From assembly GCA_946186375.1 (NCBI GenBank), contig CAMHMZ010000001.1:248001-312000 (forward strand): DNA of 64,000 nucleotides, in the 5' to 3' direction. Both the position numbers and the translations under genes were made by a program. The number at the start of each line of letters is the position of its first letter. The first letter of the stretch is position 1. Positions 1 through 64,000 of this stretch are shown in pieces. A model generated the notes under the pieces. It saw only the letters and a program-made list of their open reading frames with translations, searched no databases and had not been told where the DNA came from. The stretch comes from an uncultured Clostridia bacterium (GTDB taxonomy: Bacteria; Bacillota; Clostridia; Oscillospirales; Oscillospiraceae).

Positions 1-132
1 CAGGGATATGTGGTTGGCTCTCAGGCCTCAGAGATCACCGGTGAGCGGGCAAGAAGTGCTACGGTTTCAGCCGTACTTGCGATTATCAGTATGATTACTG
101 GTATCGCCGAGCAGAGGAGCGATTGCGAGTGA
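1..132 (+). CDS. C-terminal end of a gene cut by the window edge
   Basis: Frame 1 is open from the first base and stops at TGA 130-132. The visible 43 residues include a hydrophobic run (SAVLAIISMITGIA), so it may be the end of a small membrane protein. Its TGA overlaps the GTG start of the next gene (GTGA), the coupling style used all through this operon, which is the main reason to believe it. Family unknown. Confidence 0.4.
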   Translation, partial: QGYVVGSQASEITGERARSATVSAVLAIISMITGIAEQRSDCE

Positions 133-404
133 GCGCTCCAGCCGAATGGAAAACGCTTCGCTGGAAGCGCATTGAAGCCGGCGAGTACGAGTCTCTGGAC
201 GGACGGTTCCATGTTTTACAGACTTGGGACCGTCTGTACGGAGAGCATTGGCAGCTCACGGACGGCAATGTTGAGGACTATTACAAGGCTCAAACAGCTT
301 GTGAAAGTCTTAAGCACGCAAAACACGTAGCTGAGCTGATTGTCAACCGTGAAAGCGGTGTGTACGAAAAGCCTCAGATCAAATTGTCTGAAAATTCTTT
401 TTGA
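129..404 (+). CDS. small hypothetical protein (91 aa)
   Basis: Not assigned to a named family. I chose the GTG at 129 because GAGGAG at 114-119 is well spaced and the GTG overlaps the upstream stop; a TTG at 123 is too close to that site. The protein is hydrophilic with aromatic-rich phrases (GRFHVLQTWDRLYGEHW) resembling small single-domain accessory proteins of Clostridia plasmids and phages. No signal peptide or membrane segment. It leads a run of tightly spaced genes. Confidence 0.6.
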   Translation: MSAPAEWKTLRWKRIEAGEYESLDGRFHVLQTWDRLYGEHWQLTDGNVEDYYKAQTACESLKHAKHVAELIVNRESGVYEKPQIKLSENSF

Positions 405-419
405 AAAGGAGAAATAAAA

Positions 420-557
420 ATGGGAGAAATTGAAATCATGTGGACGGATCTCACTGAAGACGCCCAGAACCGCATCAAGGAGGCTCTTGGTATTTCTGAC
501 CCGAAGGAAATGAACTGGGATGTGTTCCCGGTCACTTCCTACTTCTACGAAGCGTAA
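420..557 (+). CDS. small acidic hypothetical protein (45 aa)
   Basis: A short ORF with AAAGGAG at 405-411 nine bases before its ATG, ending 9 bases before the next start. It begins MGEIEIMWTDLTEDAQ and ends SYFYEA. The opening (IEIMWTDLTEDAQ) resembles short conserved proteins of gut Clostridia, but no function can be given. The ribosome site and the tight fit between two genes support it as real. Confidence 0.6.
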   Translation: MGEIEIMWTDLTEDAQNRIKEALGISDPKEMNWDVFPVTSYFYEA

Positions 558-566
558 GGAGGACCG

Positions 567-1544
567 ATGAAAGTAAAAGACTTTCTGCATCTTGATGTCG
601 ACATCGATATCTGTGATGACGTCGCTGAAGAACTCTGCATCGCTTTTGTGGGGCCACTCAGTCTCACGGAAGAGGGCAAAAAGCATTTTGCCACAGCCCT
701 CAACCTCAACATTGAGGTGGCGAACACCTGCGATCGCGCGGTAGTTTCTGTCGGCGCCGGCTCTGTTGGCGCTTGGAGAGACAAGGTTTCGGCTGCGGAA
801 GAACTGTTCAACGCTGCAGCGGGCTATTGCTCTGAAGAGCAGTGGAACAAGTGGTTTAAAGACCACATTGATGTTTCCATTCGCTACAAGGACATTCAGA
901 CCATCGAGAAGCATGGCTGGACGCTCCTCAGCATCGAAGAGCAAGGAAACGACGTCATTGTCGAGATTGAGAACAGTTCTCCTCTTGGCGAAGACCTGGT
1001 CGAGGATATTTGGCTCGAAGACGGTGATTCAATGGAAGGTGCTGCCTATAAATGGGCAGATAGCTTCGACGTGGATGATCACGTTTCCATCTGGGTGGAA
1101 CATCGTGGTGAAAACGATGTACCGGACAGCATTGAGGATCTCGTCGAGGATGCAAAAGACATCCAGCGGATGATCTGCGATCTGGCAAGAGCCTTCGGAG
1201 ACGATGGCGACAACGAAGAGTCGAATGCTGAACAGCCTGAAATCTGTGCGATGGTCACCATCAGCACAGAGCACATCACCAAAGCAACGGCGAGTGCTCT
1301 GCATAAAATCATTCATCGCCATCCTGCATACAGCAAGGAAGCGATGGCGTGGCCCACGGTCTATGAGAAAGGGGAGTACGGCTACTTCCTGTACATTCCC
1401 GACGATCTCTATGACCTTGAGAATGCCATGCCGACCGACCTGTTTGCGTGCTGCTGCTATGCGGCAGCCCATGACTGCACTTGGCTGGTACTCGACCGTG
1501 ACGGCCCGATCATGGCGAATGATTTGCCCGCGTATGAGTGGTGA
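567..1544 (+). CDS. acidic protein with C-terminal DUF5983-like domain (325 aa)
   Basis: Strong AAGGAGG just upstream of ATG 567. Residues 1-220 are acidic and of no recognised family. From about residue 228 the protein carries ISTEHITKATA, then KGEYGYFLYIPDD and HDCTWLVLDRDGP, a pattern I associate with DUF5983, common in Clostridia conjugative elements and of unknown function. No catalytic motif, signal peptide or membrane segment. The gene overlaps or abuts the next one. The DUF assignment is from memory and needs a profile search. Confidence 0.65.
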   Translation: MKVKDFLHLDVDIDICDDVAEELCIAFVGPLSLTEEGKKHFATALNLNIEVANTCDRAVVSVGAGSVGAWRDKVSAAEELFNAAAGYCSEEQWNKWFKDHIDVSIRYKDIQTIEKHGWTLLSIEEQGNDVIVEIENSSPLGEDLVEDIWLEDGDSMEGAAYKWADSFDVDDHVSIWVEHRGENDVPDSIEDLVEDAKDIQRMICDLARAFGDDGDNEESNAEQPEICAMVTISTEHITKATASALHKIIHRHPAYSKEAMAWPTVYEKGEYGYFLYIPDDLYDLENAMPTDLFACCCYAAAHDCTWLVLDRDGPIMANDLPAYEW

Positions 1545-1549
1545 TCGGC

Positions 1550-2059
1550 ATGGAAGAGTTGGTTGTCATTGCCAGCGTCAAAGGGCGCTGGTGTTTGAAG
1601 ATTTTCGGCCTTTTGAAGCTATTTGAACTTCGCAAGACCATTCCGAATATTCCGACACCGTTCAAAGTGCTGGTCTACTGCTCAAAAGTGACAGCTCCAA
1701 ATAAGGATACGTGCTTCCTGGATCTTTTCTGGGGAGCACATCCTAAATTGATCGGTGTTTCGATAAAGGGCACGATTCCGGCGAACGGCAAGGTCATCGG
1801 AGAGTTCATGTGTGACGGAGTGGAAAAGGCTGTCGGTATCACCCGGCTCAATTATGCCATTCCGCACAGCGACATACTCAAGGCAGCTTGTGTCTCAGAC
1901 GAAGAGGCCTTGGAGTACGCATCGGGTTCAACAGTTTGGGCCTGGCACATCAAAGGACCGAAGTTGTATCGCAGACCGAAGGAACTGTCAGAATATGGGC
2001 TCACAAGAGCTCCGCAGAGCTGGCAGTATCTCAAGATCCAAAAGGAGAAAGACGCATGA
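1550..2059 (+). CDS. ASCH-like protein (169 aa)
   Basis: Starts near-immediately after the previous stop; GTG 1541 (GTGA overlap) is an alternative start, but ATG 1550 matches the usual N-terminus of the family, with a beta strand followed by KxFGxxKxFELRKT. Later GKVIGEFMCD and KLYRRPKELSEYG then RAPQSWQYL match a family of Clostridia ASCH-type proteins. ASCH folds bind RNA or modified nucleotides; substrate unknown here. Stop overlaps the next ATG (ATGA). Confidence 0.65.
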   Translation: MEELVVIASVKGRWCLKIFGLLKLFELRKTIPNIPTPFKVLVYCSKVTAPNKDTCFLDLFWGAHPKLIGVSIKGTIPANGKVIGEFMCDGVEKAVGITRLNYAIPHSDILKAACVSDEEALEYASGSTVWAWHIKGPKLYRRPKELSEYGLTRAPQSWQYLKIQKEKDA

Positions 2060-2262
2060 ATACCTATCTGCTTTCCGTCGAAGGCTACTTTGGCAAAGAA
2101 CAGCGATTCAAGGTCGAGGCACCGGACCGCTATGAAGCGATCCTGCTTGGCCGTGAGCACGTGAAAACTTCTCCTCAGTTCGGCGGTGGGAACTGGCGTG
2201 CGGATTCTGTCCGCTGCGTCAAGAAGATCCAGCCGAAGAAGGCAAAGGCGGTGATTGCATGA
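2056..2262 (+). CDS. small basic hypothetical protein (68 aa)
   Basis: ATG 2056 overlaps the upstream stop by four bases and has AAAGGAGAAAG before it. The sequence has an N-terminal strand pattern (YLLSVEGYFGKEQRFKVEAPDRYEA), consistent with a small alpha/beta fold, and a lysine-rich tail (KKIQPKKAKA) suggesting nucleic-acid binding. No family recognised. Stop overlaps the next start. Confidence 0.6.
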   Translation: MNTYLLSVEGYFGKEQRFKVEAPDRYEAILLGREHVKTSPQFGGGNWRADSVRCVKKIQPKKAKAVIA

Positions 2263-2663
2263 CTTGCAAAGAGTGCAGCCGCGGCATAAAACAAAGGATC
2301 CCCGGAAACGGGATTACTGAGCCTCCTTACATTGAGGTCGTTCGCTGCCCCTTCGACAACAAGTACTTTCACTATCCGGACGCTGAATGTAATTTCACGG
2401 AACAGCTCAAGTCTCTGACTCAGATGCTCGATTTCGTGAATGTTCAGGGTAGATGGTTCGATGAGGATACCTTCGTTATGGAATGGGACGGCGGCAAAGA
2501 CGAGAGCGGTGACGCGTTTGTATACCGAGCGGAATGGCAAGTCGATCACGGCGTGCTATTCTTCTACAAGGCTTATGGCGAAGAAGACAGAAATCTTTGC
2601 ATCACTGCCGAAGAAAAGGCGACCATCATCAAGAAAATGATGGAGCTTATTCTTGCAAGTTGA
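2259..2663 (+). CDS. hypothetical protein with N-terminal Cys pair (134 aa)
   Basis: ATG 2259 overlaps the previous TGA (ATGA). Residues 3-6 form CKEC and a third Cys occurs in VVRCPFDNKYF, so a small metal site is possible. The rest is acidic with an aromatic core (VYRAEWQVDHGVLFFYKAYG). Last gene of this operon segment: a strong terminator follows 40 bases downstream. Confidence 0.6.
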   Translation: MTCKECSRGIKQRIPGNGITEPPYIEVVRCPFDNKYFHYPDAECNFTEQLKSLTQMLDFVNVQGRWFDEDTFVMEWDGGKDESGDAFVYRAEWQVDHGVLFFYKAYGEEDRNLCITAEEKATIIKKMMELILAS

Positions 2664-2704
2664 GCGTAAAGAACACACAAGATCATTCATAATCACAAAA
2701 TAGG

Positions 2705-2735
2705 CGGCCGGGAATTATCCCGGCCGTTTTCTTTT
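2705..2735 (+). terminator. rho-independent terminator
   Basis: Nine-base perfect stem CGGCCGGGA / TCCCGGCCG with an ATTA loop, followed by GTTTTCTTTT-type T run. It closes the first small-gene operon. Confidence 0.85.
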
Positions 2736-2760
2736 GCGCGGCAATCGTCGCCCGCGGAGG

Positions 2761-2788
2761 ATGACAGCAGGTGATATTTGCGTAAAAC
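2761..2788 (+). promoter_or_regulatory. candidate promoter for the esterase gene
   Basis: ATGACA, 16-base spacer, TAAAAC, lying after the terminator and 137 bases before the lipoprotein gene. It matches the TAAnnn -10 style seen at other gene starts in this window. Confidence 0.4.
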
Positions 2789-2857
2789 AATATATGTTCA
2801 TAGCACAGGTATTTCGGCTGAATATCGGCCGGTTGATAAAAAAGCAATATTTTTTTC

Positions 2858-2893
2858 AACCAGACATTTGCATCACTGCGAATGTCTGGTTTT
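2858..2893 (+). promoter_or_regulatory. hairpin in the leader of the esterase gene
   Basis: Eleven-base inverted repeat AACCAGACATT / AATGTCTGGTT with a 12-base loop followed by TT, between the candidate promoter and the ATG at 2925. Could act as an attenuator or protect the mRNA. Confidence 0.45.
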
Positions 2894-2924
2894 ATACACA
2901 AAATTCAACAAAGGAGAAAAAAAC

Positions 2925-4034
2925 ATGAGAAAAAACATCACACTGATCCTTGCGCTGTCCTTGATGCTTGCGCTGTCCGCGTGCGGAACAGCGTCCGCTG
3001 AATTCAGTGAAGAAATTGATACGGCGCCTGTTTTCGCAGCAAATTACGAGGCGATTGCGGCCGATCATGATGTTGAAGTGGTCAGAGCAAGAGCAAATGA
3101 TGTTCGTGTGTGTCTTCACGAAAGCCACGATGAACTCGGCAATTGTGTCAATTGCGGTATGCAGGTCAAGCACGATTACGTTGCTGGCGTTTGCGCTTGT
3201 GGTCGTAAGCTGGATATCCGAGAAGATCCGATCCCTCACGATTGGTTCAACGAGCAGGAACAGCAAGGTCACGTTGAGTCGATATGCTACGCAGCTGATC
3301 TTGTGGCGTCTCCTGGTAAGACGCGGAACACCTACATGAGTGTGTACACGCCGCCGCAGTACGACAGCAGCAAGAAATACAATGTTCTTCTGTTCATTGA
3401 CGGTGATTATTCGCGTGATGCGGGGTGGCTGACGGCAAAAGAATGGGTCCCCGGCGGGTATGTTCGTGGAAAGAATATGTTCGATCATATCATGGGTCAA
3501 AATCTTGTAGACCCGTGTATCATCGTAACAACGTTCCAAGCCCATGAAATCGTTGGCTCTACACCTGAACAGCTCAGTTTTGAGATCCGCAATTACGTGC
3601 TGCCGTACGTTGCCGAGAACTATTCGACCTATATGGCCGATGGGTCTTACGAGGCGCAGTGTGCTGCTCGTGAACACCTCTGCATCGGCGGGCTGAGCAA
3701 CTACAGCATGTACATGTGGAGAACCGGCATGATGCTCTGCACAGATATCTGCGCGAATTTCATCAGTCTTAGCGGGACAAGCAATGTCATCAACACAGTG
3801 GACCATCTTCACGAAGAGGAACTGGCCGGCAACGGCATACGTTTCTTTTTCATGTCTGTCGGGACATACGAGAGCAGATACTCTTCGGATGCAAATTCTT
3901 TTCACAAGCTCGTGGAAGTTTGTGATTCGGCAGTAGATGGTGAGAACGCGCATTTCTGCCCGGTAAACGGGCAGCACGAGTGGATCGTGTGGTTCACGAG
4001 CGCGTATAACGCGCTTCAATTAATTCAGTGGTAA
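2925..4034 (+). CDS. secreted esterase-like lipoprotein (369 aa)
   Basis: ATG 2925 follows AAAGGAG. The N-terminus is a lipoprotein signal (hydrophobic run ending LALSAC, lipid Cys at residue 20), so it is likely anchored outside the membrane. A short Cys/His-rich segment follows (CLHESHDELGNCVNCGMQ, then GVCACG), possibly a metal site. From about residue 120 there is an alpha/beta-hydrolase of the feruloyl-esterase/esterase D type: NVLLFIDGDY, and the nucleophile elbow GGLSNYS. A late HEW could hold the catalytic His. Substrate unknown; a carbohydrate ester is an inference. Confidence 0.7.
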   Translation: MRKNITLILALSLMLALSACGTASAEFSEEIDTAPVFAANYEAIAADHDVEVVRARANDVRVCLHESHDELGNCVNCGMQVKHDYVAGVCACGRKLDIREDPIPHDWFNEQEQQGHVESICYAADLVASPGKTRNTYMSVYTPPQYDSSKKYNVLLFIDGDYSRDAGWLTAKEWVPGGYVRGKNMFDHIMGQNLVDPCIIVTTFQAHEIVGSTPEQLSFEIRNYVLPYVAENYSTYMADGSYEAQCAAREHLCIGGLSNYSMYMWRTGMMLCTDICANFISLSGTSNVINTVDHLHEEELAGNGIRFFFMSVGTYESRYSSDANSFHKLVEVCDSAVDGENAHFCPVNGQHEWIVWFTSAYNALQLIQW

Positions 4035-4052
4035 GAAAGAAAGGAGAAAAAC

Positions 4053-4421
4053 ATGAAAGCAATTCTGGTACAGCCAGAAACAAAACCTGTGGTTATCGAA
4101 ATCGAAGGCACTCTGGAAGCGCTCCAGAGCGCGGTCGGAGGTTTTATCGAGGCAGTATATCCGTTCGATGATCCGGTAGCGATCGTGTGCAACGAAGAAG
4201 GAAAACTCTTGGGGCTCCCGTTGAATCGCGCTCTGCGCGATGAAAACGACAAGGTTCTGGATATCCTGGCGGGTGATTTTCTGATTGTCGGCCTGGGCGA
4301 AGAGCGCTTCTGCAGTTTGCCGGAAGAGTTGGTCGAAAAGTATCTGAACGTCTACAAGAACATTGAGTTTTTCATGCAGACGCCGGCCGGAATCATCGTA
4401 TTACAGGAGCAAAACCGGTGA
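4053..4421 (+). CDS. DUF3846-like protein (122 aa)
   Basis: Good AAAGGAG before ATG 4053. Reads as the DUF3846 pattern: an N-terminal strand, then EIEGTLEALQSAVGGFIEAV, a central CNEEGKLLGLPLNRAL and LAGDFLIVG. The family is widespread on plasmids and phages of Bacillota and has no settled function. Stop overlaps the next GTG start (GTGA). Confidence 0.75.
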   Translation: MKAILVQPETKPVVIEIEGTLEALQSAVGGFIEAVYPFDDPVAIVCNEEGKLLGLPLNRALRDENDKVLDILAGDFLIVGLGEERFCSLPEELVEKYLNVYKNIEFFMQTPAGIIVLQEQNR

Positions 4422-4843
4422 ATCAGATCAAAATCAGACCGGAGCTTATGGTGATCGATGTACTCCAAGAGTCATTCGATATTCACGAGATCGGCAACAG
4501 ACGGTTCATGTATTGTCCGCAAACCGGGCGATTGATTCTCGGATTTGAAAGCTGCGGGAAGGACATGAGCCTGAGTCACGCGAAAGAGCACATGCTCTCG
4601 AACGTGGAAGAACCTTTCGATGCGTTCGTGAGAGGCTGGATCGGAACGAACAAGAGGGAGTATAAGGACGGAGTAATTCATTTTGCTCCATCTGTGCTTT
4701 CCACTTCTCCGTTATTCGACTTGGCCTTCTGCGCAATAGAAGTTTTCAGGCTTAACGGCGCAAGAGGAAAAACCGTCATACGCGGTTTAGGAAACTGCTG
4801 GGAGCAGAATTTTGAGGAGGTATTCACTAATGGCCAAATGTAG
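4418..4843 (+). CDS. hypothetical protein (141 aa)
   Basis: GTG start in a GTGA overlap with the DUF3846 gene. No recognised family. The protein mixes short strands and helices ([20 protein letters not shown]) and has no signal or membrane segment. Its 3' end overlaps the next gene by 14 bases. Confidence 0.55.
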
Positions 4844-5090
4844 ATATTGCGAAAGAGAGATGACGACTTCTGTTGGTTGCTCTTTCCACAAATACCAGCT
4901 TCGATCTGGACGAAAGGTCCAGCGAGAGAAGGTCGGCGACGAGGGTTGGATCGAACCGGGTGAACGCTGCGGAGATTGCGGCGCGCTCTACGGTCACTAC
5001 CATCACCCAGGCTGCGACATCGAGCGTTGCCCGGTGTGTGGAGGTCAGGCGTTGTCCTGCGAATGCGACATTCCCTATGTGGTTAAGTAG
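4830..5090 (+). CDS. Cys/His-rich small zinc-ribbon-like protein (86 aa)
   Basis: ATG 4830 is preceded by GAGGAGG at 4814-4820. Cys pairs CRYC (residues 4-7), CGDC, CPVC and CEC, with HYHHPGC between, point to one or two structural zinc sites. The motif [23 protein letters not shown] is typical of small zinc-ribbon proteins of Clostridia mobile elements. Function unknown. Confidence 0.7.
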
Positions 5091-5099
5091 GTGGTTCAA

Positions 5100-5381
5100 A
5101 TGCCGAACGTTGGTGTTCTAACATCAAAGATGCATGGATTATGGCACAAAGAACAGTTCTGGGAACTTCTCGGCGCGGACCGAATCGAAGTTAGGAAGGA
5201 GCTTGAGGAACAAGGGTTTGCAAAAATCCTTGTTCCGAACAAGCGGTACCTCGATGTTCTAAGAAAATATGTGACCGAAACCCGCCTGAGAGAAATTTTC
5301 AATGAAGATTTCCTTACAGGTACGAAGCCGGACTTTTGCATCTTCTGCGTGTTACGCAAAGGTCACCGGACCCCGGATTGA
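5100..5381 (+). pseudogene. small gene truncated at its 3' end by the IscB element
   Basis: The reading frame runs from ATG 5100 to TGA 5381, but only codons up to 5360 are native; the last residues (GHRTPD) come from the inserted element. Joining 5360 to 7032 restores the frame as ...VLRKIR-stop, with the stop overlapping the ATG of the ATPase gene at 7037. So the insertion replaced two codons and the native stop. The protein (about 89 native residues) is hydrophilic with no known family and may still work. Confidence 0.7.
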
Positions 5382-5681
5382 AATCCGAGGCTTGAATATC
5401 AGACGATAGGCAAGCCTGCAGTGACTACCCTAAGTGCTTCGGGCACTACGTTACCAAGAATTCTTGGGAGACTGCGATCGTTAGCACCAAGTAGATAGGC
5501 ACCAGTGGATGTGAAGTCCTAATCCACTGCTCTGCGGCGTGAGTTAAACAACCCCTCGGGTAAGGGATAGTGCGGAGCGCAAGGAAACCTTGGCTAACAT
5601 TGGGTAAGGGCAACTTACAGCCGAAAGGCTGGGCAGTTTTCATACGTTGTAGCTGCCACATTTAAAGCAAGGAGTAGGCGA
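5361..5681 (+). ncRNA. omega RNA (HEARO-type) of IscB copy 1
   Basis: About 320 bases of gene-free sequence directly 5' of iscB, the usual place of omega RNA. It is rich in paired segments: the end hairpin, GGTCAC pairing with GTGACT about 50 bases later, AAGTGCTTCGGGCACT, and later GCCGAAAGGC. It is nearly identical to copy 2 except for one variable stem tip at about 5397-5412. In IscB systems the guide is the flank just 5' of this RNA, here roughly 5345-5360. Confidence 0.85.
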
Positions 5682-6953
5682 ATGGTCTACGTACAAAACG
5701 CATTTGGACAACCGCTGATGCCGATGGCTGATGGCCGTGAGGTTCGTCTGCTTCTCAAGACAGGGAAAGCGGTTGTCGTAAAGAAAGCACCTTTTACTAT
5801 TCGGTTGAAGGTAAAAACCAAACAGTATGTTCAGCCGGTCACACTGGGCGTGGATGCCGGAAGTAAGCACGTAGGCGTGTCCGCGTGTGCCGAGGGAGAA
5901 GAACTCTTCTGTGCAGAGATGCGTCCACGCAACGATGTTGTCAACAATCTCTCAACGCGGCGAGAGTTCCGGCGTGCGCGCCGGAATCGCAAGACCAGAT
6001 ATCGTGCGCCGCGGTTTGATAACCGCGTGCACAGCAAACACAAAGGCTGGCTTACGCCATCGGTTGAGGTGAAGATCCACAACCACATCCAGGTGATCAA
6101 GCTGGTGACACAGATCCTGCCGATCAGCAAAATCGTTGTTGAGACAGCCGAGTTTGATCTCCAACGCCTGAAAGCCATGGAAGAGGGGAAACCTCTCCCG
6201 GTAGGTACGGATTACCAGAAGGGCGAAATGTACGACGAATACAACGTTCGCCAGTATGTTCTTCACTGCGACGGTTACACCTGCCAGTGCTGCGGAGCAC
6301 ATCCGACGGAGAAGAAACCGGTGAAGCTGCACGTGCATCACAAGGAGAGCAGAAAGGTTGGCGGCAACGCCCCCAATAATCTGATCACTTTGTGCGACAA
6401 ATGCCACGATGCATTGCATTTCGGGTTGATCGAACTGCCGGAGGGGGAGCGCAAGCGCGGCAAGAGCTACAAGGACGCTGCCTTCATGGGAATCATGCGC
6501 AATACGCTCATCGAGCGCTTACGGTCTATGTTCGCCATCTCGGTGGTCAACACCTGGGGCTACATTACCAAGTACACTCGTGAGAAGTATGGAATCAAGA
6601 AAAGCCATACGTCTGACGCTCGCTGTATTGCCGGCGCTCCGTTGGCGAAGCCTGTGAGTTTTGTGTATTTGATTATACCGGTACGTCGGCATAATCGTCA
6701 GATACACAAGGCAACTATCCTCAAGGGCGGCCATCGTAAAAAGAACCAGGCTCCGAAATATGTTTTCGGTTTCCGGCTCTTTGATATGGTTCAGCTTCCA
6801 TCGGAGGAGACTGGGTTTGTGTTCGGCAGACGCAACAGTGGCGGCTTCGACGTGAGACATCTAACAGGGAAGACGATTTCGGCGAACCTTTCATACAAAA
6901 AGCTCCGCTTGGTTGAGCATCCGAACAATTTGTTGGTAGAAAAAGTATCTTAA
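5682..6953 (+). CDS. iscB: IscB RNA-guided nuclease, copy 1 (423 aa)
   Basis: AAGGAG before ATG 5682. Domains in order: PLMP motif (11-14), RuvC-I with Asp58 (LGVDAGSKHVG), Arg-rich bridge helix (93-108), RuvC-II with Glu154 (IVVETAE), HNH with Cys201/Cys204 and Cys238/Cys241 zinc ligands and HVHH at 217-220, and RuvC-III SHTSDARC with Asp312. All expected catalytic residues are present, so it should be active. IscB is the ancestor-type relative of Cas9 and cuts DNA guided by omega RNA. About 97% identical to copy 2 by eye; the differences lie between residues 247 and 345. Confidence 0.95.
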   Translation: MVYVQNAFGQPLMPMADGREVRLLLKTGKAVVVKKAPFTIRLKVKTKQYVQPVTLGVDAGSKHVGVSACAEGEELFCAEMRPRNDVVNNLSTRREFRRARRNRKTRYRAPRFDNRVHSKHKGWLTPSVEVKIHNHIQVIKLVTQILPISKIVVETAEFDLQRLKAMEEGKPLPVGTDYQKGEMYDEYNVRQYVLHCDGYTCQCCGAHPTEKKPVKLHVHHKESRKVGGNAPNNLITLCDKCHDALHFGLIELPEGERKRGKSYKDAAFMGIMRNTLIERLRSMFAISVVNTWGYITKYTREKYGIKKSHTSDARCIAGAPLAKPVSFVYLIIPVRRHNRQIHKATILKGGHRKKNQAPKYVFGFRLFDMVQLPSEETGFVFGRRNSGGFDVRHLTGKTISANLSYKKLRLVEHPNNLLVEKVS

Positions 6954-7036
6954 TTTTGAAGGGAGGTACGAACGGGGGAACAAGGTGTTCACTATCCTCC
7001 CCGGATTGAAATCCGAGGTTTCCCCGTTCACATTAG

Positions 7037-7666
7037 ATGAACAAGCTGTTTAGCCTGAAGACAGAGCCTTACATAAAAGGCCAGAAGATCTTTGCTAAGA
7101 AAACCGTACATATCCACGAGGGCTTAACCGTCCTCGTGGGTTGCAACGGCAGCGGCAAGACGTCCATGCTCAAGCAGATGCACAAGCAGCTCAAAGCGGA
7201 AAATGCGGCGGTCATGTACTATGACTACGCAAAAGTGCGAGAGAGCAAGGATACGCTTCTGCAGTGTGGGGATATTCCGACGGCGCAGTTTGCTTCCTGG
7301 GTTTCTGATTCAGAAGGGGAGCAGATTGTTGTGGCAGTATCTCTGCTGGCTCGAAATATCGGTACGTTTGTCCGCGACCATGTGGGCGAAGACATCTACA
7401 TTCTTGTGGACGCCATCGACTCAGGTCTCAGTATCGACAACATCGACTGCGTGAAGCGGCTGCTGTTTGCTACCATCATCAGTGACGTGCAGTCAAAAGG
7501 TAACCAAGCCTACGTCATCGTGACTGCCAACTCCTATGAGATGGCGGCCGGCGTTCAGTGCGTCGAAGCGAGCACCTGTGAGGAGAAGATCTTTTCCTCA
7601 TACAGTGAGTATCGCCAGTTCATTCTGCTAAGCGCCGCGAAGAAAGAAAACCGCGATGCGGATTAA
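7037..7666 (+). CDS. P-loop ATPase, ABC/AAA-like (209 aa)
   Basis: Walker A GCNGSGKTS at about residues 37-45 and Walker B-like YILVDAIDSGLS at 116-127, in a compact ABC-type ATPase lacking transporter parts. The ATG lies five bases after the right end of IscB copy 1, so the gene has lost its native upstream ribosome site; before insertion it would have overlapped the previous stop as ATGA. Role unknown; small stand-alone ATPases of this kind occur in phage and plasmid operons. Confidence 0.75.
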   Translation: MNKLFSLKTEPYIKGQKIFAKKTVHIHEGLTVLVGCNGSGKTSMLKQMHKQLKAENAAVMYYDYAKVRESKDTLLQCGDIPTAQFASWVSDSEGEQIVVAVSLLARNIGTFVRDHVGEDIYILVDAIDSGLSIDNIDCVKRLLFATIISDVQSKGNQAYVIVTANSYEMAAGVQCVEASTCEEKIFSSYSEYRQFILLSAAKKENRDAD

Positions 7667-7685
7667 GTAAAGAAGGAGAAAAACA

Positions 7686-8135
7686 ATGCAGATTTATGTT
7701 GGATATGGCTTCGATGTCAACGAGCTGAAGCCGCAGGATTGGCTCAAGCTGATGCGCGAGCATGACACCGATGAGTACGAGTGCTTCGTTGAAGACACGA
7801 AAGAGAACGACGGTGAAGAAAACCTCGATGAAGAGCTTTTGGCCGGCATTGAGGACCGGATCGACGACATCTCGTGCCTGGCGGAGTATCTCCGCGACAT
7901 CATCAACGACTGTGAGAAGGAAAAAGCCGGCACGGACTACATCGTGAGTTCCTATGACGACTACCTTGTTTTCGACAGCGTTCGTTTTGCCGGCGACTCG
8001 CCTCGCTCGAATTACATTCGTACCGCAGAGGATTTCGTGCAGATGATCGCCCGGTATGTTCCGGTCGAGAATCTCACTTTCGGAAACCTGTATGAGGGCT
8101 CCGACTGGGTCGATTCCTGCTACTATCTGGATTAA
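7686..8135 (+). CDS. acidic hypothetical protein (149 aa)
   Basis: AGAAGGAG before ATG 7686. Acidic throughout (for example DTKENDGEENLDEELL), with a helix-rich middle and a C-terminal FGNLYEGSDWVDSCYYLD. No family recognised, no signal or membrane segment. Sits between the ATPase and the ATP-grasp-like gene. Confidence 0.6.
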   Translation: MQIYVGYGFDVNELKPQDWLKLMREHDTDEYECFVEDTKENDGEENLDEELLAGIEDRIDDISCLAEYLRDIINDCEKEKAGTDYIVSSYDDYLVFDSVRFAGDSPRSNYIRTAEDFVQMIARYVPVENLTFGNLYEGSDWVDSCYYLD

Positions 8136-8146
8136 ATCAAAAACTA

Positions 8147-8184
8147 TTCTGGCGTCACATTGAGAAATCTTTGTGGTGCCAGAA
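8147..8184 (+). promoter_or_regulatory. intergenic hairpin
   Basis: Thirteen-base stem TTCTGGCGTCACA / TGTGGTGCCAGAA (two wobble pairs) with a 12-base loop, followed by an A-rich stretch and GAAAGGA of the next gene. No T run, so more likely an mRNA stability or translation element than a terminator. Confidence 0.5.
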
Positions 8185-8199
8185 AAGAAAGGAAACAAT

Positions 8200-9069
8200 A
8201 TGGACAAATACAAAGACTTACACATGTTTTCGCGTTCGGATTCGCTGAATAACTTCAGCTACTGGTTTCCGAAAATTGAGAACTGCGGTATGCTTGTCCC
8301 GAAATCGCAGATCTTTCCTGTCCCACAGCAGATGCTCACGGATGGCGTGTTCTATATGGAGCATGCTGAAGAAGACATGGCCGCGATCAAAGCGTATGTT
8401 GAGAACGACATTCTCCCGAAGCTGCAGATCAGTGGTCTTCTGTTCGTGAAAAACGGCACGTTCAGCGGCAAGTTCAATGCTGAGCAGAGCTGCATGGCTA
8501 TGCCGTTCGATCTTCCTGATCACATCGCGCGCGTCATGCACGATGCGATGTGTGCGGAAGCTGGCGGTGAGCAGGAAATTGTGATCCGTGAGAGGATCCG
8601 CCATGACCCGCGTGATATTCCGTGCATCTATCACGGCTTGCCGTTTCGCCCGGAATTTCGCGTGTTCTACGACTTCGATGACCGTCAGGTTATCTTTGTT
8701 GCGAACTACTGGGACTTTGGCTACGTATTTCCGCATTTGTATGAGCAGACTGACAGAATCATCTTCCTGGCTATGCGCGAGGAACAGGAAAGTGCTTTCA
8801 ACGCCTACAAGGATAAGGTTGCCGCTATGGTAGCTGAGGCCATGCAGAACGTGGAAGGCCTGTCTGGACCTTGGTCCATTGATGTCATGATGGACAAATA
8901 TCCCGTGGACGAAGATGCACCTGTGAATGTGCCGGCGTTTCTGGTACCGACGGATGCTTTGATCGCTGAGATCAAGGAGGAGAGAAAGCCGAAGTTCTAT
9001 CTCATCGATATGGCTACGGCTGAAAGAAGTGCGTACTGGGAGACTCGACCTGGAAAGGAGAGAATATGA
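8200..9069 (+). CDS. ATP-grasp-like protein, possibly R2K clade (289 aa)
   Basis: ATG 8200 follows AAAGAAAGGAA. Central motifs LLFVKNGTFSGKF and PFRPEFRVFYDFDDRQVIF resemble the R2K-type ATP-grasp proteins of phages and mobile elements, in which the second motif carries metal and ATP ligands. ATP-grasp enzymes join a carboxylate to an amine or thiol; the substrate is not evident. Stop overlaps the next ATG. The assignment rests on motif memory. Confidence 0.5.
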   Translation: MDKYKDLHMFSRSDSLNNFSYWFPKIENCGMLVPKSQIFPVPQQMLTDGVFYMEHAEEDMAAIKAYVENDILPKLQISGLLFVKNGTFSGKFNAEQSCMAMPFDLPDHIARVMHDAMCAEAGGEQEIVIRERIRHDPRDIPCIYHGLPFRPEFRVFYDFDDRQVIFVANYWDFGYVFPHLYEQTDRIIFLAMREEQESAFNAYKDKVAAMVAEAMQNVEGLSGPWSIDVMMDKYPVDEDAPVNVPAFLVPTDALIAEIKEERKPKFYLIDMATAERSAYWETRPGKERI

Positions 9070-9155
9070 GATCTGATCAGATAGCATATGTCATGTCTGC
9101 AGTTTGCGGTGTGTTGGGTATCCTGTTAGCCGTACTGCGAGCGTTCGTTGGATAA
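9066..9155 (+). CDS. very small membrane peptide (29 aa)
   Basis: ATG 9066 overlaps the previous stop (ATGA), and GGAAAGGAG precedes it. The peptide is a single hydrophobic helix (AYVMSAVCGVLGILLAVL) between short polar ends. Such peptides are often missed in annotation. The next gene's AAGGAGG starts right at its stop. Function unknown. Confidence 0.55.
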   Translation: MRSDQIAYVMSAVCGVLGILLAVLRAFVG

Positions 9156-9165
9156 GGAGGAAATC

Positions 9166-9990
9166 ATGCGTAACTACAGCAATCCGTGGGCAGAGAAAGA
9201 CTCCCGCAAAGAAATGGCTGTGGAACACACCGCGAAAATGGCAGAGCTGTACGATGAGCAGATCGAGCATTCGATCGAGGCTACCAAGCAGTACTTCGCG
9301 CCGACTGAAGACTACGTTGTTGAGCCGCGTCTTGCGACTCTGCACGGCGTCTTGCCGGAAATCGAAGTTGTGCAGATGGACTCTGTCCAGGCCGCAATGA
9401 AGTTCATAAGTAACAACAAAACGGCCATTCTGGATTTTGCCTCGTACAAGAGTCCAGGCGGTATGTTTCTGGAAGGGAGCATGGCGCAGGAAGAAGCGCT
9501 TTGCCACGAATCCTTTTTGTTCAATGTTTTGTCTTCGGACAGGCTTGTGAAAGAATTCTACGAACCGAATCGCAAGCGTTTGAACAAGTCCCTCTATCAC
9601 AGCAACGTGCTCTACGTTCCTGATGTGCTCTTCGAGCACAACGAGACGGTTAGCGTAAATCATGTTTGCGAGAGGTTCTCGTTTGATGTAATTGTGGCTG
9701 CTGCGCCAAATAAAGGCGCTGCACAGGAATACCAGAACGTTTCTGATGATGTGTGTGATGCAGTTATGCGTCACCGCATTCGGATGGTTTTGGCTGTGGC
9801 AGAGAAGGAAAAAGTGAAAACGCTGATCCTTGGCGCCTTTGGATGCGGTGTCTTTAAAAACGATCCTGAGACCGTTTCTCGCATTTTCCGTGAGGAATTG
9901 CGCGGCCGCCCGTACAGAGCTGTTTTTGCCGTGCCCGGCGAGAAGTACAACACCTTTCGTTCCGTGCTGGGGTTAGTCGGAAACGCATAA
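9166..9990 (+). CDS. bacterial-type PARG / macrodomain protein (274 aa)
   Basis: AAGGAGG before ATG 9166. Motifs of the TIGR02452/bacterial PARG family are clear: LDFASYKSPGGMFLEGS, then the catalytic AQEEALC (tandem Glu), and GAFGCGVFKNDPETV near the C-terminus. The family removes ADP-ribose from proteins or nucleic acids. On mobile elements such enzymes can counter ADP-ribosylating toxins or defence systems (inference). Last gene before a strong terminator. Confidence 0.85.
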   Translation: MRNYSNPWAEKDSRKEMAVEHTAKMAELYDEQIEHSIEATKQYFAPTEDYVVEPRLATLHGVLPEIEVVQMDSVQAAMKFISNNKTAILDFASYKSPGGMFLEGSMAQEEALCHESFLFNVLSSDRLVKEFYEPNRKRLNKSLYHSNVLYVPDVLFEHNETVSVNHVCERFSFDVIVAAAPNKGAAQEYQNVSDDVCDAVMRHRIRMVLAVAEKEKVKTLILGAFGCGVFKNDPETVSRIFREELRGRPYRAVFAVPGEKYNTFRSVLGLVGNA

Positions 9991-10004
9991 AAAAAGAAAG
10001 AATA

Positions 10005-10038
10005 GCCATGCCTGCAATCAAGCAGGCATGGCTTTTTT
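10005..10038 (+). terminator. rho-independent terminator
   Basis: Eleven-base perfect stem GCCATGCCTGC / GCAGGCATGGC, six-base loop, six T. It separates the small-gene operon from the pilus locus. Confidence 0.9.
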
Positions 10039-10052
10039 CTTTGAGCAAGAAG

Positions 10053-10081
10053 ATGACAGATGTCCGTCCGGTAAGTAAAAC
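10053..10081 (+). promoter_or_regulatory. candidate promoter of pilus locus 1
   Basis: ATGACA, 17-base spacer, TAAAAC, located between the terminator and the giant adhesin gene. Same style as the promoters of the other two fibre loci. Confidence 0.45.
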
Positions 10082-10143
10082 ATGAAAAAGAATGTGCAAA
10101 CAGCGGGTGAGAACTTTCTCTCTCGATACAGGAGGTTGTTACA

Positions 10144-13100
10144 ATGCCTTATAAACGTTTAATTTCATTCATCTTGTCTTTCGTAATGCTGATCAATTTG
10201 ACATTTCACTCTGGTGCGCCGGCAGGGAAGGCTTATGCGGCAGATGCAGAGCAGAATCTTGCTGCAGATCTGGAGTCAAAGGAAGATATTGACGCATTGC
10301 TGAAAAAGCTTGATATCCCTGGAAAAATCAAAGACGCGGTGCTTTGCATTGCAGAAAGCCAGATCGGATACGCAGAGAGTGAGACAAATTATATTGTCGA
10401 TGGCGATGCTGAATTCCATTATTCTCGCTACGGGCAGTGGTTCGATATGCCGTATGCTGAATGGGACTCGTTGTTCGTCCTTTTCTGCATATGCAATGCG
10501 CTGCATTGTGAGGCGGCAGACGTGCTGTGGAATGCCAGCACAAACAAGTGGATAAAAGCTTTGGAGAAAAGCGAATATTTAACTGAGCCTGGCGAAAAAT
10601 TGGCATCTGGGGATATCGTGTTCTTCAAAGATGGGGATTTGCTCACAGTTGGTATTTTGCAGATGAGCGGAGAAGAGGATCCGAGTTCAGATGTGATGCG
10701 TTGCATCCATCGTGATGGCAGCGGGTCAGTTGCTGCAACAGACTTCGAAGCCAAAGATATAGAGCATCTGTTAAACCTGGAGGCGATTTACGCATCATTG
10801 ACCCAAGAAGAAACGCCGGTAGATGAAGCCGCAGCGGAAGTGCCGTCAGATATAGACGAAGCGGCTCAGGAGACTGACGAAACGGTGTGTCAGACCGAAG
10901 ATGCCGAAAGTGAGACAGCAAACGCCTCCGATACGGACGCCGACGACATCGAGAGTAAAGACGCCCAGAAAAGCGAAGACTCCGAAGCCGGTGAGAGCGG
11001 CGAAGGTGATGAGACGCAGTCGGAAGAAACTGAAACAGATGAAAACACCGAAGTGGCAGATGATGATGCCGGTCTTGATACCAACACGGAACAAACCGAG
11101 ACCAAAACTTCCGAGGCCGCCAATGTAGATAATGACGTTCAAAGTGGTGATGAAGACTCGGCGAATGATGAGGGTTCGACAGACAACGAAAACAATGACG
11201 ATCAGGACACAGAACACGGGGAAGATCCGCTGAATGATAATACGACAGTTGTGGACGCAGATCCCGAGGCAGGTCAGGATGTTTTGGGACCGGATGAGGA
11301 GCAGGAACCCGTGAGCGACGTCGAGGGCGCGGAACAAGACGCTGACAAAGATTCGAATCAAGATGACGGTGAGACCGCCGATGAAGAGACTGAACAAGAG
11401 GAAGGTGGGCTTCCGGATGACACAGTGGAAGAGAGCCCGGAATCTGATGGTGGCCAGGATGTGCTGGATACTGTAAGCGAACAGGGCGCCGATAATGAGA
11501 CGTCGACCGAAGATCCAAGCGAGCAGCCTGGTGAGGATGTTGGAGGCAGTCAAGAAGAATTTGCCGAACCTGAAGACGGCGTGCCATCCGATGACGCTGA
11601 TGATGAAGTCGAGCAGGGCAGCAACACGGAGCAGCAGAGCGAGGAAGATGAGTCGCTCGCTGGCGGCGCGGATGATAGCGCTATCGGAGACGAAGGCGGT
11701 CTGAGTGAAGAGACGACTGATGCAGAAGGCGCTCCCGCCGATGAAAGCGGCGAGACTGTTACAGAAGGCGCTCCAGAAGAGAGCGCTGGCCAGGAAGAGC
11801 CTGAAGATCAGGCTCAGGAAGAGGATGTTTCTGACGTTGATGAGCCAGCCGAAGAGGCTGCGGAGATTGAGCACATCATCTTCGATGAGCGAGGTATTCA
11901 TATATATAATTTCGAGCAGCTGCGTCTGATCGGTTCAAATAAACGTGTAAAGGACTCGGATTGGGACCCGGATCAAATCAGCAAGGGGAAATCGGTCACT
12001 GACGATTCCGGGAAAGCTGTTAAATATGCGTTAGACGCAAAATACTATTTTGAAAACGACATTTTGTTCCCTGACGGAGAAGTATGGTCGCTTCCAGAGA
12101 ATTTCTCCGGCTCTTTTGACGGAAACTTCAAGAAAGCAGATACAAAACGTCTCTTTGATGAGAATACAGATACGATCTACATCCAGAATTCCTATGAACT
12201 CATGGCGATCAACGTAGACAACAGAGATGAGTTGCCTCTGATCTCCGGAGATATTGATATAAACACATTTGGAATTGGAAATATCATTTTCCCGTCAGAT
12301 GAAAGTGCTGGTTATGTGACATACAGCGGTAATCATCATTACGTGTTATCCGCCTCGTTCACAACCGTTGGCCGGGAGCGGGTCAAGAAGCTTCTTGGTG
12401 GCCCGCTGAAGGCCCCGTCCAGTGGAAATACAAATGACGATCTGATAAACGGCAGAGACTGGTTCGGCCAGCCGACCGTAGATATTGACGGTACGACATA
12501 CATTCTGATCGGTGACCGGCAGCAGCTCGATGCTATTAACGATGCAACTACGACCAACACAACAAATGTTTACGGCCCTGTATATGCTGTGCAGCAGACT
12601 TATACAAGGACGGGAACGCTGAAGTTGGAATGGGTGGATAACCCGGATACAGCTGTTCTGGTATACCCAGGTGATGCCGACCTGGTATCTGATGTGTGGA
12701 CCGGTGAAGAACAGGTAGACTTCTCGGAGAAGAAGCTGTTCGGCCGGGCTAATGTGGGACACATTCTAAGCGGCGACGACAGATATGATTATCGAGACCT
12801 CGGTACAGAAGGTGGCAACCTGATCGTCGGAAGCACGCGTATCGTATACTGCGCGACCGATTGGAACGGCGGTTACGATACGAGCAAGCATTCGAATAAC
12901 GACAACCGAGTGTCCGCGACTCTGACATATGCGAAAAACGGCAATTACATTGTTTTCCGAGACATCGACATGCAGAAAACAGACGCAGAGAACAAGATCT
13001 GGAAGCCTCTGACATTTACTGGAACAATGTATGGCGTAAAAGCTGAAAACGATGATGATGTCAGCACGCTGTGGGACGCAAACAAAACCGCGTTGCAAAT

Positions 13101-16100
13101 CGATACTGACAGGAAGCCGATCATTCATGACTTTACGGTAGAGCCAAAAACGCTTACTCAGCTCGGGCAGGTCCGTTTGGACTTGAATGAGCAATCCGGC
13201 GTTGGGTTCTTCTCAACACTTTCTGGCGACCACAGCAGTTCTTCGATCATTGTTGATCCTGTGGTTGTGAAGAATATCCGTCTCGAAAACGGCGTGATCA
13301 ACAACATGACTACGAAAGCAGACATTGACCAGTCGGTGGTAAACTTGCTGCTTGTCGGATTGGGGACGGCTCTCGGTTTGATTCTCGATCCGGTTCTGAA
13401 GCTTTTGCTGAGCAAGGATGTCGGCGTCAGAGAGATGTTGTTAGGACTTCTGAATGCAAGGGCAAAAGATCCGTCGTCCTTGGCAACCGGAGCTTTCGCC
13501 GGACGTATTATCGGCGACGCGATCATCGAGGATTGCGAAGTCTCCAACATGTCGGTCAACACCATTCAGACGGAATATGAGCAAAACGGAAAGATCGTCG
13601 GTAAAGGCGGTTTTGTCGGCTACGTAGAAGGGGAGACCAAGTACGATACGCTGAGTCTTCTCGTCGGCGGCGTCGGAGATGCTTTGTCAGGAGTTTTGAA
13701 CCTGATACCAGGCGTCGGCCTTGGGGACTTGATCAAAGTTCTTCTGGACAACGCGCTGCCTCTGAAAAACCTGATTCCTACCGGATATAACTCTCCGGTT
13801 TTGACACGATGCGTTGCTGATGACATCACACTCTCTACAGAAAGCGGGAAGTACGGTGTCGGTGGGTTCGCCGGAAGTGCCTGCGGAACCATTATGACAG
13901 ACTGTAGTTTGACCGGCAGTGACGTGACCGTGAACGCTGATTTCTTTGGCGGTGGTTTCATCGGTGTCATTCGAGACGCCATCATCAAGGGAACACTCAC
14001 CGACCTCGGCGTGGATATCGGATCTCTGCATCCGCAGAGTGAGATGATCCGTTGCAATATCGTTGGCAGCGACGTACATTCTCGCGGTGTCACCTATATC
14101 GGCGGTTTTGCCGGTGCCATGCTGGACAGCTACGCGATCAACTGCTCGGTTGACGAGACCAGCACGATCGACGTAGACGCGACGGGCAATTATGTCGGCG
14201 GTTTCACAGGTTTGGCCCATTTAGGAACGGTCTTTGATTTCGGTTCTTATCTGGAAGAAAGCGATTCATTGCTCAGCACGGTAAAAGGCCTTGTGACAGG
14301 CTTGCTGGGCAACGGCAGTGACCAATCTCTGCTGGATGTCGGCGGTGTGGCGCCGTCTGCCATTATGGGCCTGCAGATGTGGGGTCCGGTATCCGTCGAG
14401 TCTGACGGAGCATTTGTCGGTGGAATCGTTGGACGAGGCAACGGCGTTCTGATAACAAGCTCGTCGCCGGAGAACCTCCGGAAGTTGGGTAAATACGACA
14501 CGATGAGAAATGGTGTTTACCGAGATCCGCTTCCGATTTCGCCGAATGAAGAGCGAAATAATTATGTGCATCAACTGGTCAGCGTAAATGCTGGACATGG
14601 GATTGATGTTTATGAAGAAGATTCTTTTGTTGGCGGCATCGCCGGCTATTTGACATCCGCGAACATTGGCGGTCTTCTTGGAGACACGGCCGGTGTTGGG
14701 CAGTATCTCGGGTTCACATTGTGTGATACGACAGTCGAAGGTGTAGCTGATGGCTATACCGTGTACGGAGACGGCGAATACGTTGGCGGCGGTATTGGCT
14801 GGGCGGTTGGCGGAGATGTATACGACACAGATCTGCAGAAGCTTGGCAGTGTTTCAGGGAACAACCACGCGGGTGGCTTTGTTGGCGCCACCGGTCCGGG
14901 AGACTTAGTGAACGGCAGCGGCCTTGACTTGACTCTGCTCGGTATTCAGCTCATCAGCATCGACAACCTGCTGTCTCTTGTTTCCGGCGTGCGTACCACT
15001 TATGAGAATGTAGACGTCGTCGGTGTTGAAAGCGGGTTCACGGTTGAAGAGCGCGGATTGCAGGAAAACGGCGATCAGCGTGAGTATGTAGCCGGTGGGT
15101 TTGCCGGCGAGGCAAACAGCGTGCGCATCGTCGACGGCAGAGTCAAGAACCTGCTGAGCGTAACAGCAAATATGCAAGATGGTGCTGCTGGCGGTTTTGT
15201 TGGTGCTTCGAGCGCCGGCGGTCTTGCCGGTGTAGCTAAGAACAACGACACGTTGTCTGTGGCGCAAATCGGCAACCTGGTCAATGCGGTTCCTTATCTG
15301 GTGCCGTCCTATGACGGGTGCGACGTCACCTATGTGGATAGCGGCTTTGTTATGGGCGACACTGCCGGTGGTTATGCTGGCGACTTCCAAAGTGGGAAGG
15401 TGAATACCTATTCCGTTGACGGGATCAACCCGATCCGCGATGACGACGACCCGGAAAGAACGAACTGGCCATATGAAGTTGGAACCGTGGCTGTTCCTTG
15501 GGCAGTAAACAACATCCACCATGTCCGCGGAGGCAACTACGCGGGCGGTTTTGGAGGAAAGGTTTACTCCGGTGCTTTGGTGAGCGCAGGCGGTGGATTG
15601 AGCGTATTGGGCGGTATGAGCAATATCAGCCTGAACGTTCAAGACTTGCTGAGTGTCGCATCTGGGTATGTCCCGATCATCAAGTATGCGGGCGTGAACA
15701 CCTGGTCTAACACACAGAAGGGCTTTACTGTGCTCGCTGCACAGGACTACGGTGCAGACGGCAGTCCGGCAACTGAGGGCCATGCGGGCGGCTTTATTGG
15801 CTACGGAAGCGGTGTTCAAGTGTCGTACTCCGATGTCAATAAGCTAAGACACGGAAACGTCACGGAACCGAACCCGCTGGAAGGGAAGGACGGAAGCTCG
15901 TACATGGTGTACGGCACAGCACCTGACGAAATCCCGTACGCTGTGGCAGGCGCAGAATACGCAGGTGGCTATATCGGCTATATGGATGTCGGCACGGCAG
16001 CGTCCCTTGGCGGTGGCCTTAAACTTCTCGGTAACTCCATCTCGCTCACCAACGTACTCGATGCTCTTAGCGTGGTTGTTTCCACAATTGAGCATTCCGA

Positions 16101-19100
16101 CGTATACGGAGCCCCTGGTGGTTTCAATGTCCTGGCTACCAGCCACGCGCTGATGGCTGACGGACAGTACGACAGTAAGGGAATCGGCTATTCCGGCGGC
16201 TATGCCGGTAAGATCTCCGGTGGCCATATCCAAGACGGTAACGTAGAGCTTTTCTACTACATCGTTGGTGAGATCGCTGCCGGTGGTTATGCAGGCGAAG
16301 CTGAACCCGGTGATGCGGCGAAGATCCTGAATGATGAGAGTAGCCTAAGCCTTCTCGGAAACGTGAACTCTCTGGCATCGCTCGTCCAGGACTTCGTTCC
16401 GACGATCCGAAACAGTCAGACAACCTGTGTGCCTTGCGGCGGAGCCGTGAGAGCGCAGTGCTTCTCTGACGGTCTTGCCGAAGGCAATGTTGTGCGTGGC
16501 ATGGCGGGTGGCTACATCGGTCATGCAAAAGGTGCTCAGATCTGGGGTATGGACAGCCACGTCTGGAAAGAGCAGAACAGCGAAGCTGACCTTCTCGGAA
16601 AGATGACAAGAGGCGCGTACACAGGGGAGAAGCGCGAATGCGCAGCCATTCGTATTCGTTCTGTTTACGGTGCGGAATACGCAGGCGGCTACGCTGGCCT
16701 CATGGAGTGCGGCAGCACAGCGCAGACAGGAGGGCTTAGCTTGCTGGGTGGCCTTATCAGCGCAGACAACCTCCTGGGCGCTCTGAACGCTGTATACCCG
16801 ACCGTTCACTACGGTGCGGTCTATGGCCCGCTGGAGGGTATTGACGAAGCAACATGGAACGCCTGGAAGCAGTACGTCGGCGCCTATGGCGGATTTTCAT
16901 CTGAACTGGCAAAAGCTGATTTTGATGAATTAGAAAACTTTATTTATGGCTACCACGTTGTGGCTGGCCGCGATGAATATGATCCGTACACGACAACCGT
17001 TCTAAGCGGATGTGCTGGCGGTTTTGTCGGCTCAATGCACAGCGGTTCCATTAAAAACAGCCATGCAGAAGATGCCAAGTTGGTGACTGCTATGCGTTCT
17101 GCCGGTGGTTTCGCCGGTGAGATGCAAACAAAAGGTCTTGCGGAATTTGGCAGCGTAAATCTTCTGGGAGATGCGCTCAATCTGAACCTGGGCAATCTGG
17201 TAAAGGTCGCGGATGTATTTGTGCCGTCTATTTCGGACTCAGGTACGAACGGCTATCAAAGGGGCTTGACCGTGCAGGCGTTCGGCGACAAGCAGTATAA
17301 CGGTGTTGGCTGCGCCGGCGGCTATGTTGGCGCGGCATACGGCGCTCAGTTAGGCATTGAGCACGAGATCGAAGGGCCGAGCGTATGGATTCGCGGTTTG
17401 AAGTCTGTAAAGGGGACAAATACTGTTGGTGGTTTTGTTGGAAAAACGGCTGCTGCATCTGTGCTTAATGCAGACACTTCCAACGCAAGCAGTGGTTTCC
17501 TCCAGAAGGTGTTAGACAAGCTGATTTCGACACCGAACAGTCTGGTGGACGTTTTGAATGCGACGCTGACGACCATCAAGCATGCAGAAGTAGATGCGTC
17601 AGATTCCGAATGGGGTCTGGTTGTCGAAGGTGATGACGCAAACTTCACGGGCGGTTTTGCCGGTTCGCTGGAAGCTGTGGTAGTTGGCGAGCGGAACAAG
17701 CCGGAGGACACCATCGTAGTGAATAATCTCCGGAGCGTCAAAGGCGGTTACTATGCGGGCGGCTTCTTCGGCTTGGCCGATGTAGGCAGTGTTGCTCAAG
17801 TTGGCGGAGATGATGGGACAGGAACCAACACGAACATTCTTGACCTGATCCAGGCTGGAAACATCAGTGTTTTGGACGCATTCAGAACCTATGTCTATCA
17901 CGCCACAGTAAACGGTGTGCCTGACGGAATCACTGTGACAGCTGACAAATACAATGGCCGCGGCACAATGAGCACTTATCAGGAAAGTGGCGCGGCTGGC
18001 GGTTTTGGCGGCGGCTTAATGAACGGCACGGTGGAAAACTCTGTCGTGAACGGGGTTAATACAGTAACAGCGCCGAACTATTCTGCTGGTTTTATCGGCT
18101 ACATGGGCAAAAACGGCGGTGTCAGCGTAGATGAAGCCAAAATCACAGATGATAGCGTCATCGGGAAGCTCCTGTCCGCTCTCGGATTAGATTTAGGGGC
18201 AAACGCGCAGTTGCTGAATATTGTGGGATCCACAGTGAAAAACTGTTCTGCTTCTGGTATCAGCAGGGGGATGGTAGTGCAGGCAACTCGCTTCCAGCAT
18301 CCGATTGCCGGCACCGTTTCCGCAGAAGATATCACTGGCGCCTGTGCAGCAGGATTTACAGGATTTGCGGATATTTCGCAGATCGACAACTGCACAGTAG
18401 ATAATTTAAAGCTTGTGAAGAGCCCTCAGGTGGCAGCCGGATTTATCGGACGCTCGTCGATGGCATACATTGCGGATATCGACGTGAGTTCCGGTTTGAC
18501 TGCGGTGATTGTAAAGATCGTCAACGCTTTGGTGAAGATTCTGTATTTAGACGAGCTGTCGAATCTTGATCTTTTGAGTCTGGAGCTGCCGAGCGATTTA
18601 CTTGGTTTGAAGCTTTTGTCTGATGGTGATTTGCTGTACGTGAACCTGCTTGGATTAAAAATCGGTGTATCATTGCTGAAAAACGATCCGGAATACAATT
18701 CCGACGCAGTGATGGTCACGATAGGCTCATCCACAATTAAGCTTCCATGCGATGAAGACGGAATCAAGGGCGAGACGCCGGATTTGACGATCAACTTATT
18801 TGAAGGGAATCGTACATCCGTCAAAAACAGTACTGTTACGGGAATTACACGTGGATATGACGTATTCGCTGGCGGTTCCGCGCAGGACAAAGATCCTGTG
18901 AATTCTGAAGGCTTCGCTGGTGGCTTCATTGGATACAACAACAACGGTTTTCTCTCTCATAACCGCATGTGGCTTTGCGATATTGTAAAAGGAAATCAAG
19001 GCGAGATTGGACCGTTTACTGGCTATACGAAAGCAAACACGCGCCCAGTTTCGTATCTGGAAGGCACAGACAATATGTTCAGCATCTATCGCAGCAGCGA

Positions 19101-19914
19101 ACCATCGCTCACGGAAGCTGATACCGAAAACAACGAAAAAATTGCAGATGCTTTGGATGACACAATCGAAGGCACAAGGTATAACAGATATGATGTAACA
19201 CATTTGGCTGTGATCAAAAACCATGAAGACCTGGCGCGCGCGTACGAAAAAGGTTCTGGCATGCGCCGGAATTTGAATGCGTACACGGCCACATCCGCCA
19301 AATTGATGTTGGATCTGCCGGTAACGCTCAACCCGGAAAGCGAAACTGTAGCGCCGGATGAATTGAAAGACCCTTGCGAGGAAGAATTCGATCTCCACGT
19401 AAACAAGAAATGGCGCGATTATGGCAACTTACTGAACACACGACCTGATAGTATCACGATAAAGGTCTATCAAGTGGACGCGGGGAAAAATCCTCCGAAT
19501 AATTTGGTTGTGAACCTGCTGCCGGAGTCCGGCGGGGAGGTAATCAACACTTATCTGCTCACACTTGAGCCGAATGAAAACAGCGAGATCCACTGGCGCG
19601 GTGTTTTGGAAGGCTTACCGATAGCATACATGGCTGAGGTTGAACAAGACGGGCAGAGTACGGAAGAGCTGCATTACTATCAATATGTTGTCGAAGAGCT
19701 TCCCGTAGAAGGTTATGAAATGCCACAATACGAAGTAATTGAGAGCACTGCGAGCGTAACGATAATCAACACATACAAAGACCTGCCTCTGCCGAACAGT
19801 GGGGGAGCGGGCACATCGATTTATCTGCAAACAGGCTTTATGATGTTTGTGGTCGGAATTGCTCTTGCGTTGAACGCCAAACGCAAGAGAATTCCGATGC
19901 CGAACAAGGAATAA
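10144..19914 (+). CDS. giant LPxTG-type surface adhesin (3256 aa)
   Basis: ATG 10144 follows AGGAGG. Order: signal peptide (1-34); a CHAP/NlpC-like domain (about 55-165) containing FHYSRYGQWF and AEWDSLFVLFC, where the usual catalytic Cys after Trp is Asp; a very acidic, disordered stretch (220-575); a long array with about 30 GG[FY]-x-G motifs (GLUG-like, roughly 690-3030), each often followed by a hydrophobic LLSLVSGV-type helix; a Cna_B-like domain (about 3110-3210); LPNSG at 3216-3220; membrane helix and KRKR tail. LPNSG has Ser in place of Thr. Likely the tip or accessory adhesin of the pilus made by the next genes. Confidence 0.9.
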   Translation: MPYKRLISFILSFVMLINLTFHSGAPAGKAYAADAEQNLAADLESKEDIDALLKKLDIPGKIKDAVLCIAESQIGYAESETNYIVDGDAEFHYSRYGQWFDMPYAEWDSLFVLFCICNALHCEAADVLWNASTNKWIKALEKSEYLTEPGEKLASGDIVFFKDGDLLTVGILQMSGEEDPSSDVMRCIHRDGSGSVAATDFEAKDIEHLLNLEAIYASLTQEETPVDEAAAEVPSDIDEAAQETDETVCQTEDAESETANASDTDADDIESKDAQKSEDSEAGESGEGDETQSEETETDENTEVADDDAGLDTNTEQTETKTSEAANVDNDVQSGDEDSANDEGSTDNENNDDQDTEHGEDPLNDNTTVVDADPEAGQDVLGPDEEQEPVSDVEGAEQDADKDSNQDDGETADEETEQEEGGLPDDTVEESPESDGGQDVLDTVSEQGADNETSTEDPSEQPGEDVGGSQEEFAEPEDGVPSDDADDEVEQGSNTEQQSEEDESLAGGADDSAIGDEGGLSEETTDAEGAPADESGETVTEGAPEESAGQEEPEDQAQEEDVSDVDEPAEEAAEIEHIIFDERGIHIYNFEQLRLIGSNKRVKDSDWDPDQISKGKSVTDDSGKAVKYALDAKYYFENDILFPDGEVWSLPENFSGSFDGNFKKADTKRLFDENTDTIYIQNSYELMAINVDNRDELPLISGDIDINTFGIGNIIFPSDESAGYVTYSGNHHYVLSASFTTVGRERVKKLLGGPLKAPSSGNTNDDLINGRDWFGQPTVDIDGTTYILIGDRQQLDAINDATTTNTTNVYGPVYAVQQTYTRTGTLKLEWVDNPDTAVLVYPGDADLVSDVWTGEEQVDFSEKKLFGRANVGHILSGDDRYDYRDLGTEGGNLIVGSTRIVYCATDWNGGYDTSKHSNNDNRVSATLTYAKNGNYIVFRDIDMQKTDAENKIWKPLTFTGTMYGVKAENDDDVSTLWDANKTALQIDTDRKPIIHDFTVEPKTLTQLGQVRLDLNEQSGVGFFSTLSGDHSSSSIIVDPVVVKNIRLENGVINNMTTKADIDQSVVNLLLVGLGTALGLILDPVLKLLLSKDVGVREMLLGLLNARAKDPSSLATGAFAGRIIGDAIIEDCEVSNMSVNTIQTEYEQNGKIVGKGGFVGYVEGETKYDTLSLLVGGVGDALSGVLNLIPGVGLGDLIKVLLDNALPLKNLIPTGYNSPVLTRCVADDITLSTESGKYGVGGFAGSACGTIMTDCSLTGSDVTVNADFFGGGFIGVIRDAIIKGTLTDLGVDIGSLHPQSEMIRCNIVGSDVHSRGVTYIGGFAGAMLDSYAINCSVDETSTIDVDATGNYVGGFTGLAHLGTVFDFGSYLEESDSLLSTVKGLVTGLLGNGSDQSLLDVGGVAPSAIMGLQMWGPVSVESDGAFVGGIVGRGNGVLITSSSPENLRKLGKYDTMRNGVYRDPLPISPNEERNNYVHQLVSVNAGHGIDVYEEDSFVGGIAGYLTSANIGGLLGDTAGVGQYLGFTLCDTTVEGVADGYTVYGDGEYVGGGIGWAVGGDVYDTDLQKLGSVSGNNHAGGFVGATGPGDLVNGSGLDLTLLGIQLISIDNLLSLVSGVRTTYENVDVVGVESGFTVEERGLQENGDQREYVAGGFAGEANSVRIVDGRVKNLLSVTANMQDGAAGGFVGASSAGGLAGVAKNNDTLSVAQIGNLVNAVPYLVPSYDGCDVTYVDSGFVMGDTAGGYAGDFQSGKVNTYSVDGINPIRDDDDPERTNWPYEVGTVAVPWAVNNIHHVRGGNYAGGFGGKVYSGALVSAGGGLSVLGGMSNISLNVQDLLSVASGYVPIIKYAGVNTWSNTQKGFTVLAAQDYGADGSPATEGHAGGFIGYGSGVQVSYSDVNKLRHGNVTEPNPLEGKDGSSYMVYGTAPDEIPYAVAGAEYAGGYIGYMDVGTAASLGGGLKLLGNSISLTNVLDALSVVVSTIEHSDVYGAPGGFNVLATSHALMADGQYDSKGIGYSGGYAGKISGGHIQDGNVELFYYIVGEIAAGGYAGEAEPGDAAKILNDESSLSLLGNVNSLASLVQDFVPTIRNSQTTCVPCGGAVRAQCFSDGLAEGNVVRGMAGGYIGHAKGAQIWGMDSHVWKEQNSEADLLGKMTRGAYTGEKRECAAIRIRSVYGAEYAGGYAGLMECGSTAQTGGLSLLGGLISADNLLGALNAVYPTVHYGAVYGPLEGIDEATWNAWKQYVGAYGGFSSELAKADFDELENFIYGYHVVAGRDEYDPYTTTVLSGCAGGFVGSMHSGSIKNSHAEDAKLVTAMRSAGGFAGEMQTKGLAEFGSVNLLGDALNLNLGNLVKVADVFVPSISDSGTNGYQRGLTVQAFGDKQYNGVGCAGGYVGAAYGAQLGIEHEIEGPSVWIRGLKSVKGTNTVGGFVGKTAAASVLNADTSNASSGFLQKVLDKLISTPNSLVDVLNATLTTIKHAEVDASDSEWGLVVEGDDANFTGGFAGSLEAVVVGERNKPEDTIVVNNLRSVKGGYYAGGFFGLADVGSVAQVGGDDGTGTNTNILDLIQAGNISVLDAFRTYVYHATVNGVPDGITVTADKYNGRGTMSTYQESGAAGGFGGGLMNGTVENSVVNGVNTVTAPNYSAGFIGYMGKNGGVSVDEAKITDDSVIGKLLSALGLDLGANAQLLNIVGSTVKNCSASGISRGMVVQATRFQHPIAGTVSAEDITGACAAGFTGFADISQIDNCTVDNLKLVKSPQVAAGFIGRSSMAYIADIDVSSGLTAVIVKIVNALVKILYLDELSNLDLLSLELPSDLLGLKLLSDGDLLYVNLLGLKIGVSLLKNDPEYNSDAVMVTIGSSTIKLPCDEDGIKGETPDLTINLFEGNRTSVKNSTVTGITRGYDVFAGGSAQDKDPVNSEGFAGGFIGYNNNGFLSHNRMWLCDIVKGNQGEIGPFTGYTKANTRPVSYLEGTDNMFSIYRSSEPSLTEADTENNEKIADALDDTIEGTRYNRYDVTHLAVIKNHEDLARAYEKGSGMRRNLNAYTATSAKLMLDLPVTLNPESETVAPDELKDPCEEEFDLHVNKKWRDYGNLLNTRPDSITIKVYQVDAGKNPPNNLVVNLLPESGGEVINTYLLTLEPNENSEIHWRGVLEGLPIAYMAEVEQDGQSTEELHYYQYVVEELPVEGYEMPQYEVIESTASVTIINTYKDLPLPNSGGAGTSIYLQTGFMMFVVGIALALNAKRKRIPMPNKE

Positions 19915-19953
19915 AGCGTGCAGAAATATATATTAAGAAAGGAATAAAACGCA

Positions 19954-21417
19954 ATGAAAAAGATGAAGAAACTCATTAGTGTCCTTATGGCACTGACGAT
20001 GGTTCTGGCATGTGCGGTTACAGCTTTTGCTGCAGATCCCGGTTCCATCACGATCGCCGATCCCGGCGACAAGACCTATGCTGCGTACAAGATTTTTGAC
20101 GCAGCCGACGATGGAAACGGAAATGTTTCCTACTCAATCGCAGCCGACAGTGAGTGGCTGCCCGAAGTATTTGACGTCGCCACTGGCGAGTCCAAGGTTG
20201 TTGGCCTCGAGTTCAGGGCTGATGCTGACCCTGCGACCAAGTACGAAGTCATCAAGCGTGACAGCTTCAGCGCTGCAAACTTTGCGGCTCAGATGAAGGC
20301 TGTTGCTGACGGAAAGACTGCCGCTGCCGATATGGATGCTCTGGATCCCGGCTACTACATGGTGATCCCCAGTGCCGGCGAGTTGGCCTCTCTGACCACT
20401 GTCCTGGCAGGCCAGAATGTAACCGTCCAGAACAAGAACGACATGCCTTTTGACAAGCATGTTGACGATGTAAAGCTTGAGGACGTTGAGGTTGGCCAGG
20501 TTGTCAACTTCAAGCTTGAAGGCAAGGTTCCTGAGCTCGACGACGAGACATTCTTCGTTTACAGCGTAAGCGATATTATGGATGAAGGCATCACCTTCAA
20601 CGGCGATGTTGTTGTCAAGATCAATGGCGTTGAAGTCAACATGGAGGAGATCACAGACGCAGAAGCTGTTCTGTCCGGCGACCAGATTCGTTTTGGTAAG
20701 AACGGTAAGACCTTCGAACTGTCTCTGGCTATGCTGGAGCGCGGCAAGGACGCAGATCTGCAGGGCAAAGCTATCGAGATCACCTACTCCGGTACGATTA
20801 ATGAGGCTGCTGTTTCCGTCATTTCCGAAAACAAGGCTGTCCTGACCTATGGTAACCACCCCGATCGCCTCATCACGAAGGACACTGAGGCGAAGGTTTA
20901 CAGCGCCCGCATCATCATCGACAAGTTCGAGACTGGTGCTCGTGAGCAGAAGCTCGCAGGTGCGAAGTTTGTGCTGAAGAACGCTGACGGCAAGTTCTAC
21001 AAGTTTGTTGAGGCTGACCCCACTGCGGATCCTGCTGTGATCGCTCATGTTGAATGGGTAGACGCTCAGGCTGACGCGACTGAGGTTGAGACCGACACAA
21101 ACGGCAAGGCTGAATTCATCGGCCTGAAAGATGGCGCATACAAGATGACCGAGACTGCTGCTCCCGCCGGCTACACCAAGCTCACCGACGACATCGACAT
21201 TACGATCGATGGCGAGAAGGCCACTGCTGTTGGTCTGACCGCTGAGCAGATCACTCAGGCTCTGACTGAGATCACCAACGTAAACAACACCCCCGGAACC
21301 ATGCTTCCTTCCACTGGTGGCATTGGTACGACCATTTTCTACATTGTCGGCGCGATTCTGCTCGCCGCAGCGGCTGTGTTCGTGTTCTCGAACAAGAAGC
21401 AGCCCGAGAAGCAGTAA
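19954..21417 (+). CDS. SpaA-like major pilin (487 aa)
   Basis: GAAAGGA before ATG 19954. Signal peptide ends at TAFAADP. An N-terminal pilin domain, a middle domain beginning PFDKHVDDVKL (candidate pilin-motif Lys), and a C-terminal Cna_B/SpaA domain with the E-box KMTETAAPAGY, all suited to isopeptide bonds. LPSTG at 451-455 is followed by a membrane helix and KK tail. Codon use is cleaner than in its neighbours, fitting high expression. Substrate of the class C sortase downstream. Confidence 0.92.
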   Translation: MKKMKKLISVLMALTMVLACAVTAFAADPGSITIADPGDKTYAAYKIFDAADDGNGNVSYSIAADSEWLPEVFDVATGESKVVGLEFRADADPATKYEVIKRDSFSAANFAAQMKAVADGKTAAADMDALDPGYYMVIPSAGELASLTTVLAGQNVTVQNKNDMPFDKHVDDVKLEDVEVGQVVNFKLEGKVPELDDETFFVYSVSDIMDEGITFNGDVVVKINGVEVNMEEITDAEAVLSGDQIRFGKNGKTFELSLAMLERGKDADLQGKAIEITYSGTINEAAVSVISENKAVLTYGNHPDRLITKDTEAKVYSARIIIDKFETGAREQKLAGAKFVLKNADGKFYKFVEADPTADPAVIAHVEWVDAQADATEVETDTNGKAEFIGLKDGAYKMTETAAPAGYTKLTDDIDITIDGEKATAVGLTAEQITQALTEITNVNNTPGTMLPSTGGIGTTIFYIVGAILLAAAAVFVFSNKKQPEKQ

Positions 21418-21439
21418 TATATTCATTGGAGGATTCTGA

Positions 21440-21477
21440 GCGGGAAAAGGAGCTTGATAGCGGGCTTCTTTTCCCGC
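21440..21477 (+). promoter_or_regulatory. hairpin between pilin and sortase genes
   Basis: Ten-base arms GCGGGAAAAG / CTTTTCCCGC with an internal stem, no T run, just after the major pilin. The sortase that follows has a poor ribosome site. Together these would keep pilin well above sortase, as is usual in pilus operons (inference). Confidence 0.55.
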
Positions 21478-21490
21478 GAATAAAAGAGAG

Positions 21491-22351
21491 ATGAAAAAAA
21501 GATTAGGGAAAATAGTTGTTGTTCTTTTGATGCTGTTGGGAGCGATGTTCATGCTCTATCCGACAGCAAGTGATTATTGGAATAAGCGGCACCAATCCGG
21601 CGCAATCATGGAGTATGCCGAAGCCGTTAAAGCTCTGGACAACAAAAAGTTCAAAGAGATGTGGGATCTTGCCGTAGAATACAATTATTATCTCAATCTT
21701 CTGTCACGCGGTGTCGAGACAGGGCCATATCCGCTGCCGCCCTATGAAACGATTCTCGACGTATCCGGGAATGGCATGATGGCGTACATTGACATTCCAA
21801 AAATCAAGGTCCATCTTCCGATTTATCACGGAACAGATGAGGGCGTATTACAGAGTGGTGTTGGCCATTACGAGACGAGCTCTTTCCCTATTGGTGGAAA
21901 TTGCACACATTGTGTTCTGACCGGGCACACAGGTTTACCGAGCGCAAGGCTTTTCACTGATTTGGACCAAATAAGAGAAGATGATATTTTCATCATAGAG
22001 ACACTTGGTGAAGTTTTGACGTACAAAGTTGACAAAATCAAAATCGTATGGCCATACGAAACGGACGACCTCCTGATCGAGCAGGGTAAGGATTATTGCA
22101 CGTTGGTAACATGTACGCCTTACGGAGTAAACGATCATCGTCTTTTGATTCGCGGAGAAAGAATTGAGACGACGGAAGAGGTTATTCAGGCCAGAGAGAC
22201 CGCCGTGCCTATCGAGCAGCGGATCGAACCGATGTATATTGCGTTGGCTATAGTCGGCGTAATATTTGTCGCGATCATCATTCTGGCTTTACGGCCGAAG
22301 AAAAAAGAGGTGCAAGAAGATGACAGCAAAGAAAGGGAAACAAATAAATAG
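21491..22351 (+). CDS. class C (pilus-polymerising) sortase (286 aa)
   Basis: N-terminal membrane helix, catalytic LTGHTGLP (His), TLVTCTPYG (Cys) and DHRLLIRG (Arg), and a second C-terminal membrane helix (IALAIVGVIFVAIIILAL), the class C layout. Polymerises LPxTG pilins through Lys side chains. The lid region before the catalytic domain has PLPPYETILD rather than a textbook DPF/DPW motif. Overlaps the next gene by 32 bases. Confidence 0.92.
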   Translation: MKKRLGKIVVVLLMLLGAMFMLYPTASDYWNKRHQSGAIMEYAEAVKALDNKKFKEMWDLAVEYNYYLNLLSRGVETGPYPLPPYETILDVSGNGMMAYIDIPKIKVHLPIYHGTDEGVLQSGVGHYETSSFPIGGNCTHCVLTGHTGLPSARLFTDLDQIREDDIFIIETLGEVLTYKVDKIKIVWPYETDDLLIEQGKDYCTLVTCTPYGVNDHRLLIRGERIETTEEVIQARETAVPIEQRIEPMYIALAIVGVIFVAIIILALRPKKKEVQEDDSKERETNK

Positions 22352-23654
22352 GCTATTATCTTCGTTGCTTATTCTGGTGTTTGCCTTGCTTATCACATGC
22401 AGTTGTGCATATGCAAACGAGGCAAATCCGACGATAAAATTAACGGCTTCTGACGGTGATGAGCGTATTGCCAACATGGGTTTTGATATGTTCCGCATAG
22501 CTGAGATCGACATGCTTGGAAATATACAGCCCTTGCCACCGTTTGAAGATTTCAATGTGAATGAGAACCTGATAAACGGGACAATGGATGATTTGGCCAA
22601 GAGCGTTTCGGAATACTGTGAGAGTAACGAGCTCACTCCAGACACATCTCTTGTGACGAATCGAAACGGCACTGCATCTGGCTCGTTAGAAAAAAACCGT
22701 TACTATCTGGTTGTAGGCCGCGACTTAAAGACGGAAAACGCCGTTTATTCTTCGCTGCCATTCATCGTGAGCGTACCGCATTACGACAGTGAGACTCAGC
22801 AGACAGTGTTTGATGTCAGTGCCTTCCCCAAGATCAGTAAAACTGAGATTGTTGCACCGACTCCGACACCGGAACCGACACCGACCCCAACGCCTTCTGT
22901 TCCGCCGTCTCCCGGCCCCACGCCGACGCCACCGACTCCTCCTGATGACAAGCTTCCTCAGACAGGCGTATTATGGTGGCCGATCCCTGTTTTCTTGATT
23001 CTTGGCGTTTCATTGATTTCGGTCGGTCTTTTAAAAAGCGGGATCAAAATCAAAACGATCGCGATATTCATGAGTGTGTTCTTAGGCTTGATCCTATTGG
23101 CCGCTGCAGTATTGCTGACGGCGTATAACATGCTCGACGATATGCGGGCGGCAAGAGTGTCAAGAGAAGAAGGTTCGGCTATCATGGCTGCAATACTCAG
23201 TGATACGAGCGCGAACAAAGACGTAGGTGAAGGCGACGAAGAATATAAATACATGCCTATCAAAACGATAGATGGTGTGGATTATGTTGCCATGCTGTAC
23301 ATCCCAAAGCTTGAACTTGAGCTCCCGGTAAGAAGCGAAACAACTTATCCTGGTCTTGACAAATCTCCGTGCTTATATAGTGGCAGTGCGTACATGAACG
23401 ATTTGGTGATTTGCGCACACAACTATTCGCAGCACTTTGGGAGAATTAAAAATCTATGGAAAGATGATGATGTGATGATTTGTGATATGGACGGCAACAT
23501 GTTCTATTACAAAGTATCACATGTAGAAATACTGAGTCCGTATTCCGTAGAAGCTGTAAAAAACTCCGAATACGATTTAACGCTGACAACGTGCACGATT
23601 GGCGGTGCCAGGCGTGTGGTTGTAAGATGTTTCGCGGCGGACGAAGGCACGTAA
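22320..23654 (+). CDS. fusion of minor-pilin domain, LPQTG signal and sortase (444 aa)
   Basis: Start ATG 22320 with AGAGGTG seven bases upstream. Order: signal peptide (about 1-33); a pilin-like N-terminal domain (37-175, with GSLEKNRYYLVVG as in SpaA/FimA pilins); Pro/Thr-rich stalk (180-208); LPQTG at 212-216; membrane helix (218-237); second membrane helix (246-268); then a sortase domain (322-440) with His367 (CAHN), Cys425 (TLTTCT) and Arg431/432. So a complete sorting signal sits inside a protein that continues into a sortase. Last gene of the locus. Confidence 0.88.
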   Translation: MTAKKGKQINRLLSSLLILVFALLITCSCAYANEANPTIKLTASDGDERIANMGFDMFRIAEIDMLGNIQPLPPFEDFNVNENLINGTMDDLAKSVSEYCESNELTPDTSLVTNRNGTASGSLEKNRYYLVVGRDLKTENAVYSSLPFIVSVPHYDSETQQTVFDVSAFPKISKTEIVAPTPTPEPTPTPTPSVPPSPGPTPTPPTPPDDKLPQTGVLWWPIPVFLILGVSLISVGLLKSGIKIKTIAIFMSVFLGLILLAAAVLLTAYNMLDDMRAARVSREEGSAIMAAILSDTSANKDVGEGDEEYKYMPIKTIDGVDYVAMLYIPKLELELPVRSETTYPGLDKSPCLYSGSAYMNDLVICAHNYSQHFGRIKNLWKDDDVMICDMDGNMFYYKVSHVEILSPYSVEAVKNSEYDLTLTTCTIGGARRVVVRCFAADEGT

Positions 23655-23660
23655 AAAAAA

Positions 23661-23690
23661 GAGGCACGCTTTTTGCGTGCCTCTTCTTTG
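23661..23690 (+). terminator. bidirectional terminator between convergent genes
   Basis: Nine-base stem GAGGCACGC / GCGTGCCTC with a T5 loop, A run before and T-rich tail after, between the sortase fusion and a reverse-strand gene. Confidence 0.85.
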
Positions 23691-23704
23691 TTTTTGGTAC
23701 TGCA

Positions 23705-24193
23705 TCAGCTTGCAAAACCGGACGCCTGTGCCAGGCATACGGCAGCGACACAGTCAAATTCGTCCAGAAAAAGATGTTCGGATCCATCGAGCATATGTTT
23801 ATGGCCATCTTCGAAGATCTCAAAAAGGCGATATTCTCCGGAATTTGCGAGTTCGGAAGAAAAGTATTTTTTCATGTTGCTGTTTTTATCGTAGCAGAAG
23901 TATGCGGCTCTGCTCTGACCGGCCTCTTCCGGCGCCGGCATTTGGACGCGGATGACGAGCACAGACTTTTTGGTTTTACGCTGCTTGTATTCCATGTGCG
24001 ATTCAAGGAACTCTTTTTCAGTATACGGGCACTGGTAGCCGGGGAGATATTTCCCGGCGTCCTTGTACATGCGCATCATAGTAGTACCCTGTGTGCCGAT
24101 CATCTTCAGAATGACGCTTGCTCCTTCGCGGTAGAAGGAGCGGGGAAGGATCTCCTGCTCAAGAAAAGAACGAACTTTGAGGTTTGCGTTCAT
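23705..24193 (-). CDS. hypothetical protein downstream of an HTH regulator (162 aa)
   Basis: Reverse strand; ATG at 24193 is preceded by AGGGGG. No family recognised. The protein is mixed alpha/beta with a central VLVIRVQMPAPEE and AAYFCYDK, and an acidic DGSEHLFLDEFDCVA near the end. Overlaps the upstream HTH gene by 35 bases, so the two are probably co-translated. Could be the effector of a toxin-antitoxin-like or ImmA-like pair, but no HExxH motif is present. Confidence 0.6.
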   Translation of the reverse strand: MNANLKVRSFLEQEILPRSFYREGASVILKMIGTQGTTMMRMYKDAGKYLPGYQCPYTEKEFLESHMEYKQRKTKKSVLVIRVQMPAPEEAGQSRAAYFCYDKNSNMKKYFSSELANSGEYRLFEIFEDGHKHMLDGSEHLFLDEFDCVAAVCLAQASGFAS

Positions 24194-24440
24194 CTTTCTG
24201 CCCCCTAACCTTACTATAATAATCGAGCATTTTCCAATCCTCATCAGACGCAAAAAACTCATACAGCGGGATCTGCAGGGCGCCCTTACAGATCTTTTCG
24301 ACCGTGTCGATAGAGAGCTGCGTATTACGCCGCACCGCCGTGGTAAGCGTGCTTCTAGAGATGCCAGACCGTTCGCTCAGTTCTGTCAAAGACATTCCTC
24401 GGTCATTCATAAACTCATTCAATCTTGCAATCGTATCCAT
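24159..24440 (-). CDS. small XRE-family HTH protein (93 aa)
   Basis: Reverse strand. A helix-turn-helix is clear at about residues 15-60 (MSLTELSERSGISRSTLTTAV). Start ATG 24440 or TTG 24446; AAGGAG lies 10 or 4 bases away, so the start is uncertain. Probably binds DNA near its own operon and works with the overlapping downstream gene. Confidence 0.75.
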   Translation of the reverse strand: MDTIARLNEFMNDRGMSLTELSERSGISRSTLTTAVRRNTQLSIDTVEKICKGALQIPLYEFFASDEDWKMLDYYSKVRGQKDERKPQSSFFS

Positions 24441-24530
24441 GTCCAACGATCTCCTTTCCAATTCTATCTAGATAGTCTCCCTATCTGATTGCAACCAAAT
24501 TGTAACATGTAAGATGTCCAATATACAGGA

Positions 24531-25328
24531 CTACGAAAGAACTTTTCCGAAAACCGAAAACGGCCTGTTTTTCATGATAGGGATCGGCGCGTATTTGCAA
24601 TTATAGGACATTAGGACAGGCTGGATCTCCTCCACAGCTGAATCGCCGTGGTGAGAAAGGGTTTTCTGTTCGTTATAAACCTTTATGTAGCCTTCTCCGT
24701 CGTAGGCAAATATCCCAACGTCACCTATATGCAAACGTTCTTTCTTTTGGACAAATACAATCTGGCCATCGTGGTAAACGGGCTCCATACTGTTGCCGCC
24801 GACGTAAACTGCGAAGTCGGCGCCTTGTGGGACTTGCGATTTTGGAAACATGTGGTTTTCGAACATGTTTTCATCCAGTAATTCCTGGCCTCCGCCGGCA
24901 GAAACGCGTAAATAGCTGACAGGCAGTTCGATGATCTCGCCAAGATCCGGCTCAGGCGCATAAAGCCCAGAAGCAATAAGTAGTTGTTTGTACTCAACAA
25001 GCTTCTTCTGGCCTGCAGAATTGAGCTCTGGTTGATATCGCGATGTGAAACATTTGAGCGAATCTGTGATATCCATTGCGTGACAAACGGCGAGAAGCTG
25101 GTAGCTGTTAGGGACAGTTTCTCCCGTTTCCCACTTACTGATAGAGCTTGCCGTGACATTGACACCATAACTTGAAAGAATAGTGCTCATATCCGCAAGA
25201 CTGATACCGACAGATCGACGCATCATAGCAATTTTTCGACCTATAACGTTTCCTTCTTTCTCCTTTGAGGCATTGTATGGCGCACCTCCGCTGCCAAGGA
25301 TACTGACGATCTTTTTCCCAGCGCGCAT
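24531..25328 (-). CDS. CI/LexA-like repressor: XRE HTH plus S24 peptidase (265 aa)
   Basis: Reverse strand, ATG 25328 with GGAG nine bases upstream. HTH at about 30-85 (SSISKWETGETVP), Ala144-Gly145 as the likely self-cleavage site, Ser180 in GGNSMEP and Lys216 in GYIKVY as the S24 catalytic pair. Such repressors are cleaved when RecA is activated by DNA damage. The paired operators at 25389-25431 lie in its own promoter, so it probably autoregulates and controls the rightward genes. Confidence 0.88.
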   Translation of the reverse strand: MRAGKKIVSILGSGGAPYNASKEKEGNVIGRKIAMMRRSVGISLADMSTILSSYGVNVTASSISKWETGETVPNSYQLLAVCHAMDITDSLKCFTSRYQPELNSAGQKKLVEYKQLLIASGLYAPEPDLGEIIELPVSYLRVSAGGGQELLDENMFENHMFPKSQVPQGADFAVYVGGNSMEPVYHDGQIVFVQKKERLHIGDVGIFAYDGEGYIKVYNEQKTLSHHGDSAVEEIQPVLMSYNCKYAPIPIMKNRPFSVFGKVLS

Positions 25329-25363
25329 TTTGCAGCACTCCGTTTCTTCATGAAGATGGTTCA

Positions 25364-25392
25364 ATTTTGCATCAAGAAAAAGCAAAAGTCAA
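25364..25392 (-). promoter_or_regulatory. leftward promoter of the repressor gene
   Basis: On the minus strand TTGACT, 17-base spacer, CAAAAT. Its -35 box overlaps the left operator arm. Confidence 0.6.
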
Positions 25393-25431
25393 GTGCGCAC
25401 ATGTCGTATTACGCTACATATGCGCACTTGA
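25389..25431. promoter_or_regulatory. paired operator (16-base inverted repeat)
   Basis: Arms 25389-25404 and 25416-25431 match in 15 of 16 positions as an inverted repeat, with an 11-base spacer. Each arm holds a self-complementary core (GTGCGCAC on the left, TGCGCA on the right), their centres 27 bases apart, so two repressor dimers could bind. The arms cover the -35 boxes of both divergent promoters. Confidence 0.75.
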
Positions 25432-25456
25432 ATTCGCTTATCGCGCGATATATAAT
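25428..25456 (+). promoter_or_regulatory. rightward promoter overlapped by the operator
   Basis: TTGAAT, 17-base spacer, TATAAT. The -35 overlaps the right operator arm, giving a classic repressor-controlled divergent switch. Confidence 0.65.
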
Positions 25457-25503
25457 TTTCGCCAGAAAGTGATAATTCTGTTTACAGAATACTGAAAGCT
25501 GCG

Positions 25504-25532
25504 TTGACATACACAGCGCTCGAAAGTAAAAT
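25504..25532 (+). promoter_or_regulatory. second rightward promoter
   Basis: TTGACA, 17-base spacer, TAAAAT, about 30 bases before the next gene. It lies outside the operator and could be constitutive. Confidence 0.6.
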
Positions 25533-25564
25533 TTAGTCACAATGAAAAGGGAGGCTACCTGAAA

Positions 25565-25915
25565 ATGTATTGCAACAATGCCAAGATCTTTTGGACAAAC
25601 TACCCGCAGCTGGCGGACGCCGAGTCTACGGATGACGTTTCTCTGGAGGCTGTTCTCCGAAAGACGCCGGAGCTTATTCGCGGCCATTTCCCCGAATGTG
25701 ATCTGGACGCTTGTGTTGACGATGAAGACGAGGAGAACTTCTTCAACTCTACCGTTTCCTGGCAAATCAGCGGCATTAAAACGGAGTTGCCGGAACTGCT
25801 GCGCTGCATTTCGAAGCTGGCTGCTGCGTTTCCGTATGCTTCATTTCGAATGGATCTGGAAGGAAGCAGCGGAGAAAAAGAGCACATTTTCGCCAGTGAC
25901 GGAATATTGCGCTGA
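25565..25915 (+). CDS. acidic hypothetical protein (116 aa)
   Basis: AAAGGGAGG at 25545-25553 precedes ATG 25565. Acidic (DACVDDEDEENFF) with no recognised family, signal or membrane helix. First gene rightward of the repressor operator, so possibly under its control. Confidence 0.6.
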   Translation: MYCNNAKIFWTNYPQLADAESTDDVSLEAVLRKTPELIRGHFPECDLDACVDDEDEENFFNSTVSWQISGIKTELPELLRCISKLAAAFPYASFRMDLEGSSGEKEHIFASDGILR

Positions 25916-25930
25916 GCTGTGTTTTCGTAG

Positions 25931-25959
25931 TTGACAAACAAAACTGCTTTCAGTAAATA
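25931..25959 (+). promoter_or_regulatory. promoter upstream of the acidic membrane protein
   Basis: TTGACA, 17-base spacer, TAAATA. Spacer and -10 context (AAC...TTTCAG before TAAA) closely match the promoter at 36315-36343. Confidence 0.6.
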
Positions 25960-25994
25960 AGGAATGCCGGTTAATAATGAGAAAGGGGTTCAAT

Positions 25995-26033
25995 ATGTGC
26001 CGTCGGCCGGCAAGACTTGGTACATATGGGTGA
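25995..26033 (+). CDS. possible 12-residue leader peptide
   Basis: ATG 25995 has AAAGGGG at the right distance; it encodes MCRRPARLGTYG and stops six bases before the next gene's ATG. The real ribosome site and position suggest a translated leader peptide, perhaps coupling or regulating the downstream gene. Too short to prove from sequence. Confidence 0.35.
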   Translation: MCRRPARLGTYG

Positions 26034-26039
26034 GACTAT

Positions 26040-26480
26040 ATGAAGAAGTTTATCAGTATTATGCTTTCGCTGCTCCTGGCTTTCTCTTTCTGCACCGTTG
26101 TTTTCGCGTCCAGCGAGATGCCCGAGGTTTCTGTTGAGTCTGAGGGTATTGAGGCCGAAATCGTAGAATCTGAAGCCGAAGAGGCTGAAGACGAGATCGC
26201 TGATGTTCTGGATGTCGCCGAGGCCGAAGAGGCTGAGGGTGAAGAGGAAGACGCCGAGATGGAAGGCGAAGACGCTGATCTTGCCGAAGACGCTGAAGAC
26301 GCCGAAGAGGCTGAAGACGTCGTTGAAGAAGCCGAAGAAGAGCCGGAGCAGGAAAGTGCTCCGCGCATGCCCGCGAGTGTGCGTGCTCTCATCGTCGCCG
26401 TTGTCCTTATCGGATTTGGCGTTGTTGTCATTGCTCTCGGCAACAAGCGCATGAAGCCGAACGCTGGCGATAAAAAGTAA
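26040..26480 (+). CDS. secreted acidic protein with C-terminal membrane anchor (146 aa)
   Basis: Signal peptide (1-23, ends VVFASSE), a Glu/Asp/Ala-rich low-complexity middle of about 80 residues, then one membrane helix (VRALIVAVVLIGFGVVVIAL) and a basic tail. There is no LPxTG. It resembles the acidic linkers of the large adhesins here but stands alone. It may act as an extended surface spacer or cation-binding polymer; function unknown. Confidence 0.7.
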   Translation: MKKFISIMLSLLLAFSFCTVVFASSEMPEVSVESEGIEAEIVESEAEEAEDEIADVLDVAEAEEAEGEEEDAEMEGEDADLAEDAEDAEEAEDVVEEAEEEPEQESAPRMPASVRALIVAVVLIGFGVVVIALGNKRMKPNAGDKK

Positions 26481-26500
26481 GGCCAAACAGAAGGTTTAAG

Positions 26501-26540
26501 GCCGCGGCCTGGAAATTCCAAGCCGCGGCTTTTGTCTGTT
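26501..26540 (+). terminator. rho-independent terminator
   Basis: Stem GCCGCGGC / GCCGCGGC extended by TGGAA / TTCCA, then TTTTGTCTGTTTTT. Confidence 0.8.
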
Positions 26541-26664
26541 TTTCTTCATAGCATTGTTTCATTAATGCATCAAAAAATTCACGAGCACTCCAAAACGCAA
26601 AGAAAGGGCGGTGAACGGCAATCCTTGCTAAGCTGAACAAACATCAGATTAGTGTTTGCCTTGT

Positions 26665-29193
26665 ATGGACGAAAACAAACAGAACAATTTAAAACCGTTG
26701 TGCACCGAAAACAATGTTGTCCACGAAACTTATTATGGGCGGATCCACAGGGCACAGTTCAAGGTCGGCGGGGAAGTGAAGGCATGGGACATCATGCATA
26801 TCGAGATCCCGTTCAACCCTCAGAAAGAAGCCGAACTTATGCGCAGGTTTGGGTTGGAGCGAGATGATCTCGGAGAGTTTTACAAGCACTTCTCCCAGGC
26901 CGTTATCAACCATGTTCGGGTTAATAAAGCAGCCCTGTTAAAAGACGAGAACGGGCAAGTGGCTAAGTCGGTCGTTAGATATAATGCGGTAAGAACATTC
27001 AAGCGTTTTGACAAAGAAGGCCATCCTGAAGGAACTGATATTTATTTTATTTCAGAGCCGATGGAACCGTTCACGAAATCCGACATGTTCGCGCTGGATA
27101 AGCTTACGGTGAAGAGCATAGACCAGATCGCACTGCGGCTTATGCAGACGCTGAAGACGATGAACGACCGCGGATTGACGCTTGGCGGCATTGATCTCGA
27201 TTCTTACTATTTGGTGGATGATCCTGCATCCGGGAAGAAGTTTCTGAAAGCCGGCTATTTCTTTTATGGCTCAGCTGACGGTCTTGGCGCGGATGAATAC
27301 ACACAGGACATTGCGCCGTTCATCAGCGAGAATATCGCATCAAACACGAACGCTCAGAACAGGCAGAGCGACATGTATATGCTCTGCAAGTTACTATGGG
27401 GCTTGTACAGTGGCTGTCATTATACTGTTCCGGGAGATCTTTCCAAGGCTCCGGTATATGCATCACAGGAGATCAGTGATGCTTTGTATGCCGGCTTAAC
27501 GTATGACGAAGGTGCTTATAAGCGTCTAAACGCAGCTATCCGCGCTCATATAAAGCAGATCGAAAGCGGTGCGTTAGAAGATAAGAGCGTTGAGGTTGAA
27601 AGGCCGTACTACCTGGACCTGCCGCTGCCTGAGTTAAGGTATGTGGAACCTGAAGAGACACCGGACGAACAAACTGATGCAGACCAGGATGAAACAAAGA
27701 AGAAACGCAAGCCAAGGAAAGGCTCATTCATTTTCCTAGGAATCGTCCTTATCGCGCTCGCTGCCGCACTTTATTCTCCGATAAAGTACCTGGTGGAATC
27801 ACGGAGGAACATGCCTGAGCAGCCCGCAAATACGGAAATAGAAAAAGATGACAGCATGAGCAGTAAGAGCGACCTGTACATCCTCAACGGAACCGTTGTG
27901 AATAGTTCTGGAATGCCCGTATCTGTTTGCGAGTTAGATGGGGACGGCAACATCGTCTACCTGGCTGCAGTTGGATATGAAGACAACCGCGCCATCTTAT
28001 ACGACAAGGATCATTGTGTAGACTACGTTGTCGCAGATGACTGTAAGCCGTCCTTCACGCAGACCTACTTCGGCGTAGATGAAGAAGACTATCTGATCCT
28101 CAAAGAGGGCGTCGCAGACCTTAGAGGCGAGAAGCTGAAATTTAAGGGTGACGGACAAACGACTGAGATTTCGGCAAAATTGATCGATAAATACAAAATC
28201 GACGAATCAACGAACATTTTGCTGAAAGACAGCAAAGGAAACGACGTTATTGCCTTTGTGCGCAAGGTCGACGCGACAGCATCAGATAAGTCGGCGCATT
28301 ATTTCGCAATGGAGAACGAAAACGTGACGCTGCGAGACCTGATGCGTGTAAAAGGCGAGTGGTGGTATGATGTGTTCTTGACTGTATCGCCAAAAGACGT
28401 CACAAACAAGAAGTTCAAGCTGACGACGGATGATGAAAACGCTTTGGTGTTCGCCGTTCCGGACGGGGAGGAATACCTGCTTTCCCGCGCATTAAATGTA
28501 ACTGTCAACAAGAGCGGAAGAGCCGAGTTCACTGTGCTCGGGATGCTGGAAGGGCGCTTCACATTTACGGTCGAATCCGATGATGGATTGTACAAGAAAA
28601 AATTCGCTCTGACATTTGAGCCAGATATGGAAGCGCTGCCAGCAGAGAACCAGTCAGAAACAGAAGAGCCTGGTGAGGATGAACAGCCAGCCGTGACTGA
28701 AGAGCCGGTACAGCCAACAGAGACTCCTGCTGTGGTTATTGAGACGATGCCTCCGACGGACACGCCGGTTCCGGCAGAAACGACGACTCCGGTAGAAACC
28801 CCGAAGCCAACACCTACGCCGTGGCCAACGCAGCGCCCTGTGGAGACTATCGTTATAACGCCAACTCCTGCTCCTGCCCAGACACAAACGCCGGTCAATC
28901 CTCCGGCGCCGTCATCGACGCCGTACCAGCCGGTCGAAACAGAATTTGAGCCGACGTTCACGATCGATAAGAAGAAGGTTTCTTTGGCGATAGGAGAAGA
29001 AACAACGCTTTATCCATCAGAATCTTTCATCGTCAAAAAGATCGATCCGCTGGATGTAATAGATGCGCAGAACACGAACGGCGTTCTGACGGTCAAGGGT
29101 TTGAAGGCTGGAACGTGCAAGATCACGCTGTCCTGCACACATGTGGATCTGTTAGGCAAAGAGCTGACGATCACCATAACGGTCAAAAAATAG
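26665..29193 (+). CDS. membrane pseudokinase with Big2-like ectodomain (842 aa)
   Basis: Start ATG 26665 (TTG 26656 also possible); neither has a clear ribosome site. Residues 20-300 look like a Ser/Thr-kinase fold: MQTLKTMNDRGLTLGGIDLDSYYL sits where the HRD catalytic loop should be, without its His and catalytic Asp, no DFG is seen, and SDMYMLCKLLWGLYSG matches the kinase F-helix. Then a KKKRKPRK stop-transfer, one membrane helix (353-377), a novel extracellular part, a Pro/Thr-rich stalk (656-759) and a C-terminal Big2-like domain (763-842). Probably a signalling or scaffold pseudokinase rather than an enzyme. Confidence 0.75.
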   Translation: MDENKQNNLKPLCTENNVVHETYYGRIHRAQFKVGGEVKAWDIMHIEIPFNPQKEAELMRRFGLERDDLGEFYKHFSQAVINHVRVNKAALLKDENGQVAKSVVRYNAVRTFKRFDKEGHPEGTDIYFISEPMEPFTKSDMFALDKLTVKSIDQIALRLMQTLKTMNDRGLTLGGIDLDSYYLVDDPASGKKFLKAGYFFYGSADGLGADEYTQDIAPFISENIASNTNAQNRQSDMYMLCKLLWGLYSGCHYTVPGDLSKAPVYASQEISDALYAGLTYDEGAYKRLNAAIRAHIKQIESGALEDKSVEVERPYYLDLPLPELRYVEPEETPDEQTDADQDETKKKRKPRKGSFIFLGIVLIALAAALYSPIKYLVESRRNMPEQPANTEIEKDDSMSSKSDLYILNGTVVNSSGMPVSVCELDGDGNIVYLAAVGYEDNRAILYDKDHCVDYVVADDCKPSFTQTYFGVDEEDYLILKEGVADLRGEKLKFKGDGQTTEISAKLIDKYKIDESTNILLKDSKGNDVIAFVRKVDATASDKSAHYFAMENENVTLRDLMRVKGEWWYDVFLTVSPKDVTNKKFKLTTDDENALVFAVPDGEEYLLSRALNVTVNKSGRAEFTVLGMLEGRFTFTVESDDGLYKKKFALTFEPDMEALPAENQSETEEPGEDEQPAVTEEPVQPTETPAVVIETMPPTDTPVPAETTTPVETPKPTPTPWPTQRPVETIVITPTPAPAQTQTPVNPPAPSSTPYQPVETEFEPTFTIDKKKVSLAIGEETTLYPSESFIVKKIDPLDVIDAQNTNGVLTVKGLKAGTCKITLSCTHVDLLGKELTITITVKK

Positions 29194-29195
29194 AT

Positions 29196-29231
29196 ATACG
29201 GGCTGCCAAAAATGGCGGCCCGTATTTTTTC
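29196..29231 (+). terminator. rho-independent terminator
   Basis: Twelve-base stem ATACGGGCTGCC / GGCGGCCCGTAT with a six-base loop and a T6 tail right after the pseudokinase stop. Confidence 0.85.
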
Positions 29232-29255
29232 TGTGACACAGGTTCGGCAAAAAAG

Positions 29256-29283
29256 TTGACAGTGAACAAGACCGCCGTAAAAC
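29256..29283 (+). promoter_or_regulatory. promoter of the candidate large RNA
   Basis: TTGACA, 16-base spacer, TAAAAC. It starts 25 bases after a terminator and faces about 790 bases with no credible gene. Confidence 0.6.
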
Positions 29284-29289
29284 CGGATT

Positions 29290-30067
29290 GTAGATGTAGA
29301 AGACTATGACGTAGGCCAAGCCAAAGTGCTTGGTCTCGTATTGTGGACTTTGATTTCTGCCGCGCGGGCAAAAGCTTTCAAACCATGTACCGATGAGACA
29401 AAGTTTCTCAAAGGGATAGCGTTTGTCTGCACAGCGCGCGCGTTTGTGAAGGGCAGGACCTAGACTGTTATCGGTCTGGTTCCAAAAGAGAATGGATCTT
29501 GTGTTGCCAGGCATCGCAAAAGCGGTGTTCCGCGACACAAAGAACCATTTGGCCCGTTAAATAATTTTTTAAAGAAGAAAGGAGCTGGCAACTGGGGTGC
29601 AGTTGCGATAGCTCTTAACAATGGGCCAATATGCCCAATCGTGGCGGACGATGATGACGCCGACGCTCTGCCGGTTCCGCCAATAGCAGAGATACCTTTT
29701 TGTGTGCAAACGAAAGGCACACTTGACAGAGTCGGGCCTTTCAGAAGCAAGGGTGATCCCCCTGGTTCCTGGTGTGCTGTCACACATCACGACCAAAGGA
29801 TCCGCAACAGTGCAATGATTCCGAACGGACTGATCACCTGTTTGGATGAAGTGCGTTATTGTGTCTGAAATGAGGGCGGCATGACCGCCCTCGTTCAGCC
29901 GAACCGGTACAGATATATTTGCTGTATCCTTTGGCTTGAATATAGCCGCCATCAGCCAGATGAGCGGCAAAAAATAGCTTGTAGGGGATCCCTACCATCC
30001 TGCTGCAAGCAAGCCTTTCTCCTTGGTAGGGAAGGGCTGAAACTATTTTAGCCCCTCCTGAGAGGGG
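29290..30067 (+). ncRNA. candidate large structured RNA (about 0.78 kb)
   Basis: No ORF here has a start codon with a ribosome site. Instead there are many local stems: CCAAGC/GCTTGG (29316-29333), GCAACTG/CAGTTGC (29588-29606), GAGGGCGG/CCGCCCTC inside CTGAA/TTCAG (29865-29898), GCTTG/CAAGC around GTAGGG/CCTAC (29977-30010), GGGCT/AGCCC (30034-30054) and CCCCTC/GAGGGG (30052-30067). A promoter precedes it and a gene with its own ribosome site follows. Size and setting fit ornate RNAs such as ROOL or GOLLD, but I cannot confirm a class by sequence. Confidence 0.5.
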
Positions 30068-30082
30068 AGAAAGGAGGACGTT

Positions 30083-30625
30083 ATGAGGCGTCCGACCAAT
30101 AAGTTCTGGGATACTCCGGAAACGGAGTATATCGGAAACGTCGGTGAGTGGACGATCTGGGACTGCACGCACTTCAAAGAGCGCGCGACAGACAGGGTAG
30201 AAAGCTGTTCCGAAGAAGAGGCGCGTTTCAAGGCGCAAACAATCTTTGCGGCGTGCCTTGAATCGCTCCTGCCCATCGGCGTTTTCATGTCTTATGCGAA
30301 AGCAAAGGCATGGACGCTGAACAGGTCCACCATGGAGTGGACCAAAGCGCGTTTCGAAATCAGGGATCAGATCAACCATCTGGCCTTTATTTTCGAGATG
30401 CGATTTGACCTTCACGAGGTCTATCTCGTGACGGTCATGAATCCACAGGGGAGAGTTGATGTAGCCATTAAAAGTGGTGTAATCAGCTTCGACATCGCCC
30501 CGATGGAGGAAGCTGCGGAAGGATTATACACTTCCGTGGTTACCATGCGGGATTGGCTATCCACCTCCTGCAAGACGGTGGCATCAGCTGCGGTCGACGC
30601 CTCCGGGATCCTGTGGGAGGAATAA
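30083..30625 (+). CDS. hypothetical protein (180 aa)
   Basis: AAAGGAGG precedes ATG 30083. No family recognised. The N-terminal half is helical and acidic; the middle alternates strands (FEMRFDLHEVYLVTVMNPQGRVDVAI), and the end is SAAVDASGILWEE. It directly follows the candidate structured RNA and may share its transcript. Confidence 0.65.
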   Translation: MRRPTNKFWDTPETEYIGNVGEWTIWDCTHFKERATDRVESCSEEEARFKAQTIFAACLESLLPIGVFMSYAKAKAWTLNRSTMEWTKARFEIRDQINHLAFIFEMRFDLHEVYLVTVMNPQGRVDVAIKSGVISFDIAPMEEAAEGLYTSVVTMRDWLSTSCKTVASAAVDASGILWEE

Positions 30626-30630
30626 AGGAA

Positions 30631-30664
30631 AAACGCCGTTGAGAGCAAAATCTCGACGGCGTTT
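30631..30664. terminator. bidirectional terminator
   Basis: Fourteen-base stem AAACGCCGTTGAGA / TCTCGACGGCGTTT (one wobble) between convergent genes, with A and T runs on both sides. Confidence 0.85.
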
Positions 30665-30680
30665 TTGACCAATCTTGCTT

Positions 30681-31253
30681 TTATGTGTTCTTTTCGCAGT
30701 TAGCATACTCTGCTGCGCTAATAATAGTTACTTTGTCCACATTCTCACTTAATTCTTGGGCGTTATTCTTTACTCCCTCAAACAGCACAAGTTCAACGTT
30801 TCTCCCCAAATCCTTTAGTATTTTTGTCACGCCCACAAAATCAGCATCTCGAGATGCTAATATCGCTATATCAAAGCTGTGATTGAATGCATGTAACAGC
30901 ATTTCAACAGCAATATTAACATCAGTCCCCTTGTCTGTTTGCGTTGTAATTGTATCTGTAATTGCTTCACCACAAGACTTACATACAATACTGTATTTCT
31001 GTAGATCAATGGTTTTATTTTGAAGGCGCCCTGTTTTTACCTCAACATAAGGAAGCTTGTTTATCTGCTGAAGAAAATAAGTATTGCTCGATGTCTCAGA
31101 AGTAAAATAGTACGTTCGAATAAAATCTACGTCAGAATACTTTGACTTAATCAACTCAATATACTTCTGGATATCCATCTGGCTTTCTGGATGGACTTTA
31201 TTCCAATCAAAAAACACATTGCTTCCATCAATGAAAATCATTCCTTGCTTCAT
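30681..31253 (-). CDS. NYN-domain (LabA-like) protein (190 aa)
   Basis: Reverse strand, ATG 31253 after GAGGA. PIN/NYN nuclease signatures: IFIDGSNVFFDW (first Asp), KGTDVNIAVEML (Lys-Gly-x-Asp), and DIAILASRDADFVG (Ser-x-Asp-x-Asp), i.e. the acidic metal-binding set expected of an RNase. A CKSC pair is inserted between strands. The gene is much more AT-rich than its surroundings and has the most consensus-like promoter in the window, which suggests recent acquisition. It could act in RNA decay, defence or a toxin role. Confidence 0.85.
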   Translation of the reverse strand: MKQGMIFIDGSNVFFDWNKVHPESQMDIQKYIELIKSKYSDVDFIRTYYFTSETSSNTYFLQQINKLPYVEVKTGRLQNKTIDLQKYSIVCKSCGEAITDTITTQTDKGTDVNIAVEMLLHAFNHSFDIAILASRDADFVGVTKILKDLGRNVELVLFEGVKNNAQELSENVDKVTIISAAEYANCEKNT

Positions 31254-31285
31254 TGCACATTCCTCATATTGCAATATAGAAATTA

Positions 31286-31308
31286 ACCCATCGTTTCTAA
31301 CGATGGGT
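31286..31308 (-). promoter_or_regulatory. hairpin in the 5' leader of the NYN gene
   Basis: Perfect ten-base stem ACCCATCGTT / AACGATGGGT with a three-base loop, between the promoter and the NYN start. Could be a regulatory leader or a self-cut site of the nuclease. Confidence 0.6.
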
Positions 31309-31356
31309 GAGATTATTTCATGGCATACTAGAGCACCATGGATTTAATTCGTTTAT

Positions 31357-31385
31357 ATTATACACATCATTTGACGGTTTGTCAA
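31357..31385 (-). promoter_or_regulatory. consensus sigma-A promoter of the NYN gene
   Basis: Minus strand TTGACA, 17-base spacer, TATAAT: a full consensus match. It implies a leader of about 95 bases. Confidence 0.8.
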
Positions 31386-31442
31386 TAAAAACAGAACTAC
31401 AAATAAACTCATCCTGTTCATAATTTCCGCTGTATAAAAACG

Positions 31443-31475
31443 AAAAAGGAAGACCACAAATGGCCTTCCTTTTTT
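31443..31475 (-). terminator. terminator of the reverse-strand 120-aa gene
   Basis: AAAAAGGAAG / CTTCCTTTTT arms with an inner CCA/TGG pair around a CAAA loop; it overlaps the stop codon at 31474. Confidence 0.8.
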
Positions 31476-31836
31476 ATTTTGAGTGAGGAACGACCCCGTT
31501 GAAATTTGTGAGGTCTAGGTCTGTGCCTTTTGCCCATGCGTCAGCATATAGGCTTGCGATCTGTTCGATTACGGTGTTGCGGTCGGACGTGCCGACTGCT
31601 TCCGGGTAAATATTGAGAAATTCTTCTGCTACCAGGCGGCCAGCTTCCTTTTCGGCATTAAGGTCTTCCGATGTGATGGTTTCTGGCAGGGGAGTGTCGT
31701 TGTCAATTTCAATCCCGAAGTCAGGGAAATGAATTGTTCTGTTTACAAGCGACTGAACGGGGACTTCCATGGTGACTTCGAGACCGTCAATAATGCGGGT
31801 CTTTCTGACAGTTACAGAGATGATTTCGTCTTTCAT
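31474..31836 (-). CDS. acidic hypothetical protein (120 aa)
   Basis: Reverse strand, ATG 31836 with AAAGGAC upstream. Beta-strand start (MKDEIISVTVRKTRIIDGLEV) then helices. No recognised family, signal or membrane helix. It is monocistronic with its own promoter, a structured leader and a terminator. Confidence 0.65.
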   Translation of the reverse strand: MKDEIISVTVRKTRIIDGLEVTMEVPVQSLVNRTIHFPDFGIEIDNDTPLPETITSEDLNAEKEAGRLVAEEFLNIYPEAVGTSDRNTVIEQIASLYADAWAKGTDLDLTNFNGVVPHSK

Positions 31837-31862
31837 TGTTTTTGTCCTTTCTTGAAAGAAAA

Positions 31863-31903
31863 TATGCGAAACAGTGCGGTCGTTAGGCCGCATATTTCGC
31901 ATA
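31863..31903 (-). promoter_or_regulatory. nested inverted repeat in a 5' leader
   Basis: Outer arms TATGCGAAA / TTTCGCATA (perfect, nine bases) enclose inner arms TGCGG / CCGCA. It lies between the promoter and the ATG of the 120-aa gene, so it is either an RNA switch-like stem or an operator. Confidence 0.6.
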
Positions 31904-31929
31904 CCGTAATCTGATTTATTTCTGTATAT

Positions 31930-31958
31930 AATTTACCAAATGCGGTTCCATTTGTCAA
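31930..31958 (-). promoter_or_regulatory. promoter of the 120-aa gene
   Basis: Minus strand TTGACA, 17-base spacer, TAAATT. Confidence 0.6.
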
Positions 31959-32079
31959 GGCAATTTCTGATAAAAAAAACCGCTGGCGTATTTTTACGAC
32001 CTTTTGTTAGTATTGCGAGTGACAAGCGTGCCGCAGATTGGATCACTCAAGAACGGCGCGCGCCATAGTATATGGACCG

Positions 32080-32108
32080 TTGACGTTTTTGAGGCACGAA
32101 GGTAAGTA
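32080..32108 (+). promoter_or_regulatory. promoter giving a near-leaderless mRNA
   Basis: TTGACG, 17-base spacer, TAAGTA. The expected start of transcription falls at or next to ATG 32115. Confidence 0.5.
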
Positions 32109-32114
32109 TGCTAT

Positions 32115-32483
32115 ATGAACATAGAAACACGCACAAACAACAAAAAACATTACGCGACCCCACCGCGAAAAAAGTCGGGTAAGAAACAGCGTTCATCCGG
32201 TTTTGCAAGCACAGAGACAGAATTCATCGTTGCTGAATCGCTGGACGGAACGCTGTGGGTTGTTGTGGATACAGAGCCACACAAGAAAGGCGCCGGATCA
32301 AGTCGCCGGTGGCACATAGACAGAGCCTGCGCGAATGGGCAGGTCGTTGTTCAAACGCAAACTTTCGGTTCAAGAATTGCAGCTATCAAAGCTGCGAAAT
32401 GCTTGGCTGATGAATACAACTCGGTTCTTCGCGAGAATGCAGATGTTGCAAATGTATCGGCAAACAACACGCTGGTAAGTTGA
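32115..32483 (+). CDS. basic hypothetical protein (122 aa), probably leaderless
   Basis: No ribosome site before ATG 32115, but a promoter -10 box ends only six bases upstream, so the mRNA is probably leaderless. The N-terminal 35 residues are very basic (KKSGKKQRSS), followed by a small strand-rich domain (LDGTLWVVVDTEPHK) and a helix (RIAAIKAAKCLADEY). Could bind nucleic acid; no family recognised. Its stop overlaps the -35 box of the next promoter. Confidence 0.55.
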   Translation: MNIETRTNNKKHYATPPRKKSGKKQRSSGFASTETEFIVAESLDGTLWVVVDTEPHKKGAGSSRRWHIDRACANGQVVVQTQTFGSRIAAIKAAKCLADEYNSVLRENADVANVSANNTLVS

Positions 32484-32508
32484 CTTGTTTGCCGGTAAAC
32501 AGTAATAA
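32480..32508 (+). promoter_or_regulatory. promoter upstream of an attenuator-like leader
   Basis: TTGACT, 17-base spacer, TAATAA, overlapping the end of the upstream gene. Confidence 0.6.
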
Positions 32509-32521
32509 ACAAATACACACA

Positions 32522-32573
32522 TAGGAGGAAAATGAATACAGTCTGCCGGTTTCGGTAGACTGTGTTTTCTTTT
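32522..32573 (+). terminator. leader terminator overlapping an 8-codon ORF
   Basis: AGGAGG (32523-32528) precedes ATG 32532, encoding MNTVCRFR. An 11-base stem (ACAGTCTGCCG with CGGTAGACTGT, one wobble) starts inside this mini-ORF and is followed by GTTTTCTTTTT. A good ribosome site on an ORF that lies within a terminator suggests attenuation of the downstream gene at 32688. Confidence 0.55.
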
Positions 32574-32687
32574 TGAATATGTATTTTTTCGGACAGACCT
32601 TTGATCATTTCGCGTATAGTCGCGTTTTGTGCGGGTCTGTTTGCTTATATATGTAAGAGAAACATACTACGTGACGAGGAGGGAAAA

Positions 32688-33086
32688 ATGTCACAAAACT
32701 TCTTCGATCGATTCGGATCGCTGGTTGTGAAGCTCTTCGTGAGCTTGTCCTGTGGTGTGATCGCTGCGATGGCGACTGCCGCGTGGTTGTTTTCCGCGAC
32801 CGATTGCTCGGTTGAGGCGGCCCGTTGGGTCGTCACGATCGTGCTGTACGCGACGTTCGCGATTTTGGTAAAGAAGCTAGTCTTTGCTAATGTACGCGTC
32901 AAGCCTCTATTCACTCGCCTCGGCCGCCTTCGTGGACGCCGAGCGAGGATTGCGGCGAACAATGCGTGGTACGAAGAGTACAAACGCAGGAAAGCCGCTG
33001 AATCGTACGCTAAGGCTAACGGCCCGTTTTGCGAAGAGCATTTCGGTGAGCCTGTGCACAAGGAGACGGAGGAGGAAGAGGTGTGA
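32688..33086 (+). CDS. small membrane protein with basic cytoplasmic tail (132 aa)
   Basis: GAGGAGGG before ATG 32688. Two hydrophobic helices (about 13-37 and 43-62) joined by a short loop, then an Arg-rich segment (RLGRLRGRRARIA) and an acidic C-terminus (KETEEEEV). Family unknown. Its stop overlaps the GTG of the dipeptidase gene (GTGA), so the two are translationally coupled. Confidence 0.65.
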   Translation: MSQNFFDRFGSLVVKLFVSLSCGVIAAMATAAWLFSATDCSVEAARWVVTIVLYATFAILVKKLVFANVRVKPLFTRLGRLRGRRARIAANNAWYEEYKRRKAAESYAKANGPFCEEHFGEPVHKETEEEEV

Positions 33087-33754
33087 AAAAGCTACTAGCA
33101 CTGTTTCTGTCCCTGGCGCTGATCGTTATGGCCTGCCCGACCGCTTGCGCAGTCGAAGCGAAGGAGGAAGAGGCGTGGATCTACCTTGAGGAGATACACG
33201 CTGTTGATCTGCAGTCTTATCTACCGAACGCAAGGTTCAACCTGCTGTTCGCGTCAGACCAGAACATCACGGGGCGTGCTTTATATGAAGCACGTCCCAT
33301 TCTGGAGGAGAAGACCGCAAAGAAACTCCTCGCTGCTGCTGAGAAGTTTGCGGAGGATGGATATGGCATCGTGATCTACGACGCCTACCGTCCGATGTCG
33401 GCGCAATGGGAACTATGGGAAATCGTTCGCGACGCAAAGTACATTGCCGATCCGAACGACTGGGGTTCCTGGCATCAGCGTGGCAGAGCCGTCGATATTT
33501 CCCTCTACGACCTGGAAACTGGCGAAGAGTTGGAGATGCCGACGCCGATGCATACGTTTGACGCCAAGGCGAGCCGATTCGGTGACTGCCGCAAGCAGTG
33601 GACCGAAGCCGCGAAGGAAAACTCAGATTATATGACGAGAGTCATGCTGAGCTGCGGTTTCGAAACAATTTCGACGGAATGGTGGCACTTTCAGTACACC
33701 GGTCGCTCCTACAGCCTTCCAACAGATCTCGATCTGAGTTTGGTTGTGAGATAA
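33083..33754 (+). CDS. secreted VanX/DdpX-like D-Ala-D-Ala dipeptidase (223 aa)
   Basis: GTG start coupled to the upstream gene. Signal peptide (1-24). M15D motifs are complete: YDAYRPMSAQ (the VanX Arg), SWHQRGRAVDISL (zinc His and Asp) and STEWWHFQY (catalytic Glu and zinc His). VanX itself is cytoplasmic; a signal peptide points to action on cell-wall peptides outside. No van ligase or regulator is nearby, so a wall-remodelling or nutrient role is more likely than glycopeptide resistance. Confidence 0.85.
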   Translation: MKKLLALFLSLALIVMACPTACAVEAKEEEAWIYLEEIHAVDLQSYLPNARFNLLFASDQNITGRALYEARPILEEKTAKKLLAAAEKFAEDGYGIVIYDAYRPMSAQWELWEIVRDAKYIADPNDWGSWHQRGRAVDISLYDLETGEELEMPTPMHTFDAKASRFGDCRKQWTEAAKENSDYMTRVMLSCGFETISTEWWHFQYTGRSYSLPTDLDLSLVVR

Positions 33755-33774
33755 ACGGAAAGGAGAACAAAATA

Positions 33775-34281
33775 ATGAAAAAAGCCCTTGCACTGATCCT
33801 TGCACTCGTCGTCATTGCGGCGATCATCCCAGCGGCTGCTAAGGCCGCCTATGCCGGGCCGGCTGCTCCGGCTCAGATGAACATCGTCTGGCCTTCGGCT
33901 GGACCGGTGGGCAGCATAGAGGAGCTGCGTGATTTGGATCTCGAAGCGTATTATTATACGCTCAACGAGTTCCAGAAAGAGGCCACTATGGCCGTTGATA
34001 ATGACGGCTGTGGTGAGTTCCACGATCCAGACAGAATCGTAAAAGTTGGCTTCCAAGGTTGGCGGCCAAACACGATCTCCGTTCGGAGTCCTTCGGCTTC
34101 CCGTTTAATGATAAACAGGAAACCGATGAAGACCGTAAGTGACATCATCAAGCGAGTTGGCGAGCCGAACACGGTAACGTCGACAAGCGTTGATGATGTA
34201 TTTACCTGGCATGTTGGGGACTACGTACTCAGGGTCAGTGCAAATCAGAACGAGATCATGTCCTATGTGATATCGTTCTAG
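33775..34281 (+). CDS. secreted hypothetical protein (168 aa)
   Basis: AAAGGAG before ATG 33775. Signal peptide ends near AKAAYAGPAAP. The C-terminal half (TVSDIIKRVGEPNTV then FTWHVGDYVLRVSANQNEIMSYVI) resembles a small SmpA/BamE- or PepSY-sized fold that compares sequence along two strands and a helix, but I cannot name the family. Same operon as the dipeptidase. Confidence 0.6.
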   Translation: MKKALALILALVVIAAIIPAAAKAAYAGPAAPAQMNIVWPSAGPVGSIEELRDLDLEAYYYTLNEFQKEATMAVDNDGCGEFHDPDRIVKVGFQGWRPNTISVRSPSASRLMINRKPMKTVSDIIKRVGEPNTVTSTSVDDVFTWHVGDYVLRVSANQNEIMSYVISF

Positions 34282-34302
34282 AGAAAGAAAGGAGATGGAA
34301 TA

Positions 34303-34458
34303 ATGTTTATTTTCATTCTCGCTGCGGTAGTCTTTGCCTTAATGGCTGGCTGGTCGGTCGTTGAGGCTGCTGTTCCTCCAGAAGAGCTGGACGCAGCCAT
34401 GTCCCGTGAGCAGAAGCTTAATGGTGATAATTGTTCTGCTGATCAGAAGTCAGAGTGA
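34303..34458 (+). CDS. small membrane peptide (51 aa)
   Basis: AAAGGAG precedes ATG 34303. One N-terminal hydrophobic helix (FIFILAAVVFALMAGWSVV) followed by a polar tail (MSREQKLNGDNCSADQKSE). It ends 18 bases before the left end of IscB copy 2. Function unknown. Confidence 0.6.
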   Translation: MFIFILAAVVFALMAGWSVVEAAVPPEELDAAMSREQKLNGDNCSADQKSE

Positions 34459-34476
34459 GGGGTTCCGGACATCGTC

Positions 34477-34797
34477 GGTCACCGGCCCCCGGATTGAAAT
34501 CCGAGGCTTGAGGAACGAGAGTTTCAAGAGCCTGCGGTGACTACCCTAAGTGCTTAGAGCACTACGTTACCAAGAATTCTTGGGAGACTGCGGTCGTTAG
34601 CACCAAGTAAATAGGCACCAGTGGACGTGAAGTCCTAATCCACTGCTCTGCGGCGTGAGTTAAACAATCCCTCGGGTAAGGGATAGTGCGGAGCGCAAGG
34701 AAACCTTGGCTAACATTGGGTAAGGGCAACTTACAGCCGAAAGGCTGGGCAGTTTTCATACGTTGTAGCTGCCACATTTAAAGCAAGGAGTAGGCGA
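34477..34797 (+). ncRNA. omega RNA (HEARO-type) of IscB copy 2
   Basis: Matches the copy 1 RNA almost base for base from about 34528 to the iscB start, including all stems. It differs in one stem tip (34513-34528), where changes on one side are partly matched on the other. The predicted guide is the flank at about 34461-34476. Confidence 0.85.
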
Positions 34798-36069
34798 ATG
34801 GTCTACGTACAAAACGCATTTGGACAACCGCTGATGCCGATGGCTGATGGCCGTGAGGTTCGTCTGCTTCTCAAGACAGGGAAAGCGGTTGTCGTAAAGA
34901 AAGCACCTTTTACTATTCGGTTGAAGGTAAAAACCAAACAGTATGTTCAGCCGGTCACACTGGGCGTGGATGCCGGAAGTAAGCACGTAGGCGTGTCCGC
35001 GTGTGCCGAGGGAGAAGAACTCTTCTGTGCAGAGATGCGTCCACGCAACGATGTTGTCAACAATCTCTCAACGCGGCGAGAGTTCCGGCGTGCGCGCCGG
35101 AATCGCAAGACCAGATATCGTGCGCCGCGGTTTGATAACCGCGTGCACAGCAAACACAAAGGCTGGCTTACGCCATCGGTTGAGGTGAAGATCCACAACC
35201 ACATCCAGGTGATCAAGCTGGTGACACAGATCCTGCCGATCAGCAAAATCGTTGTTGAGACAGCCGAGTTTGATCTCCAACGCCTGAAAGCCATGGAAGA
35301 GGGGAAACCTCTCCCGGTAGGTACGGATTACCAGAAGGGCGAAATGTACGACGAATACAACGTTCGCCAGTATGTTCTTCACTGCGACGGTTACACCTGC
35401 CAGTGCTGCGGAGCACATCCGACGGAGAAGAAACCGGTGAAGCTGCACGTGCATCACAAGGAGAGCAGAAAGGTTGGCGGCAACGCCCCCAATAATCTGA
35501 TCACTTTGTGCGACAAATGCCACGATGCATTGCATCTCGGGTTGATCGAACTGCCGGAGGGGGAGCGCAAGCGCGGTAAGAGTCTCAGAGACGCTGCGTT
35601 TATGGGGATCATGCGCAATACGCTCATCGAGCGCTTGCGGTCTATGTTCTCCATTCCGGTGGTAAACACCTGGGGATACGTTACCAAGTACACGCGTGAG
35701 AAGTATGGAATCAAGAAAAGCCATACGTCTGACGCTCGCTGCATCGCCGGCGCTCCGTTGGCTAAGTCTGTGAGTTCTGTGTATTTAATTATACCGGTGC
35801 GCCGGCATAATCGACAGATCCACAAGGCAACGATTCTTAAAGGCGGCAATCGTAAAAAGAACCAGGCTCCGAAATATGTTTTCGGTTTCCGGCTCTTTGA
35901 TATGGTTCAGCTTCCATCGGAGGAGACTGGGTTTGTGTTCGGCAGACGCAACAGTGGCGGCTTCGACGTGAGACATCTAACAGGGAAGACGATTTCGGCG
36001 AACCTTTCATACAAAAAGCTCCGCTTGGTTGAGCATCCGAACAATTTGTTGGTAGAAAAAGTATCTTAA
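34798..36069 (+). CDS. iscB: IscB RNA-guided nuclease, copy 2 (423 aa)
   Basis: Same domain order and catalytic residues as copy 1: Asp58, Glu154, HVHH at 217-220 with its four zinc Cys, and Asp312. Differences fall in one block (residues 247-345, e.g. SLRDAAF for SYKDAAF, SIPVVNTWGYVT for AISVVNTWGYIT, and a few near RuvC-III), with identical DNA on both sides. No inactivating change, so it is probably active. Confidence 0.95.
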   Translation: MVYVQNAFGQPLMPMADGREVRLLLKTGKAVVVKKAPFTIRLKVKTKQYVQPVTLGVDAGSKHVGVSACAEGEELFCAEMRPRNDVVNNLSTRREFRRARRNRKTRYRAPRFDNRVHSKHKGWLTPSVEVKIHNHIQVIKLVTQILPISKIVVETAEFDLQRLKAMEEGKPLPVGTDYQKGEMYDEYNVRQYVLHCDGYTCQCCGAHPTEKKPVKLHVHHKESRKVGGNAPNNLITLCDKCHDALHLGLIELPEGERKRGKSLRDAAFMGIMRNTLIERLRSMFSIPVVNTWGYVTKYTREKYGIKKSHTSDARCIAGAPLAKSVSSVYLIIPVRRHNRQIHKATILKGGNRKKNQAPKYVFGFRLFDMVQLPSEETGFVFGRRNSGGFDVRHLTGKTISANLSYKKLRLVEHPNNLLVEKVS

Positions 36070-36152
36070 TTTTGAAGGGAGGTACGAACGGGGGAACAAG
36101 GTGTTCACTATCCTCCCCGGATTGAAATCCGAGGTTTCCCCGTTCACGTTAG

Positions 36153-36284
36153 ATGAGTTTATCGGCGAAGTCCAGGTCTACTCTACAGCGGTTAAAAGAA
36201 GCTGCGCGCGGGAGATTGCGCGGGGGAAAGGAAGGTCGAAAGTCCTTCCTTTCTTGCACTAGAAGGCATCTTGCTTTTCTGTGA
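36153..36284 (+). CDS. possible small basic protein (43 aa)
   Basis: ATG 36153 starts five bases after the right end of IscB copy 2, the same spacing as the ATPase gene after copy 1. It reads MSLSAKSRSTLQRLKEAA and is rich in Arg and Lys. Before insertion GAGGGG (about 24 bases upstream) would have been its nearest ribosome site, which is too far. Could be chance. Confidence 0.25.
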   Translation: MSLSAKSRSTLQRLKEAARGRLRGGKEGRKSFLSCTRRHLAFL

Positions 36285-36314
36285 TGTTTGTGAGAAAAAT
36301 GCGTTCTTTTTGCA

Positions 36315-36343
36315 TTGACAAACACGCCCGTTTTCAGTAAACT
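36315..36343 (+). promoter_or_regulatory. promoter of the small lipoprotein operon
   Basis: TTGACA, 17-base spacer, TAAACT. Shares the AAC...TTTCAG spacer words with the promoter at 25931. Confidence 0.65.
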
Positions 36344-36362
36344 AAATACATCAAGAAAAAGA

Positions 36363-36394
36363 AAAGTGCTGATTTCATCAGTGCTTTTTAAGGG
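36363..36394 (+). terminator. terminator-like hairpin in the lipoprotein leader
   Basis: Eleven-base stem AAAAGTGCTGA / TCAGTGCTTTT (two wobbles) with a T-rich tail, lying between the promoter and the gene's own AAGGGGTG site. Likely an attenuator. Confidence 0.65.
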
Positions 36395-36405
36395 GTGTGT
36401 TTTGA

Positions 36406-36660
36406 TTGAGAAGCAAGACAATCAGAGTGACAGCCGCGGCGTTAGTGTTAACGGTTTTACTGTCAGGGTGCCAGAAGGCCTCTCCGGGAAGGAATGTGTT
36501 CACAGATCTTCCGGATCTGCCGATAACGATCCATAAGCGGTTGGATGACAAGCCGCCTTCTCTGCGTTTATTGGAACATCAGAAAGAAGTGGCGATGCGC
36601 CATGCTGATACTGCGGGAGAGGAGGTTACCGGTGATGATCATTCGGAAGAAAATCCGTAA
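36406..36660 (+). CDS. small lipoprotein (84 aa)
   Basis: TTG start at 36406, eight bases after AAGGGGTG. Hydrophobic signal ending LTVLLSGC, a clear lipobox with lipid Cys at about residue 22; the mature part is short and polar. The start and frame are supported by the lipobox. Overlaps the next gene by 29 bases. Small lipoproteins on mobile elements may act in entry exclusion (speculative). Confidence 0.65.
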   Translation: MRSKTIRVTAAALVLTVLLSGCQKASPGRNVFTDLPDLPITIHKRLDDKPPSLRLLEHQKEVAMRHADTAGEEVTGDDHSEENP

Positions 36661-36958
36661 CATACTATACTCGCGATTGAGTCTGTGGCGCTCTGAAACG
36701 CGGCAGATCCCGCAATCATGCAAGACGATCGGGTCTGAAAAAGTTGTTCGAGTCAACTACGGCTACTCGACGAGCAAAGAAGATGGCACACGCTCTTATT
36801 CATGGGCGTTGATGCGCGAATCGATATATCGAGGGATCATGGATGGGACGTTAGCCGCATTTCCGGCCGACAATGAGTGCGGCTTTGTTGTGTTTGACAA
36901 AGTGATGCACTTGGCTATTCCGCGTGTAAAAACAGAAAGCGGAAGAATCATCTATTAA
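36632..36958 (+). CDS. hypothetical protein (108 aa)
   Basis: GTG 36632 (or ATG 36635) follows GGAGG at 36621-36625, inside the end of the lipoprotein gene. Basic N-terminus (IIRKKIRNILYSRLSLWRSE) and a mixed fold after it (SWALMRESIYRGIMDGTLAAF). Family unknown. Confidence 0.55.
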   Translation: MMIIRKKIRNILYSRLSLWRSETRQIPQSCKTIGSEKVVRVNYGYSTSKEDGTRSYSWALMRESIYRGIMDGTLAAFPADNECGFVVFDKVMHLAIPRVKTESGRIIY

Positions 36959-37000
36959 TTTATTCTATAAACTGACAATCAAGAAGGAGAAAAGTAAATA

Positions 37001-37888
37001 ATGTTTTTTGTTCTGGCAGTCATTGTTGCGATCGTGTTATTCACGGTTGCGCTTATCAGCAGCCGCAAGGCTGTGTTTGCCGCCGCGGCACTGGTTCTTG
37101 TGATTGGTATTGGCATCAGCTGCGTAACGACGATTCCGACCGGCCACACCGGCGTGGTAACTACGTTTGGCCGTGTTGAGGACTTTACGCTTGACGCTGG
37201 CGTTCATATGATCAAACCATGGCAGCAGGTCGTAAGAATGGATAACCGAGTGCAGAAGCAGACGGTCAATCTTGCTTGCTTCAGCTCGGACATTCAGGAA
37301 GTGACGATGGCTTACACCATCAACTATCAGATCAAAAAGTCTGATGCCATGACGCTGTACCGGACGGTCGGCACTTCGTACTATGATACAGTTGTGGCGC
37401 CGAACATCGCGGAAGCCGTCAAGGTGGCAACTGCGAGATATACCGCCGAACAGTTAGTGGGGAAGCGCGATAACCTGGCGCAGGACATCGAGTCTATTCT
37501 GTCGGAAAAGCTTCTGCAATACAACATTGAACTGGTTTCCACGTCCATTGAGGACATGGATTTCACAAGTGCTTTCACTGACGCAGTAGAAGCAAAACAG
37601 GTCGCCCAGCAGAACAAGCTGAAGGCACAGACCGAAGCAGAGCAGAAGGTCATCGAAGCAAAAGCCGCAGCCGAAGTCAAGAAGGTAGAAGCCGAGGCCG
37701 AGGCTTACGAAGTCCTTGCAAAAGCCGAAGCAGAGGCTGAGGCGAACAGGAAAATCGCGGAGTCCTTGACGAAGGATCTGATCGATTACGAGTACGCACA
37801 GAGTTGGGACGGTAAGCTGCCTTCTGTGAATGCGGGGAGCAGCGGAGCTGTCATCGTCGATGTTGGCGATATGATCACTGGCTCCTAA
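37001..37888 (+). CDS. SPFH/prohibitin-like membrane protein (295 aa)
   Basis: AGAAGGAG before ATG 37001. Two N-terminal hydrophobic segments, then a Band-7 domain (HTGVVTTFGRVED, HMIKPWQQVVRMDNRVQ, MAYTINYQI), and a long Ala/Glu/Lys coiled coil (AEAEAYEVLAKAEAEAEANRK). SPFH proteins form membrane rings that organise proteases or microdomains. Phage and plasmid copies are common in Clostridia; the partner here is not evident. Confidence 0.9.
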   Translation: MFFVLAVIVAIVLFTVALISSRKAVFAAAALVLVIGIGISCVTTIPTGHTGVVTTFGRVEDFTLDAGVHMIKPWQQVVRMDNRVQKQTVNLACFSSDIQEVTMAYTINYQIKKSDAMTLYRTVGTSYYDTVVAPNIAEAVKVATARYTAEQLVGKRDNLAQDIESILSEKLLQYNIELVSTSIEDMDFTSAFTDAVEAKQVAQQNKLKAQTEAEQKVIEAKAAAEVKKVEAEAEAYEVLAKAEAEAEANRKIAESLTKDLIDYEYAQSWDGKLPSVNAGSSGAVIVDVGDMITGS

Positions 37889-37925
37889 GCAAATACAAGC
37901 CTGGCGGATTCATATCCGCCAGTAT

Positions 37926-38002
37926 GCTGGTGTAGCTCAGTTGGCCAGAGCGCGTGATTCGTAATCTCGAGGTCGACGGTTCGAATCCGTCCACCAGCTC
38001 CA
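37926..38002 (+). tRNA. tRNA-Thr (anticodon CGU) with encoded CCA
   Basis: Acceptor GCTGGTG pairs with CACCAGC, D stem GCTC/GAGC, anticodon loop TTCGTAA (anticodon CGU, codon ACG), T arm GACGG-TTCGAAT-CCGTC, discriminator T, then CCA. The anticodon stem CGTGA/TCTCG has one T-T mismatch. A lone tRNA gene can be cargo or an attachment site; no flanking repeat of its 3' end was noticed. Confidence 0.92.
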
Positions 38003-38029
38003 TGCAAAAACGTAGAAGGGAAAGGTACA

Positions 38030-38842
38030 ATGGCAGAAATTATTGATTTCAAGAACTATAAGAACAGCAATAGCGAGGGGAACGGTCTTAATCAGACTGT
38101 CGACGATATGCTTTTTGGGCGCGGTGTCGTCATGCGTCCGCTCATCAACGTGATCGCAAGTCTGTGTATGGGTTTGAGTTACGCGGACTATATTCTCGAG
38201 TCTGAAGACTACAACGCGGAGGACAAGGCTGCTGCGGAGCGCCTCTACAGGAGTTCAGAAAAGGCATGCATTGAAAGTGCGCGGCTTTACTATGAATATT
38301 ACGGTTCTATGCTTCCGTCCGCTCCGGCGCCGCTCAATCGCAGCATAGAACGTTGGTCTGCGTTGGTAGATCAGATTGCAGAAGTGCACCGTGTTGCCGC
38401 CGTTCGGCGTGAGAACCTCTCTCGTCGGCTCGGTCATTCCAACGAAGACGTTTTCGATCTTCTTGATGATCTGTACGACGAAGACGAACTCACTGCCATG
38501 CAGCTCTGGGCGATCCTGGCTGCTGCATATGAGAACATGAGCATCACGCTGGATGACGCTGAAGATCTTCTGAGCGAAGCCGAAGATGAAGGCTTGGAAG
38601 TGCCGGATGAGGAACATGATGCGATCGATCATTATGCTGAGGTCGCGGAAGGCCTTCAGGAGAGCATGGAAGCCGACTTTTACTGGATGCTTCGCAACAT
38701 CATGTTCGATGCGGCTTCTGATGTGAGCGAAAACGAGATCGTGGATAAGATCAACGATTTATTTATGGACTTAGAAGAGGTGAACACTGTCACCGAAATT
38801 CTTTCTGAGTTGATTTACGAAGAGGAGGACGACGAAGAGTGA
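38030..38842 (+). CDS. acidic helical hypothetical protein (270 aa)
   Basis: GAAGGGAAAGG before ATG 38030. Mostly helical and strongly acidic (DLLDDLYDEDELTAMQLW, DDAEDLLSEAEDEGLEV, YEEEDDEE at the end). No recognised family or membrane helix. Coupled to the phosphoesterase gene by a GTGA overlap, so the two probably act together. Confidence 0.65.
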   Translation: MAEIIDFKNYKNSNSEGNGLNQTVDDMLFGRGVVMRPLINVIASLCMGLSYADYILESEDYNAEDKAAAERLYRSSEKACIESARLYYEYYGSMLPSAPAPLNRSIERWSALVDQIAEVHRVAAVRRENLSRRLGHSNEDVFDLLDDLYDEDELTAMQLWAILAAAYENMSITLDDAEDLLSEAEDEGLEVPDEEHDAIDHYAEVAEGLQESMEADFYWMLRNIMFDAASDVSENEIVDKINDLFMDLEEVNTVTEILSELIYEEEDDEE

Positions 38843-39405
38843 TCACGACTCTTTACCCGTGCTTCAGAAGGTGGTCGGAAAAAGGTTCTGTTTACCTGAT
38901 TTCCGATACGCATTTTGAAGATTTGGACTGTAAGTTAATGGATCGGCACTGGATATCGCCAGAAGAACATATTGAGATCATCAAAAGCAAGGCACACAAG
39001 TGTGACACTCTGATTCATCTCGGCGATGTTGGAAACCCTGAATGGATGAAGCAGATCAAGGCTCATAAGGTTCTGATCATGGGCAACCACGACCAGACGG
39101 CGACCAAGTTTGAACCGTATTTCGATGAAATCTTCACTGGCCCGCTCATGATCGCAGAAAAGATCCTGCTTTCTCATGAGCCGATTGAAGGGATCGATTG
39201 GGCGTACAACATCCACGGCCACGATCACAGTAAGTGGACGAAAGAAGACGCGTACCACTTGAACCTTGCCGCGAACGTGGTTGATTTTCAGGTGTTCAGC
39301 CTTGCCGATATCATCAAAACTGGCGCTTTGAACCGCGTAAAAAGCCTGCACCGGGACACAATCGACACCGCAACCGAGAAGAAAGCGAAAAGACTTGGGC
39401 AATAA
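38839..39405 (+). CDS. calcineurin-like metallophosphoesterase (188 aa)
   Basis: GTG start overlapping the previous stop. Metal motifs in order: SDTHF, HLGDVGN, MGNHDQT, LLSHEPI and HGHDH, the full set for a YfcE/MJ0936-type phosphoesterase. Likely a phosphodiesterase on nucleotides or nucleic-acid ends. Last gene before the CRISPR array. Confidence 0.88.
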   Translation: MITTLYPCFRRWSEKGSVYLISDTHFEDLDCKLMDRHWISPEEHIEIIKSKAHKCDTLIHLGDVGNPEWMKQIKAHKVLIMGNHDQTATKFEPYFDEIFTGPLMIAEKILLSHEPIEGIDWAYNIHGHDHSKWTKEDAYHLNLAANVVDFQVFSLADIIKTGALNRVKSLHRDTIDTATEKKAKRLGQ

Positions 39406-39506
39406 AAAATCACCGTTCTAAAAAAGTTTTTTTGCGAATTCACGATCATTTTTTCTCTGGTATTTTTCAGTTCCGTGAAGCCATAATGCGGTGTTCCGGC
39501 TGAAAG
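39406..39506 (+). promoter_or_regulatory. AT-rich CRISPR leader
   Basis: About 100 bases without a gene, with A/T runs (TTCTAAAAAAGTTTTTTT), leading straight into the first repeat. The more degenerate repeats lie at the far end, so this side is the likely leader. Confidence 0.6.
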
Positions 39507-40068
39507 GCTATATACCCCCACTATTTACAGTGGGGATGAACCCAAAACAAGGTCAGTAAACCTCTATCAGAAGCTATATACCCCCACAATTCACCGTGGG
39601 GATGAACCGAAGGTGGGGCTGACGGAGACTTCCGCGGTGCTATATACCCCCACAATTCACCGTGGGGATGAACCCTTACATCATAGCAGACTGTCAGTCA
39701 AGTGGCTATATACCCCCCACAATTTACCGTGGGGATGAACCGGTTGTATACGGCGAGTCCGAAGCGATCGTGCTATATACCTCCACAATTCACCGTGGGG
39801 ATGAACCGATCTGGTCCGCAACAGGCGCATCGAACAAGCTATATACCCCCACAATTCACCGTGGGGATGAACCGGTATACCTTTACAAACATCAAAAAAA
39901 CAGCTATATACCCCACAATTCAACGTGGGGATGAACCGGGGCGCTTTATTCAGGTAGGTAACTCGCTGTTATATTCCCCACGATTTACAGTGGGGATGAA
40001 CCGCTGGAGCAACATCATCAGCACGGCCTTCAGCTATATACCCCCACGATTTGCCGTGGGGATGAACC
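39507..40068 (+). CRISPR. orphan CRISPR array, 9 repeats and 8 spacers
   Basis: Nine repeats of 35-37 bases starting GCTATATACCCCCAC and ending GTGGGGATGAACC, with the CCCCAC/GTGGGG arms forming a stem. The eight spacers are 30, 30, 30, 30, 30, 29, 30 and 30 bases and all different. Repeats start at 39507, 39573, 39639, 39705, 39772, 39838, 39903, 39968 and 40033. Repeats 1, 7, 8 and 9 carry changes. Six of eight spacers begin with G. The 3' half resembles type I-E repeats (GTGGGGATGAACC), but a 36-base unit is too long for I-E. No cas gene is in the window. Confidence 0.92.
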
Positions 40069-40154
40069 AGCGTCTAGGATTAAGAAAGATGCATTGAGGA
40101 TGCATAAAATCTGAGAGTGATACAGCAAACTTTTGAAGGAAAGGAGGTCTGGCG

Positions 40155-41276
40155 ATGAAGCGCAAGCTTGGGCTGCGCGTGAGGATTTATCCGAATACAA
40201 AGCAAGTGACGAAAATTGATATAACGATCAACGCATGCCGTTTTTTGTATAACAAAATGATCGAAGTGCAGCAGAAGGTGTACAAGCGTCGTGGTGAGCA
40301 TCTCTCAACGTATGAAATGCGAAAGCTGCTTACAAAGATGAAGCAACAGTATCCATGGCTGCGATGCGTTGATAGCAAAGCGCTTCAATCGGTATGTGCA
40401 GATGTGTCCAACGCATATGACGGTTTCTTCCGCAGGGTGAAGCTAGGTAAGAAACCAGGCTTCCCTAAATTCAAAAGTCGGAAGACCGCCAAGATGAGCT
40501 ACACGTCGACCAATGGATCGGCCATGTATATAGACCAGGGGAGAGTGAAAATTCCGATTCTCGGTTGGGTCAAGGCCTCTGTGCCGCGCATCCAGGACGG
40601 TACGATCTGCAGGGTGACGATCACGAAGACAAGCACAGGGAAATACTATGCAAGCTTCATTGTAGAAGAAGAAATTGCGGAGCTTCCGCCTGTATCCAGC
40701 GAAGTCGGTATTGACGTGGGCATCAAATGCTACGCTGCTGACAGCAATGGCAATACATATGATAATCCAAAGTTCCTTCGGAAGGCAGAAAAGAAACTGA
40801 AGCGCGAACAGCGAAGGCTGTCTCGCAAGCAGAAGGGTTCTTCCAATAGAAAGAAGCAACAGAAACGTGTGGCGAGAGCACACGAAAAAGTTGCGAACCA
40901 GAGAAAAGATTACCTGCACAAGTTGAGCACGACAATTGTTCGCGAGAACCAAGTGATCTGTGTCGAAGATCTCAATGTACAGGGCATGATGAAGAACCAT
41001 CACTTGGCTAAATCAATAGCCGATGCCGGCTGGGCCTCCTTCATAGGTATGCTGGAGTACAAGTGCCAGTGGTACGGCAGGGATCTGGTGAAGGTGCCAA
41101 GGTTCTTTGCGAGCTCACAAACCTGCTCCTGCTGTGGGGCCGTGGATCGCGATCTAAAAAAGTTGAGCATTCGCTCCTGGACGTGTCCAGAGTGCGGCGC
41201 ACAACACGATCGCGATATCAACGCAGCGAAAAATATTCTTTTGAAAGGAAAGGGTATATTGCCTCAAGCGGCGTAG
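40155..41276 (+). CDS. tnpB: TnpB RNA-guided nuclease (373 aa)
   Basis: AAAGGAGG before ATG 40155. N-terminal wedge/REC region with [16 protein letters not shown] and [10 protein letters not shown]; RuvC-I Asp187 (VGIDVGIK); basic bridging helix (208-250); RuvC-II Glu271 ([12 protein letters not shown]); zinc finger Cys324/Cys327 and Cys344/Cys347; RuvC-III Asp354 ([11 protein letters not shown]). All catalytic residues are present. TnpB cuts DNA using an RNA from the 3' end of its own gene. It lies 87 bases after the CRISPR array, recalling type V-U layouts, but its sequence is that of ordinary IS605 TnpB. Confidence 0.95.
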
Positions 41277-41460
41277 ACCTTTTGACTTTGGTACCGTGTG
41301 GTACACGGGAACCGCCGAAAGGCAAACGCTTGTGGAAATCGTGTAAGACCAAAGGAGTCTTCGACTCCGGAGGCAACAATCGTTGAAGCAAGAACTAAAG
41401 GACGTTGTGGGATGGTCGGAAGCCAGTCCAACTGGTTCATCCCCATCAGAGTTTAGATAC
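41180..41460 (+). ncRNA. TnpB guide RNA (reRNA / right-end omega RNA), approximate
   Basis: The 319-base gap after tnpB has no credible gene but several stems: GTACC/GGTAC (41290-41304), CCGAAAGG, GGAGTC/GACTCC (41356-41370) and GGACG...GTCC. TnpB RNAs start in the 3' end of the ORF and end at the right end of the element, with the guide just beyond. GGTTCATCCCCA at about 41440 may be near that end. Confidence 0.6.
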
Positions 41461-41595
41461 CCTGCGTTGATTCTTTTTTCCCTAACTAACGCTTTTGCGT
41501 CTGTTGGGGATGGCCCACGTAGACCGAGTGTTCGAAGCCTACTTTCACTGATGCCCCACACACGTTGGGAAAAAGAAAACAAAAAGGAGAGGAAA

Positions 41596-42006
41596 ATGAC
41601 TTTCAAAGAAACGATCCAAGAGTTACAAAGCGGAAAGTTCTGGGATTACACAGACTTGATGCCACAAGACGTTCTACAGAAGCTTTGCGACGCAGTTGAT
41701 GTAGCACTTGTTTGCGTCTCTGCGTTCGAAGATACAAACAATGCAATCGCCCACATGGACAAGCTGGACAAGGAACACGAGGCAAACAAGAAATCTCGCC
41801 AGCTTGTCGAGGGAGACGAATCCTGTGCTGATTGCCTCTGCCGGGTGTGTGCCCGCAACGGAAAGAACGACGCAACGAACAGCACGCTGGAAGGTGGCTA
41901 TGCGGATTGCATTCCGTGCGAGTGCTGCGAAATCGGCGACGAACTCGTAGTGTTGCCGGAAGATTGCCCCAAAAGCGCCTATCTTCCCGACGAAAGTGAG
42001 GGCTGA
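41596..42006 (+). CDS. hypothetical protein with Cys cluster (136 aa)
   Basis: AAAAAGGAGAGG precedes ATG 41596; longer in-frame starts upstream lie in the TnpB RNA and are not credible. The N-terminal half is helical; the C-terminal half has Cys motifs CADCLCRVC and CIPCECCE, a probable zinc-binding cluster. Family unknown. Confidence 0.65.
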   Translation: MTFKETIQELQSGKFWDYTDLMPQDVLQKLCDAVDVALVCVSAFEDTNNAIAHMDKLDKEHEANKKSRQLVEGDESCADCLCRVCARNGKNDATNSTLEGGYADCIPCECCEIGDELVVLPEDCPKSAYLPDESEG

Positions 42007-42012
42007 TATCCC

Positions 42013-42432
42013 ATGGGAATGACAGTAGAATGCAAAAAGACAGGTAGATCTATGGACATGGGTGCTGGCGGCTTTCTTCGCTGGCGTATGAAAATCGCAG
42101 AACTGTACAACCTGAAATAGTTCGAGCACTACCAGACGTTGATGGAGGCGCCTCTGTGCCATTCGAAGGAATGGTATGAAGCGTTCGACAAAGAAACGGA
42201 ACGGTTGCTCAACGAAGAGCACCTGGATATCAAGATTCTCGATTTTTGTCTTAAGAGTGATGTGGAAGGAAGCATCAACTATGGCGCCTGTAAAAACATC
42301 CTGAAGGCGATTGGGGATTACACGAACAATGTGGCGTATACATACGTTGCATATGCACATCATGACTGGGATCGCCTGAAAGCAATTCTGCAAGATTGTG
42401 TTGATACAAAGTCCAAGATGATTTGGTACTAA
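42013..42432 (+). pseudogene. conserved small protein interrupted by an in-frame TAG
   Basis: The frame from ATG 42013 reads MGMTVECKKTGRSMDMGAGG..., meets TAG at 42118-42120 after 35 codons, and continues open for 103 more codons (FEHYQTLMEAP ... TKSKMIWY) to TAA at 42432. From memory of the family, related proteins of gut Clostridia run through as one chain of about 140 residues. So this is a nonsense mutant, a readthrough gene, or two fragments restarting at TTG 42139. TAG is used as a true stop elsewhere in the window. Confidence 0.7.
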
Positions 42433-42444
42433 ATTTTAAAATAG

Positions 42445-42475
42445 CGTGCGGGGAGGGTTCCTCGCACGTTTTTTT
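42445..42475 (+). terminator. rho-independent terminator
   Basis: CGTGCG / CGCACG arms with inner GGA/TCC pairs and a T7 tail. Confidence 0.85.
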
Positions 42476-42496
42476 CATGCAAAACAAGTCTTTTGG

Positions 42497-42525
42497 TTGA
42501 CGGAGACGTGTCCAGAACGTAATAA
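42497..42525 (+). promoter_or_regulatory. promoter of pilus locus 2
   Basis: TTGACG, 17-base spacer, TAATAA, located between a terminator and the adhesin gene. Confidence 0.6.
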
Positions 42526-42565
42526 ATATCTGGCAAAGCAAAGAGAAAACGAGGGAGGTGAGGCT

Positions 42566-45500
42566 GTGGAAAAGCTCAAAAAAATCGTATCGATATTTTT
42601 GGCGTGCTTAATGCTCATCACATTAGTCCCAAGCACGACATTCGCCGACAGTGAAAGTGATAGAGAGGCAAAAGAGCCGGCATCAACGGAGGAAAGCAGT
42701 ATGCCCTCGGTGATAGACAGCGACAGCGATGCTGCGTTGGAGATTGGGAACGAATCCGACGAAGAAGTATCTTTAGCGGATGTACATAATGCGGATGCTG
42801 TAGATCCAGGAGAAAATTCAAACGCGAACAGTGACACAGAGATTAATGGAGGTGAAAGCGCCGATTGGGATCAAAATGCTGGGGAAGACCATTGCGATGA
42901 CCGCCTCGATACTGACGAAAATACTGAGGCGGCCCAAACGCCGTGCAACCAAAAGGCAGAGAAGGATGCAAGTGACGAATCGTATGTGGATGAAGGCCCT
43001 GAAGATGAAGCAGAGGCCAGCCTCAAGCAAGGTAGCAATGACGCGAACTCCAAGGATCATGATCATAATGCAGATGATATCGAGTCTGAAGACGAGAGCG
43101 AAGAAGCCATCTCTGACGATGATGCCACCTACGAAAAAGGTGACGACAGAAAGAGCACAAATGTAGAAGACGAGTCCTCGACAAAGAGTGAAGAAGACGG
43201 AGTCGAGGAGTTGGAAGAAGCGGAGCAGCCGGCTCTCCAAGAGAAGAAAGTTAAAGTGCAAATATATAAAAACGATCGGTATAAAGTGAAGGCAAAGACT
43301 TCAGACAAAATATCGATTTCAGGATTGCTCCCGGAAGATGCAGTTATCAAAGCGTTTCCGGTGAATGTGGGAGTGGACGGCCAAACCGTGCTTGCTGCTT
43401 ACGACATCACAATCTGGTCAAGGGATGAAGTATTTCAACCTGTTGACAATAATGTAGAGGTCAAGATCTCCCTTGCGGATATCGTAGACGGTCAGGCGCT
43501 GAACGTCTATCACATAGAAGAAAACGGGGATCAGACGTTGGTCGCAGAAGCCACGGCCGATGCTGGAAGTGTGTCATTCGATGCGAGCCATTTTTCAATC
43601 TATGTTATCACAGATCCAGAGGTTTCATTTACGCATACATACAGGTTCTTTGACAGATATGGGAACTTGGTCGACACGCAAATAATCAGCGATAATGAAT
43701 ATCTGTATGAACCAAAAACATCAGTGACGGCGAACGAACACGAAAGGTTTGTGGGTTGGTTTTTTGATGACGATACGAAGGTTCAAGGATTTGGTTCTGC
43801 ATTCACGGAAAAAGCCATGAACGGAGAGCTTACCGAAAACCTAACAAGCGATCTGCACGAGGTTTTTGAAGATGTTTGGTATGTAACATACATGTCGTTG
43901 AAAGGCGATGACGGAACGCGAAGAATAGCTGATCGTCAGACATATACTATCGGAGATAAATTATCGACGGTCGGCGTCAACTTTCAGGATCTTGTGTATG
44001 AGGGTGGAACTGATAGTGACGAGCCTGTCGGCTACGCGCATATAGGTTGGAGCACGACAGAGCCTGATAATGATTTCCACAACACCGTTCCTTCTGAATA
44101 CCCGTCAAAATCAGCAACGGAGCATGTGGTGGATGGCGATATCGTACTTTATCCTATCCTGAGAAGCGCACACTGGATCAATTTTGAAACGAACAGTGTG
44201 TACTCGATCGTTGATGCTGAGTACATCATGTATAACGAGGTCACCAGGGAGCCTTCTCCGGCGCCTGTGAAGACAGGTTATATTTTCGATGGTTGGTACA
44301 TCGATGAAGATCTCACGCAAGAATTTGAATTCGGGCATGCTCTGAGCGAAGATATAACTCTTTATGCCAAATGGCGTCCTGGAAAAACGGAATACACCAT
44401 CATCTACTGGGCAGAAAATGTCACAAAAGGGACTTATACGTTTGTGAACTCAAGAACAATAGGCGATGTAGATACTGACACAGTTGTTTCTGGTTCATCG
44501 TACTCGAATTGGGGCGATGGTTTTGAGAACGCAGAATACTACGTTTTTGATAAAGCAGATCAAAACGTCACCGTAAAAGGGGACGGCACGACAGTAGTAA
44601 ACGTGTATTACAAGCGCAAAGAATATACATTTGTCTTTGATCTTGCTGACACAAACGGCACTTATCATAACAACACGATGACGATAGGCGGCCGCACATA
44701 CACAGGAAGCAGAAATGCAGAAAAATATACGATCACGGTCACGCTTGGGCAGGATATCAGCGCATTGTGGCCGACAGCGAGCAACGTTGGCAGCTATCAG
44801 ACTGGAACATTCTTCAAAAGAACATATACGTTCAGGGGGTGGCAGCCGACATCCGGCTCGACCACATACGTCACAAAGAGAACGACCGTGACTGTTGATT
44901 TACTGCCGACATCAGGCACGACGACGACCTTCCGCGCATCATATGAAAATACAACAAGCACACAAACAATAAACTACTGGTTTGAGAACATTGAGGACAG
45001 TAATTACACAAAATCCAACGAATACTCACAGACAGTATCAGGAACAGGCTCGAACTGGTCCGCAAAAGATATTGATGGTTTTGTTTACAACAGCTCGAGA
45101 TCCAACACGTCCGGCAACCCAGTAAACTTCTACTATGACAGAATAAGATACAAGCTGACGTTCATGTATCTGCCAAGTATCGTAGAAACGGAAATTGAGC
45201 AAATCAAGTATGCGAGTCCTTTGAACGCCTACGATCACGTGCCTGTAAAAGGTTCTGATATACCGGTTTATTATGAATTTTGTGGTTGGTACACGACACC
45301 AGAGTGTTTAGACTCCAGTCGTTTTGACTGTTCTACAGGCCTTATGCCGGACAGCGATCTAGTGTTATATGCCAAATGGAGCCCGATGGAAGTTGACGTG
45401 ACCTTCAACCTGGTATTCGACTTGGGGGACGGCAGTGGGTCAACTGTTCAGGCTCGCATATTGGCGGGAACTCCGGCAAGGGAAGTTCTTCCGTCTGGTT

Positions 45501-46609
45501 GGGAAAAGCCGAGCCGCGACAATTACACATTCCTTGGTTGGGTAGATGAACAAAACGAATTGTTCAACCTTGATACGCCGATCACAGGCGATGTGCATTT
45601 GACGGCTCTGTGGTCCAACAACCAAGCTTATCATCTATATTATGACGCCAACAGTGGTTCCGGAACGGTTCCGGTGGATCAGAACAAGTATGCGCCTGGT
45701 TCTTACGCAACTGTCCAATATCCGTCTGAGATCACTCCACCGCAAAGCAACGATGAAGTGTATGCGTTTCAGTGCTGGAACACACGCCAAGACGGTTTCG
45801 GGACAAATTACTATCCCGGAAGTAAGGTTCTTATGCCGATGCAAGATATGACTTTATATGCGAAGTGGTCTGTGATCAGAAAGGCCGAATTCACTTACAA
45901 CTACAACTACCCTGTGGGTGTTTCCGGACAGCCGGCGGACGTAACGATACGTTTCCCGGATGATACAGGAACACTTCCGAACACGCCATACATTCTCGCT
46001 TTAGACAATCCAAAGTTGAGAGGGTACATATTCAAAGGCTGGACTATTGGTCAGAACGATTCCGCGCCTTATCTCATGAAAGGCGACGAGATCCGTGTGG
46101 ACACATTAGAAGGCAATTCTACGCTATACGCCCAGTGGGAAGTCAATGAAAACCCTGTTTCAATTGTATTGTTGAATGAAGTAAGCGGTGCTTTGGCTGA
46201 CAGATCGAAATATTTTGCGTATAACATTACTTGGAAAAGCTCTTCGACGGGGCAAACCATCAAACAGCAAAACGTGTCGTTGAAAGCCAATCAGCAATTC
46301 GTCATCGGCGCGCAAGCCGGTCAAACGGTCGTGGTAACGCAAACTGATTACAGTGAAGACGGATATTACACATTCAATACTTTGAATGAAAATGATCTAT
46401 CAGAACTTCTTACAAGAACGATTCTGGTGGATGTTGATACAGAATCTGAGCTCAGTTTGACATATGTCAACTCAAAAGATTCTATTGCGCCGACTGAAGC
46501 ACGACTCAGACCGGACAACCATTTTGGTAAACTCATGCTATTACTTGTAGCTGTGTTTATTATATCAATTTTTACGAAAGGAAAGAAAAGCTATGAAGAA
46601 AATCTCTAA
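42566..46609 (+). CDS. InlB-repeat surface adhesin (1347 aa)
   Basis: GTG 42566 follows GGAGG at 42554-42558. Signal peptide (1-28), a very acidic disordered stretch (29-225), a small domain (about 235-345) and then a long run of InlB B-repeat / Listeria-Bacteroides repeats (352-1195), recognised by repeated FxGWxxD...LYAKW phrases (GYIFDGWYIDED, ITLYAKW, LTALWSN, TLYAQW). The end has a Cna_B-like strand set, then SIAPTEARLRP, a membrane helix and KGKKS tail. No LPxTG; APTE may be an odd sorting signal. Overlaps the pilin gene by 17 bases. Confidence 0.85.
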   Translation: MEKLKKIVSIFLACLMLITLVPSTTFADSESDREAKEPASTEESSMPSVIDSDSDAALEIGNESDEEVSLADVHNADAVDPGENSNANSDTEINGGESADWDQNAGEDHCDDRLDTDENTEAAQTPCNQKAEKDASDESYVDEGPEDEAEASLKQGSNDANSKDHDHNADDIESEDESEEAISDDDATYEKGDDRKSTNVEDESSTKSEEDGVEELEEAEQPALQEKKVKVQIYKNDRYKVKAKTSDKISISGLLPEDAVIKAFPVNVGVDGQTVLAAYDITIWSRDEVFQPVDNNVEVKISLADIVDGQALNVYHIEENGDQTLVAEATADAGSVSFDASHFSIYVITDPEVSFTHTYRFFDRYGNLVDTQIISDNEYLYEPKTSVTANEHERFVGWFFDDDTKVQGFGSAFTEKAMNGELTENLTSDLHEVFEDVWYVTYMSLKGDDGTRRIADRQTYTIGDKLSTVGVNFQDLVYEGGTDSDEPVGYAHIGWSTTEPDNDFHNTVPSEYPSKSATEHVVDGDIVLYPILRSAHWINFETNSVYSIVDAEYIMYNEVTREPSPAPVKTGYIFDGWYIDEDLTQEFEFGHALSEDITLYAKWRPGKTEYTIIYWAENVTKGTYTFVNSRTIGDVDTDTVVSGSSYSNWGDGFENAEYYVFDKADQNVTVKGDGTTVVNVYYKRKEYTFVFDLADTNGTYHNNTMTIGGRTYTGSRNAEKYTITVTLGQDISALWPTASNVGSYQTGTFFKRTYTFRGWQPTSGSTTYVTKRTTVTVDLLPTSGTTTTFRASYENTTSTQTINYWFENIEDSNYTKSNEYSQTVSGTGSNWSAKDIDGFVYNSSRSNTSGNPVNFYYDRIRYKLTFMYLPSIVETEIEQIKYASPLNAYDHVPVKGSDIPVYYEFCGWYTTPECLDSSRFDCSTGLMPDSDLVLYAKWSPMEVDVTFNLVFDLGDGSGSTVQARILAGTPAREVLPSGWEKPSRDNYTFLGWVDEQNELFNLDTPITGDVHLTALWSNNQAYHLYYDANSGSGTVPVDQNKYAPGSYATVQYPSEITPPQSNDEVYAFQCWNTRQDGFGTNYYPGSKVLMPMQDMTLYAKWSVIRKAEFTYNYNYPVGVSGQPADVTIRFPDDTGTLPNTPYILALDNPKLRGYIFKGWTIGQNDSAPYLMKGDEIRVDTLEGNSTLYAQWEVNENPVSIVLLNEVSGALADRSKYFAYNITWKSSSTGQTIKQQNVSLKANQQFVIGAQAGQTVVVTQTDYSEDGYYTFNTLNENDLSELLTRTILVDVDTESELSLTYVNSKDSIAPTEARLRPDNHFGKLMLLLVAVFIISIFTKGKKSYEENL

Positions 46610-47855
46610 GAAAATCTTTGCAGCATTCATGGCCATGGTCTTGATTGTTGCAACGGCAGCAACTGCGTTTGCTGTCACGCCTGACATGGCTGCCGCAGGA
46701 ACTTACGGCGCCACCAACCAGGTTCTCACAGAAGGTGTCAACCTGAAGAAATCCATCGTTTTCATCAACCCGGACGACAAGGCTGTTTACGAGCCGAACA
46801 TTACGTTCAACTATGCCGTATCGTCCCCGGCAAGCGTAACTGCAACTGTTACGGATGCCAACAACAGATCAGCCGCTGTTAAGCCTGGCCCTGCCGGCGG
46901 TCTTTCCGTGGCTCCTTCTGTGAGCTTCAGTGCTAGCAACGATATCGTTGCGGCGACTGCTGCCGGATACGAGCTATCTAAGAACATCGCACTGTCTGTT
47001 GATCTCAGCGCATTCCAGTCCGCTGGTGTATACCGCTACAAGATCTCTGAGTCTGTTGCCTCTGCAGATCTCGCTGCAGCGGGTCTGCTCCGTTCGGAAA
47101 ACTATGTTTCTGACAGATACGTTGACGTTTACATCAAGAACGACAACGATGCTCTGGCGGTTTATGGCTTCTCCTGCTTCGAGGGTAACGACAACACAAG
47201 CCTGACAAGCGAGTCCACGAATAAGAGTGCTGGCTTTGTTCAGGGAAGCGATCTGAACGACGTTGATGTGTACTACACATACAATGTAAGCGTAAAGAAG
47301 GTCATCGATGGAACTCTGGCTGATATGCTCCACTCATTCCCGTTCTCCATCAGCGTAACCGGTTCTGACAACGCAGCGAAATATCAGTACAAACTTGCTG
47401 ACGCGAACGCGAACACGGACGCTCTTGTTGGCGGTGCCGCAATCGAGCAGGCTCTCGGCCACAACAAGCAGATCGAGATCTACGGTCTGCCTGCCACTGC
47501 GAATATCGCCGTGTCTGAAACAAACAACACCGCCGACTCCTACTCAGTCGTGATCAGCAATGACATGTCTGGTGCTGTTAAGGCCTACGCGGACGCAATT
47601 GCTGCTGGTGGTAGTGCTGCTCTCAGCGACGCCGCTGTTGCTGTTACCGATTACTCTGCGGCTGTCGTAGCAAGCGTTGCTGCAAGCCAGCAGAAGTACG
47701 GTGCGATCCGGTTCACAAATAGCCTGGATGCTGTTTCTCCGACTGGCGTCGTTGTCCGTTTCATGCCTTACGCTCTGATGTTCGGCATGGCATTCTATTT
47801 CTTCTTTGTTACTAAGCGCGACAAGAAGGAAGAGGAGCAGACTGCAGCTCTCTAA
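46593..47855 (+). CDS. pilin-like surface protein with SPTG-type sorting signal (420 aa)
   Basis: GAAAGGAAAG before ATG 46593. Signal peptide ends at ATAFAVTP. The body looks like two pilin/Ig-type domains (SIVFINPDDKAVYEPNITFNYA; then YTYNVSVKKVIDGTLADMLHSFPFSI). The end reads AVSPTGVVVRFMPYALMFG, a membrane helix and KRDKKEEE tail. This resembles the QVPTGV-type signal of Clostridia pilins rather than LPxTG, and should suit the class B sortase in this locus. Codon use suggests high expression. Confidence 0.8.
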   Translation: MKKISKKIFAAFMAMVLIVATAATAFAVTPDMAAAGTYGATNQVLTEGVNLKKSIVFINPDDKAVYEPNITFNYAVSSPASVTATVTDANNRSAAVKPGPAGGLSVAPSVSFSASNDIVAATAAGYELSKNIALSVDLSAFQSAGVYRYKISESVASADLAAAGLLRSENYVSDRYVDVYIKNDNDALAVYGFSCFEGNDNTSLTSESTNKSAGFVQGSDLNDVDVYYTYNVSVKKVIDGTLADMLHSFPFSISVTGSDNAAKYQYKLADANANTDALVGGAAIEQALGHNKQIEIYGLPATANIAVSETNNTADSYSVVISNDMSGAVKAYADAIAAGGSAALSDAAVAVTDYSAAVVASVAASQQKYGAIRFTNSLDAVSPTGVVVRFMPYALMFGMAFYFFFVTKRDKKEEEQTAAL

Positions 47856-47878
47856 TCATTTTTCGCAACTATAAATAC

Positions 47879-47904
47879 ATACGCCCCGGTTTTCCGGGGC
47901 GTAT
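47879..47904 (+). promoter_or_regulatory. strong hairpin after the pilin gene
   Basis: Eleven-base perfect stem ATACGCCCCGG / CCGGGGCGTAT with a T4 loop but no T run. Probably protects the pilin message or partly attenuates the downstream genes. Confidence 0.65.
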
Positions 47905-47930
47905 TCGTCAAGAGATGAGGATGGTAGAAG

Positions 47931-48458
47931 ATGCAAGTAAAGCAAGAGAAAAGCAAAAAATTAAAAGGACCGTTAGCGCCAGTACACGCGTTTTTGATAA
48001 ACGTATTTTTTGTTCTATTGGGAACATGGGTCGTATTTGGACTTGTTTTTGGACTTAAATCCGCGCCGAACAACGACATGCATCCGAGGATCGACCAAGG
48101 TGATCTGCTGCTGTATTACAGACTCGACAAAAACCCGAGCAATCAAGATGTAATAGTTTTCGAGAAGAACGATACTGTATATGTCGGCCGTGTTGTCGCG
48201 CTGCCCGGAGAAAGAGTTGAGGTGGTCGCGAACGGTGGGCTTCTGGTGAACGATAGAAACGTCATCGAGCCAGACATTTATTTTGCAACGCCTCCTTATG
48301 AAGGTTTTGTAAAATACCCGCTCACGCTTAAAGAGACTGAATGTTTTGTTTTAGTCGATATGCGAGATGGGGGAGAGGACAGCCGTTATTTTGGGCCGGT
48401 AGAACTTGATGCAATTCAAGGAACGGTTTTGGCGGTGCTAAGACGAAATGTTATTTAG
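47931..48458 (+). CDS. SipA-like inactive signal peptidase, probable pilus chaperone (175 aa)
   Basis: One membrane helix (19-42) then an S26 signal-peptidase fold. Where active enzymes have SMxP, this has Asp49-Met-His-Pro; where they have the Lys of YVKRV, it has Gly86 (YVGRVVALPGERVEV). The same two swaps (Asp and Gly for Ser and Lys) are known in Streptococcus pyogenes SipA, a pilus-assembly helper without peptidase activity. Its place between a pilin and a sortase gene fits that role. Confidence 0.82.
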   Translation: MQVKQEKSKKLKGPLAPVHAFLINVFFVLLGTWVVFGLVFGLKSAPNNDMHPRIDQGDLLLYYRLDKNPSNQDVIVFEKNDTVYVGRVVALPGERVEVVANGGLLVNDRNVIEPDIYFATPPYEGFVKYPLTLKETECFVLVDMRDGGEDSRYFGPVELDAIQGTVLAVLRRNVI

Positions 48459-48488
48459 GAAGATCATGCCGAGGGGAGTGGTAAAAGT

Positions 48489-49706
48489 ATGTGGAAAATA
48501 GCTGCACATTTTGGCAATGTCATTATAAGAATGATTGCTGGTATTGTCGCGTCATCCATGTGCTTATATGGCGCGTACGCCATGTACGACTCCTATTACA
48601 CGAACAAGCAGGCGTTTTCCTCATGGGATCTTGAACAGTATAAGCCGACGCAGACAGTGGAAGAGGGGAATGATTTTGAAGATATCTTAGCCATCAACGA
48701 TAACGTCGTTGGTTGGATCACATTCCCAGATACGCACATAGATTACCCGGTTGCGCACGGTTCGAACGATATTGAATACGCCGCGAAAGATATTTACGGG
48801 GAGCCTAGTATAACAGGCGCGATCTATTTGGCGGCTCAAAACAATGGTGATTTTTCCGATCACTACAACATCATATATGGGCATCACATGGACAATGGCG
48901 CTATGTTTGGGGACCTGGACAAGTTTGAAGATGCGAGCTATTTTGCTGCACACCCGTCAGCCTATCTCATGACGCCAGATCGTAACTACACGCTCATGAT
49001 TTTTGCGTGCATGCAGACAGACGCTTATGATAATCATGTATATTCCATATTGAGAAACAACAGGCTTTCAATCGATGAGCTCTGCGAAGAGATAAAAGAA
49101 AACTCGGCGCAATATCGGGAAGTCAAAACGCCGGTTAAAATCATCGCGTTCTCCACTTGCTCAGATGCGGTTTCAAACGGGCGTGTCGTTGTTTTCGCGA
49201 GCGCGATCGAAACAGATGAAATTCTGGAAAAAGAGGTGCCGCTTTCTGTAGGTGTAAGAAAAGCGATCGGTCACGGCCAGTCTCCGGCGTGGGCACTTGT
49301 GAACTTACTGTGTGTTCTGGTCGTATGTTTTGCATGGCTGCCGGTAACACACCTCAGAAAAAAGTACGGAAGAAAAAAGGCCGTAAAAAAGTGGATCGCA
49401 AAAATAGAAGATGCGAATAGCGAGAACAAAGACGATGAACATCTCAAAAGTTTAGAAAAAGATTTAAGAAAATTCATCAAATCTTTCAATATCGGTTGTA
49501 TCTTAGAGCCCATTTTGCTCGTTGTTTCAATTATTATTTTCATACTGACTGAAAATATTTTCACACCAATGATTTTGATCGATAAATACACGCCATTGAT
49601 GCTCGCGCTTGTGGCGGTATCTATTGCAACAGACATCATCTGCTTCACTTACAGAGGGGATCAGCCGGAAGAAACCGAAACAGTTTCCACGACAAAGGGC
49701 GACTGA
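48489..49706 (+). CDS. class B sortase with extra C-terminal membrane helices (405 aa)
   Basis: GGGGAGTGG before ATG 48489. Membrane helix (13-31), class B catalytic domain with IIYGHHM (His132/133), FSTCSDAVSNGRVVVF (Cys224, Arg232), and the SrtB-type helix before the Cys. After residue 255 it continues with three more hydrophobic segments around a charged helix (KWIAKIEDANSENKDDEH), which ordinary SrtB lacks. Probable polymerase or anchor for the SPTG pilin. Confidence 0.9.
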   Translation: MWKIAAHFGNVIIRMIAGIVASSMCLYGAYAMYDSYYTNKQAFSSWDLEQYKPTQTVEEGNDFEDILAINDNVVGWITFPDTHIDYPVAHGSNDIEYAAKDIYGEPSITGAIYLAAQNNGDFSDHYNIIYGHHMDNGAMFGDLDKFEDASYFAAHPSAYLMTPDRNYTLMIFACMQTDAYDNHVYSILRNNRLSIDELCEEIKENSAQYREVKTPVKIIAFSTCSDAVSNGRVVVFASAIETDEILEKEVPLSVGVRKAIGHGQSPAWALVNLLCVLVVCFAWLPVTHLRKKYGRKKAVKKWIAKIEDANSENKDDEHLKSLEKDLRKFIKSFNIGCILEPILLVVSIIIFILTENIFTPMILIDKYTPLMLALVAVSIATDIICFTYRGDQPEETETVSTTKGD

Positions 49707-49715
49707 ACGCAATGC

Positions 49716-49761
49716 AAAAAGCCACTCTTTTTCTTAAGTCAGAGGAGAGAGTGGCTTTTTT
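49716..49761 (+). terminator. rho-independent terminator
   Basis: AAAAAGCCACTCT / AGAGTGGCTTTTTT arms with a 19-base loop, at the end of pilus locus 2. Confidence 0.85.
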
Positions 49762-49834
49762 CACGGCCTCGGACGTATTTTTTTCACATTACAGAAATAT
49801 TCGGGTGGTTTTTTTACATTTCACTCACCCTGTA

Positions 49835-49863
49835 TTGACAACTAAATCATGTAATAGTAATAA
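49835..49863 (+). promoter_or_regulatory. promoter of the SipW/TasA-type fibre locus
   Basis: TTGACA, 17-base spacer, TAATAA, with a T-rich stretch just upstream. The expected transcript start falls inside the IscB end relic. Confidence 0.6.
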
Positions 49864-49907
49864 GGTGGCATACTTCCCGGACTGAAATCCGAGGTTTCCC
49901 CACTCGC
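49862..49907 (+). repeat. solo relic of an IscB element right end
   Basis: Bases 49875-49907 match the right ends of the IscB copies in about 27 of 33 positions, including the hairpin (CGGACT-GA-AATCCG) and GAGGTTTCCCC. An AAGGTG just before also fits. No omega RNA or iscB is attached. Confidence 0.75.
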
Positions 49908-49948
49908 AAATATAACACACAAAATACCGAAAAAGAGGTTGCTAAAAT

Positions 49949-50635
49949 ATGGTAAACAAAAAGAAAACAAACAAGATCAGTGCAGCAAGCATCATCTCGA
50001 TTATTTTGTGCTTGCTTTTGCTTCCGATGCTCGTCACGAACGTGATTTTGATCGTAAAAGGCTTAGCAAACGATAAAGAAGTTCCGACGGTTGGCGGCGT
50101 CGCGCCGATGATCGTTTTGTCAGATTCAATGTATCCTCAAATCAAGTCTGGCGATCTGATCATTGTAAAATCGGCGGATCCGGAAAACATCAAAGTTGGC
50201 GATCCGATCGCTTTCTTCGACCCTGATTCGAAGTCGAATTCTGTTGTGATTCATAGAGTCATTGAAATCACAGAGAAGAACGGGGAGCTTGCTTTCAAGA
50301 CAAAGGGTGATGCAAACGCGGTAGAAGACCAATCCCTCGTTCCGGCAAAGAACCTGGTTGGTATTTGGACGGGCACGGTGCTTCCGGGCGTTGGAAATGT
50401 AGCTCTGTTCATGAAGTCGGTTCCTGGATTGATCCTTTGCATTGGTGTGCCGATCGTTCTTCTTGTTGGCTTTGAATTGATTCGCCAGAGAAAATTTGAA
50501 ACAAAACGCAGCAGCGAAACAAAAGAGCTCATGGAAGAGCTGGAAGAGCTGCGGCGCTTAAAGGCTCAGCAAGATGCAAAGCTGGGCGGCAATACATCTG
50601 ATTCTTCCCCTGATGCCACGGTCGGGGTGGAATAA
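49949..50635 (+). CDS. sipW: SipW-type signal peptidase (228 aa)
   Basis: GAGGTTGCTAAAAT before ATG 49949. Membrane helix (12-37), Ser60 in LSDSMYP, His102 in VVIHRV replacing the Lys of ordinary type I enzymes, FKTKGDANAVED as box E, a second membrane helix (about 155-175) and a coiled-coil tail (ELMEELEELRRLKAQQD). This is the archaeal/ER-type SipW class that processes TasA-like fibre subunits. It is the first gene of the locus. Confidence 0.92.
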   Translation: MVNKKKTNKISAASIISIILCLLLLPMLVTNVILIVKGLANDKEVPTVGGVAPMIVLSDSMYPQIKSGDLIIVKSADPENIKVGDPIAFFDPDSKSNSVVIHRVIEITEKNGELAFKTKGDANAVEDQSLVPAKNLVGIWTGTVLPGVGNVALFMKSVPGLILCIGVPIVLLVGFELIRQRKFETKRSSETKELMEELEELRRLKAQQDAKLGGNTSDSSPDATVGVE

Positions 50636-50691
50636 TATATGATTCTCCGCCTTGGTGGGGAAGATAAATAATAACATAGGAGGATGAAACT

Positions 50692-51414
50692 ATGAAGAAG
50701 AATATTTGGATGAGAATCGCAGCTTTCGTTATGGTTCTCACTATGATTTCTACGTGCGCCGTTGGCGGCACGTTTGCAAAGTATGTTACTGCCGGCGAAG
50801 GTGCCGACAATGCCCGCGTTGCGAAGTGGGGTATTGTGATCTCCACTGAAGGCGACGGCGTATTCGCTGAAGAGTACGACGGAACCGTCGAGACTTCTGT
50901 TGCTGGTGAGAAGCTTGTTGCTCCTGGAACCCGCGGCACCGAGTTCACAGCTACTGTTTCTGGTAAGCCTGAGGTTGACGCCATGTTCCACCTGGCTCTC
51001 GAGAACTGCAAGGAAGTTATCCTGCCTGCTGGCACGTACACCGACTACACGCACCTTGGTGCTGATGGACAGTACTCCGATACCTTCACTCTGGATGAGG
51101 ACTACATGCCTGTTATCCTGCACCTGAACATCAACCTTGGCGGACGCAACATTCCTCTGTCCGGTCACCTGACTGAGATCGAGGCTATGCTGAACCGTCT
51201 GGGCGACGGAGATGGCCTGAACGCCACTCTGGAAGCCAACACCGAGATCCCCGCTGGCAGCACGATCACACTGTCTTGGGAGTGGCCGTTCGAGCAGAAC
51301 GACGCTGCTGACACCTTCCTCGGCAATGTTGCCGCTGGTGTTGTTGACGCTCCCGAAGGCTGCGAGACTCAGATTGCTTACGAGTTCGTAGCAAGCGCAA
51401 CCCAGATCGACTAA
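50692..51414 (+). CDS. TasA/camelysin-like fibre subunit (240 aa)
   Basis: AGGAGG before ATG 50692. The long signal peptide ends CAVGGTFAKYVTA, typical of SipW substrates. The mature part is a jelly-roll-like beta domain with WGIVIS, LVAPGTRGTEF (the LAPG loop found in TasA relatives) and WEWPFEQNDAADTFLGN. No anchor, so probably a secreted fibre subunit. High-expression codon use and a strong hairpin after the gene suggest it is the main subunit. Confidence 0.85.
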   Translation: MKKNIWMRIAAFVMVLTMISTCAVGGTFAKYVTAGEGADNARVAKWGIVISTEGDGVFAEEYDGTVETSVAGEKLVAPGTRGTEFTATVSGKPEVDAMFHLALENCKEVILPAGTYTDYTHLGADGQYSDTFTLDEDYMPVILHLNINLGGRNIPLSGHLTEIEAMLNRLGDGDGLNATLEANTEIPAGSTITLSWEWPFEQNDAADTFLGNVAAGVVDAPEGCETQIAYEFVASATQID

Positions 51415-51457
51415 TCATTGAGGCGAAAGTCTAACAAAAGATAGAGTAAGATAAAAG

Positions 51458-51488
51458 CCTCCCCTCCCAACGTGGCAGGGAGGGGAGG
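51458..51488 (+). promoter_or_regulatory. strong hairpin after the TasA-like gene
   Basis: Eleven-base perfect stem CCTCCCCTCCC / GGGAGGGGAGG, tail TATTTC. Position after the major subunit suggests partial termination that lowers expression of the rest of the operon. Confidence 0.7.
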
Positions 51489-51576
51489 TATTTCATAGTT
51501 TGAGTTTGACAATAGTGCTGCAACAAAAGCTGCAGTGTTGCTGTGAACCTCAAATTCATTGTTAGGGGTGGCACGA

Positions 51577-52572
51577 ATGAAAAACAACACGATGAACAAA
51601 AAAGCAAACATGGGCAGCTCATTTCTCGCCGTTCTGTTGGCAGTGCTTGTTATGCTTGAAATATGCTCTGCGACAGTGCTTTTCGGACAACTGCTCGGTA
51701 TGTCGGCCGCGACAAACGTAACGTATATCTCGTTGACTGATGGGACTGAAGGTTCTGTGGTTCATGTCAAAGAATTAAAAACAACGTCAAACGCTGCGGC
51801 GCCATACTACATTGGGACGCTGTCTACGCACAGTGGTCAGACCGACACGGAAGCGGAAGCTCAGACGTTAGCGTTTGCTGAAGACGAAAACACAGAATGG
51901 AGCACGCATACGGACGTAGAGATATTCAGTCTCAAGTACGACAACAACGGAGACGCCAAGTTTACAGTCGTAAGCGGAGACGGCGACAAGGTCCTCGCTC
52001 CGGGCACGCAGGGCGAGTACAAGTTCTCTCTTAAAAACGAGAAGCCGTTCTCTTTGGATTACACGCTTACTGCCGAAGCGTATTTCAAGGGAGACGAAGA
52101 CCTGTGGATCCCGATAAAGGTTCGCATGATGAACGATGACGGTTTTATGGTCGGCGGACGCAAGACGTGGGAAGATGTACAGCTTCTTAACGACGTAAAA
52201 GAAGAGGATGTTATTGCCGCCGGGAATGTACGCAACTACACGCTTCAGTGGCAGTGGCCGTTCGAGCGCGGGACGGGAGCTAACCTATCCGAAAATGATC
52301 GCTACGACACCATGCTGGGGAATGAAGCGGTCGGAAAGGATCTTGAACTGCACATCATTCTTAAGACACGAGCTGAAGCAGATAAAGACCCTGGGAAACC
52401 GGGTGGAAAGCCTGAACCGACAAAAACTGGCGATGCGAACGACATCCGCCTGTGGATCCTCGCGGAATTCATCGGTATTGCGTCTGTGATATTTGTGATC
52501 GTTGAAAAACGCAGGTTGGACAAGGCATCCGCGGAAAACACAAGCAGGGGGATGCAGAGAGCAGATGCGTAA
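51577..52572 (+). CDS. TasA-like protein with KTGD-type C-terminal anchor (331 aa)
   Basis: AGGGGTGG before ATG 51577. Signal/anchor helix (21-45), beta domain with FSLKYDNNGDAKFTVV, LAPGTQGEYKFSLKN and WQWPFERGTGANLSENDRY paralogous to the previous subunit. The end reads EPTKTGDAND, a membrane helix and EKRRLDK, i.e. a PxKTGD-style sorting signal. Could be the wall-anchored base of the fibre. Overlaps the next gene by eight bases. Confidence 0.8.
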   Translation: MKNNTMNKKANMGSSFLAVLLAVLVMLEICSATVLFGQLLGMSAATNVTYISLTDGTEGSVVHVKELKTTSNAAAPYYIGTLSTHSGQTDTEAEAQTLAFAEDENTEWSTHTDVEIFSLKYDNNGDAKFTVVSGDGDKVLAPGTQGEYKFSLKNEKPFSLDYTLTAEAYFKGDEDLWIPIKVRMMNDDGFMVGGRKTWEDVQLLNDVKEEDVIAAGNVRNYTLQWQWPFERGTGANLSENDRYDTMLGNEAVGKDLELHIILKTRAEADKDPGKPGGKPEPTKTGDANDIRLWILAEFIGIASVIFVIVEKRRLDKASAENTSRGMQRADA

Positions 52573-53140
52573 GAAGAAGTTTTTCTCAAAGTTCGCCCCG
52601 CTCGTGCTGCTTGGAATCATACTTGGTTCAAGCATTTATGCTATGAACGCAAAAATGCTATTGAAGGATGTTTTGCCGATGCCGTTTGGGATCGGGACAT
52701 CCGTAGTCATGTCTGGCAGCATGGAGCCAACGCTGCACGTGAATGACCTGGTGTTCATCAAAGCGGATGACAGTTATTCTCCTGGTGATATTGTTGTGTA
52801 TCAATCGGGCAGTTCGGCTGTGATCCATCGCTTGATAAGCGTAGATGGAACGACAGCCGTAACAAAGGGTGACGCGAATAACGTAGAAGACAGCTCGTTC
52901 GCGGTCACAGACATAAAAGGGAAAATGGTGTTTGTGATTCACGGCGCAGGGACTATTGTGCGGATGCTTCAAAGCGCTGCAGCAAAACTGACTATGTCAG
53001 CGGCAGCGATTGGGTTCTTGATTCTTTCCTACAGAAAAGATGATATAGCACACACGACTGAAAAGGAAAGGGTACTCAAGGAAATCGAAGATATCAAAAA
53101 GACCTTAGAAAAGGGTGGTGGCGAAAATGCCAAAAATTAA
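52565..53140 (+). CDS. sipW: second SipW-type signal peptidase (191 aa)
   Basis: ATG 52565 lies inside the end of the upstream gene, with GCAGGGGG ahead. Ser52 in VMSGSMEP, His88 in AVIHRL, VTKGDANNVED, and two membrane helices. A second SipW in one locus suggests dedicated processing of different subunits. Overlaps the next gene by 14 bases. Confidence 0.9.
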   Translation: MRKKKFFSKFAPLVLLGIILGSSIYAMNAKMLLKDVLPMPFGIGTSVVMSGSMEPTLHVNDLVFIKADDSYSPGDIVVYQSGSSAVIHRLISVDGTTAVTKGDANNVEDSSFAVTDIKGKMVFVIHGAGTIVRMLQSAAAKLTMSAAAIGFLILSYRKDDIAHTTEKERVLKEIEDIKKTLEKGGGENAKN

Positions 53141-53654
53141 AATCAAAAATATACCGTTGGCGATCGCTGGCGTGTTGTTGATGCTGGTGCTTGTAACATC
53201 GTGCACCGTCGGCGGCATGCTGGCAAGATACACCTCCACCAATGTGTGGCCAAACGCAGCTCATACCGCGGTGTTTGATGTTGCGGGGGATGGTTTTTCG
53301 CAAGTGATCAATCTCCAATCTCCGACGAAGCCAGGTGAAGTCGGCGGAAACGGAGAGGGTTACAGCTTCCTTATAAGGAATAAAAGCGAAGTTGCCATTG
53401 AATACCGCGTAACGCTCAAAAACACAACGAATAACCTGCCGCTTGATTTGATGGTTGCAGGCGCAGATGAATCAGAGTTGGACAAATTCCATTCAGATGA
53501 GGGCTACACGTTCACAAAGACTATCGGTCCAAATGATGCGGAAGGCTCCAATTTTGAGTTTTCTATCTGCTGGCCGGCTGAGAAAAACGATTTAAAATAC
53601 AGTGGGATGATCGACAACATTTCCGTGACAGTAGCGGCGGAGCAAGTAGATTGA
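53127..53654 (+). CDS. small TasA-like secreted protein (175 aa)
   Basis: ATG 53127 (GTG 53115 also possible) with a GGTGGTGG stretch upstream. Signal helix ends CTVGGMLARYTST, again a SipW-type junction. Mature beta domain with FLIRNKSEVAIEYRVTLKNTT and FSICWPAEKNDLKYSGM, the same plan as the larger TasA-like proteins. No anchor. Probably a minor fibre subunit or cap. Confidence 0.78.
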   Translation: MPKIKIKNIPLAIAGVLLMLVLVTSCTVGGMLARYTSTNVWPNAAHTAVFDVAGDGFSQVINLQSPTKPGEVGGNGEGYSFLIRNKSEVAIEYRVTLKNTTNNLPLDLMVAGADESELDKFHSDEGYTFTKTIGPNDAEGSNFEFSICWPAEKNDLKYSGMIDNISVTVAAEQVD

Positions 53655-53681
53655 GATACCCGTCAGAAAGAGGGGGCAAAA

Positions 53682-54464
53682 ATGAAAAACGAAAACAGAT
53701 CACATACAGTTTTTGGCAAATATGCAACCTTTGCTATCGTAATGGTTTTTGTGTTGGTTGCAATTTTAGCTACGCCGGTATTTGCCAAATATATCACTTC
53801 GGCTGACTACAAGAAGAATGAAGCTCCTGCAAAAGAGTTTTATTTTGGAAGCGACTATCTATCTGATGCTGCCGAAATTCCGGAGATACATATCGGGGCG
53901 GCTGTGTCGTCAGTAACTATCAATCTGTACAATTACGCAGACGATCTGCGTTATGCAAATTTAGATATCGATTACACAGTAACTGTCACAAACGGTGCAA
54001 CAGTTGAAAATGGTTCTGGTAGATTGACCGGGAACGGAAAACACAGTGCAGATGTGACGATATCTGACTTAGCTTCAGGGCAGACATACACGATCACTGC
54101 GACAGGCTCAAACGGCTTCGTGAAAACATTGAGGGCCAAAATCGTTGTTGACGCAGTAGAAGACGCGGTCTACAAGCATGTAGATAACACGGGCGGGGAA
54201 TACGTCATTTTGACTGTCTGGACGACAGGTAGCGTAAAAGGCTCGGCGAGAATTACATATCCGGCGGGGCTTATCCCGGACAACACTGATAGCGCCATGA
54301 GAAATTGGCATTTGGGCCAGTCAACAGAAACGGACGGTAGCAGTTTTGCGAATATGTATTCCTCGCATAAATACAGATTCTTCTGTCATGAGAATGTTGC
54401 TGCAGACCAATTCTCTGTGACCGTAAATGGAGTTGCGGCCACGACTGTGGACGTTAACGGCTAA
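53682..54464 (+). CDS. secreted beta-rich protein of the fibre locus (260 aa)
   Basis: AGAGGGGG before ATG 53682. Signal peptide ends ATPVFAKYITSAD, matching the SipW-substrate pattern (AKY). The rest is strand-rich with a fibronectin III-like stretch (DVTISDLASGQTYTITATGSNG) and ends without an anchor. Related to the TasA-like proteins only by its signal; probably another exported part of the fibre. Confidence 0.7.
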   Translation: MKNENRSHTVFGKYATFAIVMVFVLVAILATPVFAKYITSADYKKNEAPAKEFYFGSDYLSDAAEIPEIHIGAAVSSVTINLYNYADDLRYANLDIDYTVTVTNGATVENGSGRLTGNGKHSADVTISDLASGQTYTITATGSNGFVKTLRAKIVVDAVEDAVYKHVDNTGGEYVILTVWTTGSVKGSARITYPAGLIPDNTDSAMRNWHLGQSTETDGSSFANMYSSHKYRFFCHENVAADQFSVTVNGVAATTVDVNG

Positions 54465-54507
54465 ACGATTCGCAAAAACAAATTTCCACAGAAACGAGGG
54501 GAAAATT

Positions 54508-57500
54508 ATGAGAGCGCTAAATGATTATATAAAAAGAGAAAAAGTGTTCGACAGGTGCTTAGCATTGATCTTATCTTTGCTGATGGTGTTGTCATCACTT
54601 GGTGAATTCCCAGTCGTGGCGCACGCAGAAAGTGAGGAAGCTTTTTGCGGTCTTGAAGAGCATGTTCATACTGACAAGTGTTACGACAAGGCGCTTATCT
54701 GTGGGCAGGAAGAGAGTGAAGGCCATGAGCACACCGAAACGTGTTACGAACAGCAGCCTGTTTTAGCGTGCGGTCTGCAGGAAGTGGAGGCTCATCATCA
54801 TTCCGACGAGTGCTATGCGGAGGAGAAGGAGCTCATCTGTGAAGAAGAGCACGAGCATACTGATGACTGCTATAAAACGGTGCAGAAAGTTGTTTGCGGC
54901 TTAGGAGAAACGGACGGGCACACGCACTCCGACACATGCTACGAGATGCAAAGCGTTTTAGCTTGTGGCAAAGAGGAAGTTGAAGAGCATTCACACAAAA
55001 AAGCTTGTTATGAAAAGAAGCTGACTTGCGAGAAGGCCGAGCACGAACACGAGCTGTCTTGCTATTCAGATCCGAGCGCAGACGTAGAAAATAAAGATGA
55101 TTGGGCCAAGTCCGCAGCGATCTTTGTCACGGGGAACTGGTCAAGAGATCTCGCTGCCGTTGCTAACACGCAGCTCGGATATAGCGAAAGCGAAAAGAAT
55201 TACGCTGTTGTAGACGGCGAAATACACGGATATACACGTTATGGTGCCTGGGCTAATGATGCATATGCAGATTGGAACGCGTTGTTTGTTTCATTCTGCC
55301 TGCATTTCGCGCGCGTGCCAGCCAGTGCAATGCCTACGGCCAAGGATGCTAAAACGTGGCTTAAGGCCATCGACGATGCAGGGAAACTTGCCTCTGTTGA
55401 TTATGTGCCAAAACGCGGTGACCTGGTGTTCTTACGCGACAGCGAAGAGGAGATGAATGCGTCTCGCGTCGGTGTCGTTGCGTCCGCGTCAGACAGCTCA
55501 ATAGCGGTTATAGAAGGCCGCGATGCTGTTGTGAAGAACAATTACAAACTTTCAAGTGCAAAGATCGTCGGGTTTGCTATTATGCCTGAAAACGATGCAT
55601 ACACAGCACCGACGTTCGTTGAAGAAGTTCCTGCTACGTGCACAGAGAACGGTACGAAGGCACATTATGTGACATCGGACGGGAAATACATGTTTGAGGA
55701 TGAAGATTGTTTCCGCCGCTTGTCGCCGGCGTTGATCACCATTCCAGCGTCCCACAGCTTCGGCGAAACTTCTTACATCTGGTCCAAAGACTACAGCGTG
55801 CTGACAGCTAAGCGCGTTTGCTCCATCTGTGAAGAGGTGGAAGAAGAAACCGTTGATGTGTCCGCAAAAGTCACCAAAGAAGCGACTGAAACGGAAAAGG
55901 GGGAGACGACCTACACTTCTGGGGAATTCAAGAACGACGCATTTGCTGTGCAGATCATCGTTGTAGACAACATTCCCATGATCGAGCCGAAAGAAACTGT
56001 TGAGCCAACGGTTGTGCCGACGGTAGCGCCTTCCGAAAAGCCTGCCGAGACGGCAGCGCCGATCGAGACAGAAGCGCCGTCCGAGACGCAGTCTCCTGCA
56101 ATCACGGAGAAACCTGCGGAGACGCAGGCGCCTGTGGCCACAGAGACACCAAAACCTGTAGAGACAGAAACGCCGATCGAAACGGAAACTCCGGCAGCGT
56201 CAGAAGATCCTGCTGAAGAAATGTTCATGACCGGTGAAAATGCTCTAAAAGCGAAACTCTCGAAAAAGACGTACGCGACAGTTCACTTCGATGAGAACGC
56301 GCAAATTCCTCTTGGATCCCATCTTGTTATGAGCGAAGAGGAAACAACAGACGGCATTCAGAGCGCAATTGCAGCCGCATCCGTCAGCAAAAAAGGCGCG
56401 AAAAAGAGTGGCGCCGGTATTGACGCAAACGGAATGAACGTTGCTTTGGTTCGCTCGTTCGATGTGAAGATCGTCAACGCAGACGGCCATACGGTACAGC
56501 CGAAGAGCGGAAGTACCGTTTCACTGGATTTTGTCCTTCCTGAGGTAACAAATAAGAATCTTGACGTGAGTGTCTATCACATGTCAGAGACGAAGACCGG
56601 ACTCACTGCCGAGAAGCTGAGCGTAATTCGCCGCGAAGGAAACTCTCTGACAGTGGAAACGAGTGGTTTCTCGACGTTCACTATCAAGTTCACATATAGC
56701 CAGAAAGAATTCGTGCTCAATAGCAGGCAGCCCGTGTTGGTAACAGATCTGCTGTCAGCACTTGGGATGGTCGGCACAGCAACGTCTGCACAGAGCAGCA
56801 ATAGTGATGTGTTGGCTGTTGAAACGGACGAAGGCGGGCAAATGGCAGTAAGAGCAAAAGCGCGCTTCACTTCGGGAGAGACGCTGCGTGTAACGATCGA
56901 CGGTGTCGACTTCGATATCAGCGTAACCGGCTTTAGCGCCATAGCCCGCGTGTCAAATGACGGTGAGAATTGGACATATCATGACGTGCTGATTGGCGAC
57001 GGAAACAAGCAGGATTACATGCGAGATGATGCTGGAAATCCGATAGGTGCTTCAAGGGTTTCAATGAAGGCAGGCGCTTTCAACCAAGCAAACGCGATGA
57101 GCGGCGATGTGGTCATTGAACTGCTTTGTGAGGGTTATGACGGTTCAGAAGATGACACGAACGGCGGTTACACGCTGGCATCGACCTTCACGTTCAATGG
57201 ATCCGGGCTTAAAAGTGTGCGTCTTGGTACAACACAAAGTGAGAATTGGAACGGGGCAGAAGAGTCTGATCGTTTCGTTGCAACACTGCATCGTGGATAC
57301 AACGGCAATTCACTATTTACCATCAACAAGTCGGGACTGCTTTTCGTTACGCAGAACATAATCGTTGATGGTGCGAAAACGGCTCAAATGTCCGGCCGCG
57401 CAATTGAAGTAGCTAATTCAGGGGCGTCATTGATCGTCAAAGGCGGATCAGCATTCCGCAATTTAAGCGCTGTAGGAGCCAATGAGGGTGGAGCGATTTT

Positions 57501-60500
57501 CAGCCAGGCCAATATTGAAATTCAGGTTGGCAACGGAGAGGAAGTAATCTTCAGCAACTGTAAATCGACATCTGAGGCTGGAGCTGTCAGCTTAAATGGA
57601 AGAAAGCTTACTATCAAGAACGCTGGAACTCTCAGAGTTGAAAATTGTTCAGGAACCTATGCCGGCGCGCTGTGCACAGACACAACTGGCGAGATGACGA
57701 TCACAAACAGTGGTGTCATCAGTTTTGCAGGCTGCACGGCTACTCCTTACGGAGGCGGCGCAATTTGGACCGGTATTTTCAAAGCCGAAAACAACAGTGG
57801 CAGCATCAGTTTCACAAATTGTAAAGCCAAGAGCGATGGCGGCGCAATCATAGCCAATCGAGGTGCTGCAAGCAGTGACACTTTCGTGCTGACAAACACA
57901 GCTACGGGAACGGCAAGCTTCGTGAATTGTGCATCTGACTCCACAGGTGGTGCGATCCGTGTAAGTAGCGGCAATGCCACGATTACTTCACAGAATGCGA
58001 GCAGGCCGATCACCTTTGAGAATTGCACGGCGGGTAATGGCGGTGCGATTTACCAAGGCGGCGGCATGGCGATGGCCCTTGAAAACATCACATTTGGAGC
58101 AGATGGTGAGGCTGATAAATCCTGCACTGGTTCCAGTGGCGGCGCTGTGTACACGGCGGCAAGAGGGACTGTAAATCTGAGAAATGTGAAAGCCTACGGC
58201 AAAGGGAGCGGCACGCCTACAGCGAGCACCAGTGGCGGCGCAATTCTTGTGGAAAGCGCAGCATTGACTGTGAACGACGGCGAATTCAAAGATCTTGCTG
58301 CCACCAACAGCGGTGGTGCGATTTATGCTGGCGGCGCAGTCAGCATTACCGGAACGGAAAACGTGAACTTCACGAACTGCACAGCCGGCGTAAGCGGCGG
58401 CGCAATCTGCCAAAACGGTGGCGCATCTATGACACTGGAAAACATCGCCTTCGGTGAAGACGGCAACGCGGCCAAAGCTTGTACAGGCGCTAACGGTGGC
58501 GCGGTCTTTTCAAATGCAAGCAAAACCGTTGACCTGACTAACGTAAAGGTCTACGGCAAAGGCCGCGGTGATGACATGACCGCAAGTGGAAATGGCGGTG
58601 CAATAGACGTAGAAAAAGCCGCTCTGACCGTAAATAACGGTGTGTTCAAAGATCTGATGGCAGGCGACAACGGAGGCGCGATATTCGCAGCTGGAAATGT
58701 TGATGTTGATGTCTCAGACACAGTATTTGTCAATTGCGTTGCTGCCGGCAACGAAACCACCCTTAAACACGGTGGTGGTGCTATCTATCAGAATAGCGGC
58801 AACACAATGAACCTGACAAACGTAACGTTTGGCGAGCCTGGCGCTGCAGACAAAGGCTGCATGGAAATTGGACAAACCGGCGCGGGCGGCGCGGTGTATA
58901 CCGCTGCGAGTGTTGCCACTATGACGGATTGTTCCTTCTATTATTGCGAGGCAACCGGGACAAAATCGAATGGCGGCGGTGCGATTTTCTATAATAAAAC
59001 GGGTGGAAGCCTGTCTATCTATGGTTGTGTGTTTGACCATTGCGTTGCGAGTTCTACGTATGACTTGCAAGGAATTGGCAACGCCGGCGCTGTATATTTT
59101 GCATCTGGCAACGCTCTCTGTGTGGACAAAAGCTCAGCCAGACGTTCCAGCTTTACCAACTGCACAGCGACACGTTATGGCGGTGCCATCGAGTATGAGC
59201 CGAACAACACCGGCACTCTCGTTGTAAAGAACGCGGATTTTGCGAGATGTGTAAGTGCCACGAAGCAGGGTGGTGCCATTGGTACAGATTCTGTTACGGC
59301 CTTGATTGAAAACTGCACATTCGCAGATTGCACGGCTGCCATGGAAGGTGGCGCCATTATGGGCGGTATGGACGCAACAGCACCGGTGCTCACGCTGATC
59401 AATAGCACTATCAACGCTTGCAGAGCGAGATCAGGTGCAGCGGTATATTCCGCTGGGGACCTGACTATAAAGCAGTCTGGCTCGGGAGAGAGCGAGTTCA
59501 GCGGTTGTGTTGCGACCGCCAATGGTGGCGGTGCGGTCAATGTGTCATCTGGAAAGAAGATCTTTTTCGAAGGTAATGTTGTCATTTCTGATAACACACG
59601 CGGCGGTAACAAAGCTAACGTCGTGCTCGATCAGGACAACAAAACTACCATCAACGCATTGAACCTTGGTATCGGCCCGAATGCCAATATAGGCATCTAT
59701 GTTACAGGCATCACCAACCCGGAGGCAGAACCGTACAGGTCAAGAGGCGGTGTAAACGATGCTTTTGGGACCAATTATGGGTCGGAAGAGGCGGCAATGA
59801 ACCTTTCTAATTTCCATAACGACAGAAATGGGCTGAGCGGAGCTAAAGGCGTGAATGAAAATGATATCGTATGGAAATCTGTCGTTCTCGTTCACGAGGG
59901 TGAAATGTTCAGAGATTTTGAAAATATGGCGAACGCAAAAATCAGCAAGGATTCTGCTTACACGATTCGCTGTGATTTTGGTACTGAAAACCCGCTGTTG
60001 ACGTTCTTTGATATCAACGGTGAGAACGTAACGATCCCCGTTGGAACGTCTGTGATCATGGTTACAGACGATGGCGACTATTACTATTACATCTTTACAT
60101 CGTCAGCAATCAGTGTTCCTGTTGACAGATTTAAGGCTATGGGAAGCGATACAGGGTTTAGTGTTTCAAAAGACGTGACAGCCAACTTCATCATGAATTT
60201 TGCAGACGCACAAAGTACACTTGCAAGTCTGCCAGATGGCACTCTGAATGTGGGCGTCTACAACTCTTTTGGAGACGGGAGCTCCGCCAGTGTGATCTTA
60301 ACAGACACGGCTGGATTCGAAATAAGCCGAGATGGAGCACTTGACGTACGTCAAGATGATCTGCTGGCCGCAGTAAATGTTTCAACAAACGCCGGCACGA
60401 GAGTGAATGACGGCCGTGCGACAAAGTGGGATGCACGCGATATGTCGTTGGTTCTCACAGAGGTCGCTGAGGAAGGCGTAGACAGATTACCGGCTGATGC

Positions 60501-61107
60501 CGCGCTTCTTGTTAAAACGGCTGATAACGTGGCGTCTGTTGTTTATCATATAAATGAGGCTGGGCAATATATCGTCCCTCTCGGCAGTTTTGGACAGTAC
60601 AACGGCATCCGAATTGAACTGTACTCAAAGATGTTCCCGCGTACCAGATCCACATACAAACTGAAAGCAGCGCTCGTTGCGGCCGATTCGCTGCGCGAGC
60701 AATCTCCGTTGAACGGATCGTACAACAGCAACAATCAGCCGTCTGTTGATCTTGTTTTCGGAATCAACAATGTGCGCACTTCTGTAAAAATCTCGTCGAA
60801 CAGGAGGTCGTATGAGCCTGGAGAAACAGTGCTGTTTGAAGTAAACTCTTTGAATAGCGTGCAGGACACGATCAGTGCTGTGGTGTACAAGAAGACGGGC
60901 GAAGATTGGACTTCGCAGAGCGCCATGACAGAGGAACTTACCGTGAAGGCGTCAGGTGTAGCGGATGGAACATTCACGAACATCTCATTCGTCATTCCGG
61001 AAGGCGAAGATATCGAAAGTTACAAGATCTTTGTCACCGCGAAAGACGACGCCGGGAACACGGTTGCGTCGGCACCATATTATTTCCTATGCGTGAAAAC
61101 TCGATAA
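54508..61107 (+). CDS. giant secreted adhesin with beta-helix repeats (2199 aa)
   Basis: GAGGGG precedes ATG 54508. Order: signal peptide (1-45); seven HxHxxxCY...C repeats (46-190; e.g. EGHEHTETCY); a CHAP/NlpC-like domain (205-365) with GYTRYGAWANDAYADWNALFVSFC, again lacking the catalytic Cys after Trp; an Ig-type domain with VCSICEEVEEE; a Pro/Thr-rich stalk (493-570); further beta domains; a parallel beta-helix with many GGA[IV] repeats (925-1698); and C-terminal beta domains. There is no membrane helix or sorting signal at the C-terminus, so it must be held by the TasA-like fibre or by its domains. Confidence 0.88.
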   Translation: MRALNDYIKREKVFDRCLALILSLLMVLSSLGEFPVVAHAESEEAFCGLEEHVHTDKCYDKALICGQEESEGHEHTETCYEQQPVLACGLQEVEAHHHSDECYAEEKELICEEEHEHTDDCYKTVQKVVCGLGETDGHTHSDTCYEMQSVLACGKEEVEEHSHKKACYEKKLTCEKAEHEHELSCYSDPSADVENKDDWAKSAAIFVTGNWSRDLAAVANTQLGYSESEKNYAVVDGEIHGYTRYGAWANDAYADWNALFVSFCLHFARVPASAMPTAKDAKTWLKAIDDAGKLASVDYVPKRGDLVFLRDSEEEMNASRVGVVASASDSSIAVIEGRDAVVKNNYKLSSAKIVGFAIMPENDAYTAPTFVEEVPATCTENGTKAHYVTSDGKYMFEDEDCFRRLSPALITIPASHSFGETSYIWSKDYSVLTAKRVCSICEEVEEETVDVSAKVTKEATETEKGETTYTSGEFKNDAFAVQIIVVDNIPMIEPKETVEPTVVPTVAPSEKPAETAAPIETEAPSETQSPAITEKPAETQAPVATETPKPVETETPIETETPAASEDPAEEMFMTGENALKAKLSKKTYATVHFDENAQIPLGSHLVMSEEETTDGIQSAIAAASVSKKGAKKSGAGIDANGMNVALVRSFDVKIVNADGHTVQPKSGSTVSLDFVLPEVTNKNLDVSVYHMSETKTGLTAEKLSVIRREGNSLTVETSGFSTFTIKFTYSQKEFVLNSRQPVLVTDLLSALGMVGTATSAQSSNSDVLAVETDEGGQMAVRAKARFTSGETLRVTIDGVDFDISVTGFSAIARVSNDGENWTYHDVLIGDGNKQDYMRDDAGNPIGASRVSMKAGAFNQANAMSGDVVIELLCEGYDGSEDDTNGGYTLASTFTFNGSGLKSVRLGTTQSENWNGAEESDRFVATLHRGYNGNSLFTINKSGLLFVTQNIIVDGAKTAQMSGRAIEVANSGASLIVKGGSAFRNLSAVGANEGGAIFSQANIEIQVGNGEEVIFSNCKSTSEAGAVSLNGRKLTIKNAGTLRVENCSGTYAGALCTDTTGEMTITNSGVISFAGCTATPYGGGAIWTGIFKAENNSGSISFTNCKAKSDGGAIIANRGAASSDTFVLTNTATGTASFVNCASDSTGGAIRVSSGNATITSQNASRPITFENCTAGNGGAIYQGGGMAMALENITFGADGEADKSCTGSSGGAVYTAARGTVNLRNVKAYGKGSGTPTASTSGGAILVESAALTVNDGEFKDLAATNSGGAIYAGGAVSITGTENVNFTNCTAGVSGGAICQNGGASMTLENIAFGEDGNAAKACTGANGGAVFSNASKTVDLTNVKVYGKGRGDDMTASGNGGAIDVEKAALTVNNGVFKDLMAGDNGGAIFAAGNVDVDVSDTVFVNCVAAGNETTLKHGGGAIYQNSGNTMNLTNVTFGEPGAADKGCMEIGQTGAGGAVYTAASVATMTDCSFYYCEATGTKSNGGGAIFYNKTGGSLSIYGCVFDHCVASSTYDLQGIGNAGAVYFASGNALCVDKSSARRSSFTNCTATRYGGAIEYEPNNTGTLVVKNADFARCVSATKQGGAIGTDSVTALIENCTFADCTAAMEGGAIMGGMDATAPVLTLINSTINACRARSGAAVYSAGDLTIKQSGSGESEFSGCVATANGGGAVNVSSGKKIFFEGNVVISDNTRGGNKANVVLDQDNKTTINALNLGIGPNANIGIYVTGITNPEAEPYRSRGGVNDAFGTNYGSEEAAMNLSNFHNDRNGLSGAKGVNENDIVWKSVVLVHEGEMFRDFENMANAKISKDSAYTIRCDFGTENPLLTFFDINGENVTIPVGTSVIMVTDDGDYYYYIFTSSAISVPVDRFKAMGSDTGFSVSKDVTANFIMNFADAQSTLASLPDGTLNVGVYNSFGDGSSASVILTDTAGFEISRDGALDVRQDDLLAAVNVSTNAGTRVNDGRATKWDARDMSLVLTEVAEEGVDRLPADAALLVKTADNVASVVYHINEAGQYIVPLGSFGQYNGIRIELYSKMFPRTRSTYKLKAALVAADSLREQSPLNGSYNSNNQPSVDLVFGINNVRTSVKISSNRRSYEPGETVLFEVNSLNSVQDTISAVVYKKTGEDWTSQSAMTEELTVKASGVADGTFTNISFVIPEGEDIESYKIFVTAKDDAGNTVASAPYYFLCVKTR

Positions 61108-61117
61108 AAGCAAGAAA

Positions 61118-61154
61118 AAAATACCCGCGGCAACTATTGCGGCGGGTATTTTCC
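61118..61154 (+). terminator. rho-independent terminator
   Basis: Eleven-base arms AAAATACCCGC / GCGGGTATTTT with an internal GC-rich loop, right after the adhesin stop. Confidence 0.8.
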
Positions 61155-61185
61155 TGTGTTTTTGGCAAACAGGGTGTTTTCTTGG

Positions 61186-61214
61186 TTGCCAAACGAAACT
61201 CAAAATAGTACAAT
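61186..61214 (+). promoter_or_regulatory. promoter upstream of the non-ATG gene
   Basis: TTGCCA, 17-base spacer, TACAAT. Transcription would start at about 61221, right at the GAGGTG ribosome site. Confidence 0.65.
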
Positions 61215-61233
61215 AGATGCGAGGTGAAAAATT

Positions 61234-61449
61234 CTGGAAGCATACGTAATCACATCGACAAAGCAGAACGAATCCAAGAAAGACGTTCTGTACCTCAAGT
61301 ACGAATATACGGATCTTGGGTTCACTCGAGACGCATCCAAATCTCGCGTGTTCACGTCCTTGCCCATGGCAGAAAGGATCCTGAACAATGTGGAGAAAGA
61401 AAAAATGCGCGAGCATGAAGGGCGCGAATTAGCGATTCAGATGCTGTAA
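61234..61449 (+). CDS. small hypothetical protein with a CTG or ATT start (71 aa)
   Basis: An open frame with good coding character (EAYVITSTKQNESKKDVLYL, later RVFTSLPMAERILNNVE) begins after an in-frame TGA at 61225-61227. The only codons before it that can serve as starts are ATT 61231 and CTG 61234. GAGGTG at 61221-61226 is ideally placed and a promoter lies just upstream. The stop is three bases before the next gene's ATG. A later ATG (61372) would remove two thirds of the protein. Confidence 0.6.
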   Translation: MEAYVITSTKQNESKKDVLYLKYEYTDLGFTRDASKSRVFTSLPMAERILNNVEKEKMREHEGRELAIQML

Positions 61450-61451
61450 AA

Positions 61452-61958
61452 ATGGTGATCTATACAAGCTACTTCGCGCGCGCATCTAAGCTGCCGCAAA
61501 ACATCATCCCAATTTCCATATCACGATTTCCGCCAAAAGGATATCATGGTTACAAATACAGTAAGCTGGCGCCGACAGAATCCATTCTACGCGAGTGGAA
61601 GAACGGTGGCACGGAAGAAAAATACATATCCGACTACAGGAACGATGTGCTGAGCAAGTTGGATCCGGTAGTTCTGTGCGCCAATCTCGAAAAAGCCTTT
61701 CCAGGCAAGGACGTCGCCTTGCTTTGTTACGAAAAATCAGGAGACTTCTGTCACAGGAATCTTGTTCGAGACTGGTTTCTTGCTGCCGGCATCGAAGCAA
61801 AAGAATGGTTGCCGGAGAGCAATCAATACTCATTATTTCAGGGAGATATTATTATTTATGCGCAATTTCATCAAAACGATCGCAGAACTGGCTGCATGGG
61901 TAGCCATCCTCGGGGTGTCACTGGGGCATATCATTCCGAAACCGAACATGGATCCTGA
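61452..61958 (+). CDS. DUF488-family protein (168 aa)
   Basis: ATG 61452 directly follows the small gene. DUF488 marks: IYTSYFARA, PISISRFPPKG and the conserved CYEKSGDFCHRNLVRDWF (Cys pair and His-Arg). After about residue 135 the frame overlaps the next gene for 101 bases and the tail (QNDRRTGCMGSHPRG) looks non-native, so the original stop was perhaps lost by a frameshift. DUF488 proteins are of unknown function; a nucleic-acid link is suspected. Confidence 0.75.
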   Translation: MVIYTSYFARASKLPQNIIPISISRFPPKGYHGYKYSKLAPTESILREWKNGGTEEKYISDYRNDVLSKLDPVVLCANLEKAFPGKDVALLCYEKSGDFCHRNLVRDWFLAAGIEAKEWLPESNQYSLFQGDIIIYAQFHQNDRRTGCMGSHPRGVTGAYHSETEHGS

Positions 61959-62511
61959 GCTGGATATGACGATCTGGATGCTGTTTCTTGGCGTAGTATT
62001 CACAGCAGTAGCCAGACCTGCATTAACGCGACTCTATTTATACATACGTAACATACAGCGTCTGAACTTTGTGATGAACAAAGTTACACCGGTATCGAAA
62101 GAAGATGCGGACCAGCTTGGAATTAAAAGCCCGCTCGATTATTGCATTTACATGGCGGCACATCAAATCGCGTCAGTCCGCTTTGTGGATGACAATGAGA
62201 CATATTACGCTGTGACGGAAGGGAACTTCGGCGTCACAAAGAATGACATGTTCAGAAAGCTTTTCGGCCGTTATCCGCTTAGCTCTTACGATGAAAAAAA
62301 GAAGTACTTTTTGCTCACAACGAAAGAGGGCATGAGCATCCATTGTGATAGCATGGCGGACTTCTGGATGCTCTGCATCACTCGCGAAGCAGCAAGAGAG
62401 GCTGGGGTAGACACTTCTCAGGTAACGCCAGAAATGGTAGAGAACCTATCCTCCGCGAAGATGCACGAACTGCTTCCCATCGTGGCAAACGTGACAGTCC
62501 TGTCATCATAA
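61858..62511 (+). CDS. membrane-anchored hypothetical protein (217 aa)
   Basis: ATG 61858 is the last start before a hydrophobic hairpin of two helices (about 8-24 and 36-56), with GGGAGA about 11 bases upstream. The remaining 150 residues are cytoplasmic-type and hydrophilic (VSKEDADQLGIKSPLDYC, FGVTKNDMFRKLFGRYPL). No family recognised. Confidence 0.65.
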   Translation: MRNFIKTIAELAAWVAILGVSLGHIIPKPNMDPELDMTIWMLFLGVVFTAVARPALTRLYLYIRNIQRLNFVMNKVTPVSKEDADQLGIKSPLDYCIYMAAHQIASVRFVDDNETYYAVTEGNFGVTKNDMFRKLFGRYPLSSYDEKKKYFLLTTKEGMSIHCDSMADFWMLCITREAAREAGVDTSQVTPEMVENLSSAKMHELLPIVANVTVLSS

Positions 62512-62522
62512 GCATCGGCCAA

Positions 62523-62551
62523 TTGACGTTTTCGTTTCATGGTAGTAAAAA
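62523..62551 (+). promoter_or_regulatory. promoter before a leader terminator
   Basis: TTGACG, 17-base spacer, TAAAAA. The terminator starts only about 20 bases after the predicted transcript start. Confidence 0.5.
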
Positions 62552-62575
62552 CAAGTCAACAAAATGGAAGATTTG

Positions 62576-62603
62576 GCAACTCGCTTTAGCGGGTTGCTTT
62601 TTT
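62576..62603 (+). terminator. terminator-like hairpin in a leader
   Basis: GCAACTCGC / GCGGGTTGC (one wobble), TTTA loop and T6 tail, upstream of the 60-aa gene's own ribosome site. Confidence 0.8.
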
Positions 62604-62629
62604 ATTTCACAAAACACAGGAGGAAAGAT

Positions 62630-62812
62630 ATGAAGAATTTCATTCCGTTTGAAAAACTCTCCAAGAAGGAGAAAAAAGCCATTAACGCTGCGAAGCGTGG
62701 CTCGTGGGGAGACGTAAACCCCGTCTCCAGGGTTCCAGCCAACCCCAAGGCCTACAACCGCAGCAAGAGGAAAGCAGCCGACAGACGCGATTCTGGCGGC
62801 TGTTTTGCATGA
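62630..62812 (+). CDS. small basic hypothetical protein (60 aa)
   Basis: CAGGAGGAAAG before ATG 62630. Starts MKNFIPFEKLSKKEKKAINA and is lysine- and arginine-rich to the end. The opening phrase is common in small proteins of Clostridia mobile elements. Possibly nucleic-acid binding; function unknown. Confidence 0.65.
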   Translation: MKNFIPFEKLSKKEKKAINAAKRGSWGDVNPVSRVPANPKAYNRSKRKAADRRDSGGCFA

Positions 62813-62838
62813 TGTAGAGAGGAGGAAAGGAGGAGAAG

Positions 62839-63846
62839 ATGGGGTACACTATCGTGTACGATCGCAAGTTCATTCGGTCACACGACCGATACATTCCGTT
62901 TTGCCTGAGTGGCAGCAGCAACTGTACGCAAACGAATTTTGCCACGGGAAAAGAAATTCGTGAACGTAGTTGGGGTGCTTTTGTCTATTCAGACGACATG
63001 CTGCTTGCGACTCAAGAGAGCTTGATGGATCATGTCCGCCATGCCCATGACGGAAGCCGTTCGCAAGTTTTAAAGTTTCACAGTTCCTGGCTTGGGGACA
63101 AGCAAATGGTCAAGTTCTTTGAGAACGGGATCAAAGAGGCTGTCACAGTAGAAGATATCGTGGAACAGTGCAGAACAAAACCACATTGCACGCTCGGCGG
63201 TTATTTTCCAAACGATGACGCTGACAAGTATCCGCACGACGACTGGCTTATTCATTCGACCTACAAGGTCGTTTTAGACGGATATATATCGTCATCTGAG
63301 GAGCTGGAAGAATTTGTCGCGCTGGCAAAGCGGAACAAGAAGAATATCAAAGCCAACGCGAAAGGTATCGTTCCGTTGCTGTACATCAATGTCAGCCTGT
63401 CTGAGACTAAACCTTTGCGTGTATACAAGCGTGAAGAAATAGAGGAGCCGTGTATAGCAAAATGCGAGCATGGATACCTTGTGAGGGCTTCGTCTGACTC
63501 GATAAGCTATACGCAGGACGTGGAAAAAGCGAAGGTGTTTTCGAACTCAAGCGAGGCATGGGCAGAAGCGTCTATGTTCGACAGAGGCAGGGGAGTGCGT
63601 ATTATTGCGAAAAGCAAGATTCGCAGTCCGTCGGAGAAAAATATCGTACTCTCGGCAGATAGGCTTGGCGAGCGCGTATATATCCTTAAGCTTACGAAGA
63701 AGTCTCTGTATTTCTCCAGATTCTCAAGAACGGCAAAGCGCTTCAAGACAGAAAAAGAAGCGTATGTCTGGTTCGAGAAATATATCAATGGGCGATTCAG
63801 CGAAATAAAAGATCCAAAAACGGAGGTTATCGGCACCAATGAATAA
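62839..63846 (+). CDS. hypothetical protein (335 aa)
   Basis: AGGAGGAG before ATG 62839. No recognised family. The first half is alpha/beta with Cys and His scattered; the second half has strand-rich repeats around VRASSDSISYTQDVEKAKVFSNSSEAW and RTAKRFKTEKEAYVWFEKYI, as if two copies of a small beta-alpha unit were present. No signal or membrane helix. Overlaps the next gene by eight bases. Confidence 0.65.
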   Translation: MGYTIVYDRKFIRSHDRYIPFCLSGSSNCTQTNFATGKEIRERSWGAFVYSDDMLLATQESLMDHVRHAHDGSRSQVLKFHSSWLGDKQMVKFFENGIKEAVTVEDIVEQCRTKPHCTLGGYFPNDDADKYPHDDWLIHSTYKVVLDGYISSSEELEEFVALAKRNKKNIKANAKGIVPLLYINVSLSETKPLRVYKREEIEEPCIAKCEHGYLVRASSDSISYTQDVEKAKVFSNSSEAWAEASMFDRGRGVRIIAKSKIRSPSEKNIVLSADRLGERVYILKLTKKSLYFSRFSRTAKRFKTEKEAYVWFEKYINGRFSEIKDPKTEVIGTNE

Positions 63847-64000
63847 CGCTGGAAGAACGAAAGGTGACGACATTCGTTCCATGACGAACGAGGAGCTCGC
63901 ACACTGGATTTTTTCTGTTCAGTGTCGACTTTTGTCGCTAAACACAATGTTAGAAAGGCCGACGACTGAAGCAGGATGGCTTCAGTGGCTTAACGAAAGG
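63839..64000 (+). CDS. small protein cut by the window end (first 54 aa)
   Basis: ATG 63839 overlaps the upstream stop; CGGAGGT is well placed. It reads RTKGDDIRSMTNEELAHWI ... AGWLQWLNER, the typical layout of short phage/plasmid proteins of Clostridia (D-x-x-R-x-M...ELA, then a W-L-x-x-E end), so probably only a few residues are missing. Confidence 0.6.
   Translation, partial: MNNAGRTKGDDIRSMTNEELAHWIFSVQCRLLSLNTMLERPTTEAGWLQWLNER

Follow-up and report, generated by a model that had tools for sequence, protein, structure and literature searches.

Sortases are known to select substrates that are produced elsewhere, and the pairing of such an enzyme with its substrate is rarely given by sequence alone. 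One open reading frame in a 64,000-nucleotide stretch of DNA from an uncultured Clostridia bacterium (the window) appeared to carry both partners. Are pilin and sortase truly made as one chain, how common is such an arrangement, and what could it do? The gene and its parts read as follows.

22320..23654, plus strand: minor pilin-LPQTG-TM1-loop-TM2-sortase fusion, 444 aa (open reading frame list, Pfam, sequence)
22320..22415, plus strand: signal peptide region, about residues 1-32 (by eye; helix 2-30 in the structure model)
22431..22847, plus strand: D1-type pilin domain, about residues 38-176 (structure model and fold search)
22833..22952, plus strand: Pro/Thr stalk, residues 172-211 (sequence; pLDDT below 50 over most of it)
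22953..22967, plus strand: LPQTG sorting motif, residues 212-216 (sequence, alignment)
22968..23033, plus strand: TM1, residues 217-238 (model helix 221-241; hydropathy)
23034..23054, plus strand: short Lys-rich loop KSGIKIK, residues 239-245, predicted cytoplasmic (three Lys, no acidic residue)
23055..23129, plus strand: TM2 and start of a long outer helix, residues 246-270 (model helix 246-296; hydropathy)
23262..23636, plus strand: sortase catalytic domain, residues 315-439 (Pfam, conservation, model)
23418, 23592 and 23613, plus strand: catalytic codons of His367, Cys425 and Arg432 (sequence, conservation, model)

The original prediction had described one chain with a complete sorting signal and a sortase, and the single 444-residue open frame at 22320-23654 bore this out. 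The signal peptide, pilin domain, Pro/Thr stalk, LPQTG motif and second membrane helix that it named were all found in the sequence and the model, and the sortase, which it had called intact (His367, Cys425, Arg431/432), has His367, Cys425 and Arg432 in columns that are 98% conserved in an alignment of related sortases. Its minor pilin could be placed further, as one of the basal type. The predicted domain has the D1 pilin fold of sortase-dependent pilins, and the sorting signal combines LPXTG with a hydrophobic stretch and positive residues. The C-terminal extension is proline-rich (16 Pro among the 40 residues 172-211), and no Gly-x-Gly follows the LPXTG motif, the fusion reading LPQTGVLWW where the other two sorting signals of the operon read LPSTGGIG and LPNSGGAG. 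Lys171 (codon 22830), a candidate pilin-motif lysine near the end of the D1 domain for the link to the next subunit, recurs in 126 of the 141 minor pilins compared (a single very long row was dropped). Sequence and model together support a predicted membrane hairpin of the two hydrophobic helices, which would keep the Lys/Arg-rich loop inside and turn both pilin and sortase outward.

The fused sortase domain scores 59 bits against PF04203 (curated cut-off 26.6), and no sortase class model reaches its cut-off on it. Its best NCBIfam score is 39 bits with the class C model NF033745 (cut-off 160); the class D models NF033746 and NF058671 give 31 and 35 bits (cut-offs 165 and 140) and the class E model NF033747 gives 32 bits (cut-off 160).

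The fusion is the final gene of an apparent pilus operon composed of a giant LPNSG protein, an LPSTG pilin, a class C sortase, the fusion itself and a hairpin:

10144..19914, plus strand: giant surface protein, 3256 aa, sorting signal LPNSGGAG (open reading frame; C-terminus)
19954..21417, plus strand: backbone pilin of the SpaH/EbpB type, LPSTGGIG (PF16569, PF17802; NF033902 over cut-off)
21491..22351, plus strand: class C (pilin-polymerising) sortase (NF033745, 255 bits against a cut-off of 160)
23659..23695, plus strand: intrinsic-terminator-like hairpin, 11-pair stem and T-rich tail, directly 3' of the fusion gene

The start of the fusion overlaps the end of the class C sortase gene by 32 nt. 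A scan for hairpins gave 4 such sites against 4.1 expected in shuffles, so that only the strong stem and the position count. The giant LPNSG protein, without a Pfam match at E 0.001, is probably a tip or another class C sortase substrate; by eye, it resembles the large proteins upstream of two fusions listed below (L148 and L149). Directly before its gene lies a protein with a microbial-type PARG (poly-ADP-ribose glycohydrolase-like) domain (9148-9987). Further along, at 26656-29190, is an 845-aa protein without a Pfam match, in which a membrane segment and a Pro/Thr-rich stretch were seen by eye.

A profile search of a named genome collection confirmed at least 585 relatives, and the best 80 of these, which were kept, included five stop-free fusions:

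L148: uncultured Ruminococcus RUG14461
L149: RUG198
L150: RUG194
L151: RUG328
L171: Lachnospiraceae RGIG3649, goat rumen

The RUG records are presumably rumen genomes, and related projects may lie behind the four fusions among them. With these five relatives, the idea that the fusion was a one-genome oddity was dropped. Aligned with one another, the six fusions show no difference in LPQTG (whose TG belonged to the search motif) or in the catalytic H, C and R, and their inter-helix loops hold 3 to 7 Lys or Arg residues, as expected for a cytoplasmic turn. By eye, L148 and L149 each have a large surface protein ahead of them, along with a class C-like sortase; L171 is preceded by an LPDTG protein, an LPETG pilin and, again, a class C-like sortase.

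The profile search for the same architecture that the original prediction had proposed as a check thus returned fused relatives, although splitting proved to be the rule. Among 211 distinct related sortases besides that of the window, 5 are fused, 176 have a split partner, that is, a separate gene with an xxxTG signal directly upstream, and 30 have no partner found (4 of them near a locus edge); this count covers the loci fetched, which represent part of the genome-search matches, and may miss sortase frames below 110 aa and partners without [LI][PQEI]xTG. The concern that homologues might always be split is met by the five fused sortases. In 13 of the 176 split pairs both genes share a reading frame; in L004, from the window's own genus, only three bases separate the pilin gene's TGA from the sortase ATG downstream of it, in the same frame. 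An earlier subset gave a separate upstream partner for 143 of 171 distinct sortases, and 109 of these partners carry LPQTG. The sorting-signal consensus of the 143 partners is LPQTGQLWWPVP, and, at the median, their stop comes 8 nt beyond the approximate start of the sortase. Since splitting is the rule, the fusion represents a lineage-level variant of a common module of two genes.

Earlier genome searches (300 family, 101 genus, 394 order, 391 class and 398 phylum genomes, in overlapping sets), in which the DNA of the fetched loci was read, gave two adjacent genes and no second fusion, and the loci fetched from more genomes of the genus and from two other families held no further one. Fused and split pilins had been selected by a motif ending in TG, which in itself is no independent evidence. 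A motif-free look at 255 sortase frames, 23 of them (those with at least 60 residues of open reading before the sortase) judged by eye, revealed no fusion lacking the TG motif; the letters upstream of the 23 were, by eye, an out-of-frame pilin. Scanning genome contigs with a single fusion protein as query gave no match, nor did a plasmid search with the L149 fusion.

Several candidates were rejected. Large open frames (for example in G1113, G1080, G1090, G571 and G395) were ruled out as further fusions by reading their DNA, which showed the genes to be separate, the upstream reading to be out of frame, or the sortase to be extended at its C-terminus. A match in G131 that spans both halves without a stop is, by eye, a class C-like sortase gene, and L004, L044, L052, L058 and L084 are in-frame pairs with a stop between them and hence split genes. 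L268 was left uncounted as it comprises the sortase end only, the section up to the class C-like sortase being missing. In this locus, a close relative of the L149 one, the class C-like sortase continues without a break into the end portion of the second sortase, and the pilin and the rest are absent, owing to a deletion or to a collapse of the assembly. Long open frames of 520, 404 and 404 aa (L076, L077 and L078) also contain sortases from the group under study, with long C-terminal extensions seen by eye in L076 and L078.

A careful tree was built from 51 sortases (5 of the 56 planned rows were missing from the input, and the bootstrap was not quite settled). A clade at 100/97 unites the window sortase, the split L147 and the four RUG fusions; the L171 fusion falls outside it. 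The closest sortase to that of the window is L147, itself split; a single clade of the window and the four RUG fusions without L147 was not rejected (p-AU 0.35). On this tree the fused state needs three changes, at least two of them forced by supported branches. Because four fused sortases sit in one clade and L171 elsewhere, the fused state is clustered and has changed at least twice.

These results bear on whether a base error or a mis-join merged two genes, an error that the original prediction had itself named as a danger. The source is a draft genome (133 contigs, 83.9% complete, 4.75% contaminated), and among the 15 of 102 genomes of its genus that matched, it alone carries a fusion. Moreover, the +1 frame after TM1 ends at a TGA (23071) that overlaps an ATG (23070), an overlap such as the split relatives would lead one to expect. 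The same fusion occurs, however, in five other genome records, four of them in the same sortase clade. The in-frame segment 239-250 also has the best coding score, at +3.1 against -3.8 and +0.3 nats (a comparison that was correct for 89% of 1391 gene stretches), and the fused frame supplies the K-rich start seen in relatives. The sortases of relatives start a median of 28 residues before the equivalent of the conserved Asn270, whereas ATG 23070 would give only 20. By automatic start choice, 4 of 101 relatives start as short as this, at least two of them (L131 and L078) from a wrongly chosen start. No Shine-Dalgarno-like stretch was seen by eye ahead of ATG 23070. With five other genome records fused and the change of state recurring on the tree, a frameshift or assembly artefact is unlikely, and we regard such an error as highly improbable. 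The five other fusions settle the architecture, though not this genome base by base.

A real gene could still encode a sortase that no longer works. Among 25 positions conserved to 90% or more, three are changed in the window sortase (A324 for G, D382 for G and T423 for F), and its branch lengths are 0.81 and 0.95 against medians of 0.37 and 0.5. Because of these near-invariant changes and the long branch, a weakened function is possible. Outright decay of this copy, to which the same observations could point, is highly improbable given that the full-length frame, catalytic triad, sorting signal and operon context are all intact.

What, then, would a working fusion do? In the known pathway, class C sortases build the pilus shaft, and the housekeeping sortase carries and anchors a basal pilin whose tail is rich in proline; in L. 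rhamnosus GG, class C substrates show a Gly-x-Gly pattern that basal pilins do not (excerpts of PMC5536039 and PMC8088525). Our loci show a similar division: LPxTGG.G occurs in 51 of 52 other LPXTG proteins further upstream (duplicates kept) and in none of 143 minor pilins. The Pro-rich tail is not universal, with at least 15% Pro before the signal in only 88 of the 143. The motif TLxTC, taken as a sign of a class C sortase, was found within 1.5 kb upstream in only 56 of the 85 loci that extend 600 nt or more upstream, so that operon context varies or was cut off.

The protein is probably a natural fusion of a basal-type minor pilin and a dedicated anchoring sortase, cut between Thr215 and Gly216, that caps and anchors the pilus; cleavage, action in cis and anchoring are what we infer for it. 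The precursor would be secreted by its own signal peptide. The appended sortase, and not the class C sortase, would then recognise LPQTG, cut at Thr215/Gly216 and hold the pilin on Cys425. By analogy with known pili, the class C sortase may pass the LPSTG backbone polymer by its Thr end to Lys171, after which the appended sortase would stop growth by handing the completed pilus over to the cell wall precursor. The enzyme half, kept in the membrane by its two helices, could afterwards work again in trans. The pairing of enzyme and substrate is supported by C. perfringens SrtD, which prefers LPQTGS and shares its operon with such a protein (excerpt of PMC4498605), and self-cutting by engineered sortase-LPETG fusions, which cleave themselves (excerpt of PMC2901362). 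The role in ending the pilus at its base that the original prediction had suggested is likely.

Two other readings accept the fusion as real. In one, LPQTG is cut in trans by sister copies or another sortase, the link brings co-expression only, and split and fused forms work alike. The far commoner split pairs (176/211) indicate that function does not depend on a link in cis, easy switching is suggested by at least two changes of state and by the one split member of a mostly fused clade, and the genome has 10 sortase matches in total. We nevertheless consider this rather unlikely, as none of the six fusions has lost its sorting signal or its catalytic residues, and the proximity of the two halves makes it plausible that the chain cuts itself, as the engineered proteins do. 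In the other, the precursor remains uncut, so that the pilin, still attached to the membrane sortase, offers the pilus a place to dock. The two predicted membrane helices would hold such a chain; the whole sorting signal is kept, however, with Q214 in 122 and W220 in 127 of 141 split and fused pilins (conservation of T215 and G216 is uncountable, the pilins having been selected by those residues), and the catalytic triad, also kept, is hard to explain without cutting. A permanently uncut precursor is therefore very unlikely.

Returning to the fusion as a dedicated anchoring device, stoichiometry alone is a weak reason for joining the genes, since a translationally coupled split pair could also approach 1:1 output. 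A more specific and tentative proposal, which we hold to be possible without favouring it, is a self-loading terminator that cuts its own signal in cis and displays the pilin on Cys425 as an acyl-enzyme, evolved more than once in Clostridia. If true, each terminator would come with its own anchoring machine, expression of one gene would set pilus length with no need for a housekeeping sortase, and the protein would be a natural counterpart of the engineered self-cleaving sortase fusions.

Compared with known systems, the split Bacillota pairs (L147, L004, L043 and others) have homologous halves in the same order and an LPQTG-x-L-W-W-P type signal, many of them in a pilus operon after a class C-like sortase, but they consist of two genes, most with overlapping or nearly touching ends. 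The basal pilins SpaB, SpaE, EbpB and GBS52 share with the fusion a D1-type predicted fold, a proline-rich tail and a sorting signal without the Gly-x-Gly of class C substrates, whereas their anchoring sortase, as described in parts of PMC8088525 and PMC5536039, is separately encoded. CpSrtD (Clostridium perfringens SrtD, PDB 4d70) is likewise of sortase fold, prefers LPQTG-type motifs and is encoded in one operon with an LPQTGS protein (excerpt of PMC4498605), and we infer that the fused enzyme works like it; CpSrtD is a separate gene with a proposed spore role and distant in sequence (profile E 6e-11). Class C pilus sortases give the best NCBIfam score and belong to the same operon type, yet that score is 39 bits against 160, and a true class C enzyme is already encoded in the operon. 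Closest by analogy is the engineered, self-cleaving BISOP fusion, likewise a sortase and its own recognition motif in one chain; as an excerpt of PMC2901362 describes it, BISOP is artificial, soluble and ordered sortase-LPETG-target, while the natural protein is ordered pilin-LPQTG-two helices-sortase. No natural pilin-sortase or LPXTG-sortase fusion was found in the open-licence literature among the matches listed. Parts and pathway are already known, and the new element is a basal pilin and its anchoring sortase in one natural chain. Such a chain points directly to an enzyme-substrate pair: judged from sequence, it would assign LPQTG and a basal pilin to an unclassified sortase group, and would suggest the same pairing for the 176 distinct split gene pairs. 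It also opens to testing pilus ending and anchoring in such bacteria, and the action of a sortase on its own chain in the membrane.

Among the 10 sortase matches of the genome, four are class C sortases over cut-off (L096, L097, L098 and L099) and five match class B best, with L101, L102 and a window gene at 48489 over cut-off and L104 and L105 below; no class A sortase was called among the 10 in this roughly 84% complete genome. The class B sortase of the window (48489-49703; TIGR03064, 175 bits, over cut-off) carries in its C-terminal part a FILTED domain (NF052597, 55 bits against a cut-off of 40), so that the window holds a second sortase with an extra domain besides the fusion. Around it lies a second surface-protein cluster (42446-51411) with a 1387-aa Listeria-Bacteroides-repeat protein, a DUF7601 protein and two signal-peptidase-like proteins, one recognised by eye only. 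Elsewhere in the genome, the class B-like sortase gene of L105 (1288-2573; below cut-off) is overlapped by the gene of a small Pro/Thr-rich protein with VKTGDTNNIL ahead of a hydrophobic end, possibly an enzyme-substrate pair in the reverse order.
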